Assembly (NCBI GenBank): GCA_036399055.1
Contig: DASWNX010000039.1
Coordinates: 1-64,000 of the forward strand
Origin: Jatrophihabitans sp.
GTDB lineage: Bacteria > Actinomycetota > Actinomycetes > Mycobacteriales > Jatrophihabitantaceae
Direction: 5' to 3'
Length of the DNA stretch: 64,000 bases
A model generated the notes under the pieces. The model saw nothing but the letters and a program-made list of their open reading frames with translations, ran no database searches and was not told the origin of the DNA. A program made the translations under genes and the position numbers. Shown one piece after another: positions 1 to 64,000 of the stretch (position 1 is the stretch's first letter; each line of letters begins with the position of its first letter).

Positions 1-810
1 GTTTGTCTGTGGTCGGTAGGGGCGGGTGCGTTTGTGGATGATGCCTAGCCGAGTGCAGGCATCACGCCAGGCGTGTGAGCGGTAAGACGAGCCGTTGTCG
101 GATAGCACGCGTTCGACGGTGACGCCGCGGTCGGCGAACCAGGCGGTCGCGCGTTGCAGGACGGCGATGGCGGTGTCGGCTTTCTCATCGGCGCAGATCT
201 CGGCGTAAGCGACTCGGGAGTGGTCATCGATCACGGTGTGGACGTAGCCAGTTCCCAGGAGCGGGCCGCCCCAGCCGGCACGGGGTGTCGCGGTGCGTGC
301 CGCGGTCGCCCACCGGTTGCGGCGGCCCTGCTCCTTGCCCACGTAGCGCCAGCCGCCGCCGTCGGGGATGTTGCCGAACTTGGTGACATCGACGTGGATC
401 AGCGAGCCGGGGTGATCGTGTTCGTAGCGGCGGATCGGCTCGCCGGTGACCCGGTCGATCCGGCTCAGGCGGTTGATCCGGCAGCGGACCAGCACCGCGT
501 GCACCGTCGAGGCCGGCAGGCCGAGCCGGCCGGCGATCTGCACAGGCCCGAGCCGCGACCGCCACCGCAGCCGCACAATCCGCCGCACCATGGCCGGCGG
601 CGTCTTGGCTGGGCTCGTGCGTGGCCGTGAGCTGCGATCGAGCATGCCGGCCGGGCCTTCGAGGCGGTAACGATCGGCCCACTTACGGGCCGTGCGCGGG
701 GCAACCATGAACATCTTCGCCGCGCTCGAATACGTCCACCCGCCTTCGACGATCAACATCGCGAGTCGGAGTCGGGCGCGAGGGGTCAGAGCAGCGTTAG
801 CGTGGGACAC
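1..810 (-). CDS. IS481-type transposase (3' end outside window)
   Basis: The frame is open from a GTG at 810 to the left edge (270 codons), so the C-terminus lies outside the window. The N-terminal third is a helix-turn-helix region (SSAAKMFMVAPRTARKWADR). An rve/DDE integrase core follows: IHVDVTKFG supplies the first Asp, VIDDHSRVAYAEI lies in the core, and VLSDNGSSYRS supplies the second Asp. The catalytic Glu would lie just off the edge. No frameshift is visible, so the element could be active. It sits beside the enediyne cluster and may mark its border or interrupt it. Family assignment is from motifs; the exact IS name cannot be given. Confidence 0.9.
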   Translation of the reverse strand, partial: MSHANAALTPRARLRLAMLIVEGGWTYSSAAKMFMVAPRTARKWADRYRLEGPAGMLDRSSRPRTSPAKTPPAMVRRIVRLRWRSRLGPVQIAGRLGLPASTVHAVLVRCRINRLSRIDRVTGEPIRRYEHDHPGSLIHVDVTKFGNIPDGGGWRYVGKEQGRRNRWATAARTATPRAGWGGPLLGTGYVHTVIDDHSRVAYAEICADEKADTAIAVLQRATAWFADRGVTVERVLSDNGSSYRSHAWRDACTRLGIIHKRTRPYRPQTN

Positions 811-870
811 GAAGGCCTCCGGTCAGTGAAGCGGTTCCTAGACAGCTCCACTTCACAACCGGAGGCCTTC
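811..870. repeat. Inverted repeat at the transposase 5' end
   Basis: Positions 811-831 and 851-870 form a near-perfect inverted repeat: GAAGGCCTCCGGT shared in full, then a GTGAAG tail with one bulged base, and about 19 nt between the arms. It lies directly upstream of the transposase GTG. It could be part of the IS terminal region or a hairpin shielding the transposase mRNA start from outside transcription. The true IS end cannot be fixed without the other end. Confidence 0.65.
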
Positions 871-1140
871 CCTCGTCTCAACGACAGGCCGACGTCAGCT
901 CAGACGGGACAACGTCCCTGGGCATCACAGCTAGGGCAACGTGGGAACCGGCTCTGGACCGGGGGTCGCCGGCGTCCGGATCAAGCGGTGGATGAGATCC
1001 GGGCAGCGGCTGGCGACCAGCACGGCAATCGCTGACAAGCGCCGGACGTCGACGGCGGTCAGTGTTTTGTCCAGAGCGGATCGACCGCCCGGACAGGTGG
1101 CGGGGAGCGCGCCCAGGCCGGTAAGACATGAGGAGCGACA

Positions 1141-2106
1141 GTGCCGACGATTCTGGGTTCGGTTCGAGGACTGGTGCTGGCCCCGTCACTGGAGGAGGTG
1201 AGCTTCGACGGCAGGGGGTTCGGGGTGAGCCCGACACCGGCCACCGACCGGCTCGAAGCCGTGCCGCAGGCTGTGGTGTGCGGATTCGAGTGGGCCATCG
1301 CCGCCCGCGATCTCACCGACGTCAGGCGCAGGCTGCGCCTGGTAGATGAGGAGCAGCGCGGCTTCGCCTACGAGGGCGCGGCGATGGCGTGCACCATCCT
1401 CGACGCCGTCCGGGGCAACCGCACCCGTGAGCTGCTCAGCGGGGCCGGCGAGAAGTACATTCTGCTTGCCTACATAGGCATTGGGTTCGCGATGGCCAGG
1501 TTGCCGCGGCCACTCTGGAAGAAAGCGCTGCCTGACCTGGCCTCGCGTTATCACCCGACGATGAGCTGGCTGGCGGTCGACGGTTACGGCTTTGACCGCG
1601 CGTATTTCCAGACCGAACGCTGGGTCGACCGGCAGGAGATCCCGGCTGCCTATCCATGGCAAGGCTCGCCGGAGTACTTCCCGCGCGCGGTGGACCAGGG
1701 CATCGGCCGGGCGCTGTGGTTCATCTGCGGCGCGGACCCGGCCAAGGTGAGCACGGCGGTCCGTCGCTTCGCGCCGGGCCGGCAGGCTGACCTGTGGAGC
1801 GGGGTGGGTCTGGCGGCGACGTTCGCCGGTGGCTGCCCGCGCGCCGGGCTGGCCGAGCTGCGCAAGTCTGCCGGTGACTACTGGCCAGAGCTCGCGCTCG
1901 GGTCGGTGTTCGCGGTCAAGGCCCGTGCCTACGCCGGCTTCGTCCCCGAGCACACGGTGCAGGCCAACGAGCAACTGACCCACCTGTCCATCGAGGGCGC
2001 AAACGCGCTGGCCGACCGCACCGAGGTCACATCCCTGGCCAGCGGGTCGCTGCCGGCCTACGAGATCTGGCGCCGGCGCATCCGTGAGCAGGTCGCGGCG
2101 GTCTGA
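1141..2106 (+). CDS. DUF1702 family protein, enediyne UnbL/E3-like (copy 1)
   Basis: A 321-aa protein of the DUF1702 family, which occurs in enediyne clusters as the UnbL/E3-type conserved protein of unknown biochemical role. Shared signatures with its neighbour are RGFAYEGAAM, LLAYIGIGFAMARLP, a W-L-x-x-D-G-[YF]-G-F motif, DQGIGRALWF, ADLWSGVGLAATFAGG and a C-terminal PAYEIWRRRI. The GTG start at 1141 is preceded by AGGAG with 7-nt spacing. No signal peptide or convincing membrane span is seen. It is followed at 183 bp by a second DUF1702 gene and then a P450. The family call is strong; the function in assembling the enediyne core is inferred from context. Confidence 0.88.
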   Translation: MPTILGSVRGLVLAPSLEEVSFDGRGFGVSPTPATDRLEAVPQAVVCGFEWAIAARDLTDVRRRLRLVDEEQRGFAYEGAAMACTILDAVRGNRTRELLSGAGEKYILLAYIGIGFAMARLPRPLWKKALPDLASRYHPTMSWLAVDGYGFDRAYFQTERWVDRQEIPAAYPWQGSPEYFPRAVDQGIGRALWFICGADPAKVSTAVRRFAPGRQADLWSGVGLAATFAGGCPRAGLAELRKSAGDYWPELALGSVFAVKARAYAGFVPEHTVQANEQLTHLSIEGANALADRTEVTSLASGSLPAYEIWRRRIREQVAAV

Positions 2107-2289
2107 GTCCGGCTCACGACGTCACCGACAGGAGTCCGCCGCCTGCCAACCCCCAGAGGCTGACAGGACAGGCCCGCCGCCGTGGCCCCGGTGAGTAGGC
2201 ACGACGGAGTAAGCGCCCCGCCCCTGCCGCTGACAGCATTCGTTCATCGAGGAATCCGGTCGTGAGAAGACCCGTCGAGGGAGAATAAA

Positions 2290-3261
2290 TTGCCCGGCTT
2301 GAGAGCGCTACGGCGTCGCATCCTTACCCCGAACATGTCCGCGACGAAGCTGGATGTCCGTGGTTTCAACGAGAAGGACCAGGCGGCCAAGCAGTTGCTG
2401 GAGACGGTGGGCGCGACGTTCCTCACCGGCTACGGCTACGCCGTCCAGGCGCGGACGGTAGCTGAGTGCGAGCAGCGGCTGGAGCAGATCGCCCCGCAGT
2501 TTCGAGGCTTCGGCTACGAAGGCGCGGCGATGGGCTACGCGGTGCTGGACGGCCTGCCGATCGGCGGCTCCCGTCATGTGTCGGAGTTCCTGGCCGGCCG
2601 GGGCGCCCAGCACGCCTACATGGCCTACATCGGGGTGGGTTGGGCGATGGCGAGGTTGCCACGGTTTCGGTGGTCGAGGGTCACCGTCGCCGATCCGCTG
2701 ATGCGATGGCTGGTGCTGGATGGCTTCGGCTTTCATCAGGCCTACTTCAAGACCGACAAGTACGTGACCCGGCAGTACCAGGAGCCGGAGTTCCCGTGGC
2801 CCGCCGAAGGCCAGCAGTGGTATGCCAATCACGCGATCGATCAGGGCATCGGCCGGGCGATGTGGTTCGTCGGAGGCGCCGAGGCCGAGCTGGTGGCCAG
2901 CATGATCGAGAAGTTCCCCGAGTCCCGCCAGCCCGACTTGTGGAGCGGCGCCGGCTTGGCGGCCACCTACGCCGGTGGCGCTGACGAGCAGGAGCTGCTC
3001 GCGTTCTGGCATCGCGCGGGCAAGCACCGCCCGCAGGTCGCTCAGGGTTCTGCCTTCGCCGCGACCGCCCGGCTGGAAGCCGGCCTGGTGACCCCGCACA
3101 CCCGCCTGGCCACCGAGGTGTTCTGCGGCATGAGCCCGGAGCAGGCCTCCCAGGCCAGCGCCGACCTTCGTCCTGAGGGGCCGGCGGCCGATGACCTGCC
3201 GGTCTACGAGCTGTGGCGGCAGCGGATCGCTGACTCCTTCGTCAGCCTCGGACGGGTCTAG
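2290..3261 (+). CDS. DUF1702 family protein, enediyne UnbL/E3-like (copy 2)
   Basis: A 323-aa paralogue of the upstream DUF1702 protein, collinear over its length (RGFGYEGAAMGYAV, MAYIGVGWAMARLPRF, DGFGFHQAYF, DQGIGRAMWF, PDLWSGAGLAATYAGG, VYELWRQRI). The start is a TTG with GAGGGAG upstream. Alignment with copy 1 (MPTILGSVRG versus MPGLRALRRR) supports it over the internal ATG at 2335. The stop lies 4 bp before the P450 start, so the two are probably co-translated. Divergence between copies is substantial, suggesting an old duplication or two distinct roles rather than a recent tandem copy. Confidence 0.87.
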   Translation: MPGLRALRRRILTPNMSATKLDVRGFNEKDQAAKQLLETVGATFLTGYGYAVQARTVAECEQRLEQIAPQFRGFGYEGAAMGYAVLDGLPIGGSRHVSEFLAGRGAQHAYMAYIGVGWAMARLPRFRWSRVTVADPLMRWLVLDGFGFHQAYFKTDKYVTRQYQEPEFPWPAEGQQWYANHAIDQGIGRAMWFVGGAEAELVASMIEKFPESRQPDLWSGAGLAATYAGGADEQELLAFWHRAGKHRPQVAQGSAFAATARLEAGLVTPHTRLATEVFCGMSPEQASQASADLRPEGPAADDLPVYELWRQRIADSFVSLGRV

Positions 3262-3265
3262 CCTG

Positions 3266-4648
3266 ATGGCCGAATCGACCGTCACCCTCGCTCTGCCACG
3301 GCGCACGCCGCCCGGACCGCCCCGCTCTGCCACCCTCGGACTGCTCACCAAGCTGACCTCGGACCGGCTGGGTTTGATGAACCTGGCGGCGTCGAACTAC
3401 GGCGACGCGGTTCGCCTGTCGATCGGCCCGAAGACCTTGTACCTGTTCAACAATCCCGAGTACGCCAAGCATGTCCTGGCTGACAACGCCGGCAATTACC
3501 ACAAGGGCATCGGCCTGGTCCAAGCCAAGCGAGCGATCGGCGACGGCCTGCTGACCAGTGACGGCGAGTTGTGGCGCAAGCAGCGCAAGATAATCCAACC
3601 GGTGTTCAAGGCCAAACGGATCGCCCAGCAGGCCGGCGTGATCGCGGTCGAGGCGGGCAGGTTGGTGCAACGGTTGCGCCGCTACGACGGCGGCGGACCG
3701 GTTGACATCATGCAGGAGATGACCGGGCTCACCCTGGGGGTGCTGGGGCAGTCCTTGCTCGACGCCGACCTTGGCGTCTACGCCGGCGTCGGCCACTCGT
3801 TCGAGGCCGTCCAGGACCAGGCGATGTTCGAGATGGCGTCGATGGGACTGGTCCCCATGTGGGTGCCCCATCCCAAGCAGTCGCGCTTTCGCAAGGCCCG
3901 GCGCCACCTCGAGCACGTCGTGGACGCGCTGGTGGCAGACCGGATCGCTCGCGGCGACGGTGACGGCGATGACGTGATGTCGCGGTTGATCGACTCGACC
4001 AGCCGTGAACCGGACCCGGCCGTGGGAAAGCAGCGGCTGCGCGACGAGCTGGTCACCTTGCTGCTGGCCGGTCATGAGACCACCGCGAGCACTCTGGGCT
4101 GGACGTTCTACCTGATCGACAAGCATCCCCATGTCTGGCAGCGGCTGCACGAGGAGGCCGTGGAGGTGCTCGGTGACCGGCCGCCGACGTATGAAGACCT
4201 GCGCCGCTTGACCTATACCTCGATGGTGGTCGAAGAGGCGATGCGGCTCTACCCCCCGGTCTGGATCCTGCCGAGGCTGGCGCAGGCCGATGATGAGATC
4301 GGCGGTTATCACGTGCCGGCCGGCGCCGATGTGGTGGTCTGCCCGTACACGATGCACCGCCATCCTGAGTTCTGGACCGATCCGGAGCGTTTCAATCCGG
4401 AGCGCTTTGATCCGAGTGACACGACCAGCCGGCCAGGCTATGCCTACATCCCCTTCGGCGCCGGGCCGCGGTTCTGCGTGGGTAACCATCTAGGCATGAT
4501 GGAAGCGGTGTTCGTCCTCTCCTCGGTCGTGCGAGAGTTGCGGCTGACCAAGCTGCCCGGTTACCGGGTGACGCCGGAGCCGATGCTCTCACTGCGGGTC
4601 CGGGGTGGGTTGCCGATGCTGGTCAGCTCCGTCGCCGAGCCCGCTTGA
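3266..4648 (+). CDS. Cytochrome P450
   Basis: A 460-aa haem monooxygenase. Visible motifs are the I-helix oxygen-binding AGHETTAST (about residue 268), the K-helix ExxR in EEAMRLYPP (about 321), the PERFNPERF meander, and the haem-binding loop FGAGPRFCVGNHLG with the axial Cys at residue 404. It most resembles the bacterial P450s with eukaryote-like E-class signatures. The start is the ATG 4 bp after the DUF1702 stop; the longer upstream frame overlaps that gene and is unlikely. Its position in a DUF1702-DUF1702-P450 unit suggests oxidative tailoring of the enediyne core or an attached group. Substrate is unknown. A redox partner is not visible nearby. Confidence 0.93.
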   Translation: MAESTVTLALPRRTPPGPPRSATLGLLTKLTSDRLGLMNLAASNYGDAVRLSIGPKTLYLFNNPEYAKHVLADNAGNYHKGIGLVQAKRAIGDGLLTSDGELWRKQRKIIQPVFKAKRIAQQAGVIAVEAGRLVQRLRRYDGGGPVDIMQEMTGLTLGVLGQSLLDADLGVYAGVGHSFEAVQDQAMFEMASMGLVPMWVPHPKQSRFRKARRHLEHVVDALVADRIARGDGDGDDVMSRLIDSTSREPDPAVGKQRLRDELVTLLLAGHETTASTLGWTFYLIDKHPHVWQRLHEEAVEVLGDRPPTYEDLRRLTYTSMVVEEAMRLYPPVWILPRLAQADDEIGGYHVPAGADVVVCPYTMHRHPEFWTDPERFNPERFDPSDTTSRPGYAYIPFGAGPRFCVGNHLGMMEAVFVLSSVVRELRLTKLPGYRVTPEPMLSLRVRGGLPMLVSSVAEPA

Positions 4649-4664
4649 GCTTCCTCACCGGAGT

Positions 4665-4700
4665 AGAGCTGGTGCGTCTGCCGGCAGGCGCACCAGCTCT
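4665..4700. terminator. Bidirectional terminator between P450 and AraC gene
   Basis: AGAGCTGGTGCG (4665-4676) pairs perfectly with CGCACCAGCTCT (4689-4700), and the inner CTGC/GCAG can extend the stem. It lies between two convergent stop codons (4648 and 4767). No long T tract follows, as is usual in high-GC actinomycetes. Confidence 0.75.
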
Positions 4701-4726
4701 GAGGCTCTGTAGCTCTGAGGCTCTGT
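4695..4726. repeat. Two perfect 16-bp tandem repeats
   Basis: The unit AGCTCTGAGGCTCTGT occurs at 4695-4710 and again at 4711-4726. The first unit overlaps the right arm of the terminator hairpin, so it probably arose by slippage or duplication of the stem edge. Confidence 0.85.
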
Positions 4727-4766
4727 CCGGTGTGGGCCCCCGCGGCCGGACGTGAGCCCGGCAGCC

Positions 4767-5606
4767 TCAGCCCACCACCAGGCAGGAACTGCCGGCCCAG
4801 GTCGTGCTGGAATCGGCGTCGGCAGCGCTTCGTCGCTGCTGACCTGGCGCAGGCCGCGCGTCCACCACTGCGGGCGCCGCCGGCGTCCGGCTGTCCAGCT
4901 CGGGTAGAGCCAGCAAGATCGGCAGGTCGGTCAGCCGCGGTGGGCGCAGCTCGATGTTCGCGGTCACGGTGCGGCCGGCCACCACCCTGATCGGCCGTCC
5001 GGCTGCCACCGACACCGGCCTGCGCGTCCACGGCCGCGGGTCCAGATCGCGCACCGCGACCGCGGTGGCGTGAAGGAACCACTGCCCCTCCGGCACTGCG
5101 TTGAGTTGGTAGCTTTCGGCGCCGTCGAGCACCGCGTATGCGACCGGTGTCCCCTGCGGGATGGCGCTGTCGAACAGCGACACGTACACCCTCATCGGCA
5201 CGTCGGCCTCCGGAGCCGTCACCGTGCCTCGCAGCCCACCAAGGCGCTGGCCGGTCGCCGCCATGACCTGCGGAGCCGGGATGCCGACCTCGGACAGGTA
5301 GCGATAGCGCGCCGGTGAGATGCTGACGCTGCGGGTGAATCGGCTGGAAAACGTGCCAGGACTGTTATAGCCGACCTGGTATGAGATGTCGGTGACACTC
5401 ATGGTGGTCTCCAACAACAGGTTTTTGGCCTTGTAGAGCCGGATGGCGGTCAGGAACCTGCCGGGTGACGTGCCGGTGATGCCGCGGAAGACGCGGGAGA
5501 AGTAGAACCGGCTGAACACCGCCAAGTCCGCCATCTCTTCGAGGGACAGCGGTTCGTCGTACCGCTCCCACATGCTGGTGATCACGCGTTCGACGGCAGT
5601 TTGCAC
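4767..5606 (-). CDS. AraC/XylS-family transcriptional regulator
   Basis: A 279-aa protein with the two AraC helix-turn-helix motifs at its N-terminus: SLEEMADLAVFSRFYFSRVFR and MSVTDISYQVGYNSPGTFSSRF, followed by SVSISPARYR. An additional domain of about 160 residues follows (GLRGTVTAPEADVPMRVYVSLFDS...), which could sense a ligand. The GTG at 5606 is chosen because AAGGAGG lies 4 nt upstream; the longer upstream frame has AT-rich, non-coding-like sequence. Placed between the P450 unit and a long regulatory-looking gap, it is a plausible pathway regulator of the enediyne cluster; this is inference. Confidence 0.9.
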   Translation of the reverse strand: MQTAVERVITSMWERYDEPLSLEEMADLAVFSRFYFSRVFRGITGTSPGRFLTAIRLYKAKNLLLETTMSVTDISYQVGYNSPGTFSSRFTRSVSISPARYRYLSEVGIPAPQVMAATGQRLGGLRGTVTAPEADVPMRVYVSLFDSAIPQGTPVAYAVLDGAESYQLNAVPEGQWFLHATAVAVRDLDPRPWTRRPVSVAAGRPIRVVAGRTVTANIELRPPRLTDLPILLALPELDSRTPAAPAVVDARPAPGQQRRSAADADSSTTWAGSSCLVVG

Positions 5607-5789
5607 AGTTCCTCCTTGGATCTGTCGTACCAAGTGCGAGTCCGGCATCTGTTTGATGCGCGAGGGGGTGAACGAAGGGGCAAGGGTGGGGAGGTGATCA
5701 CGGCGTCCGCCACCAGCCGCCACCACGTTGATTCCGTAACGGCAAGACGCCTGACTCAGAGCAAAGTCAAAGATCATCGAGCCAAGAGC

Positions 5790-5809
5790 AATATGTCGCT
5801 CGGCATATT
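5790..5809. promoter_or_regulatory. Possible operator upstream of AraC gene
   Basis: AATATG (5790-5795), an 8-nt spacer and CATATT (5804-5809) form a perfect inverted repeat. It lies about 184 bp upstream of the AraC start in an AT-rich patch. Geometry fits a dimeric regulator site, but no partner protein is identified. Confidence 0.35.
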
Positions 5810-6495
5810 TCGACTCGGCTATTATGCTAATGGGTCTGGACAAAGACATAAATGTGCCCACCTGGCATTCGTAATGAGTATTTGCTGCATTAGCCGCCTC
5901 GTGGAAGCCGACCTTAGCAGCATGTATGTAAAAGCGACATACCGACTTCGGACGTTACCCACAGCATGTGGCCTGTCGCTGTGGGCCAACTTTAGTCTGC
6001 CGCTCCGGACGCTGAAAGGAAAGGTTTGGAGCAGATTGCGCACATTAGAAGAAGCGAACCTTAGTGTCTGCACGAAGCTCTATTTCGGGCACTGGATGGC
6101 TCTCTGGAAGTGGTGTTCGCTAGTGCTGAACTGGGACCGCATACGGCCTTGCAGGGCCGGAAGCGAGCGCTACTGAGCCTGGGAGAGCAGTGCGACCCGG
6201 CCGGTGGAGACACTCCAAGATCGGCCTGGGGTTGCTGTCCTGGACTGGCGACGGCGATCGGAATTCTGCTTGTCAGGCGCAAGTACGGGAGTTGTATGCA
6301 ACCAAACCTGTTGGTTTTACTGGGGTTTCCCCCTCATCGTGGCTACCGCGTCGGCGGCCGGCGTCAGGTGGCGGGTCCTGTCTCCAGCTCCCCGGCCCGC
6401 TCGGGCCAGACTGCGACTTGGCGCACAACGGAACTGTGATGGTGTATAGGGGGCCTAACTTGGTGTCTGCAATATTGTGAAAGTCGAACGATTTT

Positions 6496-6508
6496 CATAT
6501 TGCATATG
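6496..6508. promoter_or_regulatory. Short AT-rich palindrome
   Basis: CATAT-TGC-ATATG at 6496-6508 is a perfect short inverted repeat within an AT-rich stretch. It shares the ATATG/CATAT half-site core with the repeat at 5790-5809, which suggests but does not prove a common binding protein. Confidence 0.3.
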
Positions 6509-7257
6509 GACACAGTCGTGCGCATGAGGTGACCGGGCTGGCCGATCGAATGCAAGGCGTCGCTGAGCCGTTGCGCAGTGACGCTGAAGCGCAAGTCGAG
6601 CGGCAGGTGGACCGATTATCCAGGGTTCAACAGTTTCCTCGCTCAATGATTTATCTTGACGGCCGGAAGGGCTCTGCGCAGCAAGTCCCACAGGGGCTCC
6701 CACCGAACTCACCGATTCAGCTCGGCGCTTTCGGGCCGCTGGCCTTGCGGGCTGGCAGCCCACGCCGCCAAACCCACCAGCTCTGGCGCGTCCGGCGCAG
6801 ACGGCGATGTCGATATTCAATAAAAGTGCGACTGCGGCCTCGCGCTGATCGCCAAGACCGCCCGTGCCGTGACGGGCACAAAGCCGGGTAATAGTCCGCG
6901 GCCGCCCTGGTCACAGGTCTGCCCGCGCTCGCAGTGGCTGGCGCGTGCGGCGGCGCGTGCGGCAGCGCGTCGGTGCGAGGCGAAAGGGTGTGCACCCACG
7001 GCGCGGGCGAGGCGGCAGGCGAATTCCGCCTGATCCCGAGCTGTTCGGATCGCGGGCAGACTGCGCCTCTGATGCTCACCCGCGGCGCTGCAGCCGCAGC
7101 GCCGCAGCCCGCGAGGCCGTGCCGCCGCGAGGCTTGAGAGACTGAGCGGAGCGCGAGGCTGTGGCGTCGGCAGGACGCGGTAAGGGCAGGCGCGCCAGGG
7201 CCCCGCTCGTGACCCACCCAGTGGCCGCGGCCTGCCCTCGCCAGGGCCGAATGCCGC

Positions 7258-8439
7258 TCAGATGTAGAGCGTGTTGGGCTCCTTGCCGCACAGGACGCGG
7301 CCGTAGAGCTCAGAGTTGGTGTCCGGGTGCATCAGGGCGTGCAGGTTGATGGCCTGGACGTCACGCCAGATCCGCTGCATCGGGACGTGGGAGTAGATCG
7401 AAGAGCCGCCGCTGGCCGAACTGAGGATCTCGACGGCATCCTTGACCAGCTTGCACACCGCGCCCATGTCAGCACGCGCCTTGGCCCGCTCCTCGATGCT
7501 CCACTCCGAGCGCTGGGCGCATTTGGCGTCCACCACAGAAGCCAGCCGATGCGCGTGGAACTCTGCCGCGTCGATTTTCATCGAGGCCTCCGACACCTGA
7601 AGGTGGGTCAGCGGCGCCTCGCTCTGGCTCTCGTAGGTGGTGTAGCTGATCTTCCGGTCCGGAAGCCATTGGAGAAAGGCGTCCCTGGCTGCGAATCCGA
7701 GGCCGAGCACGGCGCCCACGGAGGAGGCCGAGGCCACCGGCAGCAGCGGCGCGTTGTAGATCGGGGACTGGGCGTTGACCGTGGAAGCGCCCTGCCCCTG
7801 CAGTATCGCGGGCAGCGGCATGATCCGTTCCTGCGGAATGAACACCTCGTGCGCGACGGTGCTGACGCTGCCGGTGCCCTTCAGCCCAGAGGTGTGCCAG
7901 TCGTCGATGACCGTCAGGTCAGACATCGGGACGAGGGCGATGACCGGCATCGGCTCGCTGTGCGGACCGACCTGGATCGCGACGATCTCCTGCCAGTGAG
8001 CATGCGGCGCGCCGCTGATGAAACCCCACTTGCCGTTCACCACGACGCCGCCGTCAACCGGGGTGGCCATCGCGGTCGGGCTCAGCGTTCCGCAGATCCG
8101 GACATCCGGGGTCGAGAACACCTCGTCCTGCACCTCGTCGGGGAACTGGCATGCCATCCAGGTCGGGATCCAGTACACCGACGCCGCCCACGAGGTGGAG
8201 CCGTCCGCCCGGCCGAGCTGGGCGGCGACCTCCACCAGGGTGCGGGTGTCGGCCTCGTAGCCTCCGTATCGCGCCGGTGTCCGGAGGCGGAACATGCCGG
8301 CAGCGGCGATGGCGTCGATCACCACGTCGCTGATCCGCCGGTTCTCCTCAGCCCAGGCAGCATGCTGCTGGATGAGCGGCGTCAGTTCCGAAGCTCGATG
8401 GACCAGCTCAGACCGCGTCGGAACTTCGGTCGTCAACAC
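7258..8439 (-). CDS. Acyl-CoA-dehydrogenase-fold flavin-dependent monooxygenase
   Basis: A 393-aa protein of the HsaA/DszC-like group of flavin monooxygenases that share the acyl-CoA dehydrogenase fold. Features seen are an N-terminal helical part with RISDVVIDAIAAAGMFRL and a P-x-R-Y-G-G motif, the central beta region (KWGFISGAPHAHW; WHTSGLKGTGS), and a C-terminal helical domain with SGGSSIYSHVPMQRIWRDVQ. Such enzymes use reduced FMN/FAD from a separate reductase to hydroxylate aromatic or polyketide substrates. The GTG start has AGGAGG 5 nt upstream; an overlapping ATG is out of frame. It is probably a tailoring enzyme of the cluster. No reductase partner is seen in the window. Confidence 0.88.
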   Translation of the reverse strand: MLTTEVPTRSELVHRASELTPLIQQHAAWAEENRRISDVVIDAIAAAGMFRLRTPARYGGYEADTRTLVEVAAQLGRADGSTSWAASVYWIPTWMACQFPDEVQDEVFSTPDVRICGTLSPTAMATPVDGGVVVNGKWGFISGAPHAHWQEIVAIQVGPHSEPMPVIALVPMSDLTVIDDWHTSGLKGTGSVSTVAHEVFIPQERIMPLPAILQGQGASTVNAQSPIYNAPLLPVASASSVGAVLGLGFAARDAFLQWLPDRKISYTTYESQSEAPLTHLQVSEASMKIDAAEFHAHRLASVVDAKCAQRSEWSIEERAKARADMGAVCKLVKDAVEILSSASGGSSIYSHVPMQRIWRDVQAINLHALMHPDTNSELYGRVLCGKEPNTLYI

Positions 8440-8871
8440 ATTTTCCTCCTAGACAGGTATCCGATTCCAAGAGCTGTTCGTTCAGCGCTTGTCATCACCG
8501 GCGATGCTCGAAGCAGAGACCGCCCGCGCGGGTGGGTCTGCGCTGGACCACCAAGCCCACGGCAGCGCTCGGAGTTCCGGTTAGACCGTCGCACCCCTCG
8601 GCTTTGTCCGGCATCTCTCCCAGTGCGGAGTAGCGGCGCGCGTCCTGCCAGGCGCAGGCCGGCTGACGGGGGCGCCAGGCGTACGCGGCCATATCGCAAC
8701 CGACTTGTCTGCGCGCGCGAATCAGCAACGGCGATCGCGAGGATCTGCGTCACGCCCGGCCGCGGGAGGACGCCACGCTGAGCGACAGCCGCCCGGCCCT
8801 GCGGCGCCAGGGCGGGCGGCTGTCGGGCATGATGTCGCTGCCACACCGGCTTACAGCAGAGAGGCCGTCGC
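8440..8871. promoter_or_regulatory. Divergent intergenic region
   Basis: This stretch separates the divergent flavin monooxygenase (minus) and hydrolase (plus) genes, so it must carry both promoters. No supported gene is seen. It contains the strong hairpin at 8783-8825. No confident -35/-10 pair could be picked by eye. Confidence 0.5.
8783..8825 (+). promoter_or_regulatory. Strong hairpin in hydrolase leader
   Basis: CGACAGCCGCCC (8783-8794) pairs with GGGCGGCTGTCG (8814-8825), and the inner GCCCTG/CAGGGC extends the stem past one bulged G. It ends 46 bp before the hydrolase ATG and lies between divergent genes, so it cannot be an ordinary end-of-operon terminator for either. It may be an attenuator or block antisense readthrough. 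Confidence 0.55.
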
Positions 8872-9744
8872 ATGAGCTCGACCAGGACCGAGACGGTGGC
8901 GGTGCCCGGAGCGCGGCTGCACTGCGAGGTCACGGGCTCGGGACCGGTGCTGCTGCTGATCGCGGGCGCGGCCGCCGACGCTCGAGTCCTGTCCGGCCTG
9001 GCCACTCGTCTTTCAGGCAAGTACCGGGCAGTGACCTATGACATGCGGGGGCTGTCGCGCAGTGAGCTCGACGGGCCGGCCGAGGACGTCGGCATCGAGG
9101 CGCTGGCTGATGACGCGCACCGGATACTGGCCGCGTTCAGCTCGGAGCCGGCCTACGTGCTCGGCTCCAGTGGCGGGGGCCTGGTCGGGTTGGAGCTCAC
9201 GGCCCGCCATCCTGAGCAGGTGCGGGCTCTGGTCGCGCACGAGCCGGCGGCGATGGCGCTGTTGCCCTACAGCCAGCAATGGCAGGACTTCGTCGGCGAG
9301 CTGGAGGAGCTGCATCGCAGCGCCGGCGCCGGCGCGGCGATGGGCCGCTTTCTGGACGGCATCGAGGCAGTCCCCGGCCCCGGCGTCGCCAAGCTCGGGC
9401 AGCTGGCCACACCACCGGCCGGCCAGCCACCGCAGGTCCGGATGTCGGCGCGGACCCGCGCGTTGATGCGCCGCTCGCAGGCGAACCTGGACCACTTCTT
9501 CGCTCATCAGATCCGCCAGGCGGCGGGTTACCTGCCTGATATCCAAGCCCTGAGCCGGCTTGGGGGCCGGATCGTGATCGGAGTGGGGGCGACCTCCCGG
9601 GGCCAGGCGCCTCACGAGGCCGCGCGTGAGCTGGCGCACCGCCTCGGCGTGGACGTCGTGGAATTTCCGGGCGGACACCAGGGATTCGCAACCGCGCCCG
9701 GTGAGTTCGCCAATGCCGTGGACCGGGTGCTGTCGCTCAGCTGA
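8872..9744 (+). CDS. Alpha/beta-fold hydrolase
   Basis: A 290-aa alpha/beta hydrolase. The oxyanion region is seen in LLLIAGAAADARV, the DMRGLSRSE strand is typical, and the nucleophile elbow is GSSGGGLVGLEL (Ser within G-x-S-x-G). The C-terminal FPGGHQGFA supplies the likely catalytic His. The ATG is preceded by GAGAGG. It converges with the HxlR-type regulator downstream (77 bp apart). It could hydrolyse an ester or act in polyketide processing or detoxification; the substrate cannot be told from the sequence. Confidence 0.9.
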   Translation: MSSTRTETVAVPGARLHCEVTGSGPVLLLIAGAAADARVLSGLATRLSGKYRAVTYDMRGLSRSELDGPAEDVGIEALADDAHRILAAFSSEPAYVLGSSGGGLVGLELTARHPEQVRALVAHEPAAMALLPYSQQWQDFVGELEELHRSAGAGAAMGRFLDGIEAVPGPGVAKLGQLATPPAGQPPQVRMSARTRALMRRSQANLDHFFAHQIRQAAGYLPDIQALSRLGGRIVIGVGATSRGQAPHEAARELAHRLGVDVVEFPGGHQGFATAPGEFANAVDRVLSLS

Positions 9745-9821
9745 GGCTGATCGGCCGGCGCAACGGCGGCGCCGCGAGCGACACTCGACGGTGGGCCTGC
9801 TGCTTGCTGGACCTGCGTGGC

Positions 9822-10475
9822 CTAGGGACCGATCCGGAAGGTGTTGGCGAATTCGGACAACAGCTCGGGGTCACCGGTCACGTGCACACTGCCGTTCTCC
9901 AGAGCCTCTGCCGCGCTGATTCTGCCCGTGAGCAGGGCGGCGAAACCGTGGCCGGTCTCTATCACCAGGTCAGGCTCGGACTGCGGGCCGTCCGTGACGC
10001 CGAGTTGGCCGTCCTGCACGGTCAGGCCGATGACGACCCCCGTGACCCTCAACTCGTAGGTGACCGGCTCCGGGGCGGCCGAGGAACAGCCGCCCTGGTA
10101 GGAGGCGCGCATGGCCATCATCAGCGAGTCGGCGGTGTAGATGTCATCGGCGTCCGGAGGGCCCAGCGATTGACTGCCCCACCGCCCCAGCGCCAGCAGG
10201 ATGTCATCGAGTTCACGGCCGTAGGGGGTGAGCTCGTAGACGACGGCCGTCGCAGGGCGGGGCAGGATGCGCCGCTGCAGCACTCCGTGGTGCTCCAACT
10301 CCTTGAGCCGGGCTGAGAGCACGTTGGTCGGTATGCGTGGCAGTCCCTGCCGCAGGTCGGTAAAACGCTTTGGGCCGATCATCAGGTCGCGGATGATGAG
10401 AAGCGCCCAGCGCTCGCCCACGATCTCCAGGGCACGGCTGAGCCCGCAGATCTGCCCATAGCTTCGTCGTGCCAT
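9822..10475 (-). CDS. HxlR-type regulator with C-terminal SCP2-like domain
   Basis: A 217-aa protein. The first 100 residues are an HxlR winged helix (CGLSRALEIVGERWALLIIRDLMIGPKRFTDLR..., with NVLSARLKELEHHGVL as the recognition part and YELTPYGREL as the wing). The last 90 residues (LTVQDGQLGVTDGPQSEPDLVIETGHGFAALLTG...ALENGSVHVTGDPELL) resemble a sterol-carrier-like ligand domain. The fusion suggests a repressor that reads a hydrophobic ligand. The ATG start lies beside an AT-rich stretch near 10480-10510 that could hold its own operator. It may respond to a cluster product or intermediate. Confidence 0.85.
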   Translation of the reverse strand: MARRSYGQICGLSRALEIVGERWALLIIRDLMIGPKRFTDLRQGLPRIPTNVLSARLKELEHHGVLQRRILPRPATAVVYELTPYGRELDDILLALGRWGSQSLGPPDADDIYTADSLMMAMRASYQGGCSSAAPEPVTYELRVTGVVIGLTVQDGQLGVTDGPQSEPDLVIETGHGFAALLTGRISAAEALENGSVHVTGDPELLSEFANTFRIGP

Positions 10476-10679
10476 AGCCGAACTCTACAGCTTGCTTGTT
10501 TTGAGAGAGTGGCAAAGTGGCGCATTATGTTATGAAATATCCGCGAAAGCGTGCAGACTCTAGCGTGCGTTTGCTTTCGTTATCAGCAGGGCGATTAAGT
10601 ACGCCTGAGGATGAATGGCTTGCTAGCACCAGCGACGACGTCCTCAGCGACTCAGAGTCCGTGCCCGCTGCCGTGCCTG

Positions 10680-10712
10680 GGTGGCGCCCGGCCCATGCGG
10701 CCGGGCGCCACC
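10680..10712 (-). terminator. Terminator downstream of the enediyne core operon
   Basis: A perfect 14-bp stem (10680-10693 with 10699-10712) around the 5-nt loop CATGC. It lies 19 bp past the thioesterase stop on the minus strand, as expected for the end of the E4-E5-PKS-E10 operon. Confidence 0.8.
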
Positions 10713-10731
10713 GATCAGCCCGATCCCCCCG

Positions 10732-11211
10732 TCAGATCTGCTGGACGCCGGCGAGAGTGGGCGCCTGCCCCGCCGGGCCGAAGGAGGTCGTCGCGAACGG
10801 CGCCAGAGCAGCGCGCAGGGACTCTGGCACCCGGGTCGGCTTGGTGTCGGTGTTCGGTCCGCGCATGCACGCGATCCGTTGCCGGCCCCGGGCCACCAGC
10901 ACCTCCATGTCGTCGCCTAGCCGGACGTAGTCGAAGGCGAAACCGATCTGGGTCTGGGTCAGGTCTTCCAGCCGCATCCTGATCGAGAGCTCGTCGAAGG
11001 CGGTGATCTCGACCAGGTACTCGCACTCGCATCTGAGCGTGAACAGCTTCAGGTCGTTCTGCAGGTCCTTCAGCACTGCCGGGGCCCGCTCCCGCAGGAA
11101 CATCTCCCGGCAGCGGCCCTGCCACCTCAGGTAATTGACGTAGTAGACATTGCCCACCAGATTCGTCTCCTCGAAGCCGACCAGGTGCCGGTACTCGTAG
11201 TACTGCCGCAT
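10732..11211 (-). CDS. Enediyne hotdog thioesterase (TEBC/E10-like)
   Basis: A 159-aa acyl-ACP thioesterase of the 4-hydroxybenzoyl-CoA-thioesterase (hotdog) superfamily. The N-terminal NLVGNVYYVNYLRWQGRCREMFL is the characteristic enediyne TE motif, and RCECEYLVEI and MRLEDLTQTQIGFAFDYVRL follow. In known enediyne systems this partner releases the polyene from the PKS by hydrolysis and decarboxylation. The ATG at 11211 lies 2 bp after the PKS stop, so translation is coupled; a longer frame runs into the PKS gene and is rejected. It is the last gene of the operon and is followed by a strong hairpin. Confidence 0.93.
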   Translation of the reverse strand: MRQYYEYRHLVGFEETNLVGNVYYVNYLRWQGRCREMFLRERAPAVLKDLQNDLKLFTLRCECEYLVEITAFDELSIRMRLEDLTQTQIGFAFDYVRLGDDMEVLVARGRQRIACMRGPNTDTKPTRVPESLRAALAPFATTSFGPAGQAPTLAGVQQI

Positions 11212-11213
11212 CG

Positions 11214-14200
11214 TCAGTTCCCGCCTTCGCTCAGCATCGTGAACACCACTGGGTCCTTGACATCGCGAACCGTGGTCGGGAACGTCGTGATCCGCGCGGC
11301 GCCCGAACGCAGGACGACCCAGCGGTCGGCCCGCTGCTCCTCGACCGTGATCGGCTCGATTCGAGCCCGGCCCACCTTGCGCAGGCACTCCACCGCACCC
11401 CATACCCGGGTGGCGGCCAGCGACAGCTCCTCACCCTGTTCGGCGGCCAGCAACCGCGCCAGGGCGAACGGCTCCCGGCCGAGCAGCTCGGCCCAGTCCT
11501 GCTCGGACCTGCCGATGACCACTTCCACGTCGCAGCTGACCGGCTTGGAGCCGCCTGCCACCACGAAGGTCAGCCCGGCCGAGTGCGAGGACGACACCTC
11601 GACGCCACCGTCGACCTCGGGCTTGCCGTCCGGGCGGTAGCGCACCGTCGTGGGCTCGCCCAGCGCCCAGCCGAGCGCCTTGGCGGTCTGCTCGCGCCGA
11701 GCAGTCTGGCCCTGGGCCGGATAGGCCCCGTCTGGCAGCACCGCGCACCGCAGGTCGAGGTCGCCCAGGATCAGCTCGGCGCGCCGCTGCAGATATGGCC
11801 CCAGCAGGCTGGCAAGCCACGGACCGGTTCCGTCCTGCTTGCGGACCGCCTGCAGTCGCAAGCCTTCCCAGCGCTCGACCAGCTTGCCCGCCAGATCGCA
11901 GACGTCGAGGTCGTAGAGGTAGGTGTCACCCTCACGCAGGCGTTCCACCGCATGCAGCGTGACCTTCTCCTGGGCCAGCACGTCGCGGCGGTCGGCCAGA
12001 TACAGCCGTTGGATGCCGGCCGGCAGCAGCGTCGCCTCCGGCACGCAGCACTGGATAGCGTGCATCAGGGCGTCGCGGGTCCCCGGGTCTGCCAGCACCA
12101 GATCCTGGGCGAGGAAGCCTGCGAACCAGTCCTGCGAGGGCTGGTTGCCGATCTCGGCCACGCAACTCTTGGCAGCCAGCTGCCGGTAACCCAGCAGCCG
12201 CTGGAACCGGCCGCCCTGGAACAGGATCGAGCCGTAGAGCTCCCGCGCCGGATCAAGCGGCAGCAATTCCGACCGCCCGCTCGAGCCGACCGTCTCAGGA
12301 AGGCTCTCCGAATACCGCAAGATCGCCCGGAAGTGGTCGGCCTGGAAACCGGTGTCACTGCTGCGGATCACCGCCTCGACGTCGCCGTTGTCGGTGACCA
12401 GCGCCGCGATACGGATCGTGGTGCGGCCCTGCGCCGGCACCACGATCGGGCGCAGGAACTCCACGTCGGTGAGCACCGGTGGCCGCTCGTTGCCGGTCAG
12501 GGCTGCCGCGGCCTGCGCCATGGCCTCCATTCCCAGCACCGCCGGAAACAGCAGGTCGCCGTCGAGCAGATGGTCGGCGAGGTAGAGGTCGGCAGTGGCC
12601 GACAGGTCGGCCTCGGCGACCAGTTCCACGCCCGGGTAGTGCACCTGCGTCCGGTCCAGGAACCGCGACAGCGCAATCTCGCGCTGCTCGAACGTGATCG
12701 TCGGCAGTCCCTCCGCGCGGCCCATCACCACCATGGTCGTGGGCGCGCTCGGATCGGCGAGCGCCCTGTTCAGAATCTCGATGCCGTCCTCGGTCCGGAT
12801 CGGAGAGATGCCTTCCCGCATCAGCGATTCCAGCACCCCCAGGCGCTCACCCATGCCCGAGCCTGACCACACCGACCACTCCAGTGCCAGGCACCGGCAA
12901 TGGGGGTAGTCCTCGGCCACCCGGGCAGTCAGGTCGGTGAGCCAGTCGTTGGCGGTGGCGTAGTCGGCCTCACCCCGCAGGCCCGCTCGGCCGATGATGC
13001 TGCCGAAGGTGACCAGCAGCCGCAGCGAGCCCGGATCGGTTGCCGCGAGCACTGCCTCCAGCCCGCTGATCTTGGGCGCCAGCGTGCGCTCGAACGAGGG
13101 TTGGTCGAGGTTGAGCAGGGGCTTTGGCTCATTGCGGCCGGCGCCGTGCAGGACGCCGGTGACCGGTCCGAGCGCGCCTCGGATCTCCTCGACCGCGGCC
13201 TTCACCTCATCGGCGGAGGTGACGTCGGCCCGGACGTAGCGGTAGCGCACTCCGGCCGCGGCCATCCGCTCCAGATTGGCGGCTAGCTCCGAGTCGGCCT
13301 CCGGGCCGGACCGGCCGAGCAGTCCGATCGCCGCGCCGGTGCCCTGGGCCAACGCCAGCGCGCACTCGGCCGTGATCCCCTTGCCGCCGCCGGTGACCAG
13401 CAGGACGTCCTGCGGACCCAACGGCGAGCGGCCCTCAGCGCCGGCGCCGAGCTGCAACGGGCGCAGCACCGGAACCCGGCGAGTTCCGGCAGCGTCGTAG
13501 CCGACCTCGCTGAAGCCGTCGGTGGCGACGACGTCGGCGATGATGCGGCGCACCGCGGTCCTCACCTGGTCAGGAGTCAGATCCAGCGGCAACGGCAGGG
13601 TGATCACCGTGGTCGACACCGTCGGCGACTCCAGGCACAGGGTCTTGGCCAGGCCAGCCGCGCCGCGACGGTCACCGACCACCACGAAGCGGGCCGGCGA
13701 CGGCAATGCCAGCACCGCCTTGGCGGCGGCCAGCATCAGCGGCACATGGCTCTCATCGCAATCGCGCGGTAGGCAGAGCGCGACTCCGTCGCCGAGCTGA
13801 GCACCTTGCAAGGCCTGCCGCAGCTCGGTAGCCAGCGGATGCCGTTCACTGGCGAAGACCTGCCAGCTCCCAGCGCCCGCGGGCCCGGCGGCTGGTCCGG
13901 CCGCTGCCGGCGTCTGGTCGATCGCGAAGGCCCGCACCCAAGGCGCGACCCCCAGCGCCGCGGCCGTGGGCTCCTCCTGCGCCAGAGCGCTTCCGCCCAG
14001 ATCATCGAGCATCTGGGCTAGCTGGGCCAGCGTGGAGGTGGCGAACGTCGAGGTCGCCATCGGGGCGGCCAGCCCCAGCTCACGCGAGGCCTGGTTGACG
14101 ATCTGGCCGACCGTGATCGAGCTCAGGTGCAACTCATCCAGCGGATGGCTGCCGGCGCTGACCGCCTCCAAGGGCAGTTCGGCCCGCTCGGCAGCCAGCC

Positions 14201-17123
14201 GGCGAAGGACGTCCACCGCGCTCTGCGGCGGCCCGTCCGGCACGGCCTCCGCCGGCGTGGCCTGAGCCTCAGGCTGGCCCGACGGGACGCTGTCGGGCGC
14301 CGCCGGCGCCGGTGGCCGGGGGGCAGGCGATGGCAGCGCCCGGACGGCCGGAGCCGCCGGCGTGGCTGCCGGTCTTGGCATCCCCAGCTCGTCGGTCGGC
14401 GCCTGCTCGCAGGGGCTGGCGAAGAACCGGAACTGCTTGCCGGGTTCGAGGACCCTGGTGAACCGATCGCGGTGCAGTTCGGCATGGCGGACCGGCGCGC
14501 CGAGGACGTAGCACGCAGCGACCGCCCGCAGCAGGCCCGCGAGTGAGTCGCTGTCGGTCTCGAGCGAGATGGTCGGGACGAACGGGGCGATCTCGCTGGC
14601 CAAACCGCGCAGGATGGTGCCCGGACCGACCTCGAGCAGCAGGTCGACGTCACCGGCCAGGGCCGTCACCGCCTCGGCGAAGCGCACCGGCTCGCGGACC
14701 TGGCGGGCCAGCAGGCCCGGCAGGTCGGTGTCGGCGGCCAGGGTGTCCCCGGTCACCGTGGACACCACCCGGCGCCGCACCGGTGAGAACCGGTGGCCCT
14801 CCAGGTGGCTGTGCAACGCCTCGGCAGCCGCCGACACCAGCTCCGAATGGAAGGCGTGGGACACCGGCAGCCGCATCACGGTCAGCGACTGGGCCGCGGC
14901 CCTGGCGCAGACTCGATCGACGGCGTCGGCCGGGCCGGACACCACGGTCTGGCGGGGGCCGTTGTAACCGGCGATCACCACCGGCTCGCCTGCCAGCATC
15001 GGCGTGACCAGCTCGGGCGCGGCCATCACGCCTGCCATCGCGCCGTCGCTGCGGCCGGTCTCAGCCATGATCTGGCCACGAGCGGCTGCCAGCGAGAGCA
15101 GGGCGCTCTGGTCATATGCGCCGGCCCAGTGCAACGCGGTCAGCTCACCGAGGCTGTGCCCGGCAGCGGCCACGCCCTCGATCCCGAGCAGGTCCAGCAG
15201 CCGGAGTCCGGCCACCGACGAGGTGGCGATTCTCGGCTGGGCCGCCGCGGTGTCGGCCAAGCTTGCGCCCGCCGGCAGCGGGTGATCGCGGTAGAGCTCC
15301 TGGACCACCTCGAAGCGGCGGGCGATGGCGCCGCCGTCACTGCGTCGGCCGGCGCCCTGGCCCGGGAACAGGAACCCGATGCGCGGTGTGCCGCCGGCGG
15401 CGCCGAGGAAGACACCACCGTCGGGGTCGAGCACAGACCTGGCGCCGTTGTCCAGCAGCATCAGCAGCTTGCCGAACTGGCGCTCGGCTTGCTCGGGGCT
15501 GTTGAGGACCACCGCCGCCCTGATCGGGCGGTCGGCGAGGCCGGCCTCGAGGGTGCCGGCCAGGTCACCGAGGTCGGCGAAGGACATCCGCGTCGACATG
15601 GCCGCCAGCTGGCTGATCTTGCCACGCAGGTCGGCGATGCTGTCGGCGTCGATCAGCAGCAGCTCGCAGTCCTGCCTGGAGCGCACCAGCCGCGCCACCT
15701 CCGGGGCGATCTCGGTCCGGCGCTCGCCGTCGGACTGCTCGAGGACGACATGGGTGTTGATCCCGCCGAAGCCCATCGAGGACACCCCGGCTCGGATCGG
15801 CCCGCTGGCCGGCCACAGCTCGGCCGAGCTGGGAACGCGCAGCGCGGGACGCTCACCCTGCAGCTCCGGATGCGGATTGATGTGGCTGGTCGCCGGCGGG
15901 ATCACCTGGTGGTGGACGGCCAGGACGGCTTTGAGCAGGCCGCCGACCCCCGCAGCCGCCTTGGTGTGCCCGATGTTGCCTTTGAGCGTGCTGATCGCGG
16001 CCGGCGGGGCGTCGGGGTCGGCAAGCCGGCGGGCCGTGGAGAAGGCCCGCAACTCGGTGGCGTCACCGACCGCGGTCCCGGTGCCGTGGCCTTCGAGATA
16101 ACCCACCGTCTCAAAGCCGAATCCGGCGCTGCGATAAGCGCGTTTGATGGCCAGCTGGTGACCGGCTGCCTCGGGCCGGGTGATCCCGCCCTTGCCGTCA
16201 GAGGAATAACCCCAACCGACGATGCTGGCGTAGCGCTTGAGTCCCTGCTCGATCGCGTCCTGCTCACGCATCAGGACCAGCATTCCGCAGCCTTCACCAG
16301 GCCAGAACCCGTTGGAGTCCTTGTCGTACACCCGCATCTCGGTGGTGGCCAGCGCGCCGGTCTTGGCGAATCCGATCACCTCGAACGGGTCGATGCTCAG
16401 GTCGACCCCGCCGGCGATCACGGTGTCGAGCTGCCCTTCGGCCAGCGCGTTGCACGCGGTGGTCACCGACAGCAGCGATGAGGAGCAGGCGCCGTCGACG
16501 GTGTAGCCGCCCCCGTTGAGATCGAAGTGATTGCAGATCCGTCCGGCGATGGTGTTGGCCAACCCGCCGGCCAGCATGTCCTCGTCGACCGGCGCGAACG
16601 GGCTCTTGTAGCGGGTCTCGAGCTGATCGAGGAACCCGCTGAGCGCGGCGTCGTCCCAGCCCTGCTCGCGCAGGGCGGCCCCGACGGTGCGCCGGACGTA
16701 GGGCCAGCGCAGCCGCATCATGCTCGCCCGGCTGAACTCGCCGGTCAGGCTGTTGCCGATCACCACGCCGGTGCTCTCACGCTTGAGGCCCTGGCCATCG
16801 GCGAACCCGGCGTCGGCCAGCGCCCGGGCGGCGGTGTCCAACGCCAGCCAGTGCGTCATGTCGGTGGAGCGGTAGGTGCTTCCGGCGACTCGGTACTTCA
16901 CCCGGTCGAACTCGAAACCCTCGATGACCGCTGCCTTCTGCGAGTAGAACCGGTCAGGTGCGGCGGGGTCGGGGGAGTAGTAGTCCTCCAGCCGCATCCG
17001 CTCGTCGGGCAGCCGGCGAAACGCCCGTCGTCCGGCGAGCACGTTCTTCCAGAGGTCCTCGGGGGAGTCGGCGTCGGGGTAGCGGCAGGAGATGCCGACG
17101 ACTGCGATGCGATCGGCGCTCAT
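11214..17123 (-). CDS. Iterative enediyne polyketide synthase (PKSE)
   Basis: A 1969-aa single-module iterative type I PKS with the enediyne domain order. KS: residues about 4-440, with GACSSS Cys213, EGHGTGT and GNIGHTKA. AT: about 540-850, with GHSLGE Ser657 and a SHAFHS malonyl motif. ACP: about 950-1050, DELHLSSI, attachment Ser near 1001. KR: about 1240-1430, VTGGGKGITAE and DYATANDW. DH: about 1490-1700, DHLLDGDLLFP. C-terminal phosphopantetheinyl transferase-like domain: about 1780-1969, CDVEVV and WGAVECLRKVG. In studied clusters this enzyme builds the linear polyene precursor of the warhead. The start at 17123 (MSADRIAVVG) overlaps the E5 stop as ATGA; an upstream in-frame extension lies inside E5. 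All core catalytic residues appear present. Confidence 0.97.
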   Translation of the reverse strand: MSADRIAVVGISCRYPDADSPEDLWKNVLAGRRAFRRLPDERMRLEDYYSPDPAAPDRFYSQKAAVIEGFEFDRVKYRVAGSTYRSTDMTHWLALDTAARALADAGFADGQGLKRESTGVVIGNSLTGEFSRASMMRLRWPYVRRTVGAALREQGWDDAALSGFLDQLETRYKSPFAPVDEDMLAGGLANTIAGRICNHFDLNGGGYTVDGACSSSLLSVTTACNALAEGQLDTVIAGGVDLSIDPFEVIGFAKTGALATTEMRVYDKDSNGFWPGEGCGMLVLMREQDAIEQGLKRYASIVGWGYSSDGKGGITRPEAAGHQLAIKRAYRSAGFGFETVGYLEGHGTGTAVGDATELRAFSTARRLADPDAPPAAISTLKGNIGHTKAAAGVGGLLKAVLAVHHQVIPPATSHINPHPELQGERPALRVPSSAELWPASGPIRAGVSSMGFGGINTHVVLEQSDGERRTEIAPEVARLVRSRQDCELLLIDADSIADLRGKISQLAAMSTRMSFADLGDLAGTLEAGLADRPIRAAVVLNSPEQAERQFGKLLMLLDNGARSVLDPDGGVFLGAAGGTPRIGFLFPGQGAGRRSDGGAIARRFEVVQELYRDHPLPAGASLADTAAAQPRIATSSVAGLRLLDLLGIEGVAAAGHSLGELTALHWAGAYDQSALLSLAAARGQIMAETGRSDGAMAGVMAAPELVTPMLAGEPVVIAGYNGPRQTVVSGPADAVDRVCARAAAQSLTVMRLPVSHAFHSELVSAAAEALHSHLEGHRFSPVRRRVVSTVTGDTLAADTDLPGLLARQVREPVRFAEAVTALAGDVDLLLEVGPGTILRGLASEIAPFVPTISLETDSDSLAGLLRAVAACYVLGAPVRHAELHRDRFTRVLEPGKQFRFFASPCEQAPTDELGMPRPAATPAAPAVRALPSPAPRPPAPAAPDSVPSGQPEAQATPAEAVPDGPPQSAVDVLRRLAAERAELPLEAVSAGSHPLDELHLSSITVGQIVNQASRELGLAAPMATSTFATSTLAQLAQMLDDLGGSALAQEEPTAAALGVAPWVRAFAIDQTPAAAGPAAGPAGAGSWQVFASERHPLATELRQALQGAQLGDGVALCLPRDCDESHVPLMLAAAKAVLALPSPARFVVVGDRRGAAGLAKTLCLESPTVSTTVITLPLPLDLTPDQVRTAVRRIIADVVATDGFSEVGYDAAGTRRVPVLRPLQLGAGAEGRSPLGPQDVLLVTGGGKGITAECALALAQGTGAAIGLLGRSGPEADSELAANLERMAAAGVRYRYVRADVTSADEVKAAVEEIRGALGPVTGVLHGAGRNEPKPLLNLDQPSFERTLAPKISGLEAVLAATDPGSLRLLVTFGSIIGRAGLRGEADYATANDWLTDLTARVAEDYPHCRCLALEWSVWSGSGMGERLGVLESLMREGISPIRTEDGIEILNRALADPSAPTTMVVMGRAEGLPTITFEQREIALSRFLDRTQVHYPGVELVAEADLSATADLYLADHLLDGDLLFPAVLGMEAMAQAAAALTGNERPPVLTDVEFLRPIVVPAQGRTTIRIAALVTDNGDVEAVIRSSDTGFQADHFRAILRYSESLPETVGSSGRSELLPLDPARELYGSILFQGGRFQRLLGYRQLAAKSCVAEIGNQPSQDWFAGFLAQDLVLADPGTRDALMHAIQCCVPEATLLPAGIQRLYLADRRDVLAQEKVTLHAVERLREGDTYLYDLDVCDLAGKLVERWEGLRLQAVRKQDGTGPWLASLLGPYLQRRAELILGDLDLRCAVLPDGAYPAQGQTARREQTAKALGWALGEPTTVRYRPDGKPEVDGGVEVSSSHSAGLTFVVAGGSKPVSCDVEVVIGRSEQDWAELLGREPFALARLLAAEQGEELSLAATRVWGAVECLRKVGRARIEPITVEEQRADRWVVLRSGAARITTFPTTVRDVKDPVVFTMLSEGGN

Positions 17124-18127
17124 ACCGCCACCGCCGCGGGGGCCTGGCTGATGGAGCGCTCGGCGCCTGCGGCCCGACGCTGCTTGGACTTGGCGATGAA
17201 GTGCGCGCCCCACCAGCCCAGACCGCGCAGGGCACACACCGCGGTGGTGGCGAAGAACAGCGTGTAGACGACGTTGAACTGCATCATCACCGCGTAGACG
17301 AAGGCGACCGAGGCGCCGAACATGAACTGGCTGCGAGCCTTGAACGGCGTGGTGCCGGGGTCGGTGATCATGTAGTTGGTGAACAGCACGAAGGCGACTC
17401 CGGTCATCGCGCCGAGCGCGGAGAACAGCGAGACGTCCCAGATCCAATGCCGGACGAAGGCCTGGATGGCGAAGGCGCCCAGCCAGCCGACGATCAGGGG
17501 GATTTTGCGGGTGAGCATGGCGTTGATCACCGTTCCGGAGGTGACGATGATGAGGGGGATCATCACCCGAAAGAATGTGTTGGCGTTCTCGGTGAACTGG
17601 TAAGGCGGGGCGATGCTGCACCAGTGGCTGAAGCAGAGCAGCACCGCGGTGATGCCGAAGTTGGACGGGTTCATGAAGTGCCGCATCCGCCCGGCGATCG
17701 GCGCCTGCAGGACATGCTTGGCGCCGACGCCCACCACCACGCCGAAGGCGACCGGCCAGAACTGGTTGTTGGTGTAAAGCAGCATGCTGACGGCGAGGCT
17801 GGTGATGTGGGCCGGCAGCAGTGACTCGTAGAGGCCGCGGAAGCCGTTGCCCCGGTACTTCGGCTGCCGCCGGTGCACCCACGCGCTGATGGTCTCGAAG
17901 AAGATCTCTGTGGAATAGCCCACCAGCACCGACAGGATCGGCCACAACCACGGTTGCTCGAAGCCGAGCCACGCGTAGCCGAAGATGTTGAGAACGCTGA
18001 TCGAGATGGCGAAGTTGCGCAGCGCGATATAGCGAGGGTCGGCCTTGGGCTTGCCGGCCGGCGCTGGAGCCGCGACCAGCGGCGATGGGCTAGGCGCAGC
18101 CGGTTGCTGCTGGATAGTGGCGGTCAT
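17120..18127 (-). CDS. UnbU/E5-like membrane protein (RnfD/NqrB-related)
   Basis: A 335-aa polytopic membrane protein with a Pro/Ala-rich cytosolic N-terminus, then many hydrophobic spans from about residue 35 (FAISISVLNIFGYAWLGF) to near the C-terminus (VVYTLFFATTAVCALRGLGWWG). It belongs to the enediyne UnbU group, distantly related to the RnfD/NqrB flavin-carrying electron-transport subunits. MNPSNFGITAVLLCF and TDPGTTPFKARSQFMFG are landmarks. Its precise role is not established; electron transfer at the membrane is a family-based guess. The ATG at 18127 overlaps the UnbV stop (ATGA), and its own stop overlaps the PKS start. Confidence 0.9.
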   Translation of the reverse strand: MTATIQQQPAAPSPSPLVAAPAPAGKPKADPRYIALRNFAISISVLNIFGYAWLGFEQPWLWPILSVLVGYSTEIFFETISAWVHRRQPKYRGNGFRGLYESLLPAHITSLAVSMLLYTNNQFWPVAFGVVVGVGAKHVLQAPIAGRMRHFMNPSNFGITAVLLCFSHWCSIAPPYQFTENANTFFRVMIPLIIVTSGTVINAMLTRKIPLIVGWLGAFAIQAFVRHWIWDVSLFSALGAMTGVAFVLFTNYMITDPGTTPFKARSQFMFGASVAFVYAVMMQFNVVYTLFFATTAVCALRGLGWWGAHFIAKSKQRRAAGAERSISQAPAAVAV

Positions 18128-20112
18128 CGGCTTGATACCTCCTGGACAGTGTCCGTCAGGACGAGGGAGTGGACGCCAGGCGTCATCTTGAGTTGTTGCT
18201 TGTGCAGTCGGCCGTCGACGTCGCGCCATTGCAGCTCCACGTCGGCTTCTGCGCTGAAGTCACCGAGGCCGAAGTGGACCTCGAAGCTCCGGAAGCCGCC
18301 GTGACCGCCGCCGCCGTCGAGTTGAGAGATCCTCTTTCCGTCCGGGGTGGTCACGGTCACCGTCGCGTTGTAGGCCGGCGCCCCGATATTGGCCAGTCCC
18401 TTGCCAGCTACCGCGCTGCTGTCACTGGCAGGGCGGTAGAGGTGCAGGTTGAGGTAGTTGCCCTTGTTCGGAGACTGGTTGGCGTAGAAGGCCGGTGGCC
18501 CCCACTGCCGTGCGATCGCGAAGTCCAGGGCTCCGGTGCCGGTGGTGTCAGCCGTGGCGAGCCCGCGGCTCGGAATGGGCACATCGGTTCCGATCTGAGA
18601 GCTGATGTTGACGTACTTGCCATCGGAGTTCTTGGCGTAGAAGGCCATGTGCTGATTGCCGGCGACGTCGTCACCGGGGCCGACGTTCGGCCACATCGCG
18701 GGGTTGCTGAGCAGGTCGTCGTTGGTCATGGCCATCTCCTGTAGCCATGGCCACCGGTCGATCTTGCCCTTGACGAAGCCGGTCGCCTGCAGGACGGACA
18801 GGTCACCGTTGTTGAGGAAGTCGCCCATCTTGACGTCCCAGCACCAGCCGGTCCAGCCCATTCCGTACTTGACGGCCTGCTGCTCGAAGGGCGCGATGCC
18901 GGCGTCGAGCTTCTTCTTCATCTCGGCTTGGTCCTTGGCCTGGTTGATGAAGATGAAGTTGCTCTCCTGCAGGCCCCACTTGGCGGTGATGTTGCTGACC
19001 GCGAGGTCGAACTTGCCGGTGCGGTTGAGATCACCGAAGTCCGCGCCCATTCCCTTGAACGAGTCCTTGCCGAGCACGAAGGACTTGGCAGTCGTCGGCG
19101 CGCGCTGCCCGCTGGCCTCCTTGAACCTGATGTCGCCCGGGGTCGAGATGTTGTACAGCAGGTGGTCGTGGCCGAAGTCGTTGGCGATGTAGATGTCAGG
19201 CAGCCCGCTGCCGGTCAGGTCGGCGCCGGTGATGGCCAGCGTCCACCCGGTGGAGACCTGGTAGGGGATGGCGGCCTGCTGCTCGATGTAGTGCACGGTC
19301 GGCTTGTCGCCGGAGGTGGCGCTGTGCCAGCGCAGCACCCGGTCACCGCCGCCGTTCTTGGCGGTGGACAGCGAGTTGTTCATCTCGACGTTGTTCTGGC
19401 CGTGGGGATTGAGCACGTCGGACTCGGGGAAGTAGTTGCCGATGATGATGTCGGGGTGGCCGTCGCCGTCGAGGTCGCCGACATAGTCGGCGTCGGTGTT
19501 CCACCGCGGGCCGTGGTACCTGCCGTCCAAAGACTGCGAGGGAATGAGCTCCTGGGGCCGGTAGGAGGCCATGGACAGGGTGGTGGCGCTGCTCTTGGCC
19601 AGGAACAGGATGGGGGTCCGGCCCCAGTAGGTGACCAGCAAATCCATCCGGCTGTCGCCGTTGAAGTCGCCAGGGTTGCAGCCTGTCGGCGCCATCGCGG
19701 CGTCCATCGGCAACGGGCTGGGGTCGAGCACGAACGGCGAGAACCGGTCCGCCGCCACCGCGGTCGGCGTGTAGGTGACGATCACGTCGTTGGTCCGGGT
19801 GTCCACGATGCACATGCCGTCCGAGCGCCCGTTGCCCACCAGGTCATTGATCGCGATGCTGGCGCCGACCGAGGAGATCCAGGCCGCGATCTTGGCGTAT
19901 GCGCGGTTGACCGGGCGGATGGTCTCCATCTTCTGGTCGTTGTAGCCGGCAGGCATGGCGATGGGCAGCTCTTTGAACTTGTACTTGCTCGCCACTGTCT
20001 CCGCGCCGTAGGTCGCCACCCGGCTTTGAGCGACCACGTACAGGGAGACCAGGACCACGGCGGCCACCAGGCCGGGAACCAGCTTGCGGACACGTTCACG
20101 GGACACTGCCAT
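18124..20112 (-). CDS. UnbV/E4-like protein: FG-GAP repeats plus ASPIC/UnbV domain
   Basis: A 662-aa protein with an N-terminal hydrophobic span (GLVAAVVLVSLYVVA) that acts as signal or anchor, so the body is probably extracytoplasmic. Several FG-GAP/VCBS-type repeats follow: DFNGDSRMDLLVTYWG, DLDGDGHPDIIIGNYF, DLTGSGLPDIYIANDFG, DLNRTGKFDLAVSN and a last GALDFAIARQWG. The C-terminal ASPIC/UnbV domain contains GAPAYNATVTVTTPDGK, GGFRSFEVHFGLG and VELQWRDVDG. The ATG at 20112 has AAGGG about 6 nt upstream. Conserved in enediyne clusters next to UnbU and the PKS; its molecular job is unknown. It is the first gene of the tightly coupled core operon. Confidence 0.93.
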   Translation of the reverse strand: MAVSRERVRKLVPGLVAAVVLVSLYVVAQSRVATYGAETVASKYKFKELPIAMPAGYNDQKMETIRPVNRAYAKIAAWISSVGASIAINDLVGNGRSDGMCIVDTRTNDVIVTYTPTAVAADRFSPFVLDPSPLPMDAAMAPTGCNPGDFNGDSRMDLLVTYWGRTPILFLAKSSATTLSMASYRPQELIPSQSLDGRYHGPRWNTDADYVGDLDGDGHPDIIIGNYFPESDVLNPHGQNNVEMNNSLSTAKNGGGDRVLRWHSATSGDKPTVHYIEQQAAIPYQVSTGWTLAITGADLTGSGLPDIYIANDFGHDHLLYNISTPGDIRFKEASGQRAPTTAKSFVLGKDSFKGMGADFGDLNRTGKFDLAVSNITAKWGLQESNFIFINQAKDQAEMKKKLDAGIAPFEQQAVKYGMGWTGWCWDVKMGDFLNNGDLSVLQATGFVKGKIDRWPWLQEMAMTNDDLLSNPAMWPNVGPGDDVAGNQHMAFYAKNSDGKYVNISSQIGTDVPIPSRGLATADTTGTGALDFAIARQWGPPAFYANQSPNKGNYLNLHLYRPASDSSAVAGKGLANIGAPAYNATVTVTTPDGKRISQLDGGGGHGGFRSFEVHFGLGDFSAEADVELQWRDVDGRLHKQQLKMTPGVHSLVLTDTVQEVSSR

Positions 20113-20487
20113 GATTAACCCTTCGCGGAGTAACAAGATCGACTGCATTGACGTTGCTGTCGGGGGGATCGGTGCGAAGTGCAAGCGCGACGCGAGGCGA
20201 CGCCTGGGCCACCGTCCTGCTGTGAGCAACAGGACAAGGCCTCAGGCGCCGCTTTGCCTGCCTGCCATCGCCTACCGTTGTGAATTGGCCACCTTCGTCG
20301 ATCAAGAATGCGACCCGGCCGGTTCGCTGGCCTCTCCCACCTTGCCCGGCTAACGCCGATGGTCTTTCAACATGTTTTCAAGGCGATAACGAATCCGACG
20401 AGCTCCGGGTCGAACTGCCCAGCGGGCGCCAGGCGCCTGTCATCAGCCGGCGACGCAGCCGGCGATCGAGGACTGCGCCAGGCGCGC
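20113..20487. promoter_or_regulatory. Probable promoter region of the enediyne core operon
   Basis: A 375-bp gap between two same-strand genes, directly upstream of UnbV/E4. No gene is supported. The size and position make it the likely promoter region for E4-E5-PKS-E10. No clear terminator hairpin for the upstream block is seen, so readthrough from the CMD gene is possible. Confidence 0.45.
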
Positions 20488-21555
20488 TCAGCAGCTGATC
20501 TGCAACCAGCTGGCGATCTGGCGGGCGGCTGCCATGCTGGCCCACGAGGTGGTGGCGATCAGCGCTTGGTCACCGGGCTGCTCGCGGCCGAAGGCGTCGA
20601 TGACCGACTGGTCGACCTGGAAGGGCGCCAGCGCGGTGAGCAGCACGAGCCGGCCGCTGGCCTGCTGGCCGGCCGGCAGCGCCAGCACCTCTTCCTCAAC
20701 CCAGGACCGGCTCAGGCCGAGCTGCCGGCCGTCCCAGCCGGCCAACCGTGACCGCAGCGCAGTCCGCACGGGTGTCGGGACGTGCGTGTGACCGGCCGCC
20801 TCGATGGCTGCGCTCGCGCGGGCGAACGCCTCGGCGATGTGCGGGCTGCCGGCCGCCCACCACAGCTCCGGCGGCAGCGGCGCCGCGGGCAGTAGCTCCA
20901 GTGAGGCGCCCGGCTGATGAGGATGACCGGCGGTGGCGCTGATGAACCGTCCGAGCACCCGCAGAACGCCGCCGCGGGCCAGCGTGGGAAGGGCCGGCGG
21001 CAGTGGCGAGTCGTCGAGGAAGATGTCGACCATCCGGTTGACGTAGTGAAAGGAGACGGCGACGCCGGCGATCTCGGGCGCCTGCTCCAGAGAGAAGGGC
21101 GCGTCCTGGGGTCGGCCGTCTGGGCGCATCCCCGACCGGCGCGCCCACTGGGCCAGCGCCCGCACGTCAGGATCTGCGATCGAGTCCATGTCGCCGGAGG
21201 TGACCGCGGCCGCGGTCGGGCCGCCCAGCAGCCCGGACAGCGTCGCCGAGTGCACCGTGACGCAGTACGGGCACGCGTTGCCCAGCGACACGGCCGCTGC
21301 GACGGCTTCCTTGGCGCCCCGCGAGACCTGGCCGTCAGCCAGCAGCGGCTCCCGCAGCATCATCCAGCTGGCGGCCAGCGGCCCGGGCGCCGGCGAGTGC
21401 AGCGCCACCGGCGGCGCCAGCATGCCGAAGTCCCGCTCGGCCTGCCGGTAGACCCTGGTCACCATGTCGTCAGCGCCGCCTGTTCGGGCCGGGGTGACGT
21501 GCTTGATGCGATCCAGCGATCGGCGAAGCGCCTTCTGCAGAAGTGACTTGGCCAT
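20488..21555 (-). CDS. AhpD/carboxymuconolactone-decarboxylase-like protein
   Basis: A 355-aa protein with one AhpD-type active-site motif, GNACPYCVTVHSATL, near residue 95 (CxxC followed by a His three residues later). AhpD-like proteins typically carry redox-active CxxC pairs. The protein is about twice the length of a single CMD domain, and its second half (PPELWWAAGSPHIAEAFARAS...) lacks the CxxC, as in other long two-lobed members. The ATG at 21555 has AGGAG upstream. Same strand as the GMC gene, 32 bp after it. A role in peroxide or thiol redox handling around the enediyne is inferred. Confidence 0.82.
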   Translation of the reverse strand: MAKSLLQKALRRSLDRIKHVTPARTGGADDMVTRVYRQAERDFGMLAPPVALHSPAPGPLAASWMMLREPLLADGQVSRGAKEAVAAAVSLGNACPYCVTVHSATLSGLLGGPTAAAVTSGDMDSIADPDVRALAQWARRSGMRPDGRPQDAPFSLEQAPEIAGVAVSFHYVNRMVDIFLDDSPLPPALPTLARGGVLRVLGRFISATAGHPHQPGASLELLPAAPLPPELWWAAGSPHIAEAFARASAAIEAAGHTHVPTPVRTALRSRLAGWDGRQLGLSRSWVEEEVLALPAGQQASGRLVLLTALAPFQVDQSVIDAFGREQPGDQALIATTSWASMAAARQIASWLQISC

Positions 21556-21587
21556 CGACGCTCCTAGTGGGTGCACATGGGCCGACG

Positions 21588-23243
21588 TCAGCCGGCGAGC
21601 AGCCGAGCGGCTGCCTTGTCGGCCTGGTTGCGGGCGCTGACGGCGCCGTCCGGAGACGGGGCGCCATAGCGGACGTCGACACCGCGTCGCTGGGCCGCCC
21701 GGATGATCGCCGGCATGGCCCGCTCGGCCAGGGCGGCGATGGTCATCGCCGGATTGACGGTCAGCGCGCCGGGCACCGCCGAGCCGTCGGTGACGAAGAT
21801 GCCCGGATGACCGCGCAGCTCGTGGTCAGCGTCCAGCGCCGAGGTCTTCGGGTCGTCGCCGATCCGGCAGGACGCCAGCGGGTGCACGGTGACCGCGCCC
21901 ACCACGTCATTGGTCCAGGGCATCACCTTGGCCAGGCCGTCCTTCTCCAGGATGCTCCTGACCGCGGCGTCTCCCTTGGCCCAGCCGTTGAGGGTGTTCT
22001 TGGTCGGCTGGTACCTCAGCGGGCCCAGACCGAACATCTGCTGGGACACCCGCATCGAGCTACCGGTAGGCGGCGGCGGTCCGAAGACGCCTTCGTTGTC
22101 GTCCTCGGACATGATGAAGACGGTCAGCCAGGACTGCCAGCGCCGCAGCATCTCCTTCTTCTCCTTGCCGAACCAGGTCGGTCCGGTGGCGTCGGCCACC
22201 TGGGCCAGGGTGGTGCCCAGCCCCGGTGGGAAGTACAGCTGCTCCAGGGAGAACCGGTCGTACTCCGGCAGCGAGCCGTCCTGCCAGTCCCAGCACGCGG
22301 CGACCGGGCCCTTGCCGATCTGCCCTGCCTCGAAGGCCTTGCCGCCACCGCGGTTCAGGCCCAGCACGTCACGAACCCGGTCCTCGTTCAGCACGGCGGT
22401 GTTGAGGCGCTCGCCGTTGCCGGAGAAGTACTTGCCGACCGCCTCCGGCATCGTGCCCAGGCTGGGCTCCGAGCGCCGCAGGATGACCGGTGTCGCCACC
22501 GAGCCGGCCGCCAGCACGATGAGCTTGGCGTCGATGACGCCGTTGCCGGTCTGCTCGCGGTAGTCGACCTCGTCCAGGGTGTTGTAGTGCACCCGGTAGC
22601 CGCCGTCGGAATCGCGGGTGATCTGCTGGACCTCGTGCAGCGGCCGGATCTCGGCGCCGTGCGCGAGCGCGGCGGGAAGGTAGTTGAGCAGCAGTGAGCG
22701 CTTGGCGTCGAACTTGCAGCCCGACATCATCCAGTTGCAGTTGACGCACCGCGAGACGTCGACCGCGGCCGGAGCCGGATTGCAGGTGTGACCGGCGTTG
22801 GCGCACGCCGCTGCCCACAGCCCGCCGGCGTAGGGCACGGTCTCCCACGTCTGCTTGGTGACCGGCAGCGACTCGGCCACCCGGTCATACCAGGGCTCCA
22901 GGCTGTCCCGACTGACGGCGGCCGGCCACATCCGACGGCCGACGCTGCCCTGCCGGTCGAAGATGAAGCGCGGCGCGCGCGGCATGGTGGCGAAGTACAC
23001 GACGCTGCCGCCGCCCACGCAGTTGCCGCTGAGCACGCTCATGCCTTCGCCCACGGTGAAGTCGAGCATCCGGGTGGTGGACGAGCCGAGTGCGAAGTCA
23101 TGCTCGAAGTCCTCGGCCTCCAGCCATGGGCCGCGTTCGAGCACCACCACCCGGGCGCCGCCGGCAGCCAGGTGGTAGGCCGCGATCGCGCCGCCGAAGC
23201 CGCTGCCGATGACGAGGACGTCGGTGCTTTCGGTGCTGCTCAT
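21588..23243 (-). CDS. GMC-family FAD-dependent oxidoreductase
   Basis: A 551-aa flavoenzyme. The FAD-binding Rossmann motif VIGSGFGGAIAAYHLA is at the N-terminus, followed by VVVLERG. The C-terminal GMC signature HPLASCRIGDDPKTSALD...GIFVTDGSAVPGALTVNPAMTIAALAERA is clear and most resembles the cholesterol-oxidase/large-dehydrogenase subgroup. An inserted segment with CVNCNWMMSGCKFDAKRS has closely spaced Cys residues. The ATG at 23243 overlaps the DUF5987 stop by 4 bp (ATGA). GMC dehydrogenases often need a small partner subunit, and the coupled DUF5987 protein is the obvious candidate. It probably oxidises an alcohol in the enediyne pathway. Confidence 0.92.
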   Translation of the reverse strand: MSSTESTDVLVIGSGFGGAIAAYHLAAGGARVVVLERGPWLEAEDFEHDFALGSSTTRMLDFTVGEGMSVLSGNCVGGGSVVYFATMPRAPRFIFDRQGSVGRRMWPAAVSRDSLEPWYDRVAESLPVTKQTWETVPYAGGLWAAACANAGHTCNPAPAAVDVSRCVNCNWMMSGCKFDAKRSLLLNYLPAALAHGAEIRPLHEVQQITRDSDGGYRVHYNTLDEVDYREQTGNGVIDAKLIVLAAGSVATPVILRRSEPSLGTMPEAVGKYFSGNGERLNTAVLNEDRVRDVLGLNRGGGKAFEAGQIGKGPVAACWDWQDGSLPEYDRFSLEQLYFPPGLGTTLAQVADATGPTWFGKEKKEMLRRWQSWLTVFIMSEDDNEGVFGPPPPTGSSMRVSQQMFGLGPLRYQPTKNTLNGWAKGDAAVRSILEKDGLAKVMPWTNDVVGAVTVHPLASCRIGDDPKTSALDADHELRGHPGIFVTDGSAVPGALTVNPAMTIAALAERAMPAIIRAAQRRGVDVRYGAPSPDGAVSARNQADKAAARLLAG

Positions 23244-23809
23244 GCGGGACTCCCAGAAGCGGTGGTGGCCGGATGGATCTCGGCGAGCTGACGGCCGTAG
23301 GTGTAGTCGGGGAACCGCCACAGGCCGTCGGCGTCCGGCGGCCTGAAGCCGAGGGTCAGCAGGCCGGGGTGTCCGCCGGCCAGCGCGTCGACGGTGTGCA
23401 GGTGCGCGCCGCTGTCGAAGGACATGGTGGAGAACATCGCCAGGTTCACCCAGCCCTGGCGCTCCGGGTGATCCCCGGCGGTCAGCCGCAGCACCAGGGC
23501 GGCCCGGTGGTCGTAGTCGAGGCTGACGAAGGCCGGGACGCTGTCATCGAGCTCGATTCCCTGCTCGCCCGCGTACTCGCGGGCGTGGCCGTTGAGCATC
23601 GCGGCCAGGATGGGCAGGTACAGGGACAACCCACCCGCCGGGGATTCGAGCAGTTCGACGGCGCCCGCCGCCACCGCCCCGCCGTCATGGGACACCCCTG
23701 CCACCGCCCGGTCACCAGGCCAGCGCTTGTTCCCGGGAACGATCGTGTCGGCGAAGGCCTCGAGGGTCATCACCTTGATCTGCTCCTCGTCGGAGGTAGT
23801 CGGTTCCAT
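23240..23809 (-). CDS. DUF5987-like small subunit of the GMC oxidoreductase
   Basis: A 189-aa protein with MTLEAFADTIVPGNKRWPGD near the start, which resembles the gluconate-2-dehydrogenase subunit-3 style beginning, and RFPDYTYGRQLAEIHP near the end. It matches what I recall of the DUF5987 family. The stop overlaps the GMC start by 4 bp, indicating equimolar, coupled expression. Likely role: accessory subunit for folding, export or electron transfer of the GMC enzyme; there is no clear signal peptide. The ATG at 23809 has GGAGAGG upstream. Confidence 0.75.
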   Translation of the reverse strand: MEPTTSDEEQIKVMTLEAFADTIVPGNKRWPGDRAVAGVSHDGGAVAAGAVELLESPAGGLSLYLPILAAMLNGHAREYAGEQGIELDDSVPAFVSLDYDHRAALVLRLTAGDHPERQGWVNLAMFSTMSFDSGAHLHTVDALAGGHPGLLTLGFRPPDADGLWRFPDYTYGRQLAEIHPATTASGSPA

Positions 23810-23858
23810 CGCAAGCCTCTCCTGTTGCGCCGGTAGCTGGTTCTGGCCCGGAGCCGCC

Positions 23859-24680
23859 TCAGCGACGGGCGGCCAGCGTGCTCAGGTGGTGGTGAAACTG
23901 CCCGGGCCGGCGACCCTGGCCGGCCGGTCCTCGGTAGGCCTGAGCGATCTGGAGCCAGTGCTGGGCGTCCGGGCCGACGGCGGTGATCGCGAGGTCCTCG
24001 GGGTGCCGGCGGCGGGTGACCAGCAGGCAGAAGTCCTCCGCCGGGCCGCTGATCCGCTGGTCGGCGTCCTCGGGACCGAACTGCCACTGGGCGCCGGAGG
24101 GCGCGGTCAGCTCGAAACGGAATCGCACGTCCGGGACGGGCTCATCGCGAGCCAGGTAACCGAAGTCCCAGGTGCGCACCGCGAACGCGACGAGGAATCT
24201 GATGCGGTCAGTGCGGCGACGCTGGACGCCGAGCGTGTCGGCGATGTCCTGGCCGTGCGCGAAAGCCTCCGTCATCCCGGCCATCATCAGGATGCCGCGC
24301 GGCAGTGGTCTGACCAGCCACGGCACCAGCTGGTCCGCGGGCACCGAGGCCAGCGCCTGCATCGCGGCGGCCCGCTCGGCCCGCCAGCGGCTGAAGAGCA
24401 CCTCGGGCGGGTGGGGCAGGTACTGGCTCAACGCGTTGGCCACGCTGACGGTGAAGTCCGGGTCGAGTCCTCGCATCAGCGCGATGAAGGCATCCGGATC
24501 GGAGGCGGACAGCCCGGCCATCCGGAACGTCGCGGCCAGGTGCGCGACCTGATGTGCCACGGTCCAGCCAGGCGCCGGGGTGGGCAGCTTCCACTGCTCG
24601 TCGGCCAAGCCGGCCAGCAGCTCGTCCAGCTCGTCACATTCGGCTGTCAATGCCTCGGTCGGGTCCGGGTGCTGGATCAC
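23859..24680 (-). CDS. TIGR03084-family DinB-like metal-binding protein
   Basis: A 273-aa protein of the DinB/mycothiol-dependent maleylpyruvate-isomerase-like superfamily. WKLPTPAPGWTVAHQVAHLAATF and MMAGMTEAFAHGQDIADTLG carry the metal-ligand His residues, and TIGR03084 members are about this length. A C-terminal SCP2-like part (FRFELTAPSGAQWQFGPEDADQRISGPAEDFCLLVTRRR) follows. The GTG at 24680 is preceded by GAGAGGA. The in-frame extension upstream passes through a 17-bp tandem repeat and is rejected. Mycothiol-dependent chemistry, for example S-conjugation or protection from a reactive enediyne, is possible but not shown. Confidence 0.82.
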   Translation of the reverse strand: MIQHPDPTEALTAECDELDELLAGLADEQWKLPTPAPGWTVAHQVAHLAATFRMAGLSASDPDAFIALMRGLDPDFTVSVANALSQYLPHPPEVLFSRWRAERAAAMQALASVPADQLVPWLVRPLPRGILMMAGMTEAFAHGQDIADTLGVQRRRTDRIRFLVAFAVRTWDFGYLARDEPVPDVRFRFELTAPSGAQWQFGPEDADQRISGPAEDFCLLVTRRRHPEDLAITAVGPDAQHWLQIAQAYRGPAGQGRRPGQFHHHLSTLAARR

Positions 24681-24709
24681 GTGATCGTCCTCTCGCCGCT
24701 GCGTCGCTG

Positions 24710-24771
24710 CGTGCCGGTTGTCGCTGCGTGCCGGTTGTCGCTCCGTGCCGGTTGTCGCTCCGTGCCGGTTT
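24710..24771. repeat. 17-bp tandem repeat, about 3.6 units
   Basis: The unit CGTGCCGGTTGTCGCT[G/C] recurs at 24710, 24727 and 24744, with a partial unit at 24761. It lies in the divergent intergenic region between the TIGR03084 gene and the giant DUF11 gene. It may be a slippage product or a multi-site regulator target affecting both promoters. Confidence 0.85.
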
Positions 24772-24966
24772 GTCTGATCGAGCGTCCTGCAGCGCCTTGG
24801 CGAGTGTTTCTCTGTCCGTGCCCGGAAGGCGGCAGTCGGCCGGTTGGAAGTCCGGGAGTCCCGGGCCGCGGCACCCGCGGCTGAAAGCGGCGAAGCGGGC
24901 GGGTGGCGAGGCAGCCAGGGAACCGTTCGCACCTCATCTGAATCTCACATCGGTTACGCTGCGCGT

Positions 24967-27900
24967 ATGTCATGGAAACGGTGCGTGATGAAGTGGAGGT
25001 CTCCGGCGCGCCGGGCGACCGCGCTGGTCACGGCCTGCGTCGTGGCGAGCCTGAGCACTAGCATGCTGCAGGCGCCGCGAGCCTCGGCTGCCTCGCCCGC
25101 GATCACGGCGAGCTTGCAGGCGCCGGCCACCGTGCTCGCCGGCAAGCCGGTGAGCTTCACCCTGACCGCCGCGAACCCCTCGGCCGCCGGTGCGCAACCG
25201 GAGTACAACACCTCGTTTCGCGATCTGCTGCCGCCGGGCCTGACCTACCAACCCGGCTCGACCACGCCCGCCGACCTGGGCGAGCCGACCGTCCTGACCG
25301 ACCCCGGCAACGGCCGGCAGACCCTCATCTGGAGCGACGTCTTCGACCTGGCCATAGGATCCTCGGCCAGCCTCAGCTTCTCGGCCACCGCGAGCCTGCC
25401 GGTCGGCAGCACGGCGAACAACGTCATCACCGCCTATGCCAGCACCGAGCCGCGCTACGTCGCGCACTTCACGGCGGCCGGCCTGCCGATCGCCGACTCC
25501 CGGATCCAACCGGCGGCCAGCAATCAGGGCTCGACCGTGATCACCGCCTTGCAGCTGAGCAAGACCGAGTCCAGCCCGGCCGCCAAGCTGCTACGCGGCG
25601 CGCACCAGCATTCCACGGTCTACACCCTGCGGCTGGGCAACAGCAGCCAGGCCGCCACCACCGGCGTCACCGTGCTGGACTACCTGCCGGCCGCGCAGGA
25701 GTTCCTCGGCTGCGGCCAGCTGGACAACACCGCCGGCGCGACCGTGGAGTACCCCGGGGCCGCGCGGCTCAGCACGACTCCCGCGGTAGGCACTGACTGC
25801 CTGGCGCCCACCTCGGTGGACACCGTGCTCAACCCGCCCGCGAACGGAACCGTCAGCTACCCACCCGGCGTCTACACCAAGCTGACCTGGACGCTGGGCA
25901 CGCTCGCCGCCGGCCAGGTCAGCACCATCCGCTATGCCGCCGCCGTCGCGCTGAGGCAGAACGCGCTGTTCGCCTCCGGCCCGAGCCCCGCCTCGCTCGG
26001 CCAGGCCGCCAACCTCGACAACAACACCGGCGCGAGCACCCGTCAGCTCAACGACGCAGCCCCGCTGGTCAATTACGCCCACGCCGAGGGCAGTTACACC
26101 GGCGCCGCCATCGGCGGCGCGGCCAGTGTGTCGGACACCAGCCATCAGGTGAGCGTGCACGATCTGCGGATCCAGAAGTCGGTCACCCCGTCGGAGTTCG
26201 TGGCCGGCGGCCTCGCCGGTTACACCCTGCGCCTGGACTCGGGGGAGTACACCGACGCCTCGGCCATCGTGATCACCGATGTGCTGCCCAACGGGACCTG
26301 CCCGCTGGACGAGAACGGCAACCACGCCGCCGGGGCCCCGGCCGACTGCGCGCCGGGCGCCGGCTTCGCGCCGTCACTGCCTTACCAGTCGGTCAGCCAG
26401 AACCCCGACGGCAGCTTCACCGTCGTCTTCCAGCCGGTCGCGGTGCCCCGCAACGGCTCACTGAGCATCACCTACGCCGCCCGCAACCGGGCCAGCTACA
26501 CCGGCGGCCCCCTGGCCGGGTTGCCGCCGGCGGCCGGCGACAGCTTCACCAACACCGCGACCGGGCAGGGAACCTCGACACCGGCGCCGGGCACCGGCGT
26601 GACCGCGGACCAGCCGGTCCGCGATGCCAGCTCGGCGACCCAGACCAGCTCCACCAGCACCCTGAGCGCCTCGGTCGCCGCGCGCACCACCCCGATGGAC
26701 TGCTCGGCCCCCGGTCTCAGCTACGGCGCGGGCAACCCGGTGTTCGCCAAGGGCGATCGGATCTGCTTCCAGCTGCGGGTCGGGTTGTCAGCGGTCAACC
26801 AGACCCGCAACGCGGTGCTGACTGACTTCCTGCCAGTCGACACCGCCTACGAGGACGGCAGTGTCAGTTACCCGGCCGCCAACACCGTCGACCCGGCGCA
26901 GATCAGCTTCGACGCGGCCGCGGCCGCCAGCGGAGCGCTCAGCTGGCGGCTGGGGACGACCCAGGCCGACGGGTCCACCACGGTGGCCGCGGGCAAGGTG
27001 TTCGTGGTCCGCTTCAGCGTCCTGGTGACGGCTCCGGCGCCTGGCCCCGCGCCGGACAAGCTGGGCAACATCGCCAAGCTGCGCAGCACCGACAGCGCGG
27101 GAAAGGCCAGCTCGCTGCGGGCCGGCGCCGACTTTCAGATAGCGGCCGCGCCGCCGGTCGCGATAGCCAAGGGGGTGGCCAGCCTCAACGGCGCCGTGCC
27201 GGCGCCGGGCCCCAACGCTGACCACGTGCTGGTCCGCCAGGGCGATTCGGTGGTGTTCGAGATCGAGGTCGACAACACCGGCAGCGCCGCCACCAGCAAC
27301 GCTGTCGCCGTCGATGACCTGCGACTGTGGGACGTGCTGCCCGCAGGCCTGCGGTGCGCCCAGCTGAGCGCCGTCAGCGACGCCGGCGTCTGCACCGATC
27401 CGGCGGCGCCAGGGCACCCGGCCTTCACCGGCGACTCCAGCCTGAGCGCCCTGGTGTGGAGCGGCGCCGCGCTGCCCGCCGGCGCCCGCAAGAGCTACCG
27501 GTACACCGTGACCATTCCAGCCGGGGTGAGCGTCTCGACGGTCTTCGACAACACCGCCGCGGTGCGCTCGTACTCCGCGGGCACCGACCTGCCCGGAGCC
27601 GGGACCGGCAGCGCCACCTTCTACCCGAGCGCCAACATCGAGAGCACCGTCCTGCCCGGCCAGTACGACGCCCCGGCCGCCAGGGACACCAGTGACGTCT
27701 ACCTCCGCAATGTCACCGTCAGCTCCGGTGTCAGCTCCGCCGTCGCCGAGACCGGCAACATCGGCGCCGAGCCGAGCCCTGCCGGCAGCACTCAGGCCAC
27801 CATCGGCGAGCAGCTGAGCTGGACGGTCACCGCTCGGGTTCCTGCCGGCTCGAGCGTCTACAACGCCTTTCTCAGCAGCCCGTTGCCTGCCGGGCTGTCA

Positions 27901-30900
27901 CTGGTCAGCGCCGTCGCGACGTACACCGCAGACGCCGGGTCGCCGGCCGACCAGCCGCTGCCCGCCGGCTTCACCTTCGACCCCGCCGCGCCGAGCATCC
28001 GTTGGCCGGCCAGCTATGACAACAGCACCGGCGCCGACCACCTGTTCGCCCTGACGATCACCGCCCGCCTGGCTTCGGTGGCGGCGAACCAGCATGGGGT
28101 GAGCCGTACCAGCACCGCCGCGTTCAGCAGCGCCACCGCGGTCACCGGTGGCGCCCTGCTGCCGGCCCGGACGGCGGCCTCCAGCGTCACCGACGTGGAG
28201 CCCCTGCCCTCGCTGACCAAGACCAATGACGCCGGCGCCGGCGTGGCCGGCGGCCAGAGCGTCTCCTATCTGGTGAAGGCGGCCAACGCCGCCGGCCGGC
28301 CGGCGCTGCACGACAGCTGGGTGGCCGACTGCCTCCCGCCGGGCCTGACCTTCACCGGCTACGCCACGCCGCCTGCCGGGGTGAGCGCCGCCGCGGCCAC
28401 CGCGGGGGACGGCAGCAACGGCTGCCCCCCGGGCACGACCCTGCTCAGCTGGAACGTCGGCGACCTGGCCGGCGGCTCGTCGCGCAGCCTGGCCTACAAC
28501 GTCACCGTCGACCCGTCGGCGTCGGGCAAGGCCAGTTATCCCAACCTCGCCGCGCTCACCGGCAACAGCCTGACCGGCGTCCGCACCTCGCCTGCCCAGC
28601 AGGGCAACCCGGCCGGCCGGCAGTACAGCGCCGGCGCCACCAGCACGGTCCTGGTCGTCGGCGCCACCGCGCTGACGTCGGTCGCGCCGGCCTCGGCCAC
28701 GGTCGGCGGCGTCGTGAACTACACCACCTCGGCGGTGCTGCCGGCTGGAGTGAACTTCTACAACCTGTCGCTGATCGACCAGCTGCCGGCCGGCATCGAC
28801 CCCAGTTCGGTGACGCAGGCTGCGATCAGCTGCGCCTACGCAGACAGCTCGCCGTGCACTCCTGACACCGCCGTCCGGCTGTCCTCGGCCGCCGGAGCGG
28901 GCGCCGCCACCCTGATCGGCTGGCTGCTCGGCGACGTGCCCACCGCCAGCCAGACCAGGACGGTCAGCGTCCAGTACTCGGCGCGCGTCGCCGACATCGC
29001 CGGCGTCAGCGCCGGCTCGGTGCTGCCCAACTCCGCGCGCGTCGGCTGGGACAACGCCGCCCGGACGCCTCCGGCCGGGGCAGGCGCGGCCTACGAGCAG
29101 TCGAGCCCGAGCGCGGCCGCGGCTGTCACGGTGCTCGAGCCGGGACTGTCGGTGGCCAAGGCAGTAAGCAGGCTGCATCCCGAACCCGGCCAGAGCTTCG
29201 GCTACACCGTCACGGTCAGCAACCGCAACACCGCTGCCACGAGCGCCGCCCACAACATCACGGTCACCGACACGGTGCCGGCCGGTGTCGTCGTCGACCC
29301 GGCCAGCGTCTCCGGCGGCGGCAGCGTCAGCGGCGCGCACCCCACCACTGGCGGTGGGGTGCTGTCCTGGACCCTGCCGGGCCCGCTCGCCAAGGGCGCC
29401 TCGCTGCCGGGACTCAGCTACACCGCCACCCTGGCTCCGTCGGGCTCGGTGACGGCCGCGGCGCTGGTCAACACCGCGCGGATCACCGGCTATGACTCGT
29501 TGCCGGTCGGCGGCCGGCACTACACCGGGCCGAGCGCGACCGCCACGATCACCGCGTACTTCCCCAGGGTGACGACCACCAAGTCGACGCCGGCCACCAG
29601 CACCGCCTACATCGGCGAGTCGTTCAGCTGGCTGGTGACGGTGCGCAACACCGGCTCAGGAGTGGCCTACCAGGTCGCCAGCACCGACACGTTGCCGCCG
29701 AACTGGAGCTATGACGCCGGCAGCGCGCGGGTGTCGGTCGCAGGCGGTCCCGCCACCGCGGTCGAGCCGGCGGTGGTCAGCGCCGGCGCGGTTCAGACAC
29801 TGAGCTGGACCGGCTTGGGCGCCCTCAACCCGACAGCGGCGCTGACCATCGCGTTCACCGCGACACCCCAGCCTGGCGTGAGCGGGTCACCCGGCGTGGG
29901 CCTGACCGTCAACCACACCAACTCGGCCTCCTCCAGCGCGCAGGACGCCACCGGCGCCAGCGCCAACGGCGCCGGCGGCTACACCGCCGGCCCGGGCAGC
30001 GCCGCGGCGCGCATCGCCTCCGCCGACCTGAGCCTGACCAAGGCGGTCGGAGCGGCGCCGGTCGCCGGCGGCAGCGGCAGCTGGGTGCTCACGGTGCGCA
30101 ATAACGGGCCGAACCCGGCCACCGGTCCGTTCACCGTCGTCGACCAGTTCAGCAACCCCTCGCCCAGCGCGGTGAGCTCGATCAGCGCCTCGGGCGCCGG
30201 CTGGTCCTGCAGCACCGCCTCGCCGATCAGCTGCCAGCGCACCGCGGCCGGCGACACCCTGGCCAGCGGCGCGTCCTTCCCGGCCATCACGATCGGCTAC
30301 TCGGTGGATCCCTCGGCGCCTGAGGGCAGCACGCTGTCCAGCGTCGCGACCGTCAGCGCGCGAACCCAGGACCCCGCCACCGCCAACAACAGCGCCAACG
30401 CCGTCGCGACCGTGCGCGCCCGCGCGGACCTGGCGGTCACCGTCGGCCTCGCCTCGCCCCAGCTGATCGCCGGAGCGCCAGCCAGCTACCAGGTGGCCGT
30501 CACCAACTCCGGTCCTTCCAACGCGGTCGGCCCGATCAGCGTCGACGCCTCGCTGCCGGCGGGCAGCAGCTTCGTGTCGGCCTCCGGCGCCGGCTGGAGC
30601 TGCGACCCGATCGCGGCTGGAACCACTGGCGCCGTCCTGCACTGCACGATGCCCGGCCCGCTCAGCGTCGGCGCGGCGCCGGCCGCCGTGTCGGTGACGG
30701 TGGCCATCGCCTCCTCCCAGACCGGGCCGGTCACCGCCACAGCCAGCGTGGCAGCGCCCACCGCCGACCCCACTCCCGCCAACAACTTCGACGTCCAGAC
30801 CGACACGCCGTCGCTGCGCGCCGACCTGGTGATTCAGAAGCTGCACCTGACCGACCCGTTCGTCGCCGGCGGCCGGGCCGACTACCAGATCCAGGTGCGC

Positions 30901-33720
30901 AACGCCGGTGAGTCCGACGCGAGCGGGGTCGCAGTCAGCGACACCTTGCCGGCCGGGCTGAGCTATCACTCCTTCGACTCCACTGACCCGAACTGGACCT
31001 GCTCGGCGGCCGGGCAGCAGGTCAGTTGCGGTTACTCGGCATCGCTCGTGGCCGGCGCCGGCTCATCGTTCACCCTGTCGGTCAACCTGGCGGCCGGCTT
31101 CGTGGGCCCGGCCTCCAACACCGCGACGGTGTCGGCCAGCACCCCTGACCCGGTGCCTGCAAACAACAGCGATGTCGATGACTCCTCGGTGTCCCAGGTC
31201 GCCGACCTCTCGATCGCGGCCTCGCACACCGGCAGCGCGATCGCCGGCAACCTGCTGACCTTCGAGCTGGCAGTCCACAACGCCGGGCCCTCCGACATCA
31301 CCGGCCCGGTCACGGTGCTCGACTCGCTGCCGGCCGGCATGAGCTTTGACTCCGCCACCGGCGCCGGCTGGAGCTGTGACTACGCCAGCGGCGCCAGGGT
31401 GCTCAGCTGCGTCCTGGCAGCCGGCCTGGCTGCCGGCGCCGGGGCCGGCAGGCTCGACGTCGTGGTGCGCCTGAGCCCCGACACCGGACCGGCCACCATC
31501 GCCAACACCGCGACGGTGAGCAGCGGCGCCGCCGACTCCGACCTGGCCGACAACGCCGACACCGACCAGGTCGGAGTGCTCACCAGCGCGGCGCTGAGCC
31601 TGACCAAGACCCTGAGCACGCCAACGCCGGTGCTGGCCGGCGCCACCGCCAGCTTCGTGCTCTCGGCCAGCAACGCCGGTCCCAGCGATGCCGTCACCGT
31701 CACCGTCACCGACACGCTGCCGGCCCAGCTGAGCTTCCGGTCCTACACCGGCAGCGGCTGGGCCTGCTCGGTGGCCGGGCAGTCGGTGGTATGCGCGCGT
31801 GATCGGCTGGCCGCCGGCGCCACGGCGCCGGACCTGGTGCTGAACACGCAGGTCTCGGCGTCGACGCCGGTGACCCTGCCGGCCGGGGCCGCGACCCTGG
31901 TCAACAATGCCGGCATCGAATCCAGCACGGCAGGCAGCCGGACGAACCCGTCACCGGTGCCGGTCGCGGTGCGAGCCCAGGCCGAGCTGGCGCTGGTGGT
32001 CGCGCCGACCCGCCCGCAGGCCGACGCCGGTGAGAGCCTGGGCTGGCAGCTGACGGTGAGCAACACCGGTCCCAGTGACGCAGCCGGGCCCATCACCGTC
32101 ACCGACACGCTGCCCAGCTACCAGAGTTATCTGTCGGCCAGCGGTGGCTGGGACTGCTCAGCCGACGCGGCTCCGGCGCCGCCGTCAGCGACGGCGCGCC
32201 AGACGGTGACCTGCGCTTTGGACCAGTCGCTGGCCGTCGGTGAGACAGCGCCGGTGCTGCAGCTGCAGGTGCAGCTCGATCCGCTGAGCCCAGCAGGCGC
32301 CGAGACCAACCAGGCGCTCGCCAGCTCGCCCACCCCGGGCACGCCCGCCAGCGGCTCGGCCACGGTGGTGGTCGGAAAGCTGGCTGACCTCAGCTTGGCG
32401 ATGCTGCACACCGGCAACGGGCGGGTCGGTGAGCCCATGGACTTCACCCTGCGAGTGCGCAACGCCGGGCCCTCGACTGCCGGTCAACTCACGATCAGCA
32501 ACCCGTTGCCGGCCGGCCTGAGCTTCGTCTCGGGCGCCGGCAGCGGCTGGACCTGCGCCGCCGACGCCGACCAGCTGGTCAGCTGCGCGCTCAGCGATCC
32601 GGTGGCTGCCGGCGCGGACAGCGCCGCCCTGACCCTGCGCGTGCTGGTCGGCGCGGCGGCTTATCCCAGCGTGGCCAACCCTGCCACGGTGAGCTCGGGC
32701 GATCCGGCGCTCACCGGCAGCGCCGACGCCACCGACCAGCTCGCGGTGGACCCGGCAGCCCAACTCGGGATCACCCTCAAGCACCAGGGTGATCTGGCGG
32801 TGGGGCGGTCAGCGAGCTATCTGATCACCGTCACCAACTCCGGCCCGACCGCCAGCCCTGGACCGATCCGAGTGTCTGACACCTTGCCGGACGGCCTCAG
32901 CTACCGCTCGGCCGCCGGAGCGGGCTGGAGCTGTGTGGTCAGCGGCCAGCAGTTGACCTGCGATCACGACGGGGCGCTGCCGGTGGCCGGGACCACCAGC
33001 ATCACGGTGACCGTCGCGGTGACGGCCCGCGCCTACCCGGAGGTGACCAGCGCCGCCACCGTCACCGGTCCGGGCTCGTCGCCGGCGACCGGTTCGGACA
33101 CCGCGCCGGTGCAGCCGTCGGTGGCGCTCAGGTTGGGCAAGTCGCTGATCTCCTACGTCAACGGCGTGGCCAGCTACCGGCTGACGGTGACCAACCAGGG
33201 CCAGAACGCCACGGTGGCGCCGGTGATCGTCACCGATCCGCTGCCGACCGGCCTGAGCTACGCCTCGGCCACGGGCGACGGCTGGCTCTGCACCCGGGCC
33301 GGGACGGTGCTGCGCTGCGCGCACCAGGCTTCTCTGCCGATCGGGCCCGCGTCGCCGATCACCTTGGTGACGCTGGTTTCGGCAGCGCCGGCAACAGTGA
33401 TCCGCAACGTCGCCACCGTCACCGGTGGTGGGGGCCAGAGCTCGAGCACCGTCGTCGCGAGCGACGCGGCCATCCTGACGGTGAGCCTGTCCGGCTCGGG
33501 ATCGTCTGGTTCGGGATCGGCTGGCTCCGGGCCGTCTGGTTCGGGACCGTCTGGCTCGGGGCCGTCTGGTTCGGGACCGTCCGGCGCCGGGCCGTCTGGC
33601 TCGGGCGCGGGATCGCTGCCCCGCACCGGGCGCGAGCTGGGCCAGCCGGTCGCGCTGGCGCTGCTGTTGCTGCTGGCGGGTCTGGGCCTGCGGCTGTCCG
33701 GCCGTCGACGCACCGGATGA
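24967..33720 (+). CDS. Giant DUF11-repeat, LPxTG-anchored cell-surface protein
   Basis: A 2917-aa secreted protein. The signal peptide spans about residues 1-40 (basic MKWRSPARR, then ALVTACVVASLSTSML, and an ASA|AS-type cleavage site). By eye I count about 19 DUF11-like beta-sandwich repeats. The first ten are long and variable. The last nine, from about residue 1687, are short (about 115-130 aa) with the pattern DLSL...N.GPS...V.DTLP.GLSF.SA.GAGWSC...C. A Gly-Ser-Pro linker is followed by LPRTG, a hydrophobic span and an RRR tail: a sortase wall-anchor signal. Likely an adhesin or stalk. No sortase is in the window. It ends 7 bp before the convergent dehydrogenase gene. The ATG at 24967 is the first in a plausible signal peptide; one at 24988 is an alternative. 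Confidence 0.93.
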   Translation: MSWKRCVMKWRSPARRATALVTACVVASLSTSMLQAPRASAASPAITASLQAPATVLAGKPVSFTLTAANPSAAGAQPEYNTSFRDLLPPGLTYQPGSTTPADLGEPTVLTDPGNGRQTLIWSDVFDLAIGSSASLSFSATASLPVGSTANNVITAYASTEPRYVAHFTAAGLPIADSRIQPAASNQGSTVITALQLSKTESSPAAKLLRGAHQHSTVYTLRLGNSSQAATTGVTVLDYLPAAQEFLGCGQLDNTAGATVEYPGAARLSTTPAVGTDCLAPTSVDTVLNPPANGTVSYPPGVYTKLTWTLGTLAAGQVSTIRYAAAVALRQNALFASGPSPASLGQAANLDNNTGASTRQLNDAAPLVNYAHAEGSYTGAAIGGAASVSDTSHQVSVHDLRIQKSVTPSEFVAGGLAGYTLRLDSGEYTDASAIVITDVLPNGTCPLDENGNHAAGAPADCAPGAGFAPSLPYQSVSQNPDGSFTVVFQPVAVPRNGSLSITYAARNRASYTGGPLAGLPPAAGDSFTNTATGQGTSTPAPGTGVTADQPVRDASSATQTSSTSTLSASVAARTTPMDCSAPGLSYGAGNPVFAKGDRICFQLRVGLSAVNQTRNAVLTDFLPVDTAYEDGSVSYPAANTVDPAQISFDAAAAASGALSWRLGTTQADGSTTVAAGKVFVVRFSVLVTAPAPGPAPDKLGNIAKLRSTDSAGKASSLRAGADFQIAAAPPVAIAKGVASLNGAVPAPGPNADHVLVRQGDSVVFEIEVDNTGSAATSNAVAVDDLRLWDVLPAGLRCAQLSAVSDAGVCTDPAAPGHPAFTGDSSLSALVWSGAALPAGARKSYRYTVTIPAGVSVSTVFDNTAAVRSYSAGTDLPGAGTGSATFYPSANIESTVLPGQYDAPAARDTSDVYLRNVTVSSGVSSAVAETGNIGAEPSPAGSTQATIGEQLSWTVTARVPAGSSVYNAFLSSPLPAGLSLVSAVATYTADAGSPADQPLPAGFTFDPAAPSIRWPASYDNSTGADHLFALTITARLASVAANQHGVSRTSTAAFSSATAVTGGALLPARTAASSVTDVEPLPSLTKTNDAGAGVAGGQSVSYLVKAANAAGRPALHDSWVADCLPPGLTFTGYATPPAGVSAAAATAGDGSNGCPPGTTLLSWNVGDLAGGSSRSLAYNVTVDPSASGKASYPNLAALTGNSLTGVRTSPAQQGNPAGRQYSAGATSTVLVVGATALTSVAPASATVGGVVNYTTSAVLPAGVNFYNLSLIDQLPAGIDPSSVTQAAISCAYADSSPCTPDTAVRLSSAAGAGAATLIGWLLGDVPTASQTRTVSVQYSARVADIAGVSAGSVLPNSARVGWDNAARTPPAGAGAAYEQSSPSAAAAVTVLEPGLSVAKAVSRLHPEPGQSFGYTVTVSNRNTAATSAAHNITVTDTVPAGVVVDPASVSGGGSVSGAHPTTGGGVLSWTLPGPLAKGASLPGLSYTATLAPSGSVTAAALVNTARITGYDSLPVGGRHYTGPSATATITAYFPRVTTTKSTPATSTAYIGESFSWLVTVRNTGSGVAYQVASTDTLPPNWSYDAGSARVSVAGGPATAVEPAVVSAGAVQTLSWTGLGALNPTAALTIAFTATPQPGVSGSPGVGLTVNHTNSASSSAQDATGASANGAGGYTAGPGSAAARIASADLSLTKAVGAAPVAGGSGSWVLTVRNNGPNPATGPFTVVDQFSNPSPSAVSSISASGAGWSCSTASPISCQRTAAGDTLASGASFPAITIGYSVDPSAPEGSTLSSVATVSARTQDPATANNSANAVATVRARADLAVTVGLASPQLIAGAPASYQVAVTNSGPSNAVGPISVDASLPAGSSFVSASGAGWSCDPIAAGTTGAVLHCTMPGPLSVGAAPAAVSVTVAIASSQTGPVTATASVAAPTADPTPANNFDVQTDTPSLRADLVIQKLHLTDPFVAGGRADYQIQVRNAGESDASGVAVSDTLPAGLSYHSFDSTDPNWTCSAAGQQVSCGYSASLVAGAGSSFTLSVNLAAGFVGPASNTATVSASTPDPVPANNSDVDDSSVSQVADLSIAASHTGSAIAGNLLTFELAVHNAGPSDITGPVTVLDSLPAGMSFDSATGAGWSCDYASGARVLSCVLAAGLAAGAGAGRLDVVVRLSPDTGPATIANTATVSSGAADSDLADNADTDQVGVLTSAALSLTKTLSTPTPVLAGATASFVLSASNAGPSDAVTVTVTDTLPAQLSFRSYTGSGWACSVAGQSVVCARDRLAAGATAPDLVLNTQVSASTPVTLPAGAATLVNNAGIESSTAGSRTNPSPVPVAVRAQAELALVVAPTRPQADAGESLGWQLTVSNTGPSDAAGPITVTDTLPSYQSYLSASGGWDCSADAAPAPPSATARQTVTCALDQSLAVGETAPVLQLQVQLDPLSPAGAETNQALASSPTPGTPASGSATVVVGKLADLSLAMLHTGNGRVGEPMDFTLRVRNAGPSTAGQLTISNPLPAGLSFVSGAGSGWTCAADADQLVSCALSDPVAAGADSAALTLRVLVGAAAYPSVANPATVSSGDPALTGSADATDQLAVDPAAQLGITLKHQGDLAVGRSASYLITVTNSGPTASPGPIRVSDTLPDGLSYRSAAGAGWSCVVSGQQLTCDHDGALPVAGTTSITVTVAVTARAYPEVTSAATVTGPGSSPATGSDTAPVQPSVALRLGKSLISYVNGVASYRLTVTNQGQNATVAPVIVTDPLPTGLSYASATGDGWLCTRAGTVLRCAHQASLPIGPASPITLVTLVSAAPATVIRNVATVTGGGGQSSSTVVASDAAILTVSLSGSGSSGSGSAGSGPSGSGPSGSGPSGSGPSGAGPSGSGAGSLPRTGRELGQPVALALLLLLAGLGLRLSGRRRTG

Positions 33721-33727
33721 GACCGGC

Positions 33728-34903
33728 TCACTGACCGGGTTCGAACACCGCCCGGACACAGCCGTCCTTGTGGTTCTTGAACAGGTCGTAGCCGTGCGCG
33801 GCCTTGGCCAGCGGCATCACGTGGGTGGCCAGGTGCCGGGTCTGCAACTCACCGCGTGCCATCCGCTGCAACAGCATCGGGATGTAGCGGTGACCGTGCT
33901 GCTGCGCGCTGCGCAGGGTCAGGCCCTTGTTCATGATCGCGCCCAACGGGAACTTGTCGACCACGCCGCCGAACACGCCCAGCACGAAGACGCTGCCCCC
34001 TTTTCGGCATGTGAAGATCGCCTCGCGCAGCGCGAGCGGCCGGTCGGTGCCCAGCCGCCGTTGCTGTTTGAACTGGTCATAGCCGTACAGCGGTGACGGG
34101 CTGCCCGAGACCATTCCGACCGCCTCGATGCAGACGTCGGGGCCGCGGCCGCCGGTTCGCTCACGCAGCTCGGCAGAGACGTCACTGGTGCGGTAGTCGA
34201 TGAGCTGCGTGCCGGGCTGGGCGCCCGCCTGGCCCAGCCGCTCGGGGACGCCGTCGATGACGATGACCTCGGCCGCGCCGAGCGAGGTCGCGGCCTGGGC
34301 GGCGAGTTGTCCCACCGCCCCGGCGCCCCAGACCGCCACCACATCGCCGGGTTGGACGCCGCCGAGGTCAGCGCCCATCCAGCCGGTGGGCGCGGCGTCG
34401 GATGCGAACAGCGCGGTCAGGTCATCGACCTCGTCCGGAATCAGGAACATCCCCTGATCGGCGTAGGGGACCCGGATGTAGTCGGCGTGGCTGCCGGCGA
34501 AGCCGCCGAGAGCGTGCGAGTAGCCGTAGCAGCCGCCGGTGGCGTGGCCCCACAAGCTCTCAGAAACCGCTGGATTCGGATTTCCGTTGTCACACAGGGA
34601 GAAAAGCTGATGACGGCAGTACCAGCAGTGCCCGCAGCTGATGAACGAGCAGACCACCACCCGGTCCCCGACATGGCGGCGGGTCACGGCTGAGCCGACC
34701 TCGACCACCTCGCCCATGAACTCGTGACCTAGCACGTCGCCGGGGCGCATCGTGGGCAGGTAGCCGCCCAGCACATGCAGGTCCGAACCGCAGACCGAGC
34801 TCAACCGCACCTTGACGATGGCGTCGTGAGCGTTGAGCAGCCGCGGATCGGGAACCGTCTCGACCGACAACTCATCGACGCCCGACCAGCACAACGCCTT
34901 CAC
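33728..34903 (-). CDS. Zinc-dependent alcohol/formaldehyde-dehydrogenase-like enzyme
   Basis: A 391-aa medium-chain dehydrogenase. The catalytic-zinc ligands appear in VCGSDLHVLGG and GHEFMGEVVEVG. The structural-zinc loop is CGHCWYCRHQLFSLCDN, with four Cys. The NAD-binding fold is VVAVWGAGAVGQLAAQAA. The length and the insert after the structural-zinc loop resemble glutathione-independent formaldehyde dehydrogenases and related threonine-dehydrogenase-like proteins. The stop of the upstream 163-aa gene overlaps its ATG by 4 bp, so they form a two-gene operon. A general metabolic or detoxifying role is likely; a tie to the enediyne is not evident. Confidence 0.92.
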   Translation of the reverse strand: MKALCWSGVDELSVETVPDPRLLNAHDAIVKVRLSSVCGSDLHVLGGYLPTMRPGDVLGHEFMGEVVEVGSAVTRRHVGDRVVVCSFISCGHCWYCRHQLFSLCDNGNPNPAVSESLWGHATGGCYGYSHALGGFAGSHADYIRVPYADQGMFLIPDEVDDLTALFASDAAPTGWMGADLGGVQPGDVVAVWGAGAVGQLAAQAATSLGAAEVIVIDGVPERLGQAGAQPGTQLIDYRTSDVSAELRERTGGRGPDVCIEAVGMVSGSPSPLYGYDQFKQQRRLGTDRPLALREAIFTCRKGGSVFVLGVFGGVVDKFPLGAIMNKGLTLRSAQQHGHRYIPMLLQRMARGELQTRHLATHVMPLAKAAHGYDLFKNHKDGCVRAVFEPGQ

Positions 34904-35391
34904 AGCACGCCTTCCTGATCGGTGTCACCGGTCATCAGATCCACCAGCAGGCCCGCAGCCGGCTGTCTCCGTTTGCCGGCCGGCTGCGGTTCGATGGCCA
35001 GCACCTCACCGACCTCGACGAGTTGCTTGGCGTGCAGCAGCGCGTTGCGGATCTGGCGGTGCGGGTCTTCGCCCTTCCACATCGTCGAGTCGGGTTTGGG
35101 GCCCGGTCTGGTACGCGCTGAGAGTCGGGTGCCGCGGTCGCCCGGCGCCGGGGCAAACCTGGTCTCGATCAGCCCAGCCAGCTTGGCCAGCGGCTCGGGC
35201 AACCGGCCCTGCGGGGCAATGGCTTCCGGCGTTGCCAGAATTGTGACGCTCTGCCATTGAGAGGGGTCTGACAGCGTTTCCTCGTCAACCCATCCAGACG
35301 CCTCAACCCGCTCAGACAGCCGGCGCCGGAGCGCCTTGGCCGAAGAGGCGCCGCAGGACCGGAGCAAGGCGGGGAATCTGAATACCTTCAT
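34900..35391 (-). CDS. Hypothetical protein co-translated with dehydrogenase
   Basis: A 163-aa protein I do not recognise. It begins MKVFRFPALLRS, has a basic helix (KALRRRLSERVEASGW) and ends in an acidic tail. The middle contains ETRFAPAPGDRGTRLSAR and QIRNALLHAKQLVEVGEVL, the latter reminiscent of the end of an SRPBCC/cyclase-type domain. The ATG at 35391 has AGGAG 8 nt upstream. Its stop overlaps the dehydrogenase start by 4 bp, so the two probably act in one process. No signal peptide or membrane span. Confidence 0.75.
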   Translation of the reverse strand: MKVFRFPALLRSCGASSAKALRRRLSERVEASGWVDEETLSDPSQWQSVTILATPEAIAPQGRLPEPLAKLAGLIETRFAPAPGDRGTRLSARTRPGPKPDSTMWKGEDPHRQIRNALLHAKQLVEVGEVLAIEPQPAGKRRQPAAGLLVDLMTGDTDQEGVL

Positions 35392-35801
35392 TTTGGGACT
35401 CCTGGCCGACCGCCGCACGGCCGACGCCTGATGCGCCGAGCTTTACAGGCGCGCTTCACGCTGTGCGCCGCGCCCCGGTCCCAGCTACGCGACACCAGGA
35501 GTCTTCGCGTCCGGCCCTGCGCAGTCAAGGCGGCTTGGTCGCCACCACACCCCGTCCTTGCCGCCGTCGAACCGATAAGTGTCACCCTCGCCCTCCCTGC
35601 CGTGTCGCGGGTGTGAACCGGCGCTGCCCCGACTTCGCGCCCGCACGCCGGTCCTCGTGCCGGCGACGCCTTGCGGGTCGAAGGGGGATGACCCCCAGCG
35701 AGTCGCTGCCTGGGGGAAGAAATATGCCACGTGCACCGGGGTTTGTGCCCGTCACCTCCTGAAAGCCGCAACCGCTTCGCCCGGCCCACGGGTAGCCCAC
35801 T
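35392..35801. other. Divergent intergenic region without a gene
   Basis: About 410 bp between the start of the 163-aa gene (minus) and the promoter of the uracil-DNA glycosylase gene (plus). Short open frames on both strands overlap and lack ribosome sites or domains. It should hold the promoter of the dehydrogenase operon; no convincing box was identified by eye. Confidence 0.5.
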
Positions 35802-35813
35802 TATGATCGATCG
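35802..35813 (+). promoter_or_regulatory. -10 box implying a leaderless transcript
   Basis: TATGAT at 35802-35807 is a near-consensus -10 element, placed 6 nt before the ATG at 35814. Transcription starting the usual distance downstream would begin at or next to that ATG. No Shine-Dalgarno sequence is present, which agrees with leaderless initiation. The -35 region is weak. Confidence 0.6.
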
Positions 35814-36572
35814 ATGACAAGCCGAGGCCCGACGCAGGTCGCGTCCTTGGCCGAACTCGATGCCGCGGTCGCCGATTGCCGGGCCTGCCCGCGGCTGGTC
35901 TCCTGGCGCGAGGAGGTGGCGCAGGTCAAGCGCGCCGCCTTCCGGGACTGGGACTACTGGGGCCGTCCGGTGCCCGGCTTCGGGCCGGCGGACGCCGCGA
36001 TGGGGATCGTCGGGTTGGCCCCGGCCGCGCACGGAGGCAACCGGACCGGCCGGATGTTCACCGGTGACCGTTCCGGTGACGTGCTCTACGCCGCGCTGCA
36101 CGCGGTGGGCCTGGCCTCGCAGCCGACTTCGGTGTCAGCCGGTGACGGCATGCGCCTGTCAGGCGTGCGGATCACCGCTCCGGTTCACTGCGCGCCGCCG
36201 GATAACCGGCCCACCCCAGCCGAGCGGGACACCTGCCGGTCGTGGCTGCTGCGCGAGCTCCAGCTGCTGCGGCCGACGCTGCGCACGGTGGTGGTGCTGG
36301 GCGGTTTCGGCTGGCAGGCCCTGCTTCCGGTGCTGGCGGCGTCGTCCTGGCGGCTGCCCCGTCCGCTGCCGGCGTTCGGCCACGGCGTCATGGTGCGGCT
36401 ACCGGCGGCCGACGGCGGGCCGGAGCTGAGCCTGTTCGGTTGCTACCACGTCAGCCAGCAGAACACCTTCACCGGACGGTTGACTCCGGCGATGCTGCGA
36501 GAGGTGTTGGCTGCCGCCGGGGCCGCGGCGGGACTGCTGCCCTCGGGAGCCGGTCCAGAGCCCGGAAGGTGA
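35814..36572 (+). CDS. udgB: Uracil-DNA glycosylase, type 5 (UdgB)
   Basis: A 252-aa family 5 uracil-DNA glycosylase, which removes uracil and related deaminated bases to start base-excision repair. The motif [19 protein letters not shown] and the C-terminal [12 protein letters not shown] are diagnostic. CRACPRL near residue 24, together with later Cys residues, fits the iron-sulfur cluster seen in this family. The start is the first ATG after a -10 box, with no ribosome site. The stop is 7 bp before the YihY gene. Confidence 0.93.
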
Positions 36573-36579
36573 GCCGAAG

Positions 36580-37608
36580 ATGAGCGGCGCCAGGATCACC
36601 GCGGCGTTGGACCGGTATCAGCGGCGGCATCCGTGGGCCGGTCTGCCGTTGGCGGTCATCTATAAGTTCATCGACGACCAGGGCAACGTGTTGGCGGCGT
36701 TGATCACCTACTACGCCTTCGTCTCACTTTTCCCGTTGTTGCTGCTGCTGGTCACCGTGCTCGGTTATGCCCTTTACGGCAACGAGGAGCTTCAGCGGCA
36801 GGTGCTCAATTCCGCACTCAGCCAGTTCCCGGTGATCGGCGAGCAGCTGCAGACCAACATCGATCCGCTGCAGGGCAAAGTGCTGGGTCTGGTCGTCGGA
36901 ATCCTCGGCAGCCTGTACGGCGGCCTCGGCGTCGCCCAGGCGGGCCAGAACGCGATGAACAAGGTGTGGGCGGTGCCGCGCAACGCGCGTCCGAACCCGA
37001 TCAAGGCGCGTGGCATCAGCCTGTTGCTCTTGTTGCTGCTGGGCGGCGGCGTTCTGACCACCACTGTGCTGTCGGCGCTGACCACCAGCGCCGACGAGTA
37101 CGGCAGCGACCTTGGGGTCGGAGCTCGGATCCTGAGCACCGTGCTGTCGGTGGCGGTGAACGCCGTGCTGTTCGTGGTGGCGTTCCGGCTGATGACCGCC
37201 GAGCACATCCGGGCTGATCAGGTCCGCGGCGGCGCGCTGGCGGCAGCGGTGGGTTGGCAGGTGCTGCAGCAGATCGGCACCTACTACGTCGGCCACGAGC
37301 TCAAGGGCGCCAGCGCCACCTACGGAGTGTTCGGACTGGTGCTGGGCCTGCTCGCCTGGATCTACCTCGGCGCGCTGGTCATCGTCCTGTGCGCCGAGTA
37401 CAGCGTCGTGCGGGCCAAGAGACTGTGGCCGCGCAGCCTGCTTGCGCCGTTCACCGACAATGTCCGGCTGACCGAGGGTGACCGCCGCGCGTACTCCTCC
37501 TATCCCATGACCGAGAAGCACAAGGAGTTCGAGACGGTCGAGGTGGACTTCGACGAGCCGGATGCCTCGGCCGGGCCGAAGGGTCCTGACGCGCAGGAGC
37601 CTGATTGA
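36580..37608 (+). CDS. YihY/BrkB-family inner-membrane protein
   Basis: A 342-aa membrane protein. Six hydrophobic segments are visible, starting with VLAALITYYAFVSLFPLLLLLVTV and including GISLLLLLLLGGGVLTTTVL, VAVNAVLFVVAFRLM and FGLVLGLLAWIYLGALVIVL. The AYFVSLFPLLL region and GATYGVFG-like stretch are typical of the family formerly called ribonuclease BN. The tail is acidic and cytosolic. Function of the family is not settled. It follows udgB by 7 bp and is probably co-transcribed. Confidence 0.93.
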   Translation: MSGARITAALDRYQRRHPWAGLPLAVIYKFIDDQGNVLAALITYYAFVSLFPLLLLLVTVLGYALYGNEELQRQVLNSALSQFPVIGEQLQTNIDPLQGKVLGLVVGILGSLYGGLGVAQAGQNAMNKVWAVPRNARPNPIKARGISLLLLLLLGGGVLTTTVLSALTTSADEYGSDLGVGARILSTVLSVAVNAVLFVVAFRLMTAEHIRADQVRGGALAAAVGWQVLQQIGTYYVGHELKGASATYGVFGLVLGLLAWIYLGALVIVLCAEYSVVRAKRLWPRSLLAPFTDNVRLTEGDRRAYSSYPMTEKHKEFETVEVDFDEPDASAGPKGPDAQEPD

Positions 37609-37695
37609 CGCTCCGGCTGACTCCCGCGCCGACAGTCCTGCGCGACCGCCCGACTACTCTGAGGTGATGGCTGAGCGACCAGGAGCGGGAGCGTT

Positions 37696-38259
37696 GTGAT
37701 GATCGGCAAGCGGACGGCGGCTGTGGTGGCACTGAGCGCGGCGGTGCTGTTGACCGGTTGCTCCAGTGACGACCCGCCGGCAGACGCGCCCGCGATGGCG
37801 ACCGCGCCGGCCTCGTCGGCCGCGCCGGCCGAGGTCAGCTTCAGCGGGGTCGTCCTTGACCGCGCCGCCGACCTGACCGCCAAGCCCAGGGTGGCCGCCA
37901 AGTCGGCGACCAAGCCCACGGCCCTGCAGGTCAAGGATGTGGTGACCGGGACGGGCACCGCCGCCACGCCGAAATCCGTTGTCACCGTCCAGTACGTCGG
38001 TGTCCGCTATGCCGACGGCAAGCAGTTCGACGCCTCCTGGGACCACGGCGGCCCCACCAGTTTCTCGCTGCAACAGGTCGTGCCGGGTTTCACGCAGGGC
38101 ATCGGTGGCGCGCCGGGGGCCGAGCCGATGAAGGTGGGCGGTCGCCGCATCATGATCCTGCCTGCGGCGTTGGGTTACGGCCGCACCGGAAGTCAGGACG
38201 GCAGCATTCCTCCGGACGCGCCGATCGTCTTCGTCGTCGACCTCATCGCCGTGAAGTAG
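37696..38259 (+). CDS. FKBP-type peptidyl-prolyl isomerase lipoprotein
   Basis: A 187-aa exported foldase. The N-terminal VALSAAVLLTGCSSDD has a lipobox (LTGC), so the mature protein should be anchored outside the membrane by the Cys. The FKBP domain covers the second half: TVQYVGVRYADGKQFDASWD, VVPGFTQGIGG, MKVGGRRIMILPAALGYG and IPPDAPIVFVVDL. The start may be the GTG at 37696 (10 nt after AGGAG) or the ATG at 37699. Confidence 0.93.
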   Translation: MMIGKRTAAVVALSAAVLLTGCSSDDPPADAPAMATAPASSAAPAEVSFSGVVLDRAADLTAKPRVAAKSATKPTALQVKDVVTGTGTAATPKSVVTVQYVGVRYADGKQFDASWDHGGPTSFSLQQVVPGFTQGIGGAPGAEPMKVGGRRIMILPAALGYGRTGSQDGSIPPDAPIVFVVDLIAVK

Positions 38260-38463
38260 CCGGGGTCCGGTAAGCGGCGCAGTCCCGCGCCAGAGCTGTC
38301 TGCTGTCTGATAGCGCTGACAGACAGGGGGATGCCCTGTGGCCTTCCCCTGCCGGCCCTCCCGCACCCGGGCGACCGGATTCAGCGCCATCTCACCGCGC
38401 TGATCGGCCGCGCCGACTGCCCGTTGTGCGGCATGCTGGTGCTTTAGCGTATTCCAGGAGGCA

Positions 38464-39492
38464 ATGACAGTGGCTACCCGCTCCCGCGAGATCCAGTTGG
38501 TCGCCCGGCCGCGTGGCGAGCCGGTGGAATCGGACTTCCGGATGGTGAGCACGGAGGTGGCCGATCCCGGCCCGGGCCAGGTGCTGGTGCGCAATGTGGC
38601 GATGTCGGTGGACCCCTACATGCGCGGCCGGATGAACGACGTGCCGTCCTACGTGCCGCCCTGGCGGCTGAACCAGCCGGCCGACGGCGCCGCGGTGGGC
38701 GAGGTCGTGGCCTCCCAGGCCGACGGCCTGCCGGTCGGCAGCCTGGTCACGCACGGGCTCGGGTGGCGCGAGTACGCGCTGGCGCCAGCCCGGCAGGTCG
38801 AGCGGGTGGAGTTGGTGGCCGGGCTGTCGTCCTCGAGTCACCTCGGCGTGCTGGGGATGCCTGGCCTGACGGCCTATGCCGGGCTGTTCGAGGTAGCCGG
38901 GTTCAAGGCGGGGGAGTCGGTGTTCGTCTCCGGCGCGGCCGGCGCGGTCGGCAGCCTGGTGGGCCAGTTCGCCCGGTTGCGTGGCGCCTCTCGGGTGGTC
39001 GGCAGCGCCGGATCGGCTGCGAAGCTGCGTTTTCTGACCGAGGAGCTCGGCTTCGACGCGGCGTTCGACTATCACGAAGGCCCGGTCGCTGACCTGCTGC
39101 GGCTGGCCGCCCCCCAAGGGATCGACGTGTACTTCGACAATGTCGGGGGTGAGCATCTGGAGGCCGCGCTGGATTCGCTGTCGGTGCACGGCCGGGTAGC
39201 CCTGTGCGGCGCCATCTCGCTCTACAACAGCATCGAGCGGCCGGTCGGTCCGGCCAACCTCGCACTGGCGATCAGCAAGCGGTTGAGCTTGCGCGGGTTC
39301 CTGGTCACCGACCAGGCCCATCTGCGGTCGGAATTCCGAGACGTGGTCACCGGCTGGTTGACCTCGGGCCAGCTGGTGGTCGCCGAAACCGTGGTGGAGG
39401 GCCTGGAGCAGGCGGTGCCGGCATTCATCGGCATGTTGCACGGCGCCAACACCGGCAAGATGGTGGTCCGGCTGGCGCCGGACCCGGCCTGA
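38464..39492 (+). CDS. NADP-dependent MDR-family oxidoreductase
   Basis: A 342-aa zinc-independent medium-chain reductase of the leukotriene-B4-dehydrogenase/curcumin-reductase group. Its signatures are NVAMSVDPYMRGRMND near residue 50, LGMPGLTAYAGLFEVAG, the nucleotide-binding VFVSGAAGAVGSLVGQFARL, and DVYFDNVGGEHLEAAL. Such enzymes reduce the double bond of alpha,beta-unsaturated carbonyls with NADPH. The ATG has AGGAGG 4 nt upstream. Free-standing gene; general detoxification is the likely role. Confidence 0.92.
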   Translation: MTVATRSREIQLVARPRGEPVESDFRMVSTEVADPGPGQVLVRNVAMSVDPYMRGRMNDVPSYVPPWRLNQPADGAAVGEVVASQADGLPVGSLVTHGLGWREYALAPARQVERVELVAGLSSSSHLGVLGMPGLTAYAGLFEVAGFKAGESVFVSGAAGAVGSLVGQFARLRGASRVVGSAGSAAKLRFLTEELGFDAAFDYHEGPVADLLRLAAPQGIDVYFDNVGGEHLEAALDSLSVHGRVALCGAISLYNSIERPVGPANLALAISKRLSLRGFLVTDQAHLRSEFRDVVTGWLTSGQLVVAETVVEGLEQAVPAFIGMLHGANTGKMVVRLAPDPA

Positions 39493-39577
39493 GCCAGGCG
39501 GCGATACCACGGGGCCGGCCCAATCCACCACGGTGAGCTGATCCGAATTCCTGTCAACGCCAGTCAGGAGCCACGAT

Positions 39578-39781
39578 ATGAGCACCCATGCTCGACAACG
39601 AAACAGCTTCGCGCTGACCGCCGCCGACCGCTGCGACCGGTGCTCGGCACGAGCCGTCGTGGTCACCGTCATGCGCAGCGGTGGCTCCCTGCTGTGGTGC
39701 GCGCACCACTACGGCCTGAACGAGGCCGCGCTTCGGGACGGCGCGGCCGTGGTCATGCGTGACGAGCGGCCGACCCGCTAG
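39578..39781 (+). CDS. DUF7455-like small zinc-ribbon-type protein
   Basis: A 67-aa protein with CDRCSARAVV and LLWCAHHYG. The CxxC and C-x-H-H pattern suggests a small zinc-binding fold. It matches the short actinobacterial DUF7455 proteins as I recall them. A good ribosome site (AGGAG) precedes the ATG. Function unknown. Confidence 0.8.
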   Translation: MSTHARQRNSFALTAADRCDRCSARAVVVTVMRSGGSLLWCAHHYGLNEAALRDGAAVVMRDERPTR

Positions 39782-39837
39782 GGCCGTGCCTGGCGGCCGG
39801 CAGCCGGCGGCGCGGTCACGCCCGGCGGGGGATCGAG

Positions 39838-40269
39838 TCAGGCACGCACCACTACGACCGGGCAGGTGCCCTGCCGGACGCAGTACTCGGCCACCGAGCC
39901 GAGCAGCATGCCGGGAAACGCCGCCCGACCCCGCGCCCCGACCACCAGCAGCGTGGCGCCGGCGGACTGGGTCAGCAGCGCGGGTCCGGCCGGGCCTTCG
40001 ATGACGTGCTTGGTCACCGGCACGGTGGCGGCCGCCTGCGGGTTCTCGGCCAGCACGCCGTCCATGATCTCGTCCAGGACCTCGCCGGTCTCCTGTGCCA
40101 GGTCCACTCCCGGTGGCACCCGGGTCAGGTAGTTGGGCCAGCGCCAGCTCGACACCGCGCGCAGGCCGGTGCCGGTGAGCGCGGCCTGACTCAGTGCCCA
40201 GCGCGCCGCGTCCCGGCTGGTCTCTGAGCCGTCGACGCCGACCACGATCACCTGCGACGGGCTGGTCAT
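39838..40269 (-). CDS. Universal stress protein (UspA family)
   Basis: A 143-aa single-domain Usp protein. VIVVGVDGSETSRDAARWAL is the N-terminal strand and helix. The ATP-binding motif appears as VVGARGRAAFPGMLLGSVAEYCVRQGTCPVVVV (G-x2-G-x9-G-[S]). The ATG at 40269 overlaps the stop of the upstream membrane-protein gene by 4 bp, so it belongs to the symporter operon and may modulate transport or stress survival. Confidence 0.92.
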   Translation of the reverse strand: MTSPSQVIVVGVDGSETSRDAARWALSQAALTGTGLRAVSSWRWPNYLTRVPPGVDLAQETGEVLDEIMDGVLAENPQAAATVPVTKHVIEGPAGPALLTQSAGATLLVVGARGRAAFPGMLLGSVAEYCVRQGTCPVVVVRA

Positions 40270-40577
40270 GACGGGTTCACCGGGTGCGGCTCGATGCGCA
40301 GCGGCCGCAACGCGCGCCACAGCAGGAAGAGCCCTCCCAGCACCAGCATCCCAAGGCCCAGCCAGAGGTTGATGTTGATCCCACTGGCCTTCTGCCGGGC
40401 GGTGTCGGAGGTGAAGAAGCCGGCGACGGTCAGCATCACCCCGTAGACGGTGAACAGCCCGCCGATCAGCAACCGGATGTCGAACAGCTTGTACATCGCG
40501 GACTTGGGCGCGTCCGGGTCTGCTGAGGTGCCAGCCGAGTTCGACGCCGCGCTGGCGCCGGAAACAGGTTCAGACAT
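40266..40577 (-). CDS. Small two-span membrane protein of symporter operon
   Basis: A 103-aa protein. A flexible Ser/Ala/Pro-rich N-terminus is followed by two hydrophobic spans (LLIGGLFTVYGVMLTVAGFF and INLWLGLGMLVLGGLFLLW). It sits between the symporter (9 bp upstream) and the Usp gene (4-bp overlap). Small membrane proteins often accompany SSF transporters in actinomycetes; a subunit or stabiliser role is inferred. AGGAGG precedes the ATG. Confidence 0.82.
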   Translation of the reverse strand: MSEPVSGASAASNSAGTSADPDAPKSAMYKLFDIRLLIGGLFTVYGVMLTVAGFFTSDTARQKASGININLWLGLGMLVLGGLFLLWRALRPLRIEPHPVNPS

Positions 40578-40586
40578 GGTGGCCTC

Positions 40587-42266
40587 CTAGGCGAAGATGA
40601 TGGACAGGACGACGACGATGCCGAGCGCGGTGAAGCCCAGCAGCTTCGGTGAGGCCCACCAGACCGGCTTGGGCACCGACTCGGGATTCGGCGCGCTCGG
40701 ATCGTGCACGCCCCACACCAGGCCGGCCAGCTCGGCCACCGGCTTGGGCCGGGTGACCAGGGTGACCGCGACCGTGACCGCGGCGTCGGCCACGAACGCG
40801 GTGATCGCTCCGTAGAAGTTGAGCATCTGCGCGTTGATGGTCGAGTGAGTCGGGTCGTAGACGCCGCCGGGGTAGAAGTAGGCGAAGTTGTAACCGGCGA
40901 AATGCATCACGCCGGCGCCGAGGGTGCCCGCCACCAGGCCCCAGAAACCCGCCCAGGGCGTGGTCCGCTTCCAGAACATCGCGATGATGAAAGTCGCGAA
41001 CAGCGGTGCGTTGAAGTAGGAGAACAGCAACTGGATGTAGTTCATGATGTTGCTGTAGCCCGAGGCGATGAAGGCGGTGCCGATACCGACCAGGATGCCC
41101 AGGACGGTGACGATCCGCCCGACCTGCAGGTAGTAGCTGTCCCGGCGGCCCTTGACCACATATGTTTGCCAGATGTCATAGGTGAACACGGTGTTGAACG
41201 AGCTGACATTGGCCGCCATGCCTGCCATGAACGCGGCGAGCAGGCCGGCCAGCGCGATGCCCAGGGCGCCGTTGGGCAGGAACCGGTTCATCAACAACGG
41301 GATGGCGTCGTTGTAGGTGAACTCGCCTTCCTGTCCGAGATTGGGTATCAGCACCAGGGCGATCAGGCCTGGCAGGATGGTCAGCGCCGGGATGAAGATC
41401 TTCGGGAACGCGCCGATCAGCGGGGTGCGCTGCGCGGCGGACAGGTCCTTGGCCGACAGGGCGCGCTGGACCTCGGCGAAGTTCGTCGTCCAGTATCCGA
41501 ACGAGAGCACGAAACCCAGGCCCATCACGATGCCGATCCAGTCACCCAGCGGGTTGGTCCAGTTTCCGACGTTCGTCCCACCCCAGGTGGAGAAGGCCTC
41601 CGGTCCCAACTCGGTCTGGCCGACCTTGTCTTTCAGCCCGCCGTAACCGCCCACGTTGTGCAGGCCGATCACCACCAGCGGGATCAGGCCGGCGACGATG
41701 ACGAAGAACTGCAGCACCTCGTTGTAGATCGCCCCGGACAGCCCGCCCAGGGTGATGTAGGCCAGCACGAACAATGCCGACAGCATGATGGAGACCCAGA
41801 TCGGCCAGCCGATCAGCGCGTTGATGACCAGGGCCAGGGCGTAGAGGTTCACGCCGGCGGTCAGCACCGCGGCCGCCGCGAAGCTCAGCGCGTTGAACAG
41901 GTGGGTAGGCCGATTGAACCGCCGCAACAGGAATTCCGGAACGGTGCGCACCCGGGAGCCGTAGTAGAACGGCATCATCACGATGCCGAGGAACACCATG
42001 GCCGGCACCGCGCCGATCCAGTAGAAGTGCAGCGTCGCCATGCCGTACTGGGCGCCGTTGGCGGCCATGCCGAGGATCTCGATGGCGCCCAGGTTGGCCG
42101 AGATGAAGGCCAGTCCGGTGACCCAGGCGGGCAGCGACCGGCCCGAGAGCAGGAAGTCCTCGCTGGTGGCGATCGCACGTCTGGCCATCACGCCGATCCC
42201 CACGACGAGGATGAAGTAGATCGCCAGAATCGTGTAGTCGAACAAGTTCACATCGAGCCGAAGCAC
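40587..42266 (-). CDS. Sodium:solute symporter (SSF family)
   Basis: A 559-aa polytopic transporter with about 13-14 hydrophobic spans. The SSF hallmarks are FLLSGRSLPAWVTGLAFISANLGAIEILGMAANGAQYG near the N-terminus and YITLGGLSGAIYNEVLQFFVIVAGLIPL in the middle. The closest resemblance is to the sugar/SGLT-like branch; the substrate cannot be assigned with confidence. The GTG start has AGGAGG 8 nt upstream. It leads a three-gene operon with the small membrane protein and the Usp. Confidence 0.92.
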   Translation of the reverse strand: MLRLDVNLFDYTILAIYFILVVGIGVMARRAIATSEDFLLSGRSLPAWVTGLAFISANLGAIEILGMAANGAQYGMATLHFYWIGAVPAMVFLGIVMMPFYYGSRVRTVPEFLLRRFNRPTHLFNALSFAAAAVLTAGVNLYALALVINALIGWPIWVSIMLSALFVLAYITLGGLSGAIYNEVLQFFVIVAGLIPLVVIGLHNVGGYGGLKDKVGQTELGPEAFSTWGGTNVGNWTNPLGDWIGIVMGLGFVLSFGYWTTNFAEVQRALSAKDLSAAQRTPLIGAFPKIFIPALTILPGLIALVLIPNLGQEGEFTYNDAIPLLMNRFLPNGALGIALAGLLAAFMAGMAANVSSFNTVFTYDIWQTYVVKGRRDSYYLQVGRIVTVLGILVGIGTAFIASGYSNIMNYIQLLFSYFNAPLFATFIIAMFWKRTTPWAGFWGLVAGTLGAGVMHFAGYNFAYFYPGGVYDPTHSTINAQMLNFYGAITAFVADAAVTVAVTLVTRPKPVAELAGLVWGVHDPSAPNPESVPKPVWWASPKLLGFTALGIVVVLSIIFA

Positions 42267-42492
42267 AGTGCCGACCTCCTGGACGCCGCGACTGGCTGGC
42301 GTGTCCGCGCAGCCGGATCCGTCCGGGTGAGAGGTGAGAGGTCAGCCCTGAGCGGGCCGGAGAGGAGCCGGCCCTGGCGCGGATCGCCGCATCAGCGCAC
42401 CCGAACTAGGCTGCCGGTTCGAGCCTTCCTGCGAAACTACTCAAACCGACGAGGTTTGCAAGCGGCGGCCATTGTTGTGCGCTGGGCGCGCC

Positions 42493-43971
42493 TCAGTCCG
42501 ACCATGTGTGCACCGGCTCGTTGCTGTGCATGTGCTCGACGTAGCGCCCGAGCATCTCGCGTAGGGAGTCCCGGCGGTCAAGTGGCCGCTTGTCGTCATC
42601 GATGCGGTGGAAGGCCTTGACCTGCCATTCCGCGCCGTTGACATGGCTGGTGCAGCGCTGCTCGATGATGCCCAGCAGCCGGTCGCGCACGGCCGGGTCC
42701 ATGCCCCACCGGTCCAGGCCTTCGTAGGCCATCGGCAGCAGCCTGCGCAGCACCAGCTCGGTGGCGGGCACCTCGCCCAGCCCTGGCCAGTAGATCTGGG
42801 CGTCGATGCCGTGCCGCGCGCCGGCGTAGAAGTTGTCCTGGGCGGCGGCGAAGGAGAGCCTGGTCCAGATCGGGCGGTCCTCCTCGGCCAGCACCCGGAG
42901 CAGGCCGTAGTAGAAGGCCCCGTTGGCCAGGATGTCGACCACGGTCGGCCCGGCCGGCAGCACCCGGTTCTCCACCCGCAGGTGCGGCTTGCCGCGGAAG
43001 ACGTCATAGACCGGCCGGTTCCACCGGTAGACGGTGCCGTTGTGCATCCTCAGCTCCTGCAACCGCGGCGTGTCACCGCGGTCGAGCACCTCGGCGGGTT
43101 CCTCGTCCTCGCAGATCGGCAGCAGGGCCGGGAAGTAGGTGACGTTCTCCTCGAACTGGTCGAAGATCGAGTTGATCCAGCGTTCGCCGAACCAGACCCG
43201 CGGCCGCACCCCCTGGGACTTCAACTCGGCCGGCCGGGTGTCGGTGGCTTGTTCGAACAACGCTATCCGGGTCTCGCGCCAGAGCTCCTTGCCGAACAGG
43301 AACGGCGAGTTGGCGCCCAGGGCCAGCTGGACCCCGGCGATGCTCTGGGCGGCGTTCCAGTTGTTGGCGTACACCTGAGGGCTGACCTGCAGGTGGAACT
43401 GGACGCTGGTGCAGGCGGCTTCGGGCGCGATGGTGTCGGCGTAGGTGGACAGCTTCTCGGGGCCGTCGATGGCGATGTGCAGGTCTTCGCCGCGGGCGGC
43501 GAAGATCTGCTGATTCAGCAGCGCGTAGCGGGCGTTGGCGCTCAGCGCATCAGAGGTCAGGTCGGCGGCGGTCAGCGTCGGCAGGATGCCGATCATCACG
43601 ATGTGCGCGCCCTGGCTGCGCGAGCGCTCCTCGGCGTCGTTCAGGCTCGCCCGCAGGACCGCCTCCAGATCCTGCATCGACTGCCCGGCCAGCTCCCGCG
43701 GCGGGACGTTGATCTCGATGTTGAACTGGCCCAACTCCGTCTGGAAGTCGGGGTTGGCGATGGCCTGCAGCACCGCCGCGTTGCGCATCGCCGGATCATG
43801 GCCTGCTCCGATCAGGTTGAACTCGATCTCCAAGCCGGTCATCGGCCGTTCGAAGTCGAACTTCGACTCGGTCAGCATCCGGGCGAAGACATCGAGGCAG
43901 CGCCGGACCTTCTCCCGGTAGCACTGCCGGTCCTGCCGGGTGAACTCCACTCTGTCGACGTCGTCACCCAT
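42493..43971 (-). CDS. GCS2-type carboxylate-amine (glutamate-cysteine-like) ligase
   Basis: A 492-aa enzyme of the glutamate-cysteine ligase 2 superfamily, which joins an amino acid to a carboxylate using ATP. MTGLEIEFNLIG, QFNIEINVPPREL, CTSVQFHLQVSP and PHLRVENRVLPAGPTVVD carry the acidic and basic residues expected for ATP, metal and substrate binding. It is longer than EgtA- or YbdK-type enzymes and forms a separate actinobacterial subgroup as far as I can tell. It is transcribed divergently from two esterase-fold genes and an ATP-grasp gene, 132 bp apart. The true amine and acid are unknown; the name is by family only. Confidence 0.85.
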   Translation of the reverse strand: MGDDVDRVEFTRQDRQCYREKVRRCLDVFARMLTESKFDFERPMTGLEIEFNLIGAGHDPAMRNAAVLQAIANPDFQTELGQFNIEINVPPRELAGQSMQDLEAVLRASLNDAEERSRSQGAHIVMIGILPTLTAADLTSDALSANARYALLNQQIFAARGEDLHIAIDGPEKLSTYADTIAPEAACTSVQFHLQVSPQVYANNWNAAQSIAGVQLALGANSPFLFGKELWRETRIALFEQATDTRPAELKSQGVRPRVWFGERWINSIFDQFEENVTYFPALLPICEDEEPAEVLDRGDTPRLQELRMHNGTVYRWNRPVYDVFRGKPHLRVENRVLPAGPTVVDILANGAFYYGLLRVLAEEDRPIWTRLSFAAAQDNFYAGARHGIDAQIYWPGLGEVPATELVLRRLLPMAYEGLDRWGMDPAVRDRLLGIIEQRCTSHVNGAEWQVKAFHRIDDDKRPLDRRDSLREMLGRYVEHMHSNEPVHTWSD

Positions 43972-44103
43972 CTCGAGGCGCCTCCCTGCTCGTATGACCC
44001 CGGCTTGGAACTAACAGCTTGGCAGAGTTCGCCGGTTCAGGTCGAGGCTGGTGGTCCTCGGGGGGTGAGCGACTGGCCGGCGTCGGCGCTAGGGTCACAT
44101 TCG

Positions 44104-45168
44104 ATGACTACTATCGCGACCTCCGCCGGCCCGGTCGTCGACGCCATCGGCGTGACCCTGCGGCTGCACGACCCGCATGCCCGCTTGCGGGGAGTCCGGC
44201 TGTCCCAGGACATCCGGATCCCCGGGGATCAACTGGATTTCAGCTACCGGCGAGGCTGGTGGACCTTACGGGTGCAGCGCCCGGCGGTGGACCGGATGGA
44301 GTACCTGCTCGAGCTGCGCCACCCCAACGAGGGCCGCGAGACGATTCCCGACCCGGCGAACCCGCTGCGCGTGAGCGGGGCCTTCGGCGACAAATCGGTG
44401 ATCGAGTTCCCCGACTACCACAGGCCGGCATGGCTTGACCTGCCGCTCGCGCCGGCGAGCGTCGCCGATCTGGCGATCGGCAGCCGAGAGCTCGGCAGCA
44501 CGATCCGCGGCCGGCTGTGGTCGCCCCAGGCGCTGGAGGCCCAGCAGCCGGCGCCGCTGCTGATCGTCCACGACGGGCCGGAGTACGACTCGCTGGCAGG
44601 GCTGACCACCTTCACCGGCGCGCTGATCGAGGCCGGCCGGCTGCCGATGCTGCGGGTGGCGTTGCTGGCCCCGGGAGACCGCAACCGCTGGTACGCGGTC
44701 AACCCCGCCTACGCCCGGGCGCTGGCCGGCGAGGTGCTGCCGGCGCTGGCCGAGGCGGCGCCGAGCACCGTGCGAGTCGGCGCCGGCGCCAGCCTCGGAG
44801 CGCTGGCGATGCTGCACGCCCACCGGCAGTCCCCGAACTCCTTCGACGGCCTCTTCCTGCAGTCCGGCAGCTTCTTCAGCGTCGAGTCCGACGCCCACGA
44901 GCGGCGGTTCGCGCGGTTCGGCCCGGTGACCAGGTTCGTGCGGGAGGTGGTCCAAGCCGTCGCGGACCCGCATCCGCTGCCGGTGAGCATGACCTGCGGG
45001 GTCATCGAGGAGAATCTGGCGAACAATCAGGCGATGGCCGCGGCGCTGCGCCGCCTCGGCTATCCGGTGGAATTGCGCGAGGTGCGCGACGTGCACAACT
45101 ACACGGCTTGGCGCGACGCCTTCGACCCGCAGCTGGTCGAGCTGATCCAGACGGTGGTGGGCTCGTGA
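44104..45168 (+). CDS. Esterase-like alpha/beta hydrolase
   Basis: A 354-aa protein related to enterochelin-esterase/esterase-D-type hydrolases. An N-terminal beta-sandwich-like part (about 1-130) is followed by the catalytic domain: PLLIVHDGPEYDSL, the nucleophile region VGAGASLGALAMLHAH (Ser in G-A-S-L-G), and VRDVHNYTAWRDAF with the likely His. The ATG at 44104 lies in the divergent gap after the GCS2 gene; a much longer in-frame extension would run antisense through GCS2 and is rejected. The stop overlaps the next gene's GTG (GTGA). Confidence 0.85.
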   Translation: MTTIATSAGPVVDAIGVTLRLHDPHARLRGVRLSQDIRIPGDQLDFSYRRGWWTLRVQRPAVDRMEYLLELRHPNEGRETIPDPANPLRVSGAFGDKSVIEFPDYHRPAWLDLPLAPASVADLAIGSRELGSTIRGRLWSPQALEAQQPAPLLIVHDGPEYDSLAGLTTFTGALIEAGRLPMLRVALLAPGDRNRWYAVNPAYARALAGEVLPALAEAAPSTVRVGAGASLGALAMLHAHRQSPNSFDGLFLQSGSFFSVESDAHERRFARFGPVTRFVREVVQAVADPHPLPVSMTCGVIEENLANNQAMAAALRRLGYPVELREVRDVHNYTAWRDAFDPQLVELIQTVVGS

Positions 45169-45905
45169 AGCGGCAACAGGTCGAGCTGGCCGGACGGCAC
45201 TTCACCGGCACGGTGGTGGCCCACGGCCACTACGGGCGTCCGGTGCTGGTCTTCGCCGCGGAGGGTGGCAGCGCGCACGACTTCGAGAGCAACGGGATGC
45301 TGGCGGCGGTGGCCGACCTGGTCGAGGCCGGCCGGGTCAAGTTCTACTGCGTCGACAGCGGCGACGCCCACAGCTGGTCGGACAACAGCCTGCCGACCGA
45401 GGAGCGCGCCTGGCGCCACGGCGGCTACGAGGCGTGGGTGCTGGAGCAGGTGGCTCCGTGGATGTCTGACGACAGCGCCGGCGCCTCGGAGTTCCTCACC
45501 CTCGGGTCCAGCCTGGGCGCCTACCACGCGGCCAACTTCGCGCTCAAGCGAGCTGACCTGTTTCCGCTGGCCCTGTGCCTGTCCGGCAACTACGACCCGA
45601 CGACCTGGCATCCGTGGGGCGAACTGGGTTCCCAGACCTACTTCAACAACCCGATGGCCTACGTGGCCAACCTCTCCGGCGATCACCTGAACTGGCTGCG
45701 CAGCCGGGTCAACCTGCTGCTGGTGGTCGGCCAGGGCGCCTGGGAGGTGCACCCGACCCAGTCGCTGCCCAGCACCCGGGCCTTCGCCGGCCTGCTGGCC
45801 GCCAAGGGCATCCGGCACGAGCTGGACCTGTGGGGCTTCGACGTGCCGCACGACTGGGAGTCCTGGCGTGCTCAACTGGCACACCATCTGCCGCGATTCT
45901 GCTGA
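45165..45905 (+). CDS. Second esterase-like alpha/beta hydrolase
   Basis: A 246-aa esterase-D-like protein, LVFAAEGGSAHDFESNGML near the start, nucleophile TLGSSLGAYHAANFAL (Ser in G-S-S-L-G), and DVPHDWESWRAQLAHHLP with the probable catalytic His near the C-terminus. The GTG start overlaps the preceding stop as GTGA. Two different esterase-fold proteins in succession suggest sequential hydrolysis or acyl transfer, or a two-subunit enzyme. Confidence 0.85.
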   Translation: MKRQQVELAGRHFTGTVVAHGHYGRPVLVFAAEGGSAHDFESNGMLAAVADLVEAGRVKFYCVDSGDAHSWSDNSLPTEERAWRHGGYEAWVLEQVAPWMSDDSAGASEFLTLGSSLGAYHAANFALKRADLFPLALCLSGNYDPTTWHPWGELGSQTYFNNPMAYVANLSGDHLNWLRSRVNLLLVVGQGAWEVHPTQSLPSTRAFAGLLAAKGIRHELDLWGFDVPHDWESWRAQLAHHLPRFC

Positions 45906-45922
45906 AGGAGCATGATCATCCC

Positions 45923-47173
45923 ATGACGGAGACGACACACCTGCTGGGCCTGCTGCTGGGCACCGAAGAGGACTGGCCGAGCGCGTTCGAGTCGATCGTG
46001 CGGCGGATGGGCCCGGTGGGCACCGGCGCCAATGCCGAGCAGCTGCACCACTTCGACGTCGAACGGGTCACCATCGAGCCGTTCGACCTGCGGTACAAGC
46101 CGCGCTATGACCTGGTGATCGACCGGCTGGCGTACTGGTACTACGTTCCGCGGGAGTGGTTGAAGAAGGCCGCGCTGATGGATGACATCTACCTGCTCAA
46201 CAGCCCGTTCACCTTTCAGAGCATGGAGAAACACGCCGCGTACTGCGCGATGATGCGGCTCGGGCTCAAGGTTCCCGAAACCGTCCTGGTGCCCTACAAG
46301 AACCCGCCCGAGCACGCCAAGTACGCCTACACAGCCGCCCGCTACAACCAGCCGTTCGACCTCGACGTGATCGCCGAGCGCATCGGCTACCCGATGTTCA
46401 TGAAGCCCTACGACGGCGGCGCGTGGGTCGGTGTGAGCCAGATCCGTGACCGGGAGGAGTTGCACCGCGCTTATGACCAGTCCGGTCAGCGGTTGATGCA
46501 CCTGCAGAAGTCGGTCGCCGGCTATGACGTCTTCGCCCGGAGCCTGTCCATCGGCGCCGAGACGATGGTGATGAACTTCGACCCCGACCAGCCGATGCAC
46601 GCCCGGTACTCGGTCAGCCACAATTTCCTGACCCCCGAGACCGGCGATGAGGTGCTGACCATCGGCCGGCTGGTCAACGCCTTCTTCCGGTGGGAGTTCA
46701 ACTCCTGCGAGACGCTGGTCAAGGACGGCGAGGTCTATCCGATCGACTACGCCAACGCCTGCCCCGACGTCGCGCTGACCAGCCTGCACTACTACTTCCC
46801 GTGGGCGATGAAGGCGCTGGTGAAGTGGTCGGTGTTCTGCACGGTGACCGGGCGCAAGGCCCGCTATGACCTCGACACCCGCCGGTACTTCGACATCGCC
46901 GACCGGCAGGAGCTGTCCTATGCGGACAAGCTGGCCTGCTACCGGCAGCTGGCCGACGACTATTTCGACGTCGAGCGCTATCAGGAGTTCTGCGCCAGCA
47001 GGCTGGCCAACCTGGACGAGGTCGTGCTGGAGTGGGTGGCCGGCCCGGAGTTCGACCAATTGCTCGTCGACACCGTCCGCTCGACCTTTCCCTCACACGA
47101 GCACGACCACTTCATCGACCACTACCGCGGGCTGCTGGGCGCCTGGGTGCGCGACGAGCAGGCCGGCTCCTGA
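45923..47173 (+). CDS. ATP-grasp ligase-like protein
   Basis: A 416-aa protein of the RimK/ATP-grasp type by sequence texture. The ATP-binding region includes ERIGYPMFMKPYDGGAWVGVSQI (the Lys and Gly-rich loop) and a later metal-binding part NSCETLVKDGEVYPIDYANACPDVALTS. ATP-grasp enzymes form amide or peptide bonds through acyl phosphates. It follows the second esterase by 17 bp with AAGGAG upstream of the ATG. Together with the divergent GCS2 ligase it makes two amide-forming activities in one locus. Product unknown. Confidence 0.8.
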   Translation: MTETTHLLGLLLGTEEDWPSAFESIVRRMGPVGTGANAEQLHHFDVERVTIEPFDLRYKPRYDLVIDRLAYWYYVPREWLKKAALMDDIYLLNSPFTFQSMEKHAAYCAMMRLGLKVPETVLVPYKNPPEHAKYAYTAARYNQPFDLDVIAERIGYPMFMKPYDGGAWVGVSQIRDREELHRAYDQSGQRLMHLQKSVAGYDVFARSLSIGAETMVMNFDPDQPMHARYSVSHNFLTPETGDEVLTIGRLVNAFFRWEFNSCETLVKDGEVYPIDYANACPDVALTSLHYYFPWAMKALVKWSVFCTVTGRKARYDLDTRRYFDIADRQELSYADKLACYRQLADDYFDVERYQEFCASRLANLDEVVLEWVAGPEFDQLLVDTVRSTFPSHEHDHFIDHYRGLLGAWVRDEQAGS

Positions 47174-47229
47174 GCCCGCGGTAGGCAGCAGGCCTCGCGC
47201 ACCTGCACCTGCACCTGTACCTGGGCCGC

Positions 47230-47982
47230 TCAGCTGTACATGAGCGAGCCCGGCGTGGTCAGCACCTGTCCGGTCTCCAGCCAGGTCTTGAGACCGGACA
47301 GGATCATCGGCCAACCGCCGTAGAGCTGCTCGTTGGCGCCCTCGCGCAGTTGGTCGTGGGTGACCACCAGCCGGCAGGAGTCCCCGACCGGCTCGATCTC
47401 CCAGGTGACCCGGGAGGTGCCCTCGTCCTTGACCTCATCGCTCCAGAGCGCGCGCATGCTCTGCACCAGCCGGCGCGGCGGGTCGACCTCGAGGATCTCG
47501 CCCTCGCCGAGCGGGCCGTCGGCCTTCGGGCTGGTCTGGGAGAAGCGCGAGCCGACGGTCCAGTCGCAGGTGATCTGCACCCCGAAGTTGTACTTGCTCC
47601 TGATCTCGCTGTCGGTGATCGCCTCCCAGAGCCGTTCGGGGGTCGTGCGGATGTAGATCTCGAACACCTTTTCCATCGGAGTCTCCAATCGTTGCTTGAG
47701 CTCGCTGAGCGCCGCGGCCCACGGTTCGGCGTACTTGCTCACCCACCGGTCGTGGACGAGCCGGATCGGCACGGGGTTGAGGTAGTGCAGCTTCTCCCGG
47801 CCCTGACGCCTGGTCACGACCAAGCCGGCCTCTTCGAGCAGCTTGAGGTGCTTCATCACGCCGAAGCGGCTCAGCTCGAAGCGGGCGGTCAACGCGTTCA
47901 GGCTCTGGCCGTCCTGCCGGAACAGCTCGTCCAGCAGGCTGCGCCGGGTCGGATCGGCCAGAGCTCGAAACACCGCGTCCAC
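47230..47982 (-). CDS. ArsR-family regulator fused to an SRPBCC (AHSA1) domain
   Basis: A 250-aa two-domain protein. Residues about 1-95 are an ArsR winged helix (FRALADPTRRSLLDELF, LNALTARFELSRFGVMKHLKLLEEAGLV, GREKLHYLNP). Residues about 105-245 are an AHSA1/SRPBCC ligand-binding fold (EKVFEIYIRTTPERLWEAITD, CDWTVGSRFSQ, GEGEILEVDPPRRLVQSM). Many actinomycetes have the two as adjacent genes or as such a fusion. The GTG at 47982 lies 13 bp from a perfect operator palindrome, so autoregulation is likely. Confidence 0.92.
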   Translation of the reverse strand: MDAVFRALADPTRRSLLDELFRQDGQSLNALTARFELSRFGVMKHLKLLEEAGLVVTRRQGREKLHYLNPVPIRLVHDRWVSKYAEPWAAALSELKQRLETPMEKVFEIYIRTTPERLWEAITDSEIRSKYNFGVQITCDWTVGSRFSQTSPKADGPLGEGEILEVDPPRRLVQSMRALWSDEVKDEGTSRVTWEIEPVGDSCRLVVTHDQLREGANEQLYGGWPMILSGLKTWLETGQVLTTPGSLMYS

Positions 47983-47994
47983 CGGACCGACGAT

Positions 47995-48014
47995 AGGTGA
48001 CTATTTAGTCACCT
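47995..48014. promoter_or_regulatory. Operator palindrome for the ArsR-SRPBCC regulator
   Basis: AGGTGACTA-TT-TAGTCACCT is a perfect inverted repeat with 9-bp arms, ending 13 bp before the regulator's GTG. The form matches ArsR-type operators, and its location would let the protein block its own promoter. Confidence 0.8.
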
Positions 48015-48327
48015 GTCAAGGCCCGGGCAAGGCCGCCGGGCATCACACGTGGTTCGCGTCGCTCATGCCGTCCGTGCGGCGCGGCAGCTCGCCGTTGCTC
48101 TGTTGGCCGCGGCTGGCAGGCGGAAGAACTTGGGGAAGCGACCCGCCAGGGACGGTCCACTGGCTCCGTGAGGTCAATCGGCCGACACTGTTGGGAAGCG
48201 TACGGTAATGCCCGGCAGCCTTAGATATGCTGCTCAGACCTTGTGTCCCGTATGCCTGATGGAGCTCCGCCTTGAACCCGTTTCTAACTTGCCGGGCCGG
48301 GGAGTCGTGACTAAGGCAAAGGGGCGA
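48015..48327. other. Gene-free stretch upstream of DUF7718-like gene
   Basis: About 310 bp between the ArsR operator and the next gene. The frame of the downstream gene stays open back to 48208, but codons there look less coding-like. The stretch probably carries the promoter of the two lower-GC hypothetical genes. Confidence 0.45.
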
Positions 48328-48741
48328 ATGCGGAACTCGGCCGGCTTGGTCGACATGACTGTTAGGCCGGAACCTCCGAGGCCGTATCAGCCCCCGCCTG
48401 CCTCACAGTGCGAGGTTAACGAGACAGACTCGAACATCACAGATACGGATCGAGTTTATCTCCGAGTGCACAGTTACAAGAACCGCATAGTGGACTTCGC
48501 GCTGATGCAGTACCGTAAATACGGAGGAGAGTGGGTAGAAGTACTACGCATAGACTGCACGCACGGGTCAATACACAGACACGAGTTCGACCCCGACGGA
48601 ACCGAACGCCGCATCGAAATGATACCGATCCCGACATCGACTGGCAGGGGCCAGCAGTCTTGGGATGTTGTGGATGCTGGATACCAGGAAGCGTACGACT
48701 GGATGTTCGGTACATGGGACGAACGAGCGAAGGCGTGGTGA
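48328..48741 (+). CDS. DUF7718-like hypothetical protein
   Basis: A 137-aa protein. The core YLRVHSYKNRIVDFALMQYRKYGGEWVEVLRIDCTHGSIHRHEF resembles the DUF7718 family as I recall it; function unknown. The ATG at 48328 is chosen because AAAGGGG sits 4 nt upstream; an in-frame ATG at 48208 would add 40 residues without a good site. GC is lower and codon use less biased than in neighbours, suggesting acquisition. The next gene begins 5 bp after its stop. Confidence 0.75.
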   Translation: MRNSAGLVDMTVRPEPPRPYQPPPASQCEVNETDSNITDTDRVYLRVHSYKNRIVDFALMQYRKYGGEWVEVLRIDCTHGSIHRHEFDPDGTERRIEMIPIPTSTGRGQQSWDVVDAGYQEAYDWMFGTWDERAKAW

Positions 48742-48746
48742 GGCAC

Positions 48747-49280
48747 ATGAGTGACCGCAGGGATGACAGGCTGCGCGCAGGTCGTGCTCTGGCGCGCCAC
48801 CTCGGCACCCCTGAAGGACGTGAACTCTTCCAGCAAAATCGCGTGCGAAACTCAGATGCCTTGCTTCTGGTCCTCGATAGCGATTCCACGCGGGAGGTCT
48901 ACCAGAGGATCGTCAAGGAGGTCCCAGAGCCGCCTGCCGCGCTGGGTATCTACTTCGCGGACTCCGACCGGTTGGTCTTCATGACGCTGTCCCCGACTCG
49001 TAGTACTAAGCCAGCCGAGTCGTCTTCCGAGGGGGGTGGATCCAACTCCAGCAGTAGCTGGGAGGAGGACCCGCACGACGTCCACGGAGATACCACTATT
49101 GGCCAGCTGCATGAGTACATGACGGCAACCAAGCGTGCGTCCCTGAGCGTCGTTCTGAACAAGACCAACGGCAGCAGCGCGATTGCAGCACCGTACCGGC
49201 CTACCAAGACCAAGCAGAGTGCTCCGTCCAACGACCTCTCAAGCATCGTGGGACGACGGTTCGTGCTCACCCCTAACTGA
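48747..49280 (+). CDS. Hypothetical protein paired with DUF7718-like gene
   Basis: A 177-aa protein I do not recognise. The N-terminal half is alpha-helical and charged (DDRLRAGRALARHLGTPEGRELFQQ, DSTREVYQRIVKEVPEPPAALGIYFADSDRLVFMTL). A low-complexity Ser/Glu/Gly linker follows, and the C-terminal third is basic. The ATG at 48747 has GAGG 3 nt upstream; in-frame GTGs at 48735 and 48738 are alternatives, the latter overlapping the previous stop. The tight spacing suggests the two proteins work together. A hairpin terminator follows. Confidence 0.7.
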   Translation: MSDRRDDRLRAGRALARHLGTPEGRELFQQNRVRNSDALLLVLDSDSTREVYQRIVKEVPEPPAALGIYFADSDRLVFMTLSPTRSTKPAESSSEGGGSNSSSSWEEDPHDVHGDTTIGQLHEYMTATKRASLSVVLNKTNGSSAIAAPYRPTKTKQSAPSNDLSSIVGRRFVLTPN

Positions 49281-49299
49281 CTGACGCGCGTGCCCTTCA

Positions 49300-49327
49300 T
49301 GCCTCTGCTCAGCCGAGCAGAGGCATA
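49300..49327 (+). terminator. Terminator after the two hypothetical genes
   Basis: ATGCCTCTGCTC (49300-49311) pairs perfectly with GAGCAGAGGCAT (49316-49327) around the loop AGCC. It lies 20 bp past the stop at 49280. Confidence 0.85.
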
Positions 49328-49443
49328 CGCATGCGTGCCTCAGGCCCGAGAATTGTCCTGCCTAAATTCCGTCAGCGCATAACGCGACTCGGACGGCTCC
49401 GCCGCTTCGAGTTCTTACGGTCACCGACGGCTATAGGCGGAAG

Positions 49444-51666
49444 CTAGTCGAGTGGCAAGGGACGGCCAAGCAGGTAGCCCTGGCCGTGATTGCACCCCAG
49501 CGCCCGAACCGAGGTCAGCTGCTCCTGGGTCTCGATGCCTTCGGCGACGGTGGTGATCCCCAGTTCCTGGCACAGCCCGATGACGCTGCGCACGATGGCC
49601 CGGGCGCTGCGGTCGGCGGCGATGGGCGCGACGAAGCTGCGGTCGATCTTGACCGTCGACACCGGCAGGTCGCGCAGCAGAGACAGCGAGGAATAGCCGG
49701 TGCCGAAGTCGTCGAGGGCGATCCGGACGCCTAAGTCGGCAACCTCACGCACCTCCTTGATCGCCGCCGGTGAGGCCTCGACCAGGGCGCTCTCGGTGAT
49801 CTCCAGGTGCAGCCGGTCCGGGGACAGGCCGCTCGCGTCGAGCCCGCGCCGGATCTCAGGCACCAGTTGGCCCCTGCCCAACTGGCTGCCGGAGGCGTTC
49901 ACCGCGACCCATTGAGCGCTGCCGCCGGTCAACCGGGCGTCGCCGGCCGCCCGGCAGCAGGTGGCCAGCATCCACCAGCCGAGCGGGACGATCAGGCCGG
50001 TCTGCTCGGCCATCGGCAGGAAGTCGTCCGGGTCCAGCAGGCCTTGCTCGGCGTGCTCCCATCGGACCAGCGCCTCGTGGCCGACCGCGGTGTTGTCGAG
50101 CAGGTTGACGATCGGCTGGAAGTAGGGCACCAGCCCGCGGTTCTCGGCCAGCGCGCTGCGCAGCGAGTGCTCCAGCTCAAGCTCATGCAGGGTGACGGGC
50201 TTGTCCTGCGTCGGGTCATACATCTCGATCCGCGACCGGCCCCGGCGCTTGGCGCGCAACAGGGCCAGGTCTGCCTCGCGCAGCACCTCGTCGGGGTGGT
50301 CGTGGCCGGGGCCGCTGACGGTGATCCCGATGCTCAGGCTGGCCGTGTGCAGATGCCCGCGAACCACCAATGGCTGCTGCAGCGCCGACGCCAATCCCTG
50401 GGCCAGGCCATGCAGCCGCTCCGGATCGTTGACGTCGGGCACCAGCGCCACGAACTCGTCGCCGCCGACGCGGCCCAGGGTGACGCAGGCGGGCAGCGCG
50501 TCGCGCAACCGGTGCGAGAGCACCAGCAGCAGCTCATCACCGGCCTCGTGACCGAGGCTGTCATTGACGATCTTGAAGCGGTCCAGGTCGCAGTACAGCA
50601 CTCCGGCGGGCCGGCCGGAGTTGAGGTAGCCGGCCAGCAGCTCCTGCAGCAGCGTGCGGTTGGGCAGTTCGGTCAGCGGGTCGTGCATCGCCCGGTGAGC
50701 CAGCCGGTCCTCGGCCTGCTTGCGCTGTGTCATGTCGTTGATCTGGGCGACGACGTTCTGCAGCTCACCGGCCGAGTTGCGGATCACGCCCACGTGCAGC
50801 AGGCCGTACACCAGATGCCCATCGGCGTGCACCATCCGCTTCAGGCTCTCGTAGGTGTCGCGAGAGCCGCCCACCAGCTGGTGGAAGACCGCGGTGTCCA
50901 GGTCGACGTCATCGGGGTGGGTCAGCTTGTCGAAGCTGCGGCCCAGCAGCTGCTCGCGCGAGAAGCCCAGCATCTTGGCCAGTGACTCGTTGACCTGGAC
51001 CAGCACCCCGGAAGGGTTGACGATGGCCGCGCCGATCGGGCTGCGCTCGAAGGTCACCTGCCAGCGGTGCTCGGCTTCCCAACGGCGTGCCTCGGCGTGA
51101 TCGCGTGCCCGGGACTCCGCGATCGCCACCGCGGCCTGGTTGGCGAACAGCTCCAGCACCGTCCGCTGCTCGAGGTCGGGCCGCTCGCCGCTGGCCGGCT
51201 GGTCGACGCTGAGGACGCCCAGCAGCGATCCGTCCTGGTCGAACAGCGGGGCGAACAGCAGGTCCTCGTTATGCCAGTCGCCGGGCTGGGCGGCCCCGGC
51301 GTCATTACCCGTCCAGGTGGCGATCCGGTCGAGCACCTGGCGGTCCTGCTTGTGGCTGAAGAACCGCAGCGAACCCCATGGATCGGCTGCGTCCAACAGG
51401 TCCTGCCAGTCCCGCACCGAGCTGCCGCGGCCAAGCAGCTGCTCGATCCCGGGTGGGCCGGCCACGGCCCGCACCACCACCTGGCCGCCGGCGTCCACGA
51501 CGTTGATGGCGGCGGCGCCGAACTCCAGGAACTCAACGGTGGCTTCGGCGATGCGGTTGAGGGTCTGGTCGATGTCGCTGATCGCCCCGAGCTCGCGCAC
51601 CACGGCGAGCAGCCGCTCCAGCCATGACCGGCGCAGGTTGCTGACCCTGGGCCGCGGCGAAACCAT
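49444..51666 (-). CDS. GAF-PAS-GGDEF-EAL cyclic-di-GMP signalling protein
   Basis: About 740 aa. Order: GAF domain (about 20-195, ELGAISDIDQTLNRIAEATVEFLEFGAAAINVV), PAS domain (about 205-320, WQVTFERSPIGAAIVNPSGVLVQVN), GGDEF (about 330-485, DPLTELPNR, intact GRVGGDEFVAL) and EAL (about 505-740, GHEALVRW, LEITESAL, ALDDFGTGYSSLSLL, KIDRSF, VAEGIETQEQ). Both the synthase and phosphodiesterase signatures look intact, so the balance may be set by the sensory part. No membrane span; cytosolic. The start is uncertain: 51666 is used, but ATG 51684, ATG 51729 and TTG 51735 are in frame and none has a good ribosome site. Confidence 0.93.
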   Translation of the reverse strand: MVSPRPRVSNLRRSWLERLLAVVRELGAISDIDQTLNRIAEATVEFLEFGAAAINVVDAGGQVVVRAVAGPPGIEQLLGRGSSVRDWQDLLDAADPWGSLRFFSHKQDRQVLDRIATWTGNDAGAAQPGDWHNEDLLFAPLFDQDGSLLGVLSVDQPASGERPDLEQRTVLELFANQAAVAIAESRARDHAEARRWEAEHRWQVTFERSPIGAAIVNPSGVLVQVNESLAKMLGFSREQLLGRSFDKLTHPDDVDLDTAVFHQLVGGSRDTYESLKRMVHADGHLVYGLLHVGVIRNSAGELQNVVAQINDMTQRKQAEDRLAHRAMHDPLTELPNRTLLQELLAGYLNSGRPAGVLYCDLDRFKIVNDSLGHEAGDELLLVLSHRLRDALPACVTLGRVGGDEFVALVPDVNDPERLHGLAQGLASALQQPLVVRGHLHTASLSIGITVSGPGHDHPDEVLREADLALLRAKRRGRSRIEMYDPTQDKPVTLHELELEHSLRSALAENRGLVPYFQPIVNLLDNTAVGHEALVRWEHAEQGLLDPDDFLPMAEQTGLIVPLGWWMLATCCRAAGDARLTGGSAQWVAVNASGSQLGRGQLVPEIRRGLDASGLSPDRLHLEITESALVEASPAAIKEVREVADLGVRIALDDFGTGYSSLSLLRDLPVSTVKIDRSFVAPIAADRSARAIVRSVIGLCQELGITTVAEGIETQEQLTSVRALGCNHGQGYLLGRPLPLD

Positions 51667-51734
51667 TATGGCAGTTTCACACATAGCGCACGGTCTAACC
51701 AGCCGGTCGTCCAATGGGCTGCGGATCATCAGCA

Positions 51735-51872
51735 ATGTACTGGGACCATTTCGGCCACGTTCTGGTCAAGGACACCGACAAGGCCGCCCGGCTGCGCGCC
51801 GAGAAGGCCGTGATCGACGGCCAGCCGGTGGACGCCAAGGCCAACCTCTGGCAGCGCCTCGCGCGGGTCTGA
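51735..51872 (+). pseudogene. Short 45-codon open frame, possible gene remnant
   Basis: Encodes MYWDHFGHVLVKDTDKAARL and continues to a TGA at 51870-51872. Codon use is strongly GC3-biased like a real gene, yet the frame has no ribosome site, and its start lies in the 5' region of the divergent GGDEF-EAL gene. It looks like the C-terminal end of a larger deleted protein, but it could be a genuine small protein. Confidence 0.4.
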
Positions 51873-51883
51873 CGGCGGGGGTA

Positions 51884-51914
51884 TTTACCTTAAATGACCT
51901 AATAGTTATAGAAT
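51884..51914 (+). promoter_or_regulatory. Probable promoter of the secreted-protein gene
   Basis: An AT-rich patch upstream of the ATG at 51950 contains TTTACC/TTACCT near 51884-51890 and TAGAAT at 51909-51914, about 18-19 bp apart. It is followed by the strong ribosome site AGAGGAGAGG. Confidence 0.45.
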
Positions 51915-51949
51915 GCGGCTATCTACCCCCACCCAGAGGAGAGGCCGCC

Positions 51950-52744
51950 ATGCGCCACAAGACCACCCTGCGCGCCAGCCTCGCTGCTGGCGCGCTCGCC
52001 CTGGGGCTCGCCGTCGCCGGGGCCACCCCGGCCAACGCCGCGACCCCGCTGGACGACGACTTCAGCAGCTACACCGTTGGCCAGAAGGCCGAGGGCACGA
52101 CCTTCGGCAACTGGACCAACGTGTTCGACGGCGCCCGCTGGAACCCCGACAACACCTACACGCGCGGCGTCACGTCAATCATCCAGCCCGGCGGCGTGGG
52201 CACGACCAAGTACCTCCAGCAGTCCCCGCCGCCCGCGCTCGCACCGGGCCAGACGTTCTCCAGCCTCACGACGTCCAACGCCTCGTTCTCGGGCGCGTAC
52301 ACCCTGCTCGCCGAGTACGGCAACGAGGTCCAGCTGCGGCAGGGCTCGACCCCGAACCCGTGGGAGCGTGGCTGGCTGCTCTTCAACTACACCAACAACA
52401 ACAGCTTCGTGGCCGTCGTGCTGAAGACCAACGGCTGGCAGCTGTCCAAGGAGTACACCGACCCGGTGGACGGCTCCCAGCGTGAGTGCTTCCTGGCGAC
52501 GGGCACGTCCCCAACGTACTCGCTCAGTTCCTGGAAGCGCGTCACCGTCACCCAGACCGTCAACGCCTCTGGCCAGCCGACATGGGTGGTCCAGGCCCGC
52601 ACCGGCTCGAACGCACTGACCACGCTGACGACCTACACCGACACCGGCGCCTGCGGTGTCACGCCGTACACCTCCGGCAAGATCGGCTTCTACACCGAGG
52701 ACGCCAAGCTGCGCTGGGGCTGGGCTCGCGTCACCACCCCCTGA
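51950..52744 (+). CDS. Secreted protein, probably jelly-roll/lectin-like
   Basis: A 264-aa exported protein. The signal peptide is clear: MRHKTTLRASLAAGALALGL, then AVAGATPANAA with an ANA|A-type cleavage site. The mature part is rich in Thr, Asn, Tyr and Trp and starts TPLDDDFSSYTVGQKAEGTTFGNWTNVFDG, a pattern seen in concanavalin-A-like secreted carbohydrate-active proteins. Two Cys residues (in ECFLATG and GACGVTP) could form a disulfide. No catalytic residues can be assigned. Stand-alone gene with a strong ribosome site. Confidence 0.82.
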   Translation: MRHKTTLRASLAAGALALGLAVAGATPANAATPLDDDFSSYTVGQKAEGTTFGNWTNVFDGARWNPDNTYTRGVTSIIQPGGVGTTKYLQQSPPPALAPGQTFSSLTTSNASFSGAYTLLAEYGNEVQLRQGSTPNPWERGWLLFNYTNNNSFVAVVLKTNGWQLSKEYTDPVDGSQRECFLATGTSPTYSLSSWKRVTVTQTVNASGQPTWVVQARTGSNALTTLTTYTDTGACGVTPYTSGKIGFYTEDAKLRWGWARVTTP

Positions 52745-52969
52745 TCGGATCGCGGCCAGGTTCTTGATCACACCCGACAGGCGCAGCATGCCGCCGACCC
52801 GCTGGATCAGTAGCCCCAGTCAGGCGCTGGCGGCGGGTCGGCGGCTTGCGCCGAAGGCGGCGGCGTTGCCGAGGCGGCCCTGTAGCTCGCGCAGCCCGGT
52901 TGGCCACGGACCTCTAAGTGCGGGCCAGGTCCCCGCTCGCGCTGCTGAAGCCCTTGGTGATCTTGATCA
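52745..52969. other. Gap with possible minus-strand gene remnant
   Basis: A 225-bp gap between convergent genes. On the minus strand it can be read as ELQGRLGNAAAFGASRRPAAS, a stop, then LIQRVGGMLRLSGVIKNLAA, with coding-like codons. This could be the broken end of a small gene. No intact frame with a start is seen, and no strong terminator hairpin was found. Confidence 0.35.
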
Positions 52970-54148
52970 TCATGCGTGCAGGACGACCGCCAGGCCCTGC
53001 CCGACGCCGATGCAGATCGCGGCCAGGCCGTAGCCCCCGCCCCGGGCCTTCAACTGGTGCGCCAGGTGCGTGACCACCCTCGCCCCGGAACAGCCCAGCG
53101 GATGCCCGAGGGCGATGGCGCCGCCGTGGATGTTCACGATCGCCGGGTCGAGTTCGGGCCAGTCGGCCAGGCAGGCCAGGGACTGGGCGGCGAAGGCCTC
53201 GTTCAACTCCACCATCGCCAGGTCGCCCCAGCCGATGCCGGCTCGGCTCAGGGCGGTCCGGGCCGCCTCGACCGGGCCGATCCCGAAGAGCTGGGGCTCG
53301 ACGGCGGCCACCGCCCGCGACACAATCCGGGCCAGCGGCTGCCGTCCGGCGGCCCGTGCGCCGGCCTCGTCACCGATCAGCAGGGCGGCGGCTCCGTCAT
53401 TGAGAGGGCTGGCGTTTCCGGCGGTCACCGTGCCGTCCGGCCGGAAGGCCGGCGCCAGTTTGGCCAGCGCGGCCAGCGAGCTGTCGGCGCGGATGCTCTC
53501 ATCGCGGCTGAGCTCCACTCCCGGATAGCCGACCACCTCGGCGGAGTAAGCGCCCGCATCCCAGGCGGCGGCGGCTTTCTGGTGGCTGGCCAGGGCGTAC
53601 TCGTCCTGGGCCTGTCGGGTGATGCCGTACTTCTCGGCCAGCAGCTCCGTGCACTCGCCGAGGGAGACGGTCCAGTCGCCGGGCATCGCGGGGTTGACCA
53701 TCCGCCAGCCCAGCGTGGTCGAGTGCAGCGTCTCGGAGCCGGCCGGAAAGCCCTTGGCCGGCTTGGGCAGCACCCAGGGCGCGCGGGTCATCGACTCGAC
53801 GCCACCGGCGATGGCCAGCGAGGCGTCACCGACTGCCACCGCCCGGTTGGCCGCGATCAGCGCCTCCATGCCCGACCCGCACAGCCGGTTCAGGGTGACG
53901 CCCGGGACCGAGGTGGGCAGTCCGGCCAGCAGCGATGCCATCCGCGCGACGTCCCGGTTGTCCTCACCGGCGCCGTTGGCATTGCCGAAGAACACGTCAT
54001 CGAGCAGGGCCGGATCGAGTTCGGGTGATCGTGTGACCACCGAGCCGATCACATGGGCTGCCAGGTCGTCCGGGCGGATTCCGGCCAGCGCGCCGTTGTA
54101 ACGACCGATCGGGGTTCGAACCGCGTCAAGAATGTAGACATCAGTCAT
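52970..54148 (-). CDS. Acetyl-CoA C-acyltransferase (thiolase)
   Basis: A 392-aa thiolase. The acylated Cys is in LNRLCGSGMEA (about residue 90). The second half has NEAFAAQSLA, the HGGAIALGHPLGCSGAR His motif, and the catalytic C-x-G in ICIGVGQG. Overall similarity is to degradative 3-ketoacyl-CoA/3-oxoadipyl-CoA thiolases. The ATG at 54148 (MTDVYILDAVRTPIGRY) is the canonical family start; the longer frame upstream is rejected. Free-standing gene. Confidence 0.94.
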   Translation of the reverse strand: MTDVYILDAVRTPIGRYNGALAGIRPDDLAAHVIGSVVTRSPELDPALLDDVFFGNANGAGEDNRDVARMASLLAGLPTSVPGVTLNRLCGSGMEALIAANRAVAVGDASLAIAGGVESMTRAPWVLPKPAKGFPAGSETLHSTTLGWRMVNPAMPGDWTVSLGECTELLAEKYGITRQAQDEYALASHQKAAAAWDAGAYSAEVVGYPGVELSRDESIRADSSLAALAKLAPAFRPDGTVTAGNASPLNDGAAALLIGDEAGARAAGRQPLARIVSRAVAAVEPQLFGIGPVEAARTALSRAGIGWGDLAMVELNEAFAAQSLACLADWPELDPAIVNIHGGAIALGHPLGCSGARVVTHLAHQLKARGGGYGLAAICIGVGQGLAVVLHA

Positions 54149-54282
54149 GCGTTCTATTTTGCCCTGCCCGCGGCCGGCGCGGGTGTCCGGCCGGTCACGT
54201 TGGCGCGCCGGTGGCCACCGTCGCGACCTCGCGCCGGACGCCGGCGTTTGAAGTCGCGTGAGCGCCGTGACAGGCTGGCGCA

Positions 54283-54582
54283 ATGGCCGCCGCAGATCAA
54301 TCCCCGTCCGACCCGAGCGCTTCAACCGACCCGAGCGCTTCAACCGGCCCCGCCGCGCCGACCGAGGCCGAGCAGCCAGCCGACGCCGAGCACCCAGCCG
54401 ACGCCGAGCACTCAACCGCGGAAGCGGCCGACGTCAAAGCGCGATTCCGCGACGCGTTGGAGCGTAAGAAGAGCCAGCACGCCGACGGCGTGGCCGGTGG
54501 GGGACCCAGCTCGGCCAAGATCCATGACGTGCACTCTCGGGCCGGCGGCAAGCGCCAGTTCCGGCGTAAGAGCGGCGGCTGA
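54283..54582 (+). CDS. DUF5302 family small protein
   Basis: A 99-aa protein. The N-terminal half is a low-complexity Ser/Pro/Asp/Ala linker with a repeated PADAEHPADAEHS segment. The conserved half is VKARFRDALERKKSQHADGV followed by KIHDVHSRAGGKRQFRRKSGG, typical of actinobacterial DUF5302. Basic C-terminus; function unknown. The last 63 bp recur at 58151-58213. Confidence 0.88.
   Translation: MAAADQSPSDPSASTDPSASTGPAAPTEAEQPADAEHPADAEHSTAEAADVKARFRDALERKKSQHADGVAGGGPSSAKIHDVHSRAGGKRQFRRKSGG
54520..54582 (+). repeat. 63-bp direct repeat, left copy (DUF5302 3' end)
   Basis: This block, the last 20 codons plus stop of the DUF5302 gene, matches 58151-58213 at 61 of 63 positions. Both mismatches are third-position C/T changes (AGC/AGT and GGC/GGT). 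Similarity stops abruptly at both ends. Confidence 0.95.
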
Positions 54583-54600
54583 CGGTCAGCCCTGACCGTC

Positions 54601-54702
54601 ATGACCCTGGCCGCGGCGGGCGCCGTCACCGTCGTCGCCGGCTCGCCACGCGAGATCGCCGACACCCTGCTGCGCCGCCGGGATCGCCTGGGCCTGTCCT
54701 CC
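54601..54702 (+). pseudogene. Fragment of an LLM-class (F420-dependent) oxidoreductase
   Basis: Encodes LAAAGAVTVVAGSPREIADTLLRRRDRLGLS, which resembles the C-terminal end of luciferase-like F420-dependent oxidoreductases. The similarity stops near 54702, where another broken gene begins. No start region or body is present, so this is a remnant. Confidence 0.55.
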
Positions 54703-54706
54703 GGTC

Positions 54707-54930
54707 GGCACGGCGATCATCGAGCGTCTGGGCATCGCTGAGGATCAGCGGCATCTCGACATCGCCGCGGGCACGGGCGAGCTGGTCTGAGCATCGCGCG
54801 ACTGGCCCCGAACGCAAGGGTGGTGCTGACCGACCTGGTAGCGGAGATGCTGGACATCGCCGTGCGACGTGCCCGAGTGCAGGGGCTCGCCCAATATCGA
54901 GACGACGGTATGCAGCGTCAACGGTGCTAG
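54707..54930 (+). pseudogene. Decayed class I SAM-dependent methyltransferase
   Basis: Three reading frames in succession give a methyltransferase-like N-terminal region. Frame one (54707-54790) reads GTAIIERLGIAEDQRHLDIAAGTGELV-stop, with the SAM motif LDIAAGTGE. Frame two reads SIARLAPNARVVLTDLVAEM LDIAVRRARVQGLA. Frame three reads NIETTVCSVNGAS. At least two frameshifts are needed to join them, and the C-terminal part is missing. Confidence 0.65.
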
Positions 54931-55127
54931 TTCACGTGGAGGCACGCAGGCGCAAGTTGCTTGGCCTGGCAATGGCCGCCGCCGGTGTCCAGTACCCGCT
55001 TCGCCGGCAGCGGGGGCAGCAGGCCCGAGACGTGTGGGGAGATGCCACCAGTAAGCCGTAGCGACCGTGCCGGTCGGTCCCGGCCGTGGGACCGTCCGGT
55101 TGGGATCGGCATTCTGACGAGCATTTC

Positions 55128-55190
55128 GGGGCCATAGCTCAATGGCAGAGCGTCGCCTTTGCAAGGCGGAGGTTAGGTGTTCGATTCTTA
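55128..55190 (+). pseudogene. Decayed tRNA-Ala copy
   Basis: The 5' half is nearly identical to the intact tRNA-Ala 130 bp downstream (GGGGCCATAGCTCA, GGCAGAGCG, CGCCTTTGCAAGGCGGA). One base is lost from the D-loop. The T-stem is mostly unpaired and the 3' acceptor strand cannot pair with GGGGCCA. It is therefore unlikely to be a working tRNA. Confidence 0.8.
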
Positions 55191-55257
55191 TCTGAAGATG
55201 GATAGCTAGAGGCCAGACAAACTGGGCGTTGTATCGTCCTGGAGGTCTCCAGCACGC

Positions 55258-55329
55258 GGGGCCATAGCTCAGTTGGCAGAGCGCCGCCTTTGCAAGGCGG
55301 ATGCCGGGGTTCGAGTCCCCGTGGCTCCA
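55258..55329 (+). tRNA. tRNA-Ala (anticodon TGC)
   Basis: A full cloverleaf of 72 nt. The acceptor GGGGCCA pairs with TGGCTCC (one G-T). The D-arm is GCTC/GAGC. The anticodon stem CCGCC/GGCGG encloses TTTGCAA with anticodon TGC. The T-arm CGGGG/CCCCG encloses TTCGAGT. Discriminator A follows; CCA is not encoded. Confidence 0.96.
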
Positions 55330-55426
55330 CTCGGGAAAGTGCCGTTCCGAACCGCACCGCCAAGCCGACGTTGACCAAACTCGCGTTGGTCAGGCGGGGC
55401 GGCCATCGGCTGGGGAGAATCGCGCA

Positions 55427-55768
55427 GTGGGCATCTATGTCGAACTTCGAGACCACACGGGTCGGGCGGTCACCGGCTTGACGGACCCCAACGGGGGAAC
55501 CTTCGATGCGGCTGGTGACTTCGACCGATTCATCGATCGCCCGCCCTATGGTCAGGTGTCAGGGGACATGCCGGTCATCACGTCGGTTGACCCCTATGGA
55601 GAGACGAGGCTGCCTTCCGGGGTCATGGGCCAATTGATCGCTGACTGCACTAGGGCGCTAGAGGTCGCAGAAGACGGTCCAGAGCGAAGGGGTCTCATCC
55701 GACTACGCGCGCTTGCGCAGGAGTGCTCACGTCGCCCGGACTCGGCCCTCTTCTGGATCGGGGACTAG
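55427..55768 (+). CDS. Hypothetical protein downstream of tRNA-Ala
   Basis: A 113-aa protein I do not recognise. It starts MGIYVELRDHTGRAVTGLTDPNGGTFDAAGDFDRFID (GTG start), with a later helical part LIADCTRALEVAEDGPERRGLIRLRALAQEC and an end in ALFWIGD. Short acidic proteins of this type occur as immunity or small cytosolic proteins, but no family is assigned. GGGGAGA lies 8 nt before the GTG; the longer frame upstream enters the tRNA and is rejected. GC is moderately lower than in flanking housekeeping genes. Confidence 0.72.
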   Translation: MGIYVELRDHTGRAVTGLTDPNGGTFDAAGDFDRFIDRPPYGQVSGDMPVITSVDPYGETRLPSGVMGQLIADCTRALEVAEDGPERRGLIRLRALAQECSRRPDSALFWIGD

Positions 55769-56591
55769 TTGCAGCCGTTGGCCCTATAGGCGTCGCCGGT
55801 CGGTCTTGCGCCGAAGCTCTACCAGCTCAGGTGGCCCGCACCCAGTCCTGCTGCTCACGCAGAACCTCGGCGAGGTCATCGGGGATTGGGAAGCGTCGCC
55901 AACGGTCGGTCTTGAACCTGCACGAACTCGATCCAGTAGCCGCCCTCCCCGTTGTGCCAGAGGGCGTCGAACGGCATCGCGATCAGTGTTTCGGCTGAGG
56001 TTTGACGCCAGTGCCTCAGGAGCGGACCCGGGCGGTGTGTGATGGGCTGGCCGCGGCGTTGCGGCTGCCCGCAGCAGCTTCTCATCGCTCAAAGAACTGC
56101 CAACGGTGGGATATCGCCAGCCGCCTTTTCCGCATTGCTCTCCCACTCGGCACCGCGCGGACCCGTCGTCCGGCGTAGTAGCTGCCTGTGAATTCTCCAA
56201 CGTTGCTAAAGGGGGCTCAGTGCGGGCGGAAGCCGAGACAGCGGGCTGAGTTACTGAACCCCGAGCAGGGCGTGACTATCGAAGCTATTGGCGACTGGTT
56301 ATCTGTGAATCATTGCGTGACGCGCCGACTCTAACCAGCCACTTCACGAAACTGATACGTAAGGTACCCACTCCGTGTGCCGATATGTAACGGTATGGGG
56401 AATGGAGGCAAGAGCGATGGAGTGTCCGCCAACTTCCAAAATTTGTCCGCCGCCTTGGCATTCCCAAGAGTCTCCCCGGCGGCCCGTAACCGAATCGGCG
56501 AGTACAACAACGGTCTCCGTTCGACCCTCAGCTTCGCCATGTAAACGACCGCAGCTCGATAACTCCAATTCGCATCTACCTTAGGGGAACA
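55769..56591. other. Accessory gap with a probable broken minus-strand gene
   Basis: About 820 bp without an intact gene. The left part holds a frameshifted minus-strand remnant (55827-56085). The rest, to about 56590, is lower in GC, and its short open frames lack ribosome sites or domains. The last 150 bp should carry the promoter of the FG-GAP gene. Confidence 0.5.
55827..56085 (-). pseudogene. Frameshifted small hypothetical gene
   Basis: One minus-strand frame reads AMPFDALWHNGEGGYWIEFVQV. After a single frame change it continues KTDRWRRFPIPDDLAEVLRE QQDWVRAT and a stop at 55827. Both halves are coding-like and join naturally, so a frameshift has probably broken a small gene. No family is recognised. 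Confidence 0.45.
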
Positions 56592-57938
56592 ATGCACAGT
56601 CAGACACGACCACGGCGCCGCCTCGCGACCGTCACTGCAGGAGTAGCGGTATCGCTCGGGCTGATGGTGAGCCAGGCGCTGCCCGCCTTCGCCGCGGCGG
56701 TGTACACCCCGCTGATCGCTTCCGACGCAGCCGCGTATTCCCGGCTCGGCGAGTTCCTCGCGGTGTCGACCGACGGCAGCACGACGATCGTGGGAAGCGC
56801 AACTCGCTACACGGGTGCGACTCCTACCTCGGCGGATCGGCCGGGCGCCGCCTATATCTACAGCGGCATCCCGGCCGAGACCGGGCTCACACGAACCGAA
56901 GACGCCATTCTGGTCGCCGACGACGGGATGTACGAGTCGCTGAACGATTGGTTCGGTTCCGCTGTTGCCCTCTCGGCGGATGGCAACATCGCGGCTGTCG
57001 GTGCGCGGGGCTACCAGAACGGCGTCGGTGCGGTTTACATGTTCGAGCGTTCCGGCGGCGTCTGGACGAAGACTGCGAAGATCCTCACCCCGTCGGCAAA
57101 GAACTTTGGCTACTCCGTTTCACTCAGCGACAACGGGTCCACCCTCCTGGTGGGCGCGCCGGGGTTCCTATATTCGAATTCGGAGCCCAGCGCGGCTTAC
57201 TTCTTCACCCGGGACGCCTCCGCGGCCTGGACCTACAGGACGTCGGTGTCGACCGGACTCGGCGGTGTACAGCTCGGCACGTCCGTCGCGCTCAACGGTA
57301 CCGGCACGACGGCCGTGGTCGGCGTGCCCAAGTACTACACGACCGTCTCCGGCGTCAGGAAGACCCAGCCGCGCGCCCAGACGTACACCTTCAACGGCAT
57401 CGCCGCCGCGACGCAGTACGTCTACACCGACCCCAGTACCGACACCTCATCCAACTTCGGCGTCTCGATCGACATCTCGTCCACCGGCGCCGCCGTTCTG
57501 GTCGGAGCGCCCGGCGTCGACTCCAGCACTAGCGGTACCACAACGACCTACCGGCCCGGAGCCGGCTACCTTTTCAGGTCTGGAAGTAACACCGCCACTA
57601 TGTTCAGCGCCACGCTCCCCTCCTCCGGCCACGCCGGTGCACACCTCGGCGCTTCCGTTGGCATCTCCCCCGACGGCCTGACAGTGGTCCTCGGCGCACC
57701 CCAGGCAAACCTCTTCCTCGAGTACGGCGGCGGCGGCACCGCGCGCCTCTGGAAGAACACCACCGGCACCTGGCCCACGGGGGGCGGATCGAATGTCTAC
57801 CCGGGCGGGTACAACAGCGACCAGTTCGGCATCAGCGTCAGCGTGGCCAACAACGGACGCATGGCCATCGGTGCGCCGGGTAAGGCCGCCTCCGGTATGA
57901 CCTCCGCAGGCACCGCATACGTCATCAACATCTCCTGA
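56592..57938 (+). CDS. Secreted FG-GAP/integrin-like repeat protein
   Basis: A 448-aa exported protein. The signal peptide comprises a basic RPRRRLATV stretch, then TAGVAVSLGLMVSQALPAFAAA. The body has about seven beta-propeller blades of the FG-GAP type with the recurring pattern FG.SVALSADG...AVVGAP (DWFGSAVALSADGNIAAVGA, NFGYSVSLSDNGSTLLVGAPG, NFGVSIDISSTGAAVLVGAPG, HLGASVGISPDGLTVVLGAPQ, QFGISVSVANNGRMAIGAPG). This should fold as a seven-bladed propeller involved in surface binding. TAGGGGAA precedes the ATG. A very strong terminator follows. Confidence 0.9.
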   Translation: MHSQTRPRRRLATVTAGVAVSLGLMVSQALPAFAAAVYTPLIASDAAAYSRLGEFLAVSTDGSTTIVGSATRYTGATPTSADRPGAAYIYSGIPAETGLTRTEDAILVADDGMYESLNDWFGSAVALSADGNIAAVGARGYQNGVGAVYMFERSGGVWTKTAKILTPSAKNFGYSVSLSDNGSTLLVGAPGFLYSNSEPSAAYFFTRDASAAWTYRTSVSTGLGGVQLGTSVALNGTGTTAVVGVPKYYTTVSGVRKTQPRAQTYTFNGIAAATQYVYTDPSTDTSSNFGVSIDISSTGAAVLVGAPGVDSSTSGTTTTYRPGAGYLFRSGSNTATMFSATLPSSGHAGAHLGASVGISPDGLTVVLGAPQANLFLEYGGGGTARLWKNTTGTWPTGGGSNVYPGGYNSDQFGISVSVANNGRMAIGAPGKAASGMTSAGTAYVINIS

Positions 57939-57952
57939 TCAGGAACTTGTAA

Positions 57953-57991
57953 CAGAACGGCCGGCTCCGCTCGACGGAGCCGGCCGTTCTG
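57953..57991 (+). terminator. Strong terminator after FG-GAP gene
   Basis: A perfect 17-bp stem (57953-57969 with 57975-57991) around the 5-nt loop CTCGA, starting 14 bp past the stop. Confidence 0.9.
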
Positions 57992-58150
57992 CGCACCCGG
58001 CCGCACGGGGCGGCAGTTGAGGCGGTCCTAGCACGAGGAACCCGGGTGGCCGGGGTGCGCGCGACGACGAGAGCCTGCTGGGCTGACTGCTGGAATCGGC
58101 CTTCCGGAACGCGCCTGAGCTCACCATCGCCATCGCCTCGGGCACGTCGG

Positions 58151-58213
58151 ATCCATGACGTGCACTCTCGGGCCGGCGGCAAGCGCCAGTTCCGGCGTAA
58201 GAGTGGTGGCTGA
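58151..58213 (+). repeat. 63-bp direct repeat, right copy (DUF5302 3' fragment)
   Basis: Encodes the last 20 residues and stop of a DUF5302 protein with no N-terminal part upstream. It matches 54520-54582 at 61 of 63 positions, same orientation. It marks the right edge of the 3.6-kb accessory segment. Confidence 0.95.
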
Positions 58214-58357
58214 GAGCGTTCTCGACTGATTTCTCAACTGGCTGGCGCCAGAGCGGCATCATGGGTCACAATAGCCACGTACGTACCACCGCTTTACTTC
58301 TAGATGGCTGCGCTTGGGGAAGACGTTGCCGTCGAGTCGAAGTTGCGGAGGTGCGCG

Positions 58358-58870
58358 ATGTCTGCTGCTCATGTGGCGTCATCCACGCGAGGTGTGGTGT
58401 TCATTCACTGCTGCCCGCCCGCCATCGGTCCCCATGTCGAGTGGGCACTGGCTGGCGTGCTCGGCCGACCCTGCAAGCTGCAGTGGAGCGCCCAGCCCGC
58501 CGCCCCCGGTCAGCTACGCGCCGAGGCGACCTGGGTAGGCCCGATCGGGATGGCAGCCCGTTTGTCGGCGTCGCTGCGCGCCTGGCCGATGCTGCGCTTC
58601 GAGGTGACCGAGGAGGGCACCGGCGCCACCGACGGTGAACGGCTGGCCTACGTGCCGGGACGAGGTTTTCACCGCAGCGCGGTGTCGGCCAACGGCGATG
58701 TCGTGGTGAGCGAGGAGCGGCTGCGCGGCCTGCTCAGCCGGGCCACCTCCGCCGACGAGTTCGCCCATGGACTGCACGAGATTCTCGGCTCGTCCTGGGA
58801 CGCCGAGCTAGAGCCCTACCGGGCAGCCGGTGACGGATCGCCGGTGATCCTGATGCACAAGGTCGTGTGA
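58358..58870 (+). CDS. DUF3145 family protein
   Basis: A 170-aa actinobacterial protein with the family's start TRGVVFIHCCPPAIGPHVEWAL and later WVGPIGMAARLSASLRAWPMLRFEVTEE. Function unknown, but its gene is commonly placed beside the FAS-II genes in actinomycetes, as here, where it converges with fabF (49 bp). The ATG at 58358 has GGAGGTG upstream; an in-frame ATG at 58304 is less likely. Confidence 0.92.
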   Translation: MSAAHVASSTRGVVFIHCCPPAIGPHVEWALAGVLGRPCKLQWSAQPAAPGQLRAEATWVGPIGMAARLSASLRAWPMLRFEVTEEGTGATDGERLAYVPGRGFHRSAVSANGDVVVSEERLRGLLSRATSADEFAHGLHEILGSSWDAELEPYRAAGDGSPVILMHKVV

Positions 58871-58919
58871 AAGCAGGTTCGTGCGGGAGCAAGCCGTCCT
58901 GAGACCATCAGCCCCAGGC

Positions 58920-60173
<1,254 letters not shown>

Positions 60174-60269
60174 CGTTGGCTTTCCTCTGTTCGTCTACGT
60201 CGGGTGTGCGCGGCGCTTCGGCCGGCCGGTCGCTGCAGCGGTGGCTGGCGGCGCGACCAGCCGGTCGTC

Positions 60270-60515
60270 TCAGCTGGGGTTGGCGCTGATGTAGCTGACG
60301 GCGTCGCCGACAGTCTTGAGCTTGGGCAGCTCCTCGTCGGGGATCTTGACGCCGAACTTCTCCTCGGCCGCCATCGCGACCTCGACCATGGACAGCGAGT
60401 CGACATCGAGGTCGTCGGTGAAGGACTTGTCGACGGTCACGTCCTCTTCGGCGACATCGGCCACCTCATTCAGGATCTCCGCCATGCCGGCCAGGATCTC
60501 TTCATTCGTTGCCAC
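60270..60515 (-). CDS. acpP: Acyl carrier protein
   Basis: An 81-aa carrier protein with the phosphopantetheine site in DDLDVDSLSMVEVAM (Ser of DSL). It starts MATNEEILAGMAEIL from a GTG at 60515 with GAGAGG upstream; the longer frame is rejected because the start matches the family. It carries chains between FabD, FabH and FabF. Confidence 0.95.
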   Translation of the reverse strand: MATNEEILAGMAEILNEVADVAEEDVTVDKSFTDDLDVDSLSMVEVAMAAEEKFGVKIPDEELPKLKTVGDAVSYISANPS

Positions 60516-60699
60516 GGGTGCTCTACCTCTCTGCGTCGAAGGCCATGCCTTCTCCTGAATCGCCGTGTCCCGACTGGGGACGGCGTCGTTCTCGATGGTG
60601 CTGACCGCGGCTGGGCCGCAGTCCCTCACTGGCCTCGGTGGGCTTGCCCTGACCGGCGACGGCGCTGCCGGGTGGGCAGGCGCCGCCGGGTCGGCGGGC

Positions 60700-61668
60700 C
60701 TAGGGCGTCAGGATTACCTGGCCCGCATAGGTCAAACCCGCCCCGAACCCGACCAGCAGGACGGGCGCGCCGCTGGCGACCTCGCCGCGCTCCAGCATCT
60801 TGGACAGGGCGATCGGGATGGAGGCCGAGGAGGTGTTGCCGGAGTTGACGATGTCGCGGGCGACCACCACGTTGGGGGCCTTGAGCTTCTTGGCAATCAG
60901 GTCGATGATCCGCAGGTTGGCCTGGTGCGGCACGAAACCGGCCAGTTGCCAGGACTGCAAACCCGCGGCGGCGCAGGCCTGCAAACCCACGTCTGCCATC
61001 TTCGAGGTCGCCCAGCGGAACACCGTCTGGCCCTCCTGCCGCAGGGTGGCCGATGCGGCGTCGGTGGTGATCGCGTGGGCGTTGTCACCGTCGGAACCCC
61101 AGACCACCGGCCCGATGCCCACCGAGTCGCTGGGGGTCACCACCGCCGCGCCTGCCCCGTCGGCGAAGATGATTCCGGTGCCGCGCTCCAGCAGGTCGAC
61201 GTAGTCGGTCAGCTTCTCCGAGCCGACCACCAGCACGTTGCGGGCGTGCCCGGCGGTCACCGCCTCGGAGGCCGAGTTCAGGGCGTAGACGAAGCCGGCG
61301 CAGGCGGCGTTGATGTCATAGGCGCCGGGTGAGTCGATGCCGAGGCGGCTGGCGAGTTCGGCGGCGCCGCCGGGCACCTGCTGCTTGCCGGTGCAGGTCG
61401 CCAGAATCACCAGGTCGATGTCGGTGGCCGAGATGCCGGAGTTCGCCATCGCCTTGCTGGCGGCGGCCACTCCCATGTCGATCATCGTCTCGTCCATCGC
61501 GAACCGGCGTTCGGCGATTCCCACCCGGCTCTTGACCCATTCGTCGTTGGTGTCCACGCCGCGGGCGACGAGGTCGTCGTTGGTGATGACAGTCGGCGGC
61601 TGGTAGTGGCCCAGACCGGCTATCCGGCTGCCGGCCGGGCGGGGCGGGGTCGAAAGCGTGATGTTCAT
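60700..61668 (-). CDS. fabH: Beta-ketoacyl-ACP synthase III
   Basis: A 322-aa chain-initiating condensing enzyme. Catalytic residues are seen in DINAACAGFVYAL (Cys), FVPHQANLRIID (His) and NSGNTSSASIPIAL (Asn). GLGHYQPPTVITNDDL is a typical start. Its ATG overlaps the fabD stop by one base (TGATG), so translation is coupled. The 184-bp gap to acpP may hold a secondary promoter or a processing site. Confidence 0.96.
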   Translation of the reverse strand: MNITLSTPPRPAGSRIAGLGHYQPPTVITNDDLVARGVDTNDEWVKSRVGIAERRFAMDETMIDMGVAAASKAMANSGISATDIDLVILATCTGKQQVPGGAAELASRLGIDSPGAYDINAACAGFVYALNSASEAVTAGHARNVLVVGSEKLTDYVDLLERGTGIIFADGAGAAVVTPSDSVGIGPVVWGSDGDNAHAITTDAASATLRQEGQTVFRWATSKMADVGLQACAAAGLQSWQLAGFVPHQANLRIIDLIAKKLKAPNVVVARDIVNSGNTSSASIPIALSKMLERGEVASGAPVLLVGFGAGLTYAGQVILTP

Positions 61669-62681
61669 CAGGACATCCCGGTGGTGGCGGGTTGGACGGC
61701 CGCGGGGCCGCTGGATGAGGTGGCTGTCAGCGAGTCCTGCTCGGGTGCTGTCTGTTCAGAAGGCTCTTCGGCGAGCAGCTGGCGCGCCGCTTCCAGATCG
61801 GCCGGTGACTTCACGGCGACCCGTCGCACGTCGGGCAGCTCACGCCGCGCGATGCCACTCAGGGTGCCGGCCGGCGCGAGCTCGATGGCGCCGGTGACGC
61901 CCAGGGCGCGCAGGGTGTCCAGGCACAGGTCCCACCGGACCGGCCGGGTGACCTGAGCGACCAGCCGGGCCAGCACGGTAGGCCCGTCGTCGACCACGGC
62001 GCCGTCGGCGTTGGAGAGCAGGACCTGGCTCGGATCAGCCGGGCTCAGCTGGGCCGCCACGGCTCGCAGACTCTGCTCGGCGGGGCTCATGTAGTCGGTG
62101 TGGAAGGCCCCGGCGACCTGCAACGGCCGGATCCTGGCCAGCGGTGGGGGGTTGGCGGTGAGAGCGGCGATCGCCTCGACGGAGCCGGCAGCCACGATCT
62201 GGCCCGCTCCGTTGCGGTTGGCAGGCGTCAGGCCGGCGTCCACAATGGCAGCCAGCACCTCGTCGACCTCCCCGCCGATGACGGCGACCATCGAGGTGGG
62301 CGTGGCCGCACAGGCCGCGGCCATCTCCGCTCCACGCCGAGCCGCGAACGAGATCGCCTGCGACGGCGTCAGCGTGCCGGCGATGGCCGCGGCGGTCACC
62401 TCGCCGACGCTGTGACCGGCCAGCACGACCCGGCTGCCTATCGTCAACTGGCTGGCGGTGATCAGACCCATGGCCACGATCAACGGCTGGGTGACGGCCG
62501 AGTCTTTGATCTCCTCGGCGTCAGCGGTGGTGCCCAGCCGTGCCAGGTCCAGGCCGGCGAGCTCGGAGAAGGCCGCGACCTGCTCGGCCACACCCTCCAG
62601 TTCGAGCCAGGGCGCGAGCATGCCGGGGGCCTGGGATCCCTGTCCGGGAGCGAGTATGGCGATCACACTCTTACGGTGCAC
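61668..62681 (-). CDS. fabD: Malonyl-CoA:ACP transacylase
   Basis: A 337-aa acyltransferase that loads malonate onto ACP. APGQGSQAPGML is the oxyanion motif, AGHSVGEVTAAAIAG holds the nucleophile Ser, and GAFHTDYMSPA holds the His. The Ala/Thr/Ser-rich C-terminal tail is variable. The start may be the GTG at 62681 or the GTG at 62666 (VIAILAPGQG), which matches the typical family start more closely. It supplies the same kind of malonyl units that the enediyne PKS consumes. Confidence 0.94.
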   Translation of the reverse strand: MHRKSVIAILAPGQGSQAPGMLAPWLELEGVAEQVAAFSELAGLDLARLGTTADAEEIKDSAVTQPLIVAMGLITASQLTIGSRVVLAGHSVGEVTAAAIAGTLTPSQAISFAARRGAEMAAACAATPTSMVAVIGGEVDEVLAAIVDAGLTPANRNGAGQIVAAGSVEAIAALTANPPPLARIRPLQVAGAFHTDYMSPAEQSLRAVAAQLSPADPSQVLLSNADGAVVDDGPTVLARLVAQVTRPVRWDLCLDTLRALGVTGAIELAPAGTLSGIARRELPDVRRVAVKSPADLEAARQLLAEEPSEQTAPEQDSLTATSSSGPAAVQPATTGMS

Positions 62682-62727
62682 TGTCTGCAGCCCTTACGGC
62701 GAGCACGGCTCGCACAGTGTTCTCACC

Positions 62728-62745
62728 GTTAAGTTAGAGGTTAAC
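62728..62745. promoter_or_regulatory. Candidate regulatory repeat upstream of fabD
   Basis: GTTAA (62728-62732), an 8-nt spacer and TTAAC (62741-62745) form an inverted repeat in the 133-bp fasR-fabD gap, in an AT-rich patch about 50 bp upstream of the fabD start. It could be the binding site of FasR or part of the promoter. Confidence 0.4.
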
Positions 62746-62814
62746 TACAATCGAGAAGATTCTGGACGGCGATGTAAGCGGTTGCAATGCAAGGATTCCG
62801 CTAATTGGCCGAGC

Positions 62815-64000
62815 CTACGGTGAGGTGATCTGACCGTTCTGCGACGCCGCCGGACGGGCCGCGCCGGAGCCGTTGAGCCGGCCCAGCACCAGCGCCAACT
62901 GGATGGTGAAGGCGCCTCGGGGGTCGGTGGGCGCCTGCCCGCACAGCTCGGCGGCACGCCGTAATCGGTAGCGCACCGTGTTGGTGTGCACGAACAGCGC
63001 CCGGGCGGTGGTCTCCAGCGCCCGGCCGCCGTCGAGGTAGCTGACCACCGTGTCCAGCAGCACATTCCCGGCCTCGATCAGCGGTTGGTACACCGTGTCG
63101 ATCAGCTCCTGCTGGGCGCCGAGGTCACCGGCGATGGTCCGCTCGGGCAGCAGGTCATCAGCAGACACCGGGCGCGGCGCCGCGGGCCAGCCGGCCACCG
63201 CGCGCAGCCCGCTCAACGCCGTCGCGGTCACCTCCGCCGCGCCCTCGATCCCCGGCGCCGAACCGCCCACCACCACCGGCGCGTCGTCGAACTCCTGCAG
63301 GACCGCCCTGGCCGCGTCCAGCGGGTCGGTGATGCCGCCCAGGACGACGACCAGCCGGCCGCCGTGCACCCCGGCCAACACGTCGAAGCCCGCCCTGCGC
63401 GCCGCCCGGTGCACCGAGTCCAGCGCCTGGGTGGCGTCCAGGTCGATCGGCGCCGAGCCCACCACGGTGGTGACCGCGCCCTCGGCCCGCCAGCCCAGCG
63501 CGGCAAGCTGGCTGACCGGTGACCCCTCCTCGGTGGACCGCACGCCGCGTACCAGGCCGTCGATCACCAGCGCCTCGAGCCGGGCGTCCCAGCGGCCCCG
63601 GCTCTCGGCCGCGCCGGCGTAGACCCTGGCCGCGGCGAAGGCGATCTCGCGGGAGAAGCGCAACATGGCGTCGGCGACGTCCTGCTCCTCGCCCGGGCCG
63701 GCCAGGGACGGGACGTGCTCCTCGACCACCGCGATGGTCTGACGCACCAGCTCAACGGTCTGCTGCAGGGACACCCGGCGGGCCAGCTCACGCGGTGCGG
63801 TGCCGAACACCTCACCGGTCAGCCGCAGCACCTGATCGGGCGAGCGCAGCCATTCCACGAAGGAGCCGATGCCAGCCTGCGCCACCAGCGTGACCCAGGA
63901 GCGCTGGTCGGCGGGCAACCGGCGAAACCAGGCCAGTTGCTCATCCATCCGGGCCAGGCTGCGGGTGGCCAGCGCGCCGGAGGACTGCTCGATCCGGCTG
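62815..64000 (-). CDS. fasR: PucR-type activator of fatty-acid synthesis genes, FasR-like (5' end outside window)
   Basis: The frame is open from 62815 to the right edge, so the N-terminus is cut. An internal ATG at 63948 is not likely the start, because SRIEQSSGALATRSLARMDEQ upstream is coding-like. The C-terminal PucR helix-turn-helix is intact: ALFVHTNTVRYRLRRAAELCGQAPTDPRGAFTIQLAL. The central region (ASAVTTVVGSAPIDLD...GVHGGRLVVVLGG) is the GGDEF-like regulator part common to this group. In Streptomyces the equivalent gene sits upstream of fabD and activates the fabDHPF genes; the same arrangement here supports that role. Confidence 0.9.
   Translation of the reverse strand, partial: SRIEQSSGALATRSLARMDEQLAWFRRLPADQRSWVTLVAQAGIGSFVEWLRSPDQVLRLTGEVFGTAPRELARRVSLQQTVELVRQTIAVVEEHVPSLAGPGEEQDVADAMLRFSREIAFAAARVYAGAAESRGRWDARLEALVIDGLVRGVRSTEEGSPVSQLAALGWRAEGAVTTVVGSAPIDLDATQALDSVHRAARRAGFDVLAGVHGGRLVVVLGGITDPLDAARAVLQEFDDAPVVVGGSAPGIEGAAEVTATALSGLRAVAGWPAAPRPVSADDLLPERTIAGDLGAQQELIDTVYQPLIEAGNVLLDTVVSYLDGGRALETTARALFVHTNTVRYRLRRAAELCGQAPTDPRGAFTIQLALVLGRLNGSGAARPAASQNGQITSP

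Follow-up and report, generated by a model that had tools for sequence, protein, structure and literature searches.

Enediynes are natural products that cut DNA. Only a few enediyne compounds have been described, with 11 structures counted in 2016 (PMC5181780). According to that account, the genes E3, E4, E5, E and E10 are common to all enediynes and form a universal cassette, E2 is exclusive to nine-membered enediyne clusters, and an apoprotein occurs in 7 of 21 predicted nine-membered clusters and is not a requirement. Homologues of the enediyne polyketide synthase (PKSE) and its thioesterase have been reported to yield a heptaene in E. coli (PMC8725005), and a comparable cluster survey is available for Phytohabitans (PMC7692728). 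Two described systems served as references, the C-1027 locus on plasmid SGLP1 of Streptomyces globisporus, for which 21 of 39 annotated features were compared, and the dynemicin locus encoding DynE8, whose genome was identified via a 100% match to an AT domain in the PDB.

Here, we analyzed a stretch of 64,000 nucleotides from a Jatrophihabitans genome, referred to as the window. It very probably carries a compact nine-membered-type enediyne core cluster, extending from position 1141 to approximately 24.9 kb. The cluster is a new member of the well-known enediyne family; its gene set matches the nine-membered set, and the type of system is not new. The E4-E5-PKSE-E10 operon occupies positions 10732 to 20112 on the minus strand, with a hairpin behind E10:

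10680–10712, minus strand: 14-bp hairpin with a 5-nt loop, found by folding; probable terminator without a T run
10732–11211, minus strand: E10, hotdog thioesterase (4i4j, E = 1e-68; CalE7, 7e-64)
11214–17123, minus strand: PKSE, 1969 aa, KS-AT-ACP-KR-DH-(PPTase), assigned by Pfam, SgcE identity, trees and catalytic columns
17120–18127, minus strand: E5, UnbU-like membrane protein (NQR2_RnfD_RnfE model under its cut-off)
18124–20112, minus strand: E4, UnbV-like (PF07593, PF13517)

An earlier sequence-only reading had described this region as a complete enediyne core operon. The enediyne assignment holds, as the thioesterase matches 4i4j (annotated as an ACP-polyene thioesterase) and CalE7, the PKSE is 54% identical to SgcE of C-1027, and the trees agree. 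The reported ATGA overlap of the UnbV- and UnbU-like genes was seen at the E4/E5 junction and additionally at E5/PKSE, and the thioesterase gene does follow the PKSE gene after a 2-bp gap (TGA-CG-ATG). E4, E5, PKSE and E10 are all present in the operon, but the word "complete" is inexact for it, since the published universal cassette includes E3, which sits apart at 2290–3261 on the plus strand. As for the terminator proposed at the operon end, the hairpin folds above chance (z of −2.63; 1 of 200 shuffles equally good) and is the probable terminator of the E10 end, but it has no T run and was absent from the list of a T-tail terminator scan, in which 3 sites were found against a chance mean of 3.1.

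Within the PKSE, Pfam places the domains in the order KS, AT, ACP, KR and DH. The residues Cys213, His346, His386 and Lys388 of the KS, Ser657 of the AT, Ser1002 of the ACP and Tyr1388 of the KR were invariant in all 95 rows of a PKSE alignment (one row, L029, with a stop sign removed), and the DH contains the HxxxGxxxxP motif. The proposed architecture was recovered from KS to DH, with seven catalytic columns intact in the KS, AT, ACP and KR. The C-terminal end had no match in Pfam or the PDB. A PPTase domain at this end is suggested by its alignment with other PKSE ends and by motifs that we take to be those of a PPTase. Inactivating mutations, which had been named as an argument against a functional enediyne PKS, were not found in the catalytic columns checked. 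The same applies to a grouping with polyunsaturated fatty acid synthases: the PfaA model TIGR02813 does match the PKSE, but with 495.9 bits it stays below its cut-off of 1010.1, and the trees (with SgcE and DynE8 as the only characterized anchors and no such synthase included) place the window PKSE among other PKSEs. Given the full set of enediyne genes around the PKSE, it is scarcely credible that this enzyme serves as a fatty acid synthase or another iterative PKS and that no enediyne is made.

The sequence-only reading had overlooked that the flanks of the operon carry E2, E3, E7, E8, E9, E11 and genes for an AraC regulator, an alkylhydroperoxidase-like protein and a flavin monooxygenase. 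The features on both sides of the operon are the following:

1–810, minus strand: IS481-type transposase, truncated at the contig end (Pfam rve, LZ_Tnp_IS481)
1141–2106, plus strand: E2, DUF1702 (PF08012, E = 1e-134; 58% identical to C-1027 E2 vs 38% to E3)
2290–3261, plus strand: E3, DUF1702 (PF08012, E = 6e-136; 53% identical to C-1027 E3 vs 38% to E2)
3191–4648, plus strand: E7-type cytochrome P450, probably starting near 3263 (PF00067; 64% to the C-1027 P450 adjoining SgcE6)
4767–5861, minus strand: AraC regulator (PF12833; 37% to a C-1027 AraC regulator)
7258–8439, minus strand: flavin monooxygenase of the HsaA/acyl-CoA-dehydrogenase fold (PF08028; NF045629 under cut-off; 62% to C-1027 WP_010056299.1)
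8872–9744, plus strand: alpha/beta hydrolase (PF00561)
9822–10475, minus strand: HxlR regulator with an SCP2-like tail (PF01638, PF02036)
20488–21576, minus strand: alkylhydroperoxidase/CMD-like protein (46% to a C-1027 alkylhydroperoxidase)
21588–23321, minus strand: E9, GMC oxidoreductase (PF00732/PF05199; 73% to C-1027)
23240–23809, minus strand: E8, DUF5987 (PF19449; 57% to C-1027)
23859–24932, minus strand: E11, TIGR03084-type with MDMPI fold, true start inside the open reading frame (PF11716; 53% to C-1027)
24967–33720, plus strand: secreted giant protein containing 12 DUF11 stretches, its end LPxTG-like (PF01345, translation); neighbor of the cluster and at most a candidate member

The names E7, E8, E9 and E11 are those which we presume to apply to these genes. 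None of the 15 cluster genes has an internal stop, and 13 of them match C-1027 plasmid proteins, so that the earlier statement that the accessory genes match no characterized cluster was wrong. The shared genes (E2–E5, E, E7–E11, AraC, alkylhydroperoxidase-like and flavin monooxygenase) are 37–73% identical, with 53% for E3, 46% for E4, 54% for E5, 54% for E and 71% for E10 within the universal cassette. The alkylhydroperoxidase/CMD-like gene was also found in 46 of 80 named loci. However, the gene order in C-1027 differs, the alpha/beta hydrolase has no match in the hydrolase-free C-1027 neighborhood, and C-1027 possesses E6 and an apoprotein, neither of which was found in the genome of the window. 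For the neocarzinostatin-type apoprotein (PF00960), the C-1027 plasmid matched as positive control, whereas the genome of the window gave no match, so that no means of self-protection of the host is apparent.

With regard to ring size, which the sequence-only reading had left open, the E2 gene points to a nine-membered ring, a call based on this one published marker. In the DUF1702 tree, the two window proteins split, one grouping with C-1027 E2 (support 100) and the other with C-1027 E3 (support 99). Of the C-1027 accessory genes E6, E7, E8, E9 and E11, which are not known to define nine-membered clusters, E7, E8, E9 and E11 were found and E6 was not. The dynemicin locus shares E3, E4, E5, E and E10, the genes common to all enediynes (PMC5181780), and such genes would equally fit a ten-membered enediyne cluster. 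Nevertheless, this alternative is very improbable: DynE8 is only 42% identical to the window PKSE and forms, together with two Micromonospora relatives, a separate, distant group in both the PKSE tree (window outside this group with support 100) and the DUF1702 tree, and each of these three genomes has one DUF1702 match with 32–37% identity to E2, the dynemicin genome having no E2-like match. The PKSE placement alone does not fix the ring size, as some relatives of the same PKSE clade showed no E2-like match.

At least 561 stretches in public genomes encode PKSE relatives according to one scan. The FabF protein of the window's genome is no more than 64% identical to its counterparts in 28 genomes with named loci, with Micromonosporaceae as the nearest. 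Uncharacterized plasmid clusters of Streptomyces NBC_00726, NBC_00887 and NBC_00523 resemble the window in their PKSE (66–67% identical) and in having E2, E3 and E7–E11, but differ from it in possessing E6; the annotations of NBC_00726 and NBC_00887 additionally include an NRPS and a gene of the 4-hydroxyphenylacetate-3-hydroxylase type. The E3 and E7 identities had prompted the idea of a mosaic origin, with the PKSE operon and the E2-E3-E7 operon derived from two lineages. This was discarded: trees constrained to keep the PKSE-clade rows as one group were not rejected, with a p-AU of 0.66 for E7 and 0.108 for E3. For E4 and E9, the rows sampled formed one group even without a constraint, although support for it was not strong (79 and 93, respectively).

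A genome of the same genus, G532, carries the 15 cluster genes on contig C5 in the same order and orientation with 65–91% identity (76–91% for 14 of them), followed by the DUF11 giant protein, and a second PKSE on contig C33. Unlike the window, it has six extra genes at a single site between the flavin monooxygenase and E10, encoding an enoyl-CoA hydratase, a CoA-transferase, a P450, an N-acetyltransferase, an FkbM methyltransferase and the flavin reductase E6. The window has no counterparts of these, except that the P450 matches E7 at 27%. E6, which is present in 59 of 61 E2-bearing loci, is absent from the window without any remnant. Furthermore, position 1 of the window is the first base of its contig, and the cluster abuts this end at the transposase, which occupies the place of a 311-aa protein adjoining E2 in G532 and in a further genome, G636; the genome of the window lacks this protein.

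The missing E6 and five further genes imply either a sparsely decorated core, made with the help of a flavin reductase encoded outside the cluster, or a decaying pathway, and this copy of the cluster may be a reduced one without E6. Decay, in which the core genes are still open while production has ended or yields only a polyene or side product, would account for the lost genes and for the IS481 transposase at the cluster edge. We regard it as possible but rather unlikely, because all 15 genes still present have open frames, the PKSE catalytic columns are intact, some of the six genes may be gains in G532, and other flavin reductases, of which the genome has general ones with 34–38% identity, might replace E6. 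Such a state would be compatible with a nine-membered cluster.

Under the preferred reading of a nine-membered core cluster, the PKSE and the thioesterase E10 would make and release a conjugated heptaene, by analogy with the described homologues. The subsequent conversion of the heptaene to the nine-membered core would be the task of the membrane protein E5, of E4, E3 and the nine-membered-specific E2, and of three redox enzymes (E7, E8 and E9), and the AraC and HxlR proteins, judged by their families, probably regulate the cluster. Few decorating genes were seen, namely one flavin monooxygenase and one hydrolase, and a Pfam scan of 40 window proteins revealed neither a glycosyltransferase nor an NRPS.

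The DUF11 giant protein was present in all three cluster-bearing genomes of the genus and in none of the five other genus genomes searched, and the remaining loci compared gave no copy of it. It is kept beside the cluster in the sister genome too. Its candidacy as a cluster gene was nonetheless rejected, as the neighboring BrkB protein is 85–90% identical among the carriers vs 55–59% in four of the genomes without the giant protein, while the fifth such genome gave no BrkB match. The carriers therefore look like one clade, and their distribution may go back to a single event and does not speak for a function. Given that the genome gave no apoprotein match and that the scanned proteins include neither a glycosyltransferase nor an NRPS, one could speculate that a near-undecorated nine-membered core is made and that the LPxTG-anchored giant protein protects the host or displays the compound at the cell wall, which we consider improbable.

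Enediyne gene clusters are common, though known compounds are few. The present cluster adds its host genus to the enediyne carriers and leaves the picture of enediyne biosynthesis unchanged. Owing to its small size, it is a candidate system for exploring the minimal gene set of a nine-membered core and the need for E6.

The enediyne core of the window is a minus-strand operon of four genes:

18124-20112, minus strand, E4 (UnbV)
17120-18127, minus strand, E5 (UnbU)
11214-17123, minus strand, PKSE
10732-11211, minus strand, E10 (thioesterase)

The sequence-only reading had placed such an operon at 10732-20112, and its coordinates, both ATGA overlaps and the 2-bp gap ahead of E10 all match. Pfam gave the PKSE domain order KS, AT, ACP, KR and DH, while neither the profile search nor the PDB search confirmed the PPTase end. 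Seven catalytic columns were invariant in all 95 aligned rows, with the expected residues in the window copy, which bears out the earlier statement that the key PKS residues are intact. E10 matched 4i4j at 1e-68, CalE7 at 7e-64 and DynE7 at 3e-38. Of the proposed hairpin terminator, the perfect 14-bp hairpin is present (10680-10712); the T tail is absent, and the terminator scan, in which T-tailed sites were not above chance, does not include the site.

For comparison with a characterised cluster, the window proteins were set against 21 of the 39 annotated locus features of SGLP1, the S. globisporus plasmid that carries the C-1027 genes, and 13 of the 15 genes in 1141-24932 have a match there. 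The claim that the accessory genes resemble no characterised cluster is therefore not supported. Identities were 58% for E2, 53% for E3, 64% for the P450, 37% for AraC, 62% for the flavin monooxygenase, 71% for E10, 54% each for PKSE and E5, 46% each for E4 and the alkylhydroperoxidase-like protein, 73% for the GMC oxidoreductase, 57% for DUF5987 and 53% for the TIGR03084-type protein. We take the P450 to be E7, DUF5987 E8, the GMC protein E9 and the TIGR03084 gene E11; SgcE6 is the sole gene name of the enediyne set given in the C-1027 record. The alpha/beta hydrolase and HxlR had no match among the 21 features, and a DNA-level search of the whole C-1027 locus found a 42% match for HxlR and none for the hydrolase.

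With regard to ring size, PMC5181780 describes E3/E4/E5/E/E10 as the cassette shared by the enediyne clusters in its comparison, with E2 as a marker exclusive to nine-membered and R3 as one exclusive to ten-membered clusters. In a DUF1702 tree of 39 proteins (quick method), the window pair splits between the C-1027 E2 clade (support 100) and the E3 clade (99). Only one DUF1702 match, a distant one, came from the genome in which the PDB entry for the AT domain of DynE8 (dynemicin PKSE) is matched at 100%. The enediyne core set is real and well conserved, and by the published E2 marker it is predicted to be nine-membered. PKSE and thioesterase homologues yield a linear heptaene in E. coli according to PMC8725005, which describes the steps to the dynemicin core as mostly unknown. 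What the window shows is gene content, intact residues and homology; E2 to E5 and E7 to E9 would convert the polyene to the nine-membered core.

The PKSE was placed with FastTree (95 rows) and a quick IQ-TREE run (24 rows), with DynE8 and two Micromonospora relatives as outgroup. FastTree warned of long branches meeting where two loci (L065, L117) join the DynE8 group, remote from the window, and both were left out of the 24-row set. In both trees the window PKSE is sister to that on contig C5 of G532, another genome of the genus (support 100), and the clade holding the two is supported at 99 (95 rows) and 98 (24 rows). It takes in S. albospinus, M. haikouensis, S. fenicalii, K. phosalacinea, Streptomyces ATexAB-D23, the NBC_00726/00887 plasmids and a second G532 PKSE; the C-1027 PKSE falls in a neighbouring clade. 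The named loci are the best 80 of at least 561 stretches encoding relatives (E up to 1e-3) among 589 pattern matches, relatives being defined by E value and not individually established as PKSEs. The window cluster is a new member of this well-populated family. Inside the window's clade, E2 matches in the M. haikouensis, S. fenicalii, Streptomyces HPF1205, K. phosalacinea and ATexAB-D23 genomes reach 39-44%, the E3 level, and the E2 query gave none in the S. albospinus genome; because such relatives lack an E2-level match, PKSE placement alone cannot fix ring size. Five loci (L019, L020, L022, L026, L034) have PKSEs near that of the window and far from the DynE8 group, in genomes with E3-level and no E2-level DUF1702 matches, at odds with a simple E2 rule. 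Of the PKSEs in the 87 plasmid and named loci listed, that of S. albospinus (L024) is the most similar to the window PKSE (68%); its 25.8-kb locus also has E10, and no further window-cluster gene was detected there (contig 45 kb).

DUF1702 genes occur in three of nine genomes of the genus, that of the window counted. All 15 cluster genes recur in G532, collinear and identically oriented, at identities of 84% (E2), 91% (E3), 88% (P450), 76% (AraC), 90% (monooxygenase), 79% (hydrolase), 80% (HxlR), 87% (E10), 85% (PKSE), 86% (E5), 88% (E4), 80% (alkylhydroperoxidase-like), 87% (E9), 83% (E8) and 65% (E11). G532 has six further predicted genes around the hydrolase in the monooxygenase-to-E10 interval: an enoyl-CoA hydratase, a CoA-transferase, a P450, an N-acetyltransferase, an FkbM methyltransferase and the flavin reductase E6. 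Five have no match anywhere in the window, and the P450 matches nothing better there than E7 (27%). In the HxlR-E10 gap of the window, similarity to G532 is kept beside HxlR only, with no E6 remnant in this comparison. E6, the one extra gene sought across the rest of the window's genome, has its closest counterparts there at 34-38% identity. Either the window copy was reduced by gene loss or G532 acquired some of its genes. E6 was more likely lost from the window copy, since it is so widespread among related loci: at 40% identity or more it accompanies 59 of 61 loci with E2 (at least 50% identical) among the matches listed, and 56 of the 61 named loci whose flanks are complete, named loci being the best 80 of at least 561. 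In G532, the enoyl-CoA hydratase, CoA-transferase and hydrolase (L113:15256-18603) adjoin the HsaA-type monooxygenase (L113:13542-14723), which suggests a side-group branch of CoA-thioester or ring-breakdown type. A 311-aa protein with no Pfam match lies left of E2 in G532 (L113:5679-6614) and adjoins an E2 fragment in G636, also of the genus, whose PKSE is identical to that of L065. The window's genome lacks the 311-aa protein, which is possibly encoded by a further enediyne cluster gene. Elsewhere, G532 holds a second PKSE operon (contig C33) and a separate E3-P450 pair (C6). On C7 its third thioesterase match, which contains an in-frame stop, lies close to a DUF1702 gene and to a gene paralogous to that of the 311-aa protein.

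Next to E11 lies one further large gene:

24967-33720, giant secreted protein with 12 DUF11 stretches, a GS-rich end and LPRTG near the end

It is also cluster-adjacent in G532 and occurs in G636, and a search of five other genomes of the genus did not find it, but its carriers look like one clade. A neocarzinostatin-family apoprotein was not found in the window's genome by a search that was positive for the C-1027 plasmid, and G532 gave one match under the family cut-off. As 7 of the 21 predicted nine-membered clusters in PMC5181780 have an apoprotein gene, its absence is not unusual. An HTH-AHSA1 fusion at 47230-47982, 22 kb from the cluster, is probably unrelated to it. CalC, which confers self-resistance to calicheamicin, has the AHSA1/START fold.

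The window's genome comprises 4.53 Mb in 46 contigs and is 99.46% complete. Compared with FabF from 28 other genomes behind named loci, the FabF of the window reaches no more than 64% identity, with Micromonosporaceae the nearest. Base 1 of the window is base 1 of its contig, a transposase sits at this contig end, and GC content ranges from 63 to 74% in 2-kb steps. The window cluster is compact in gene content and lacks E6.
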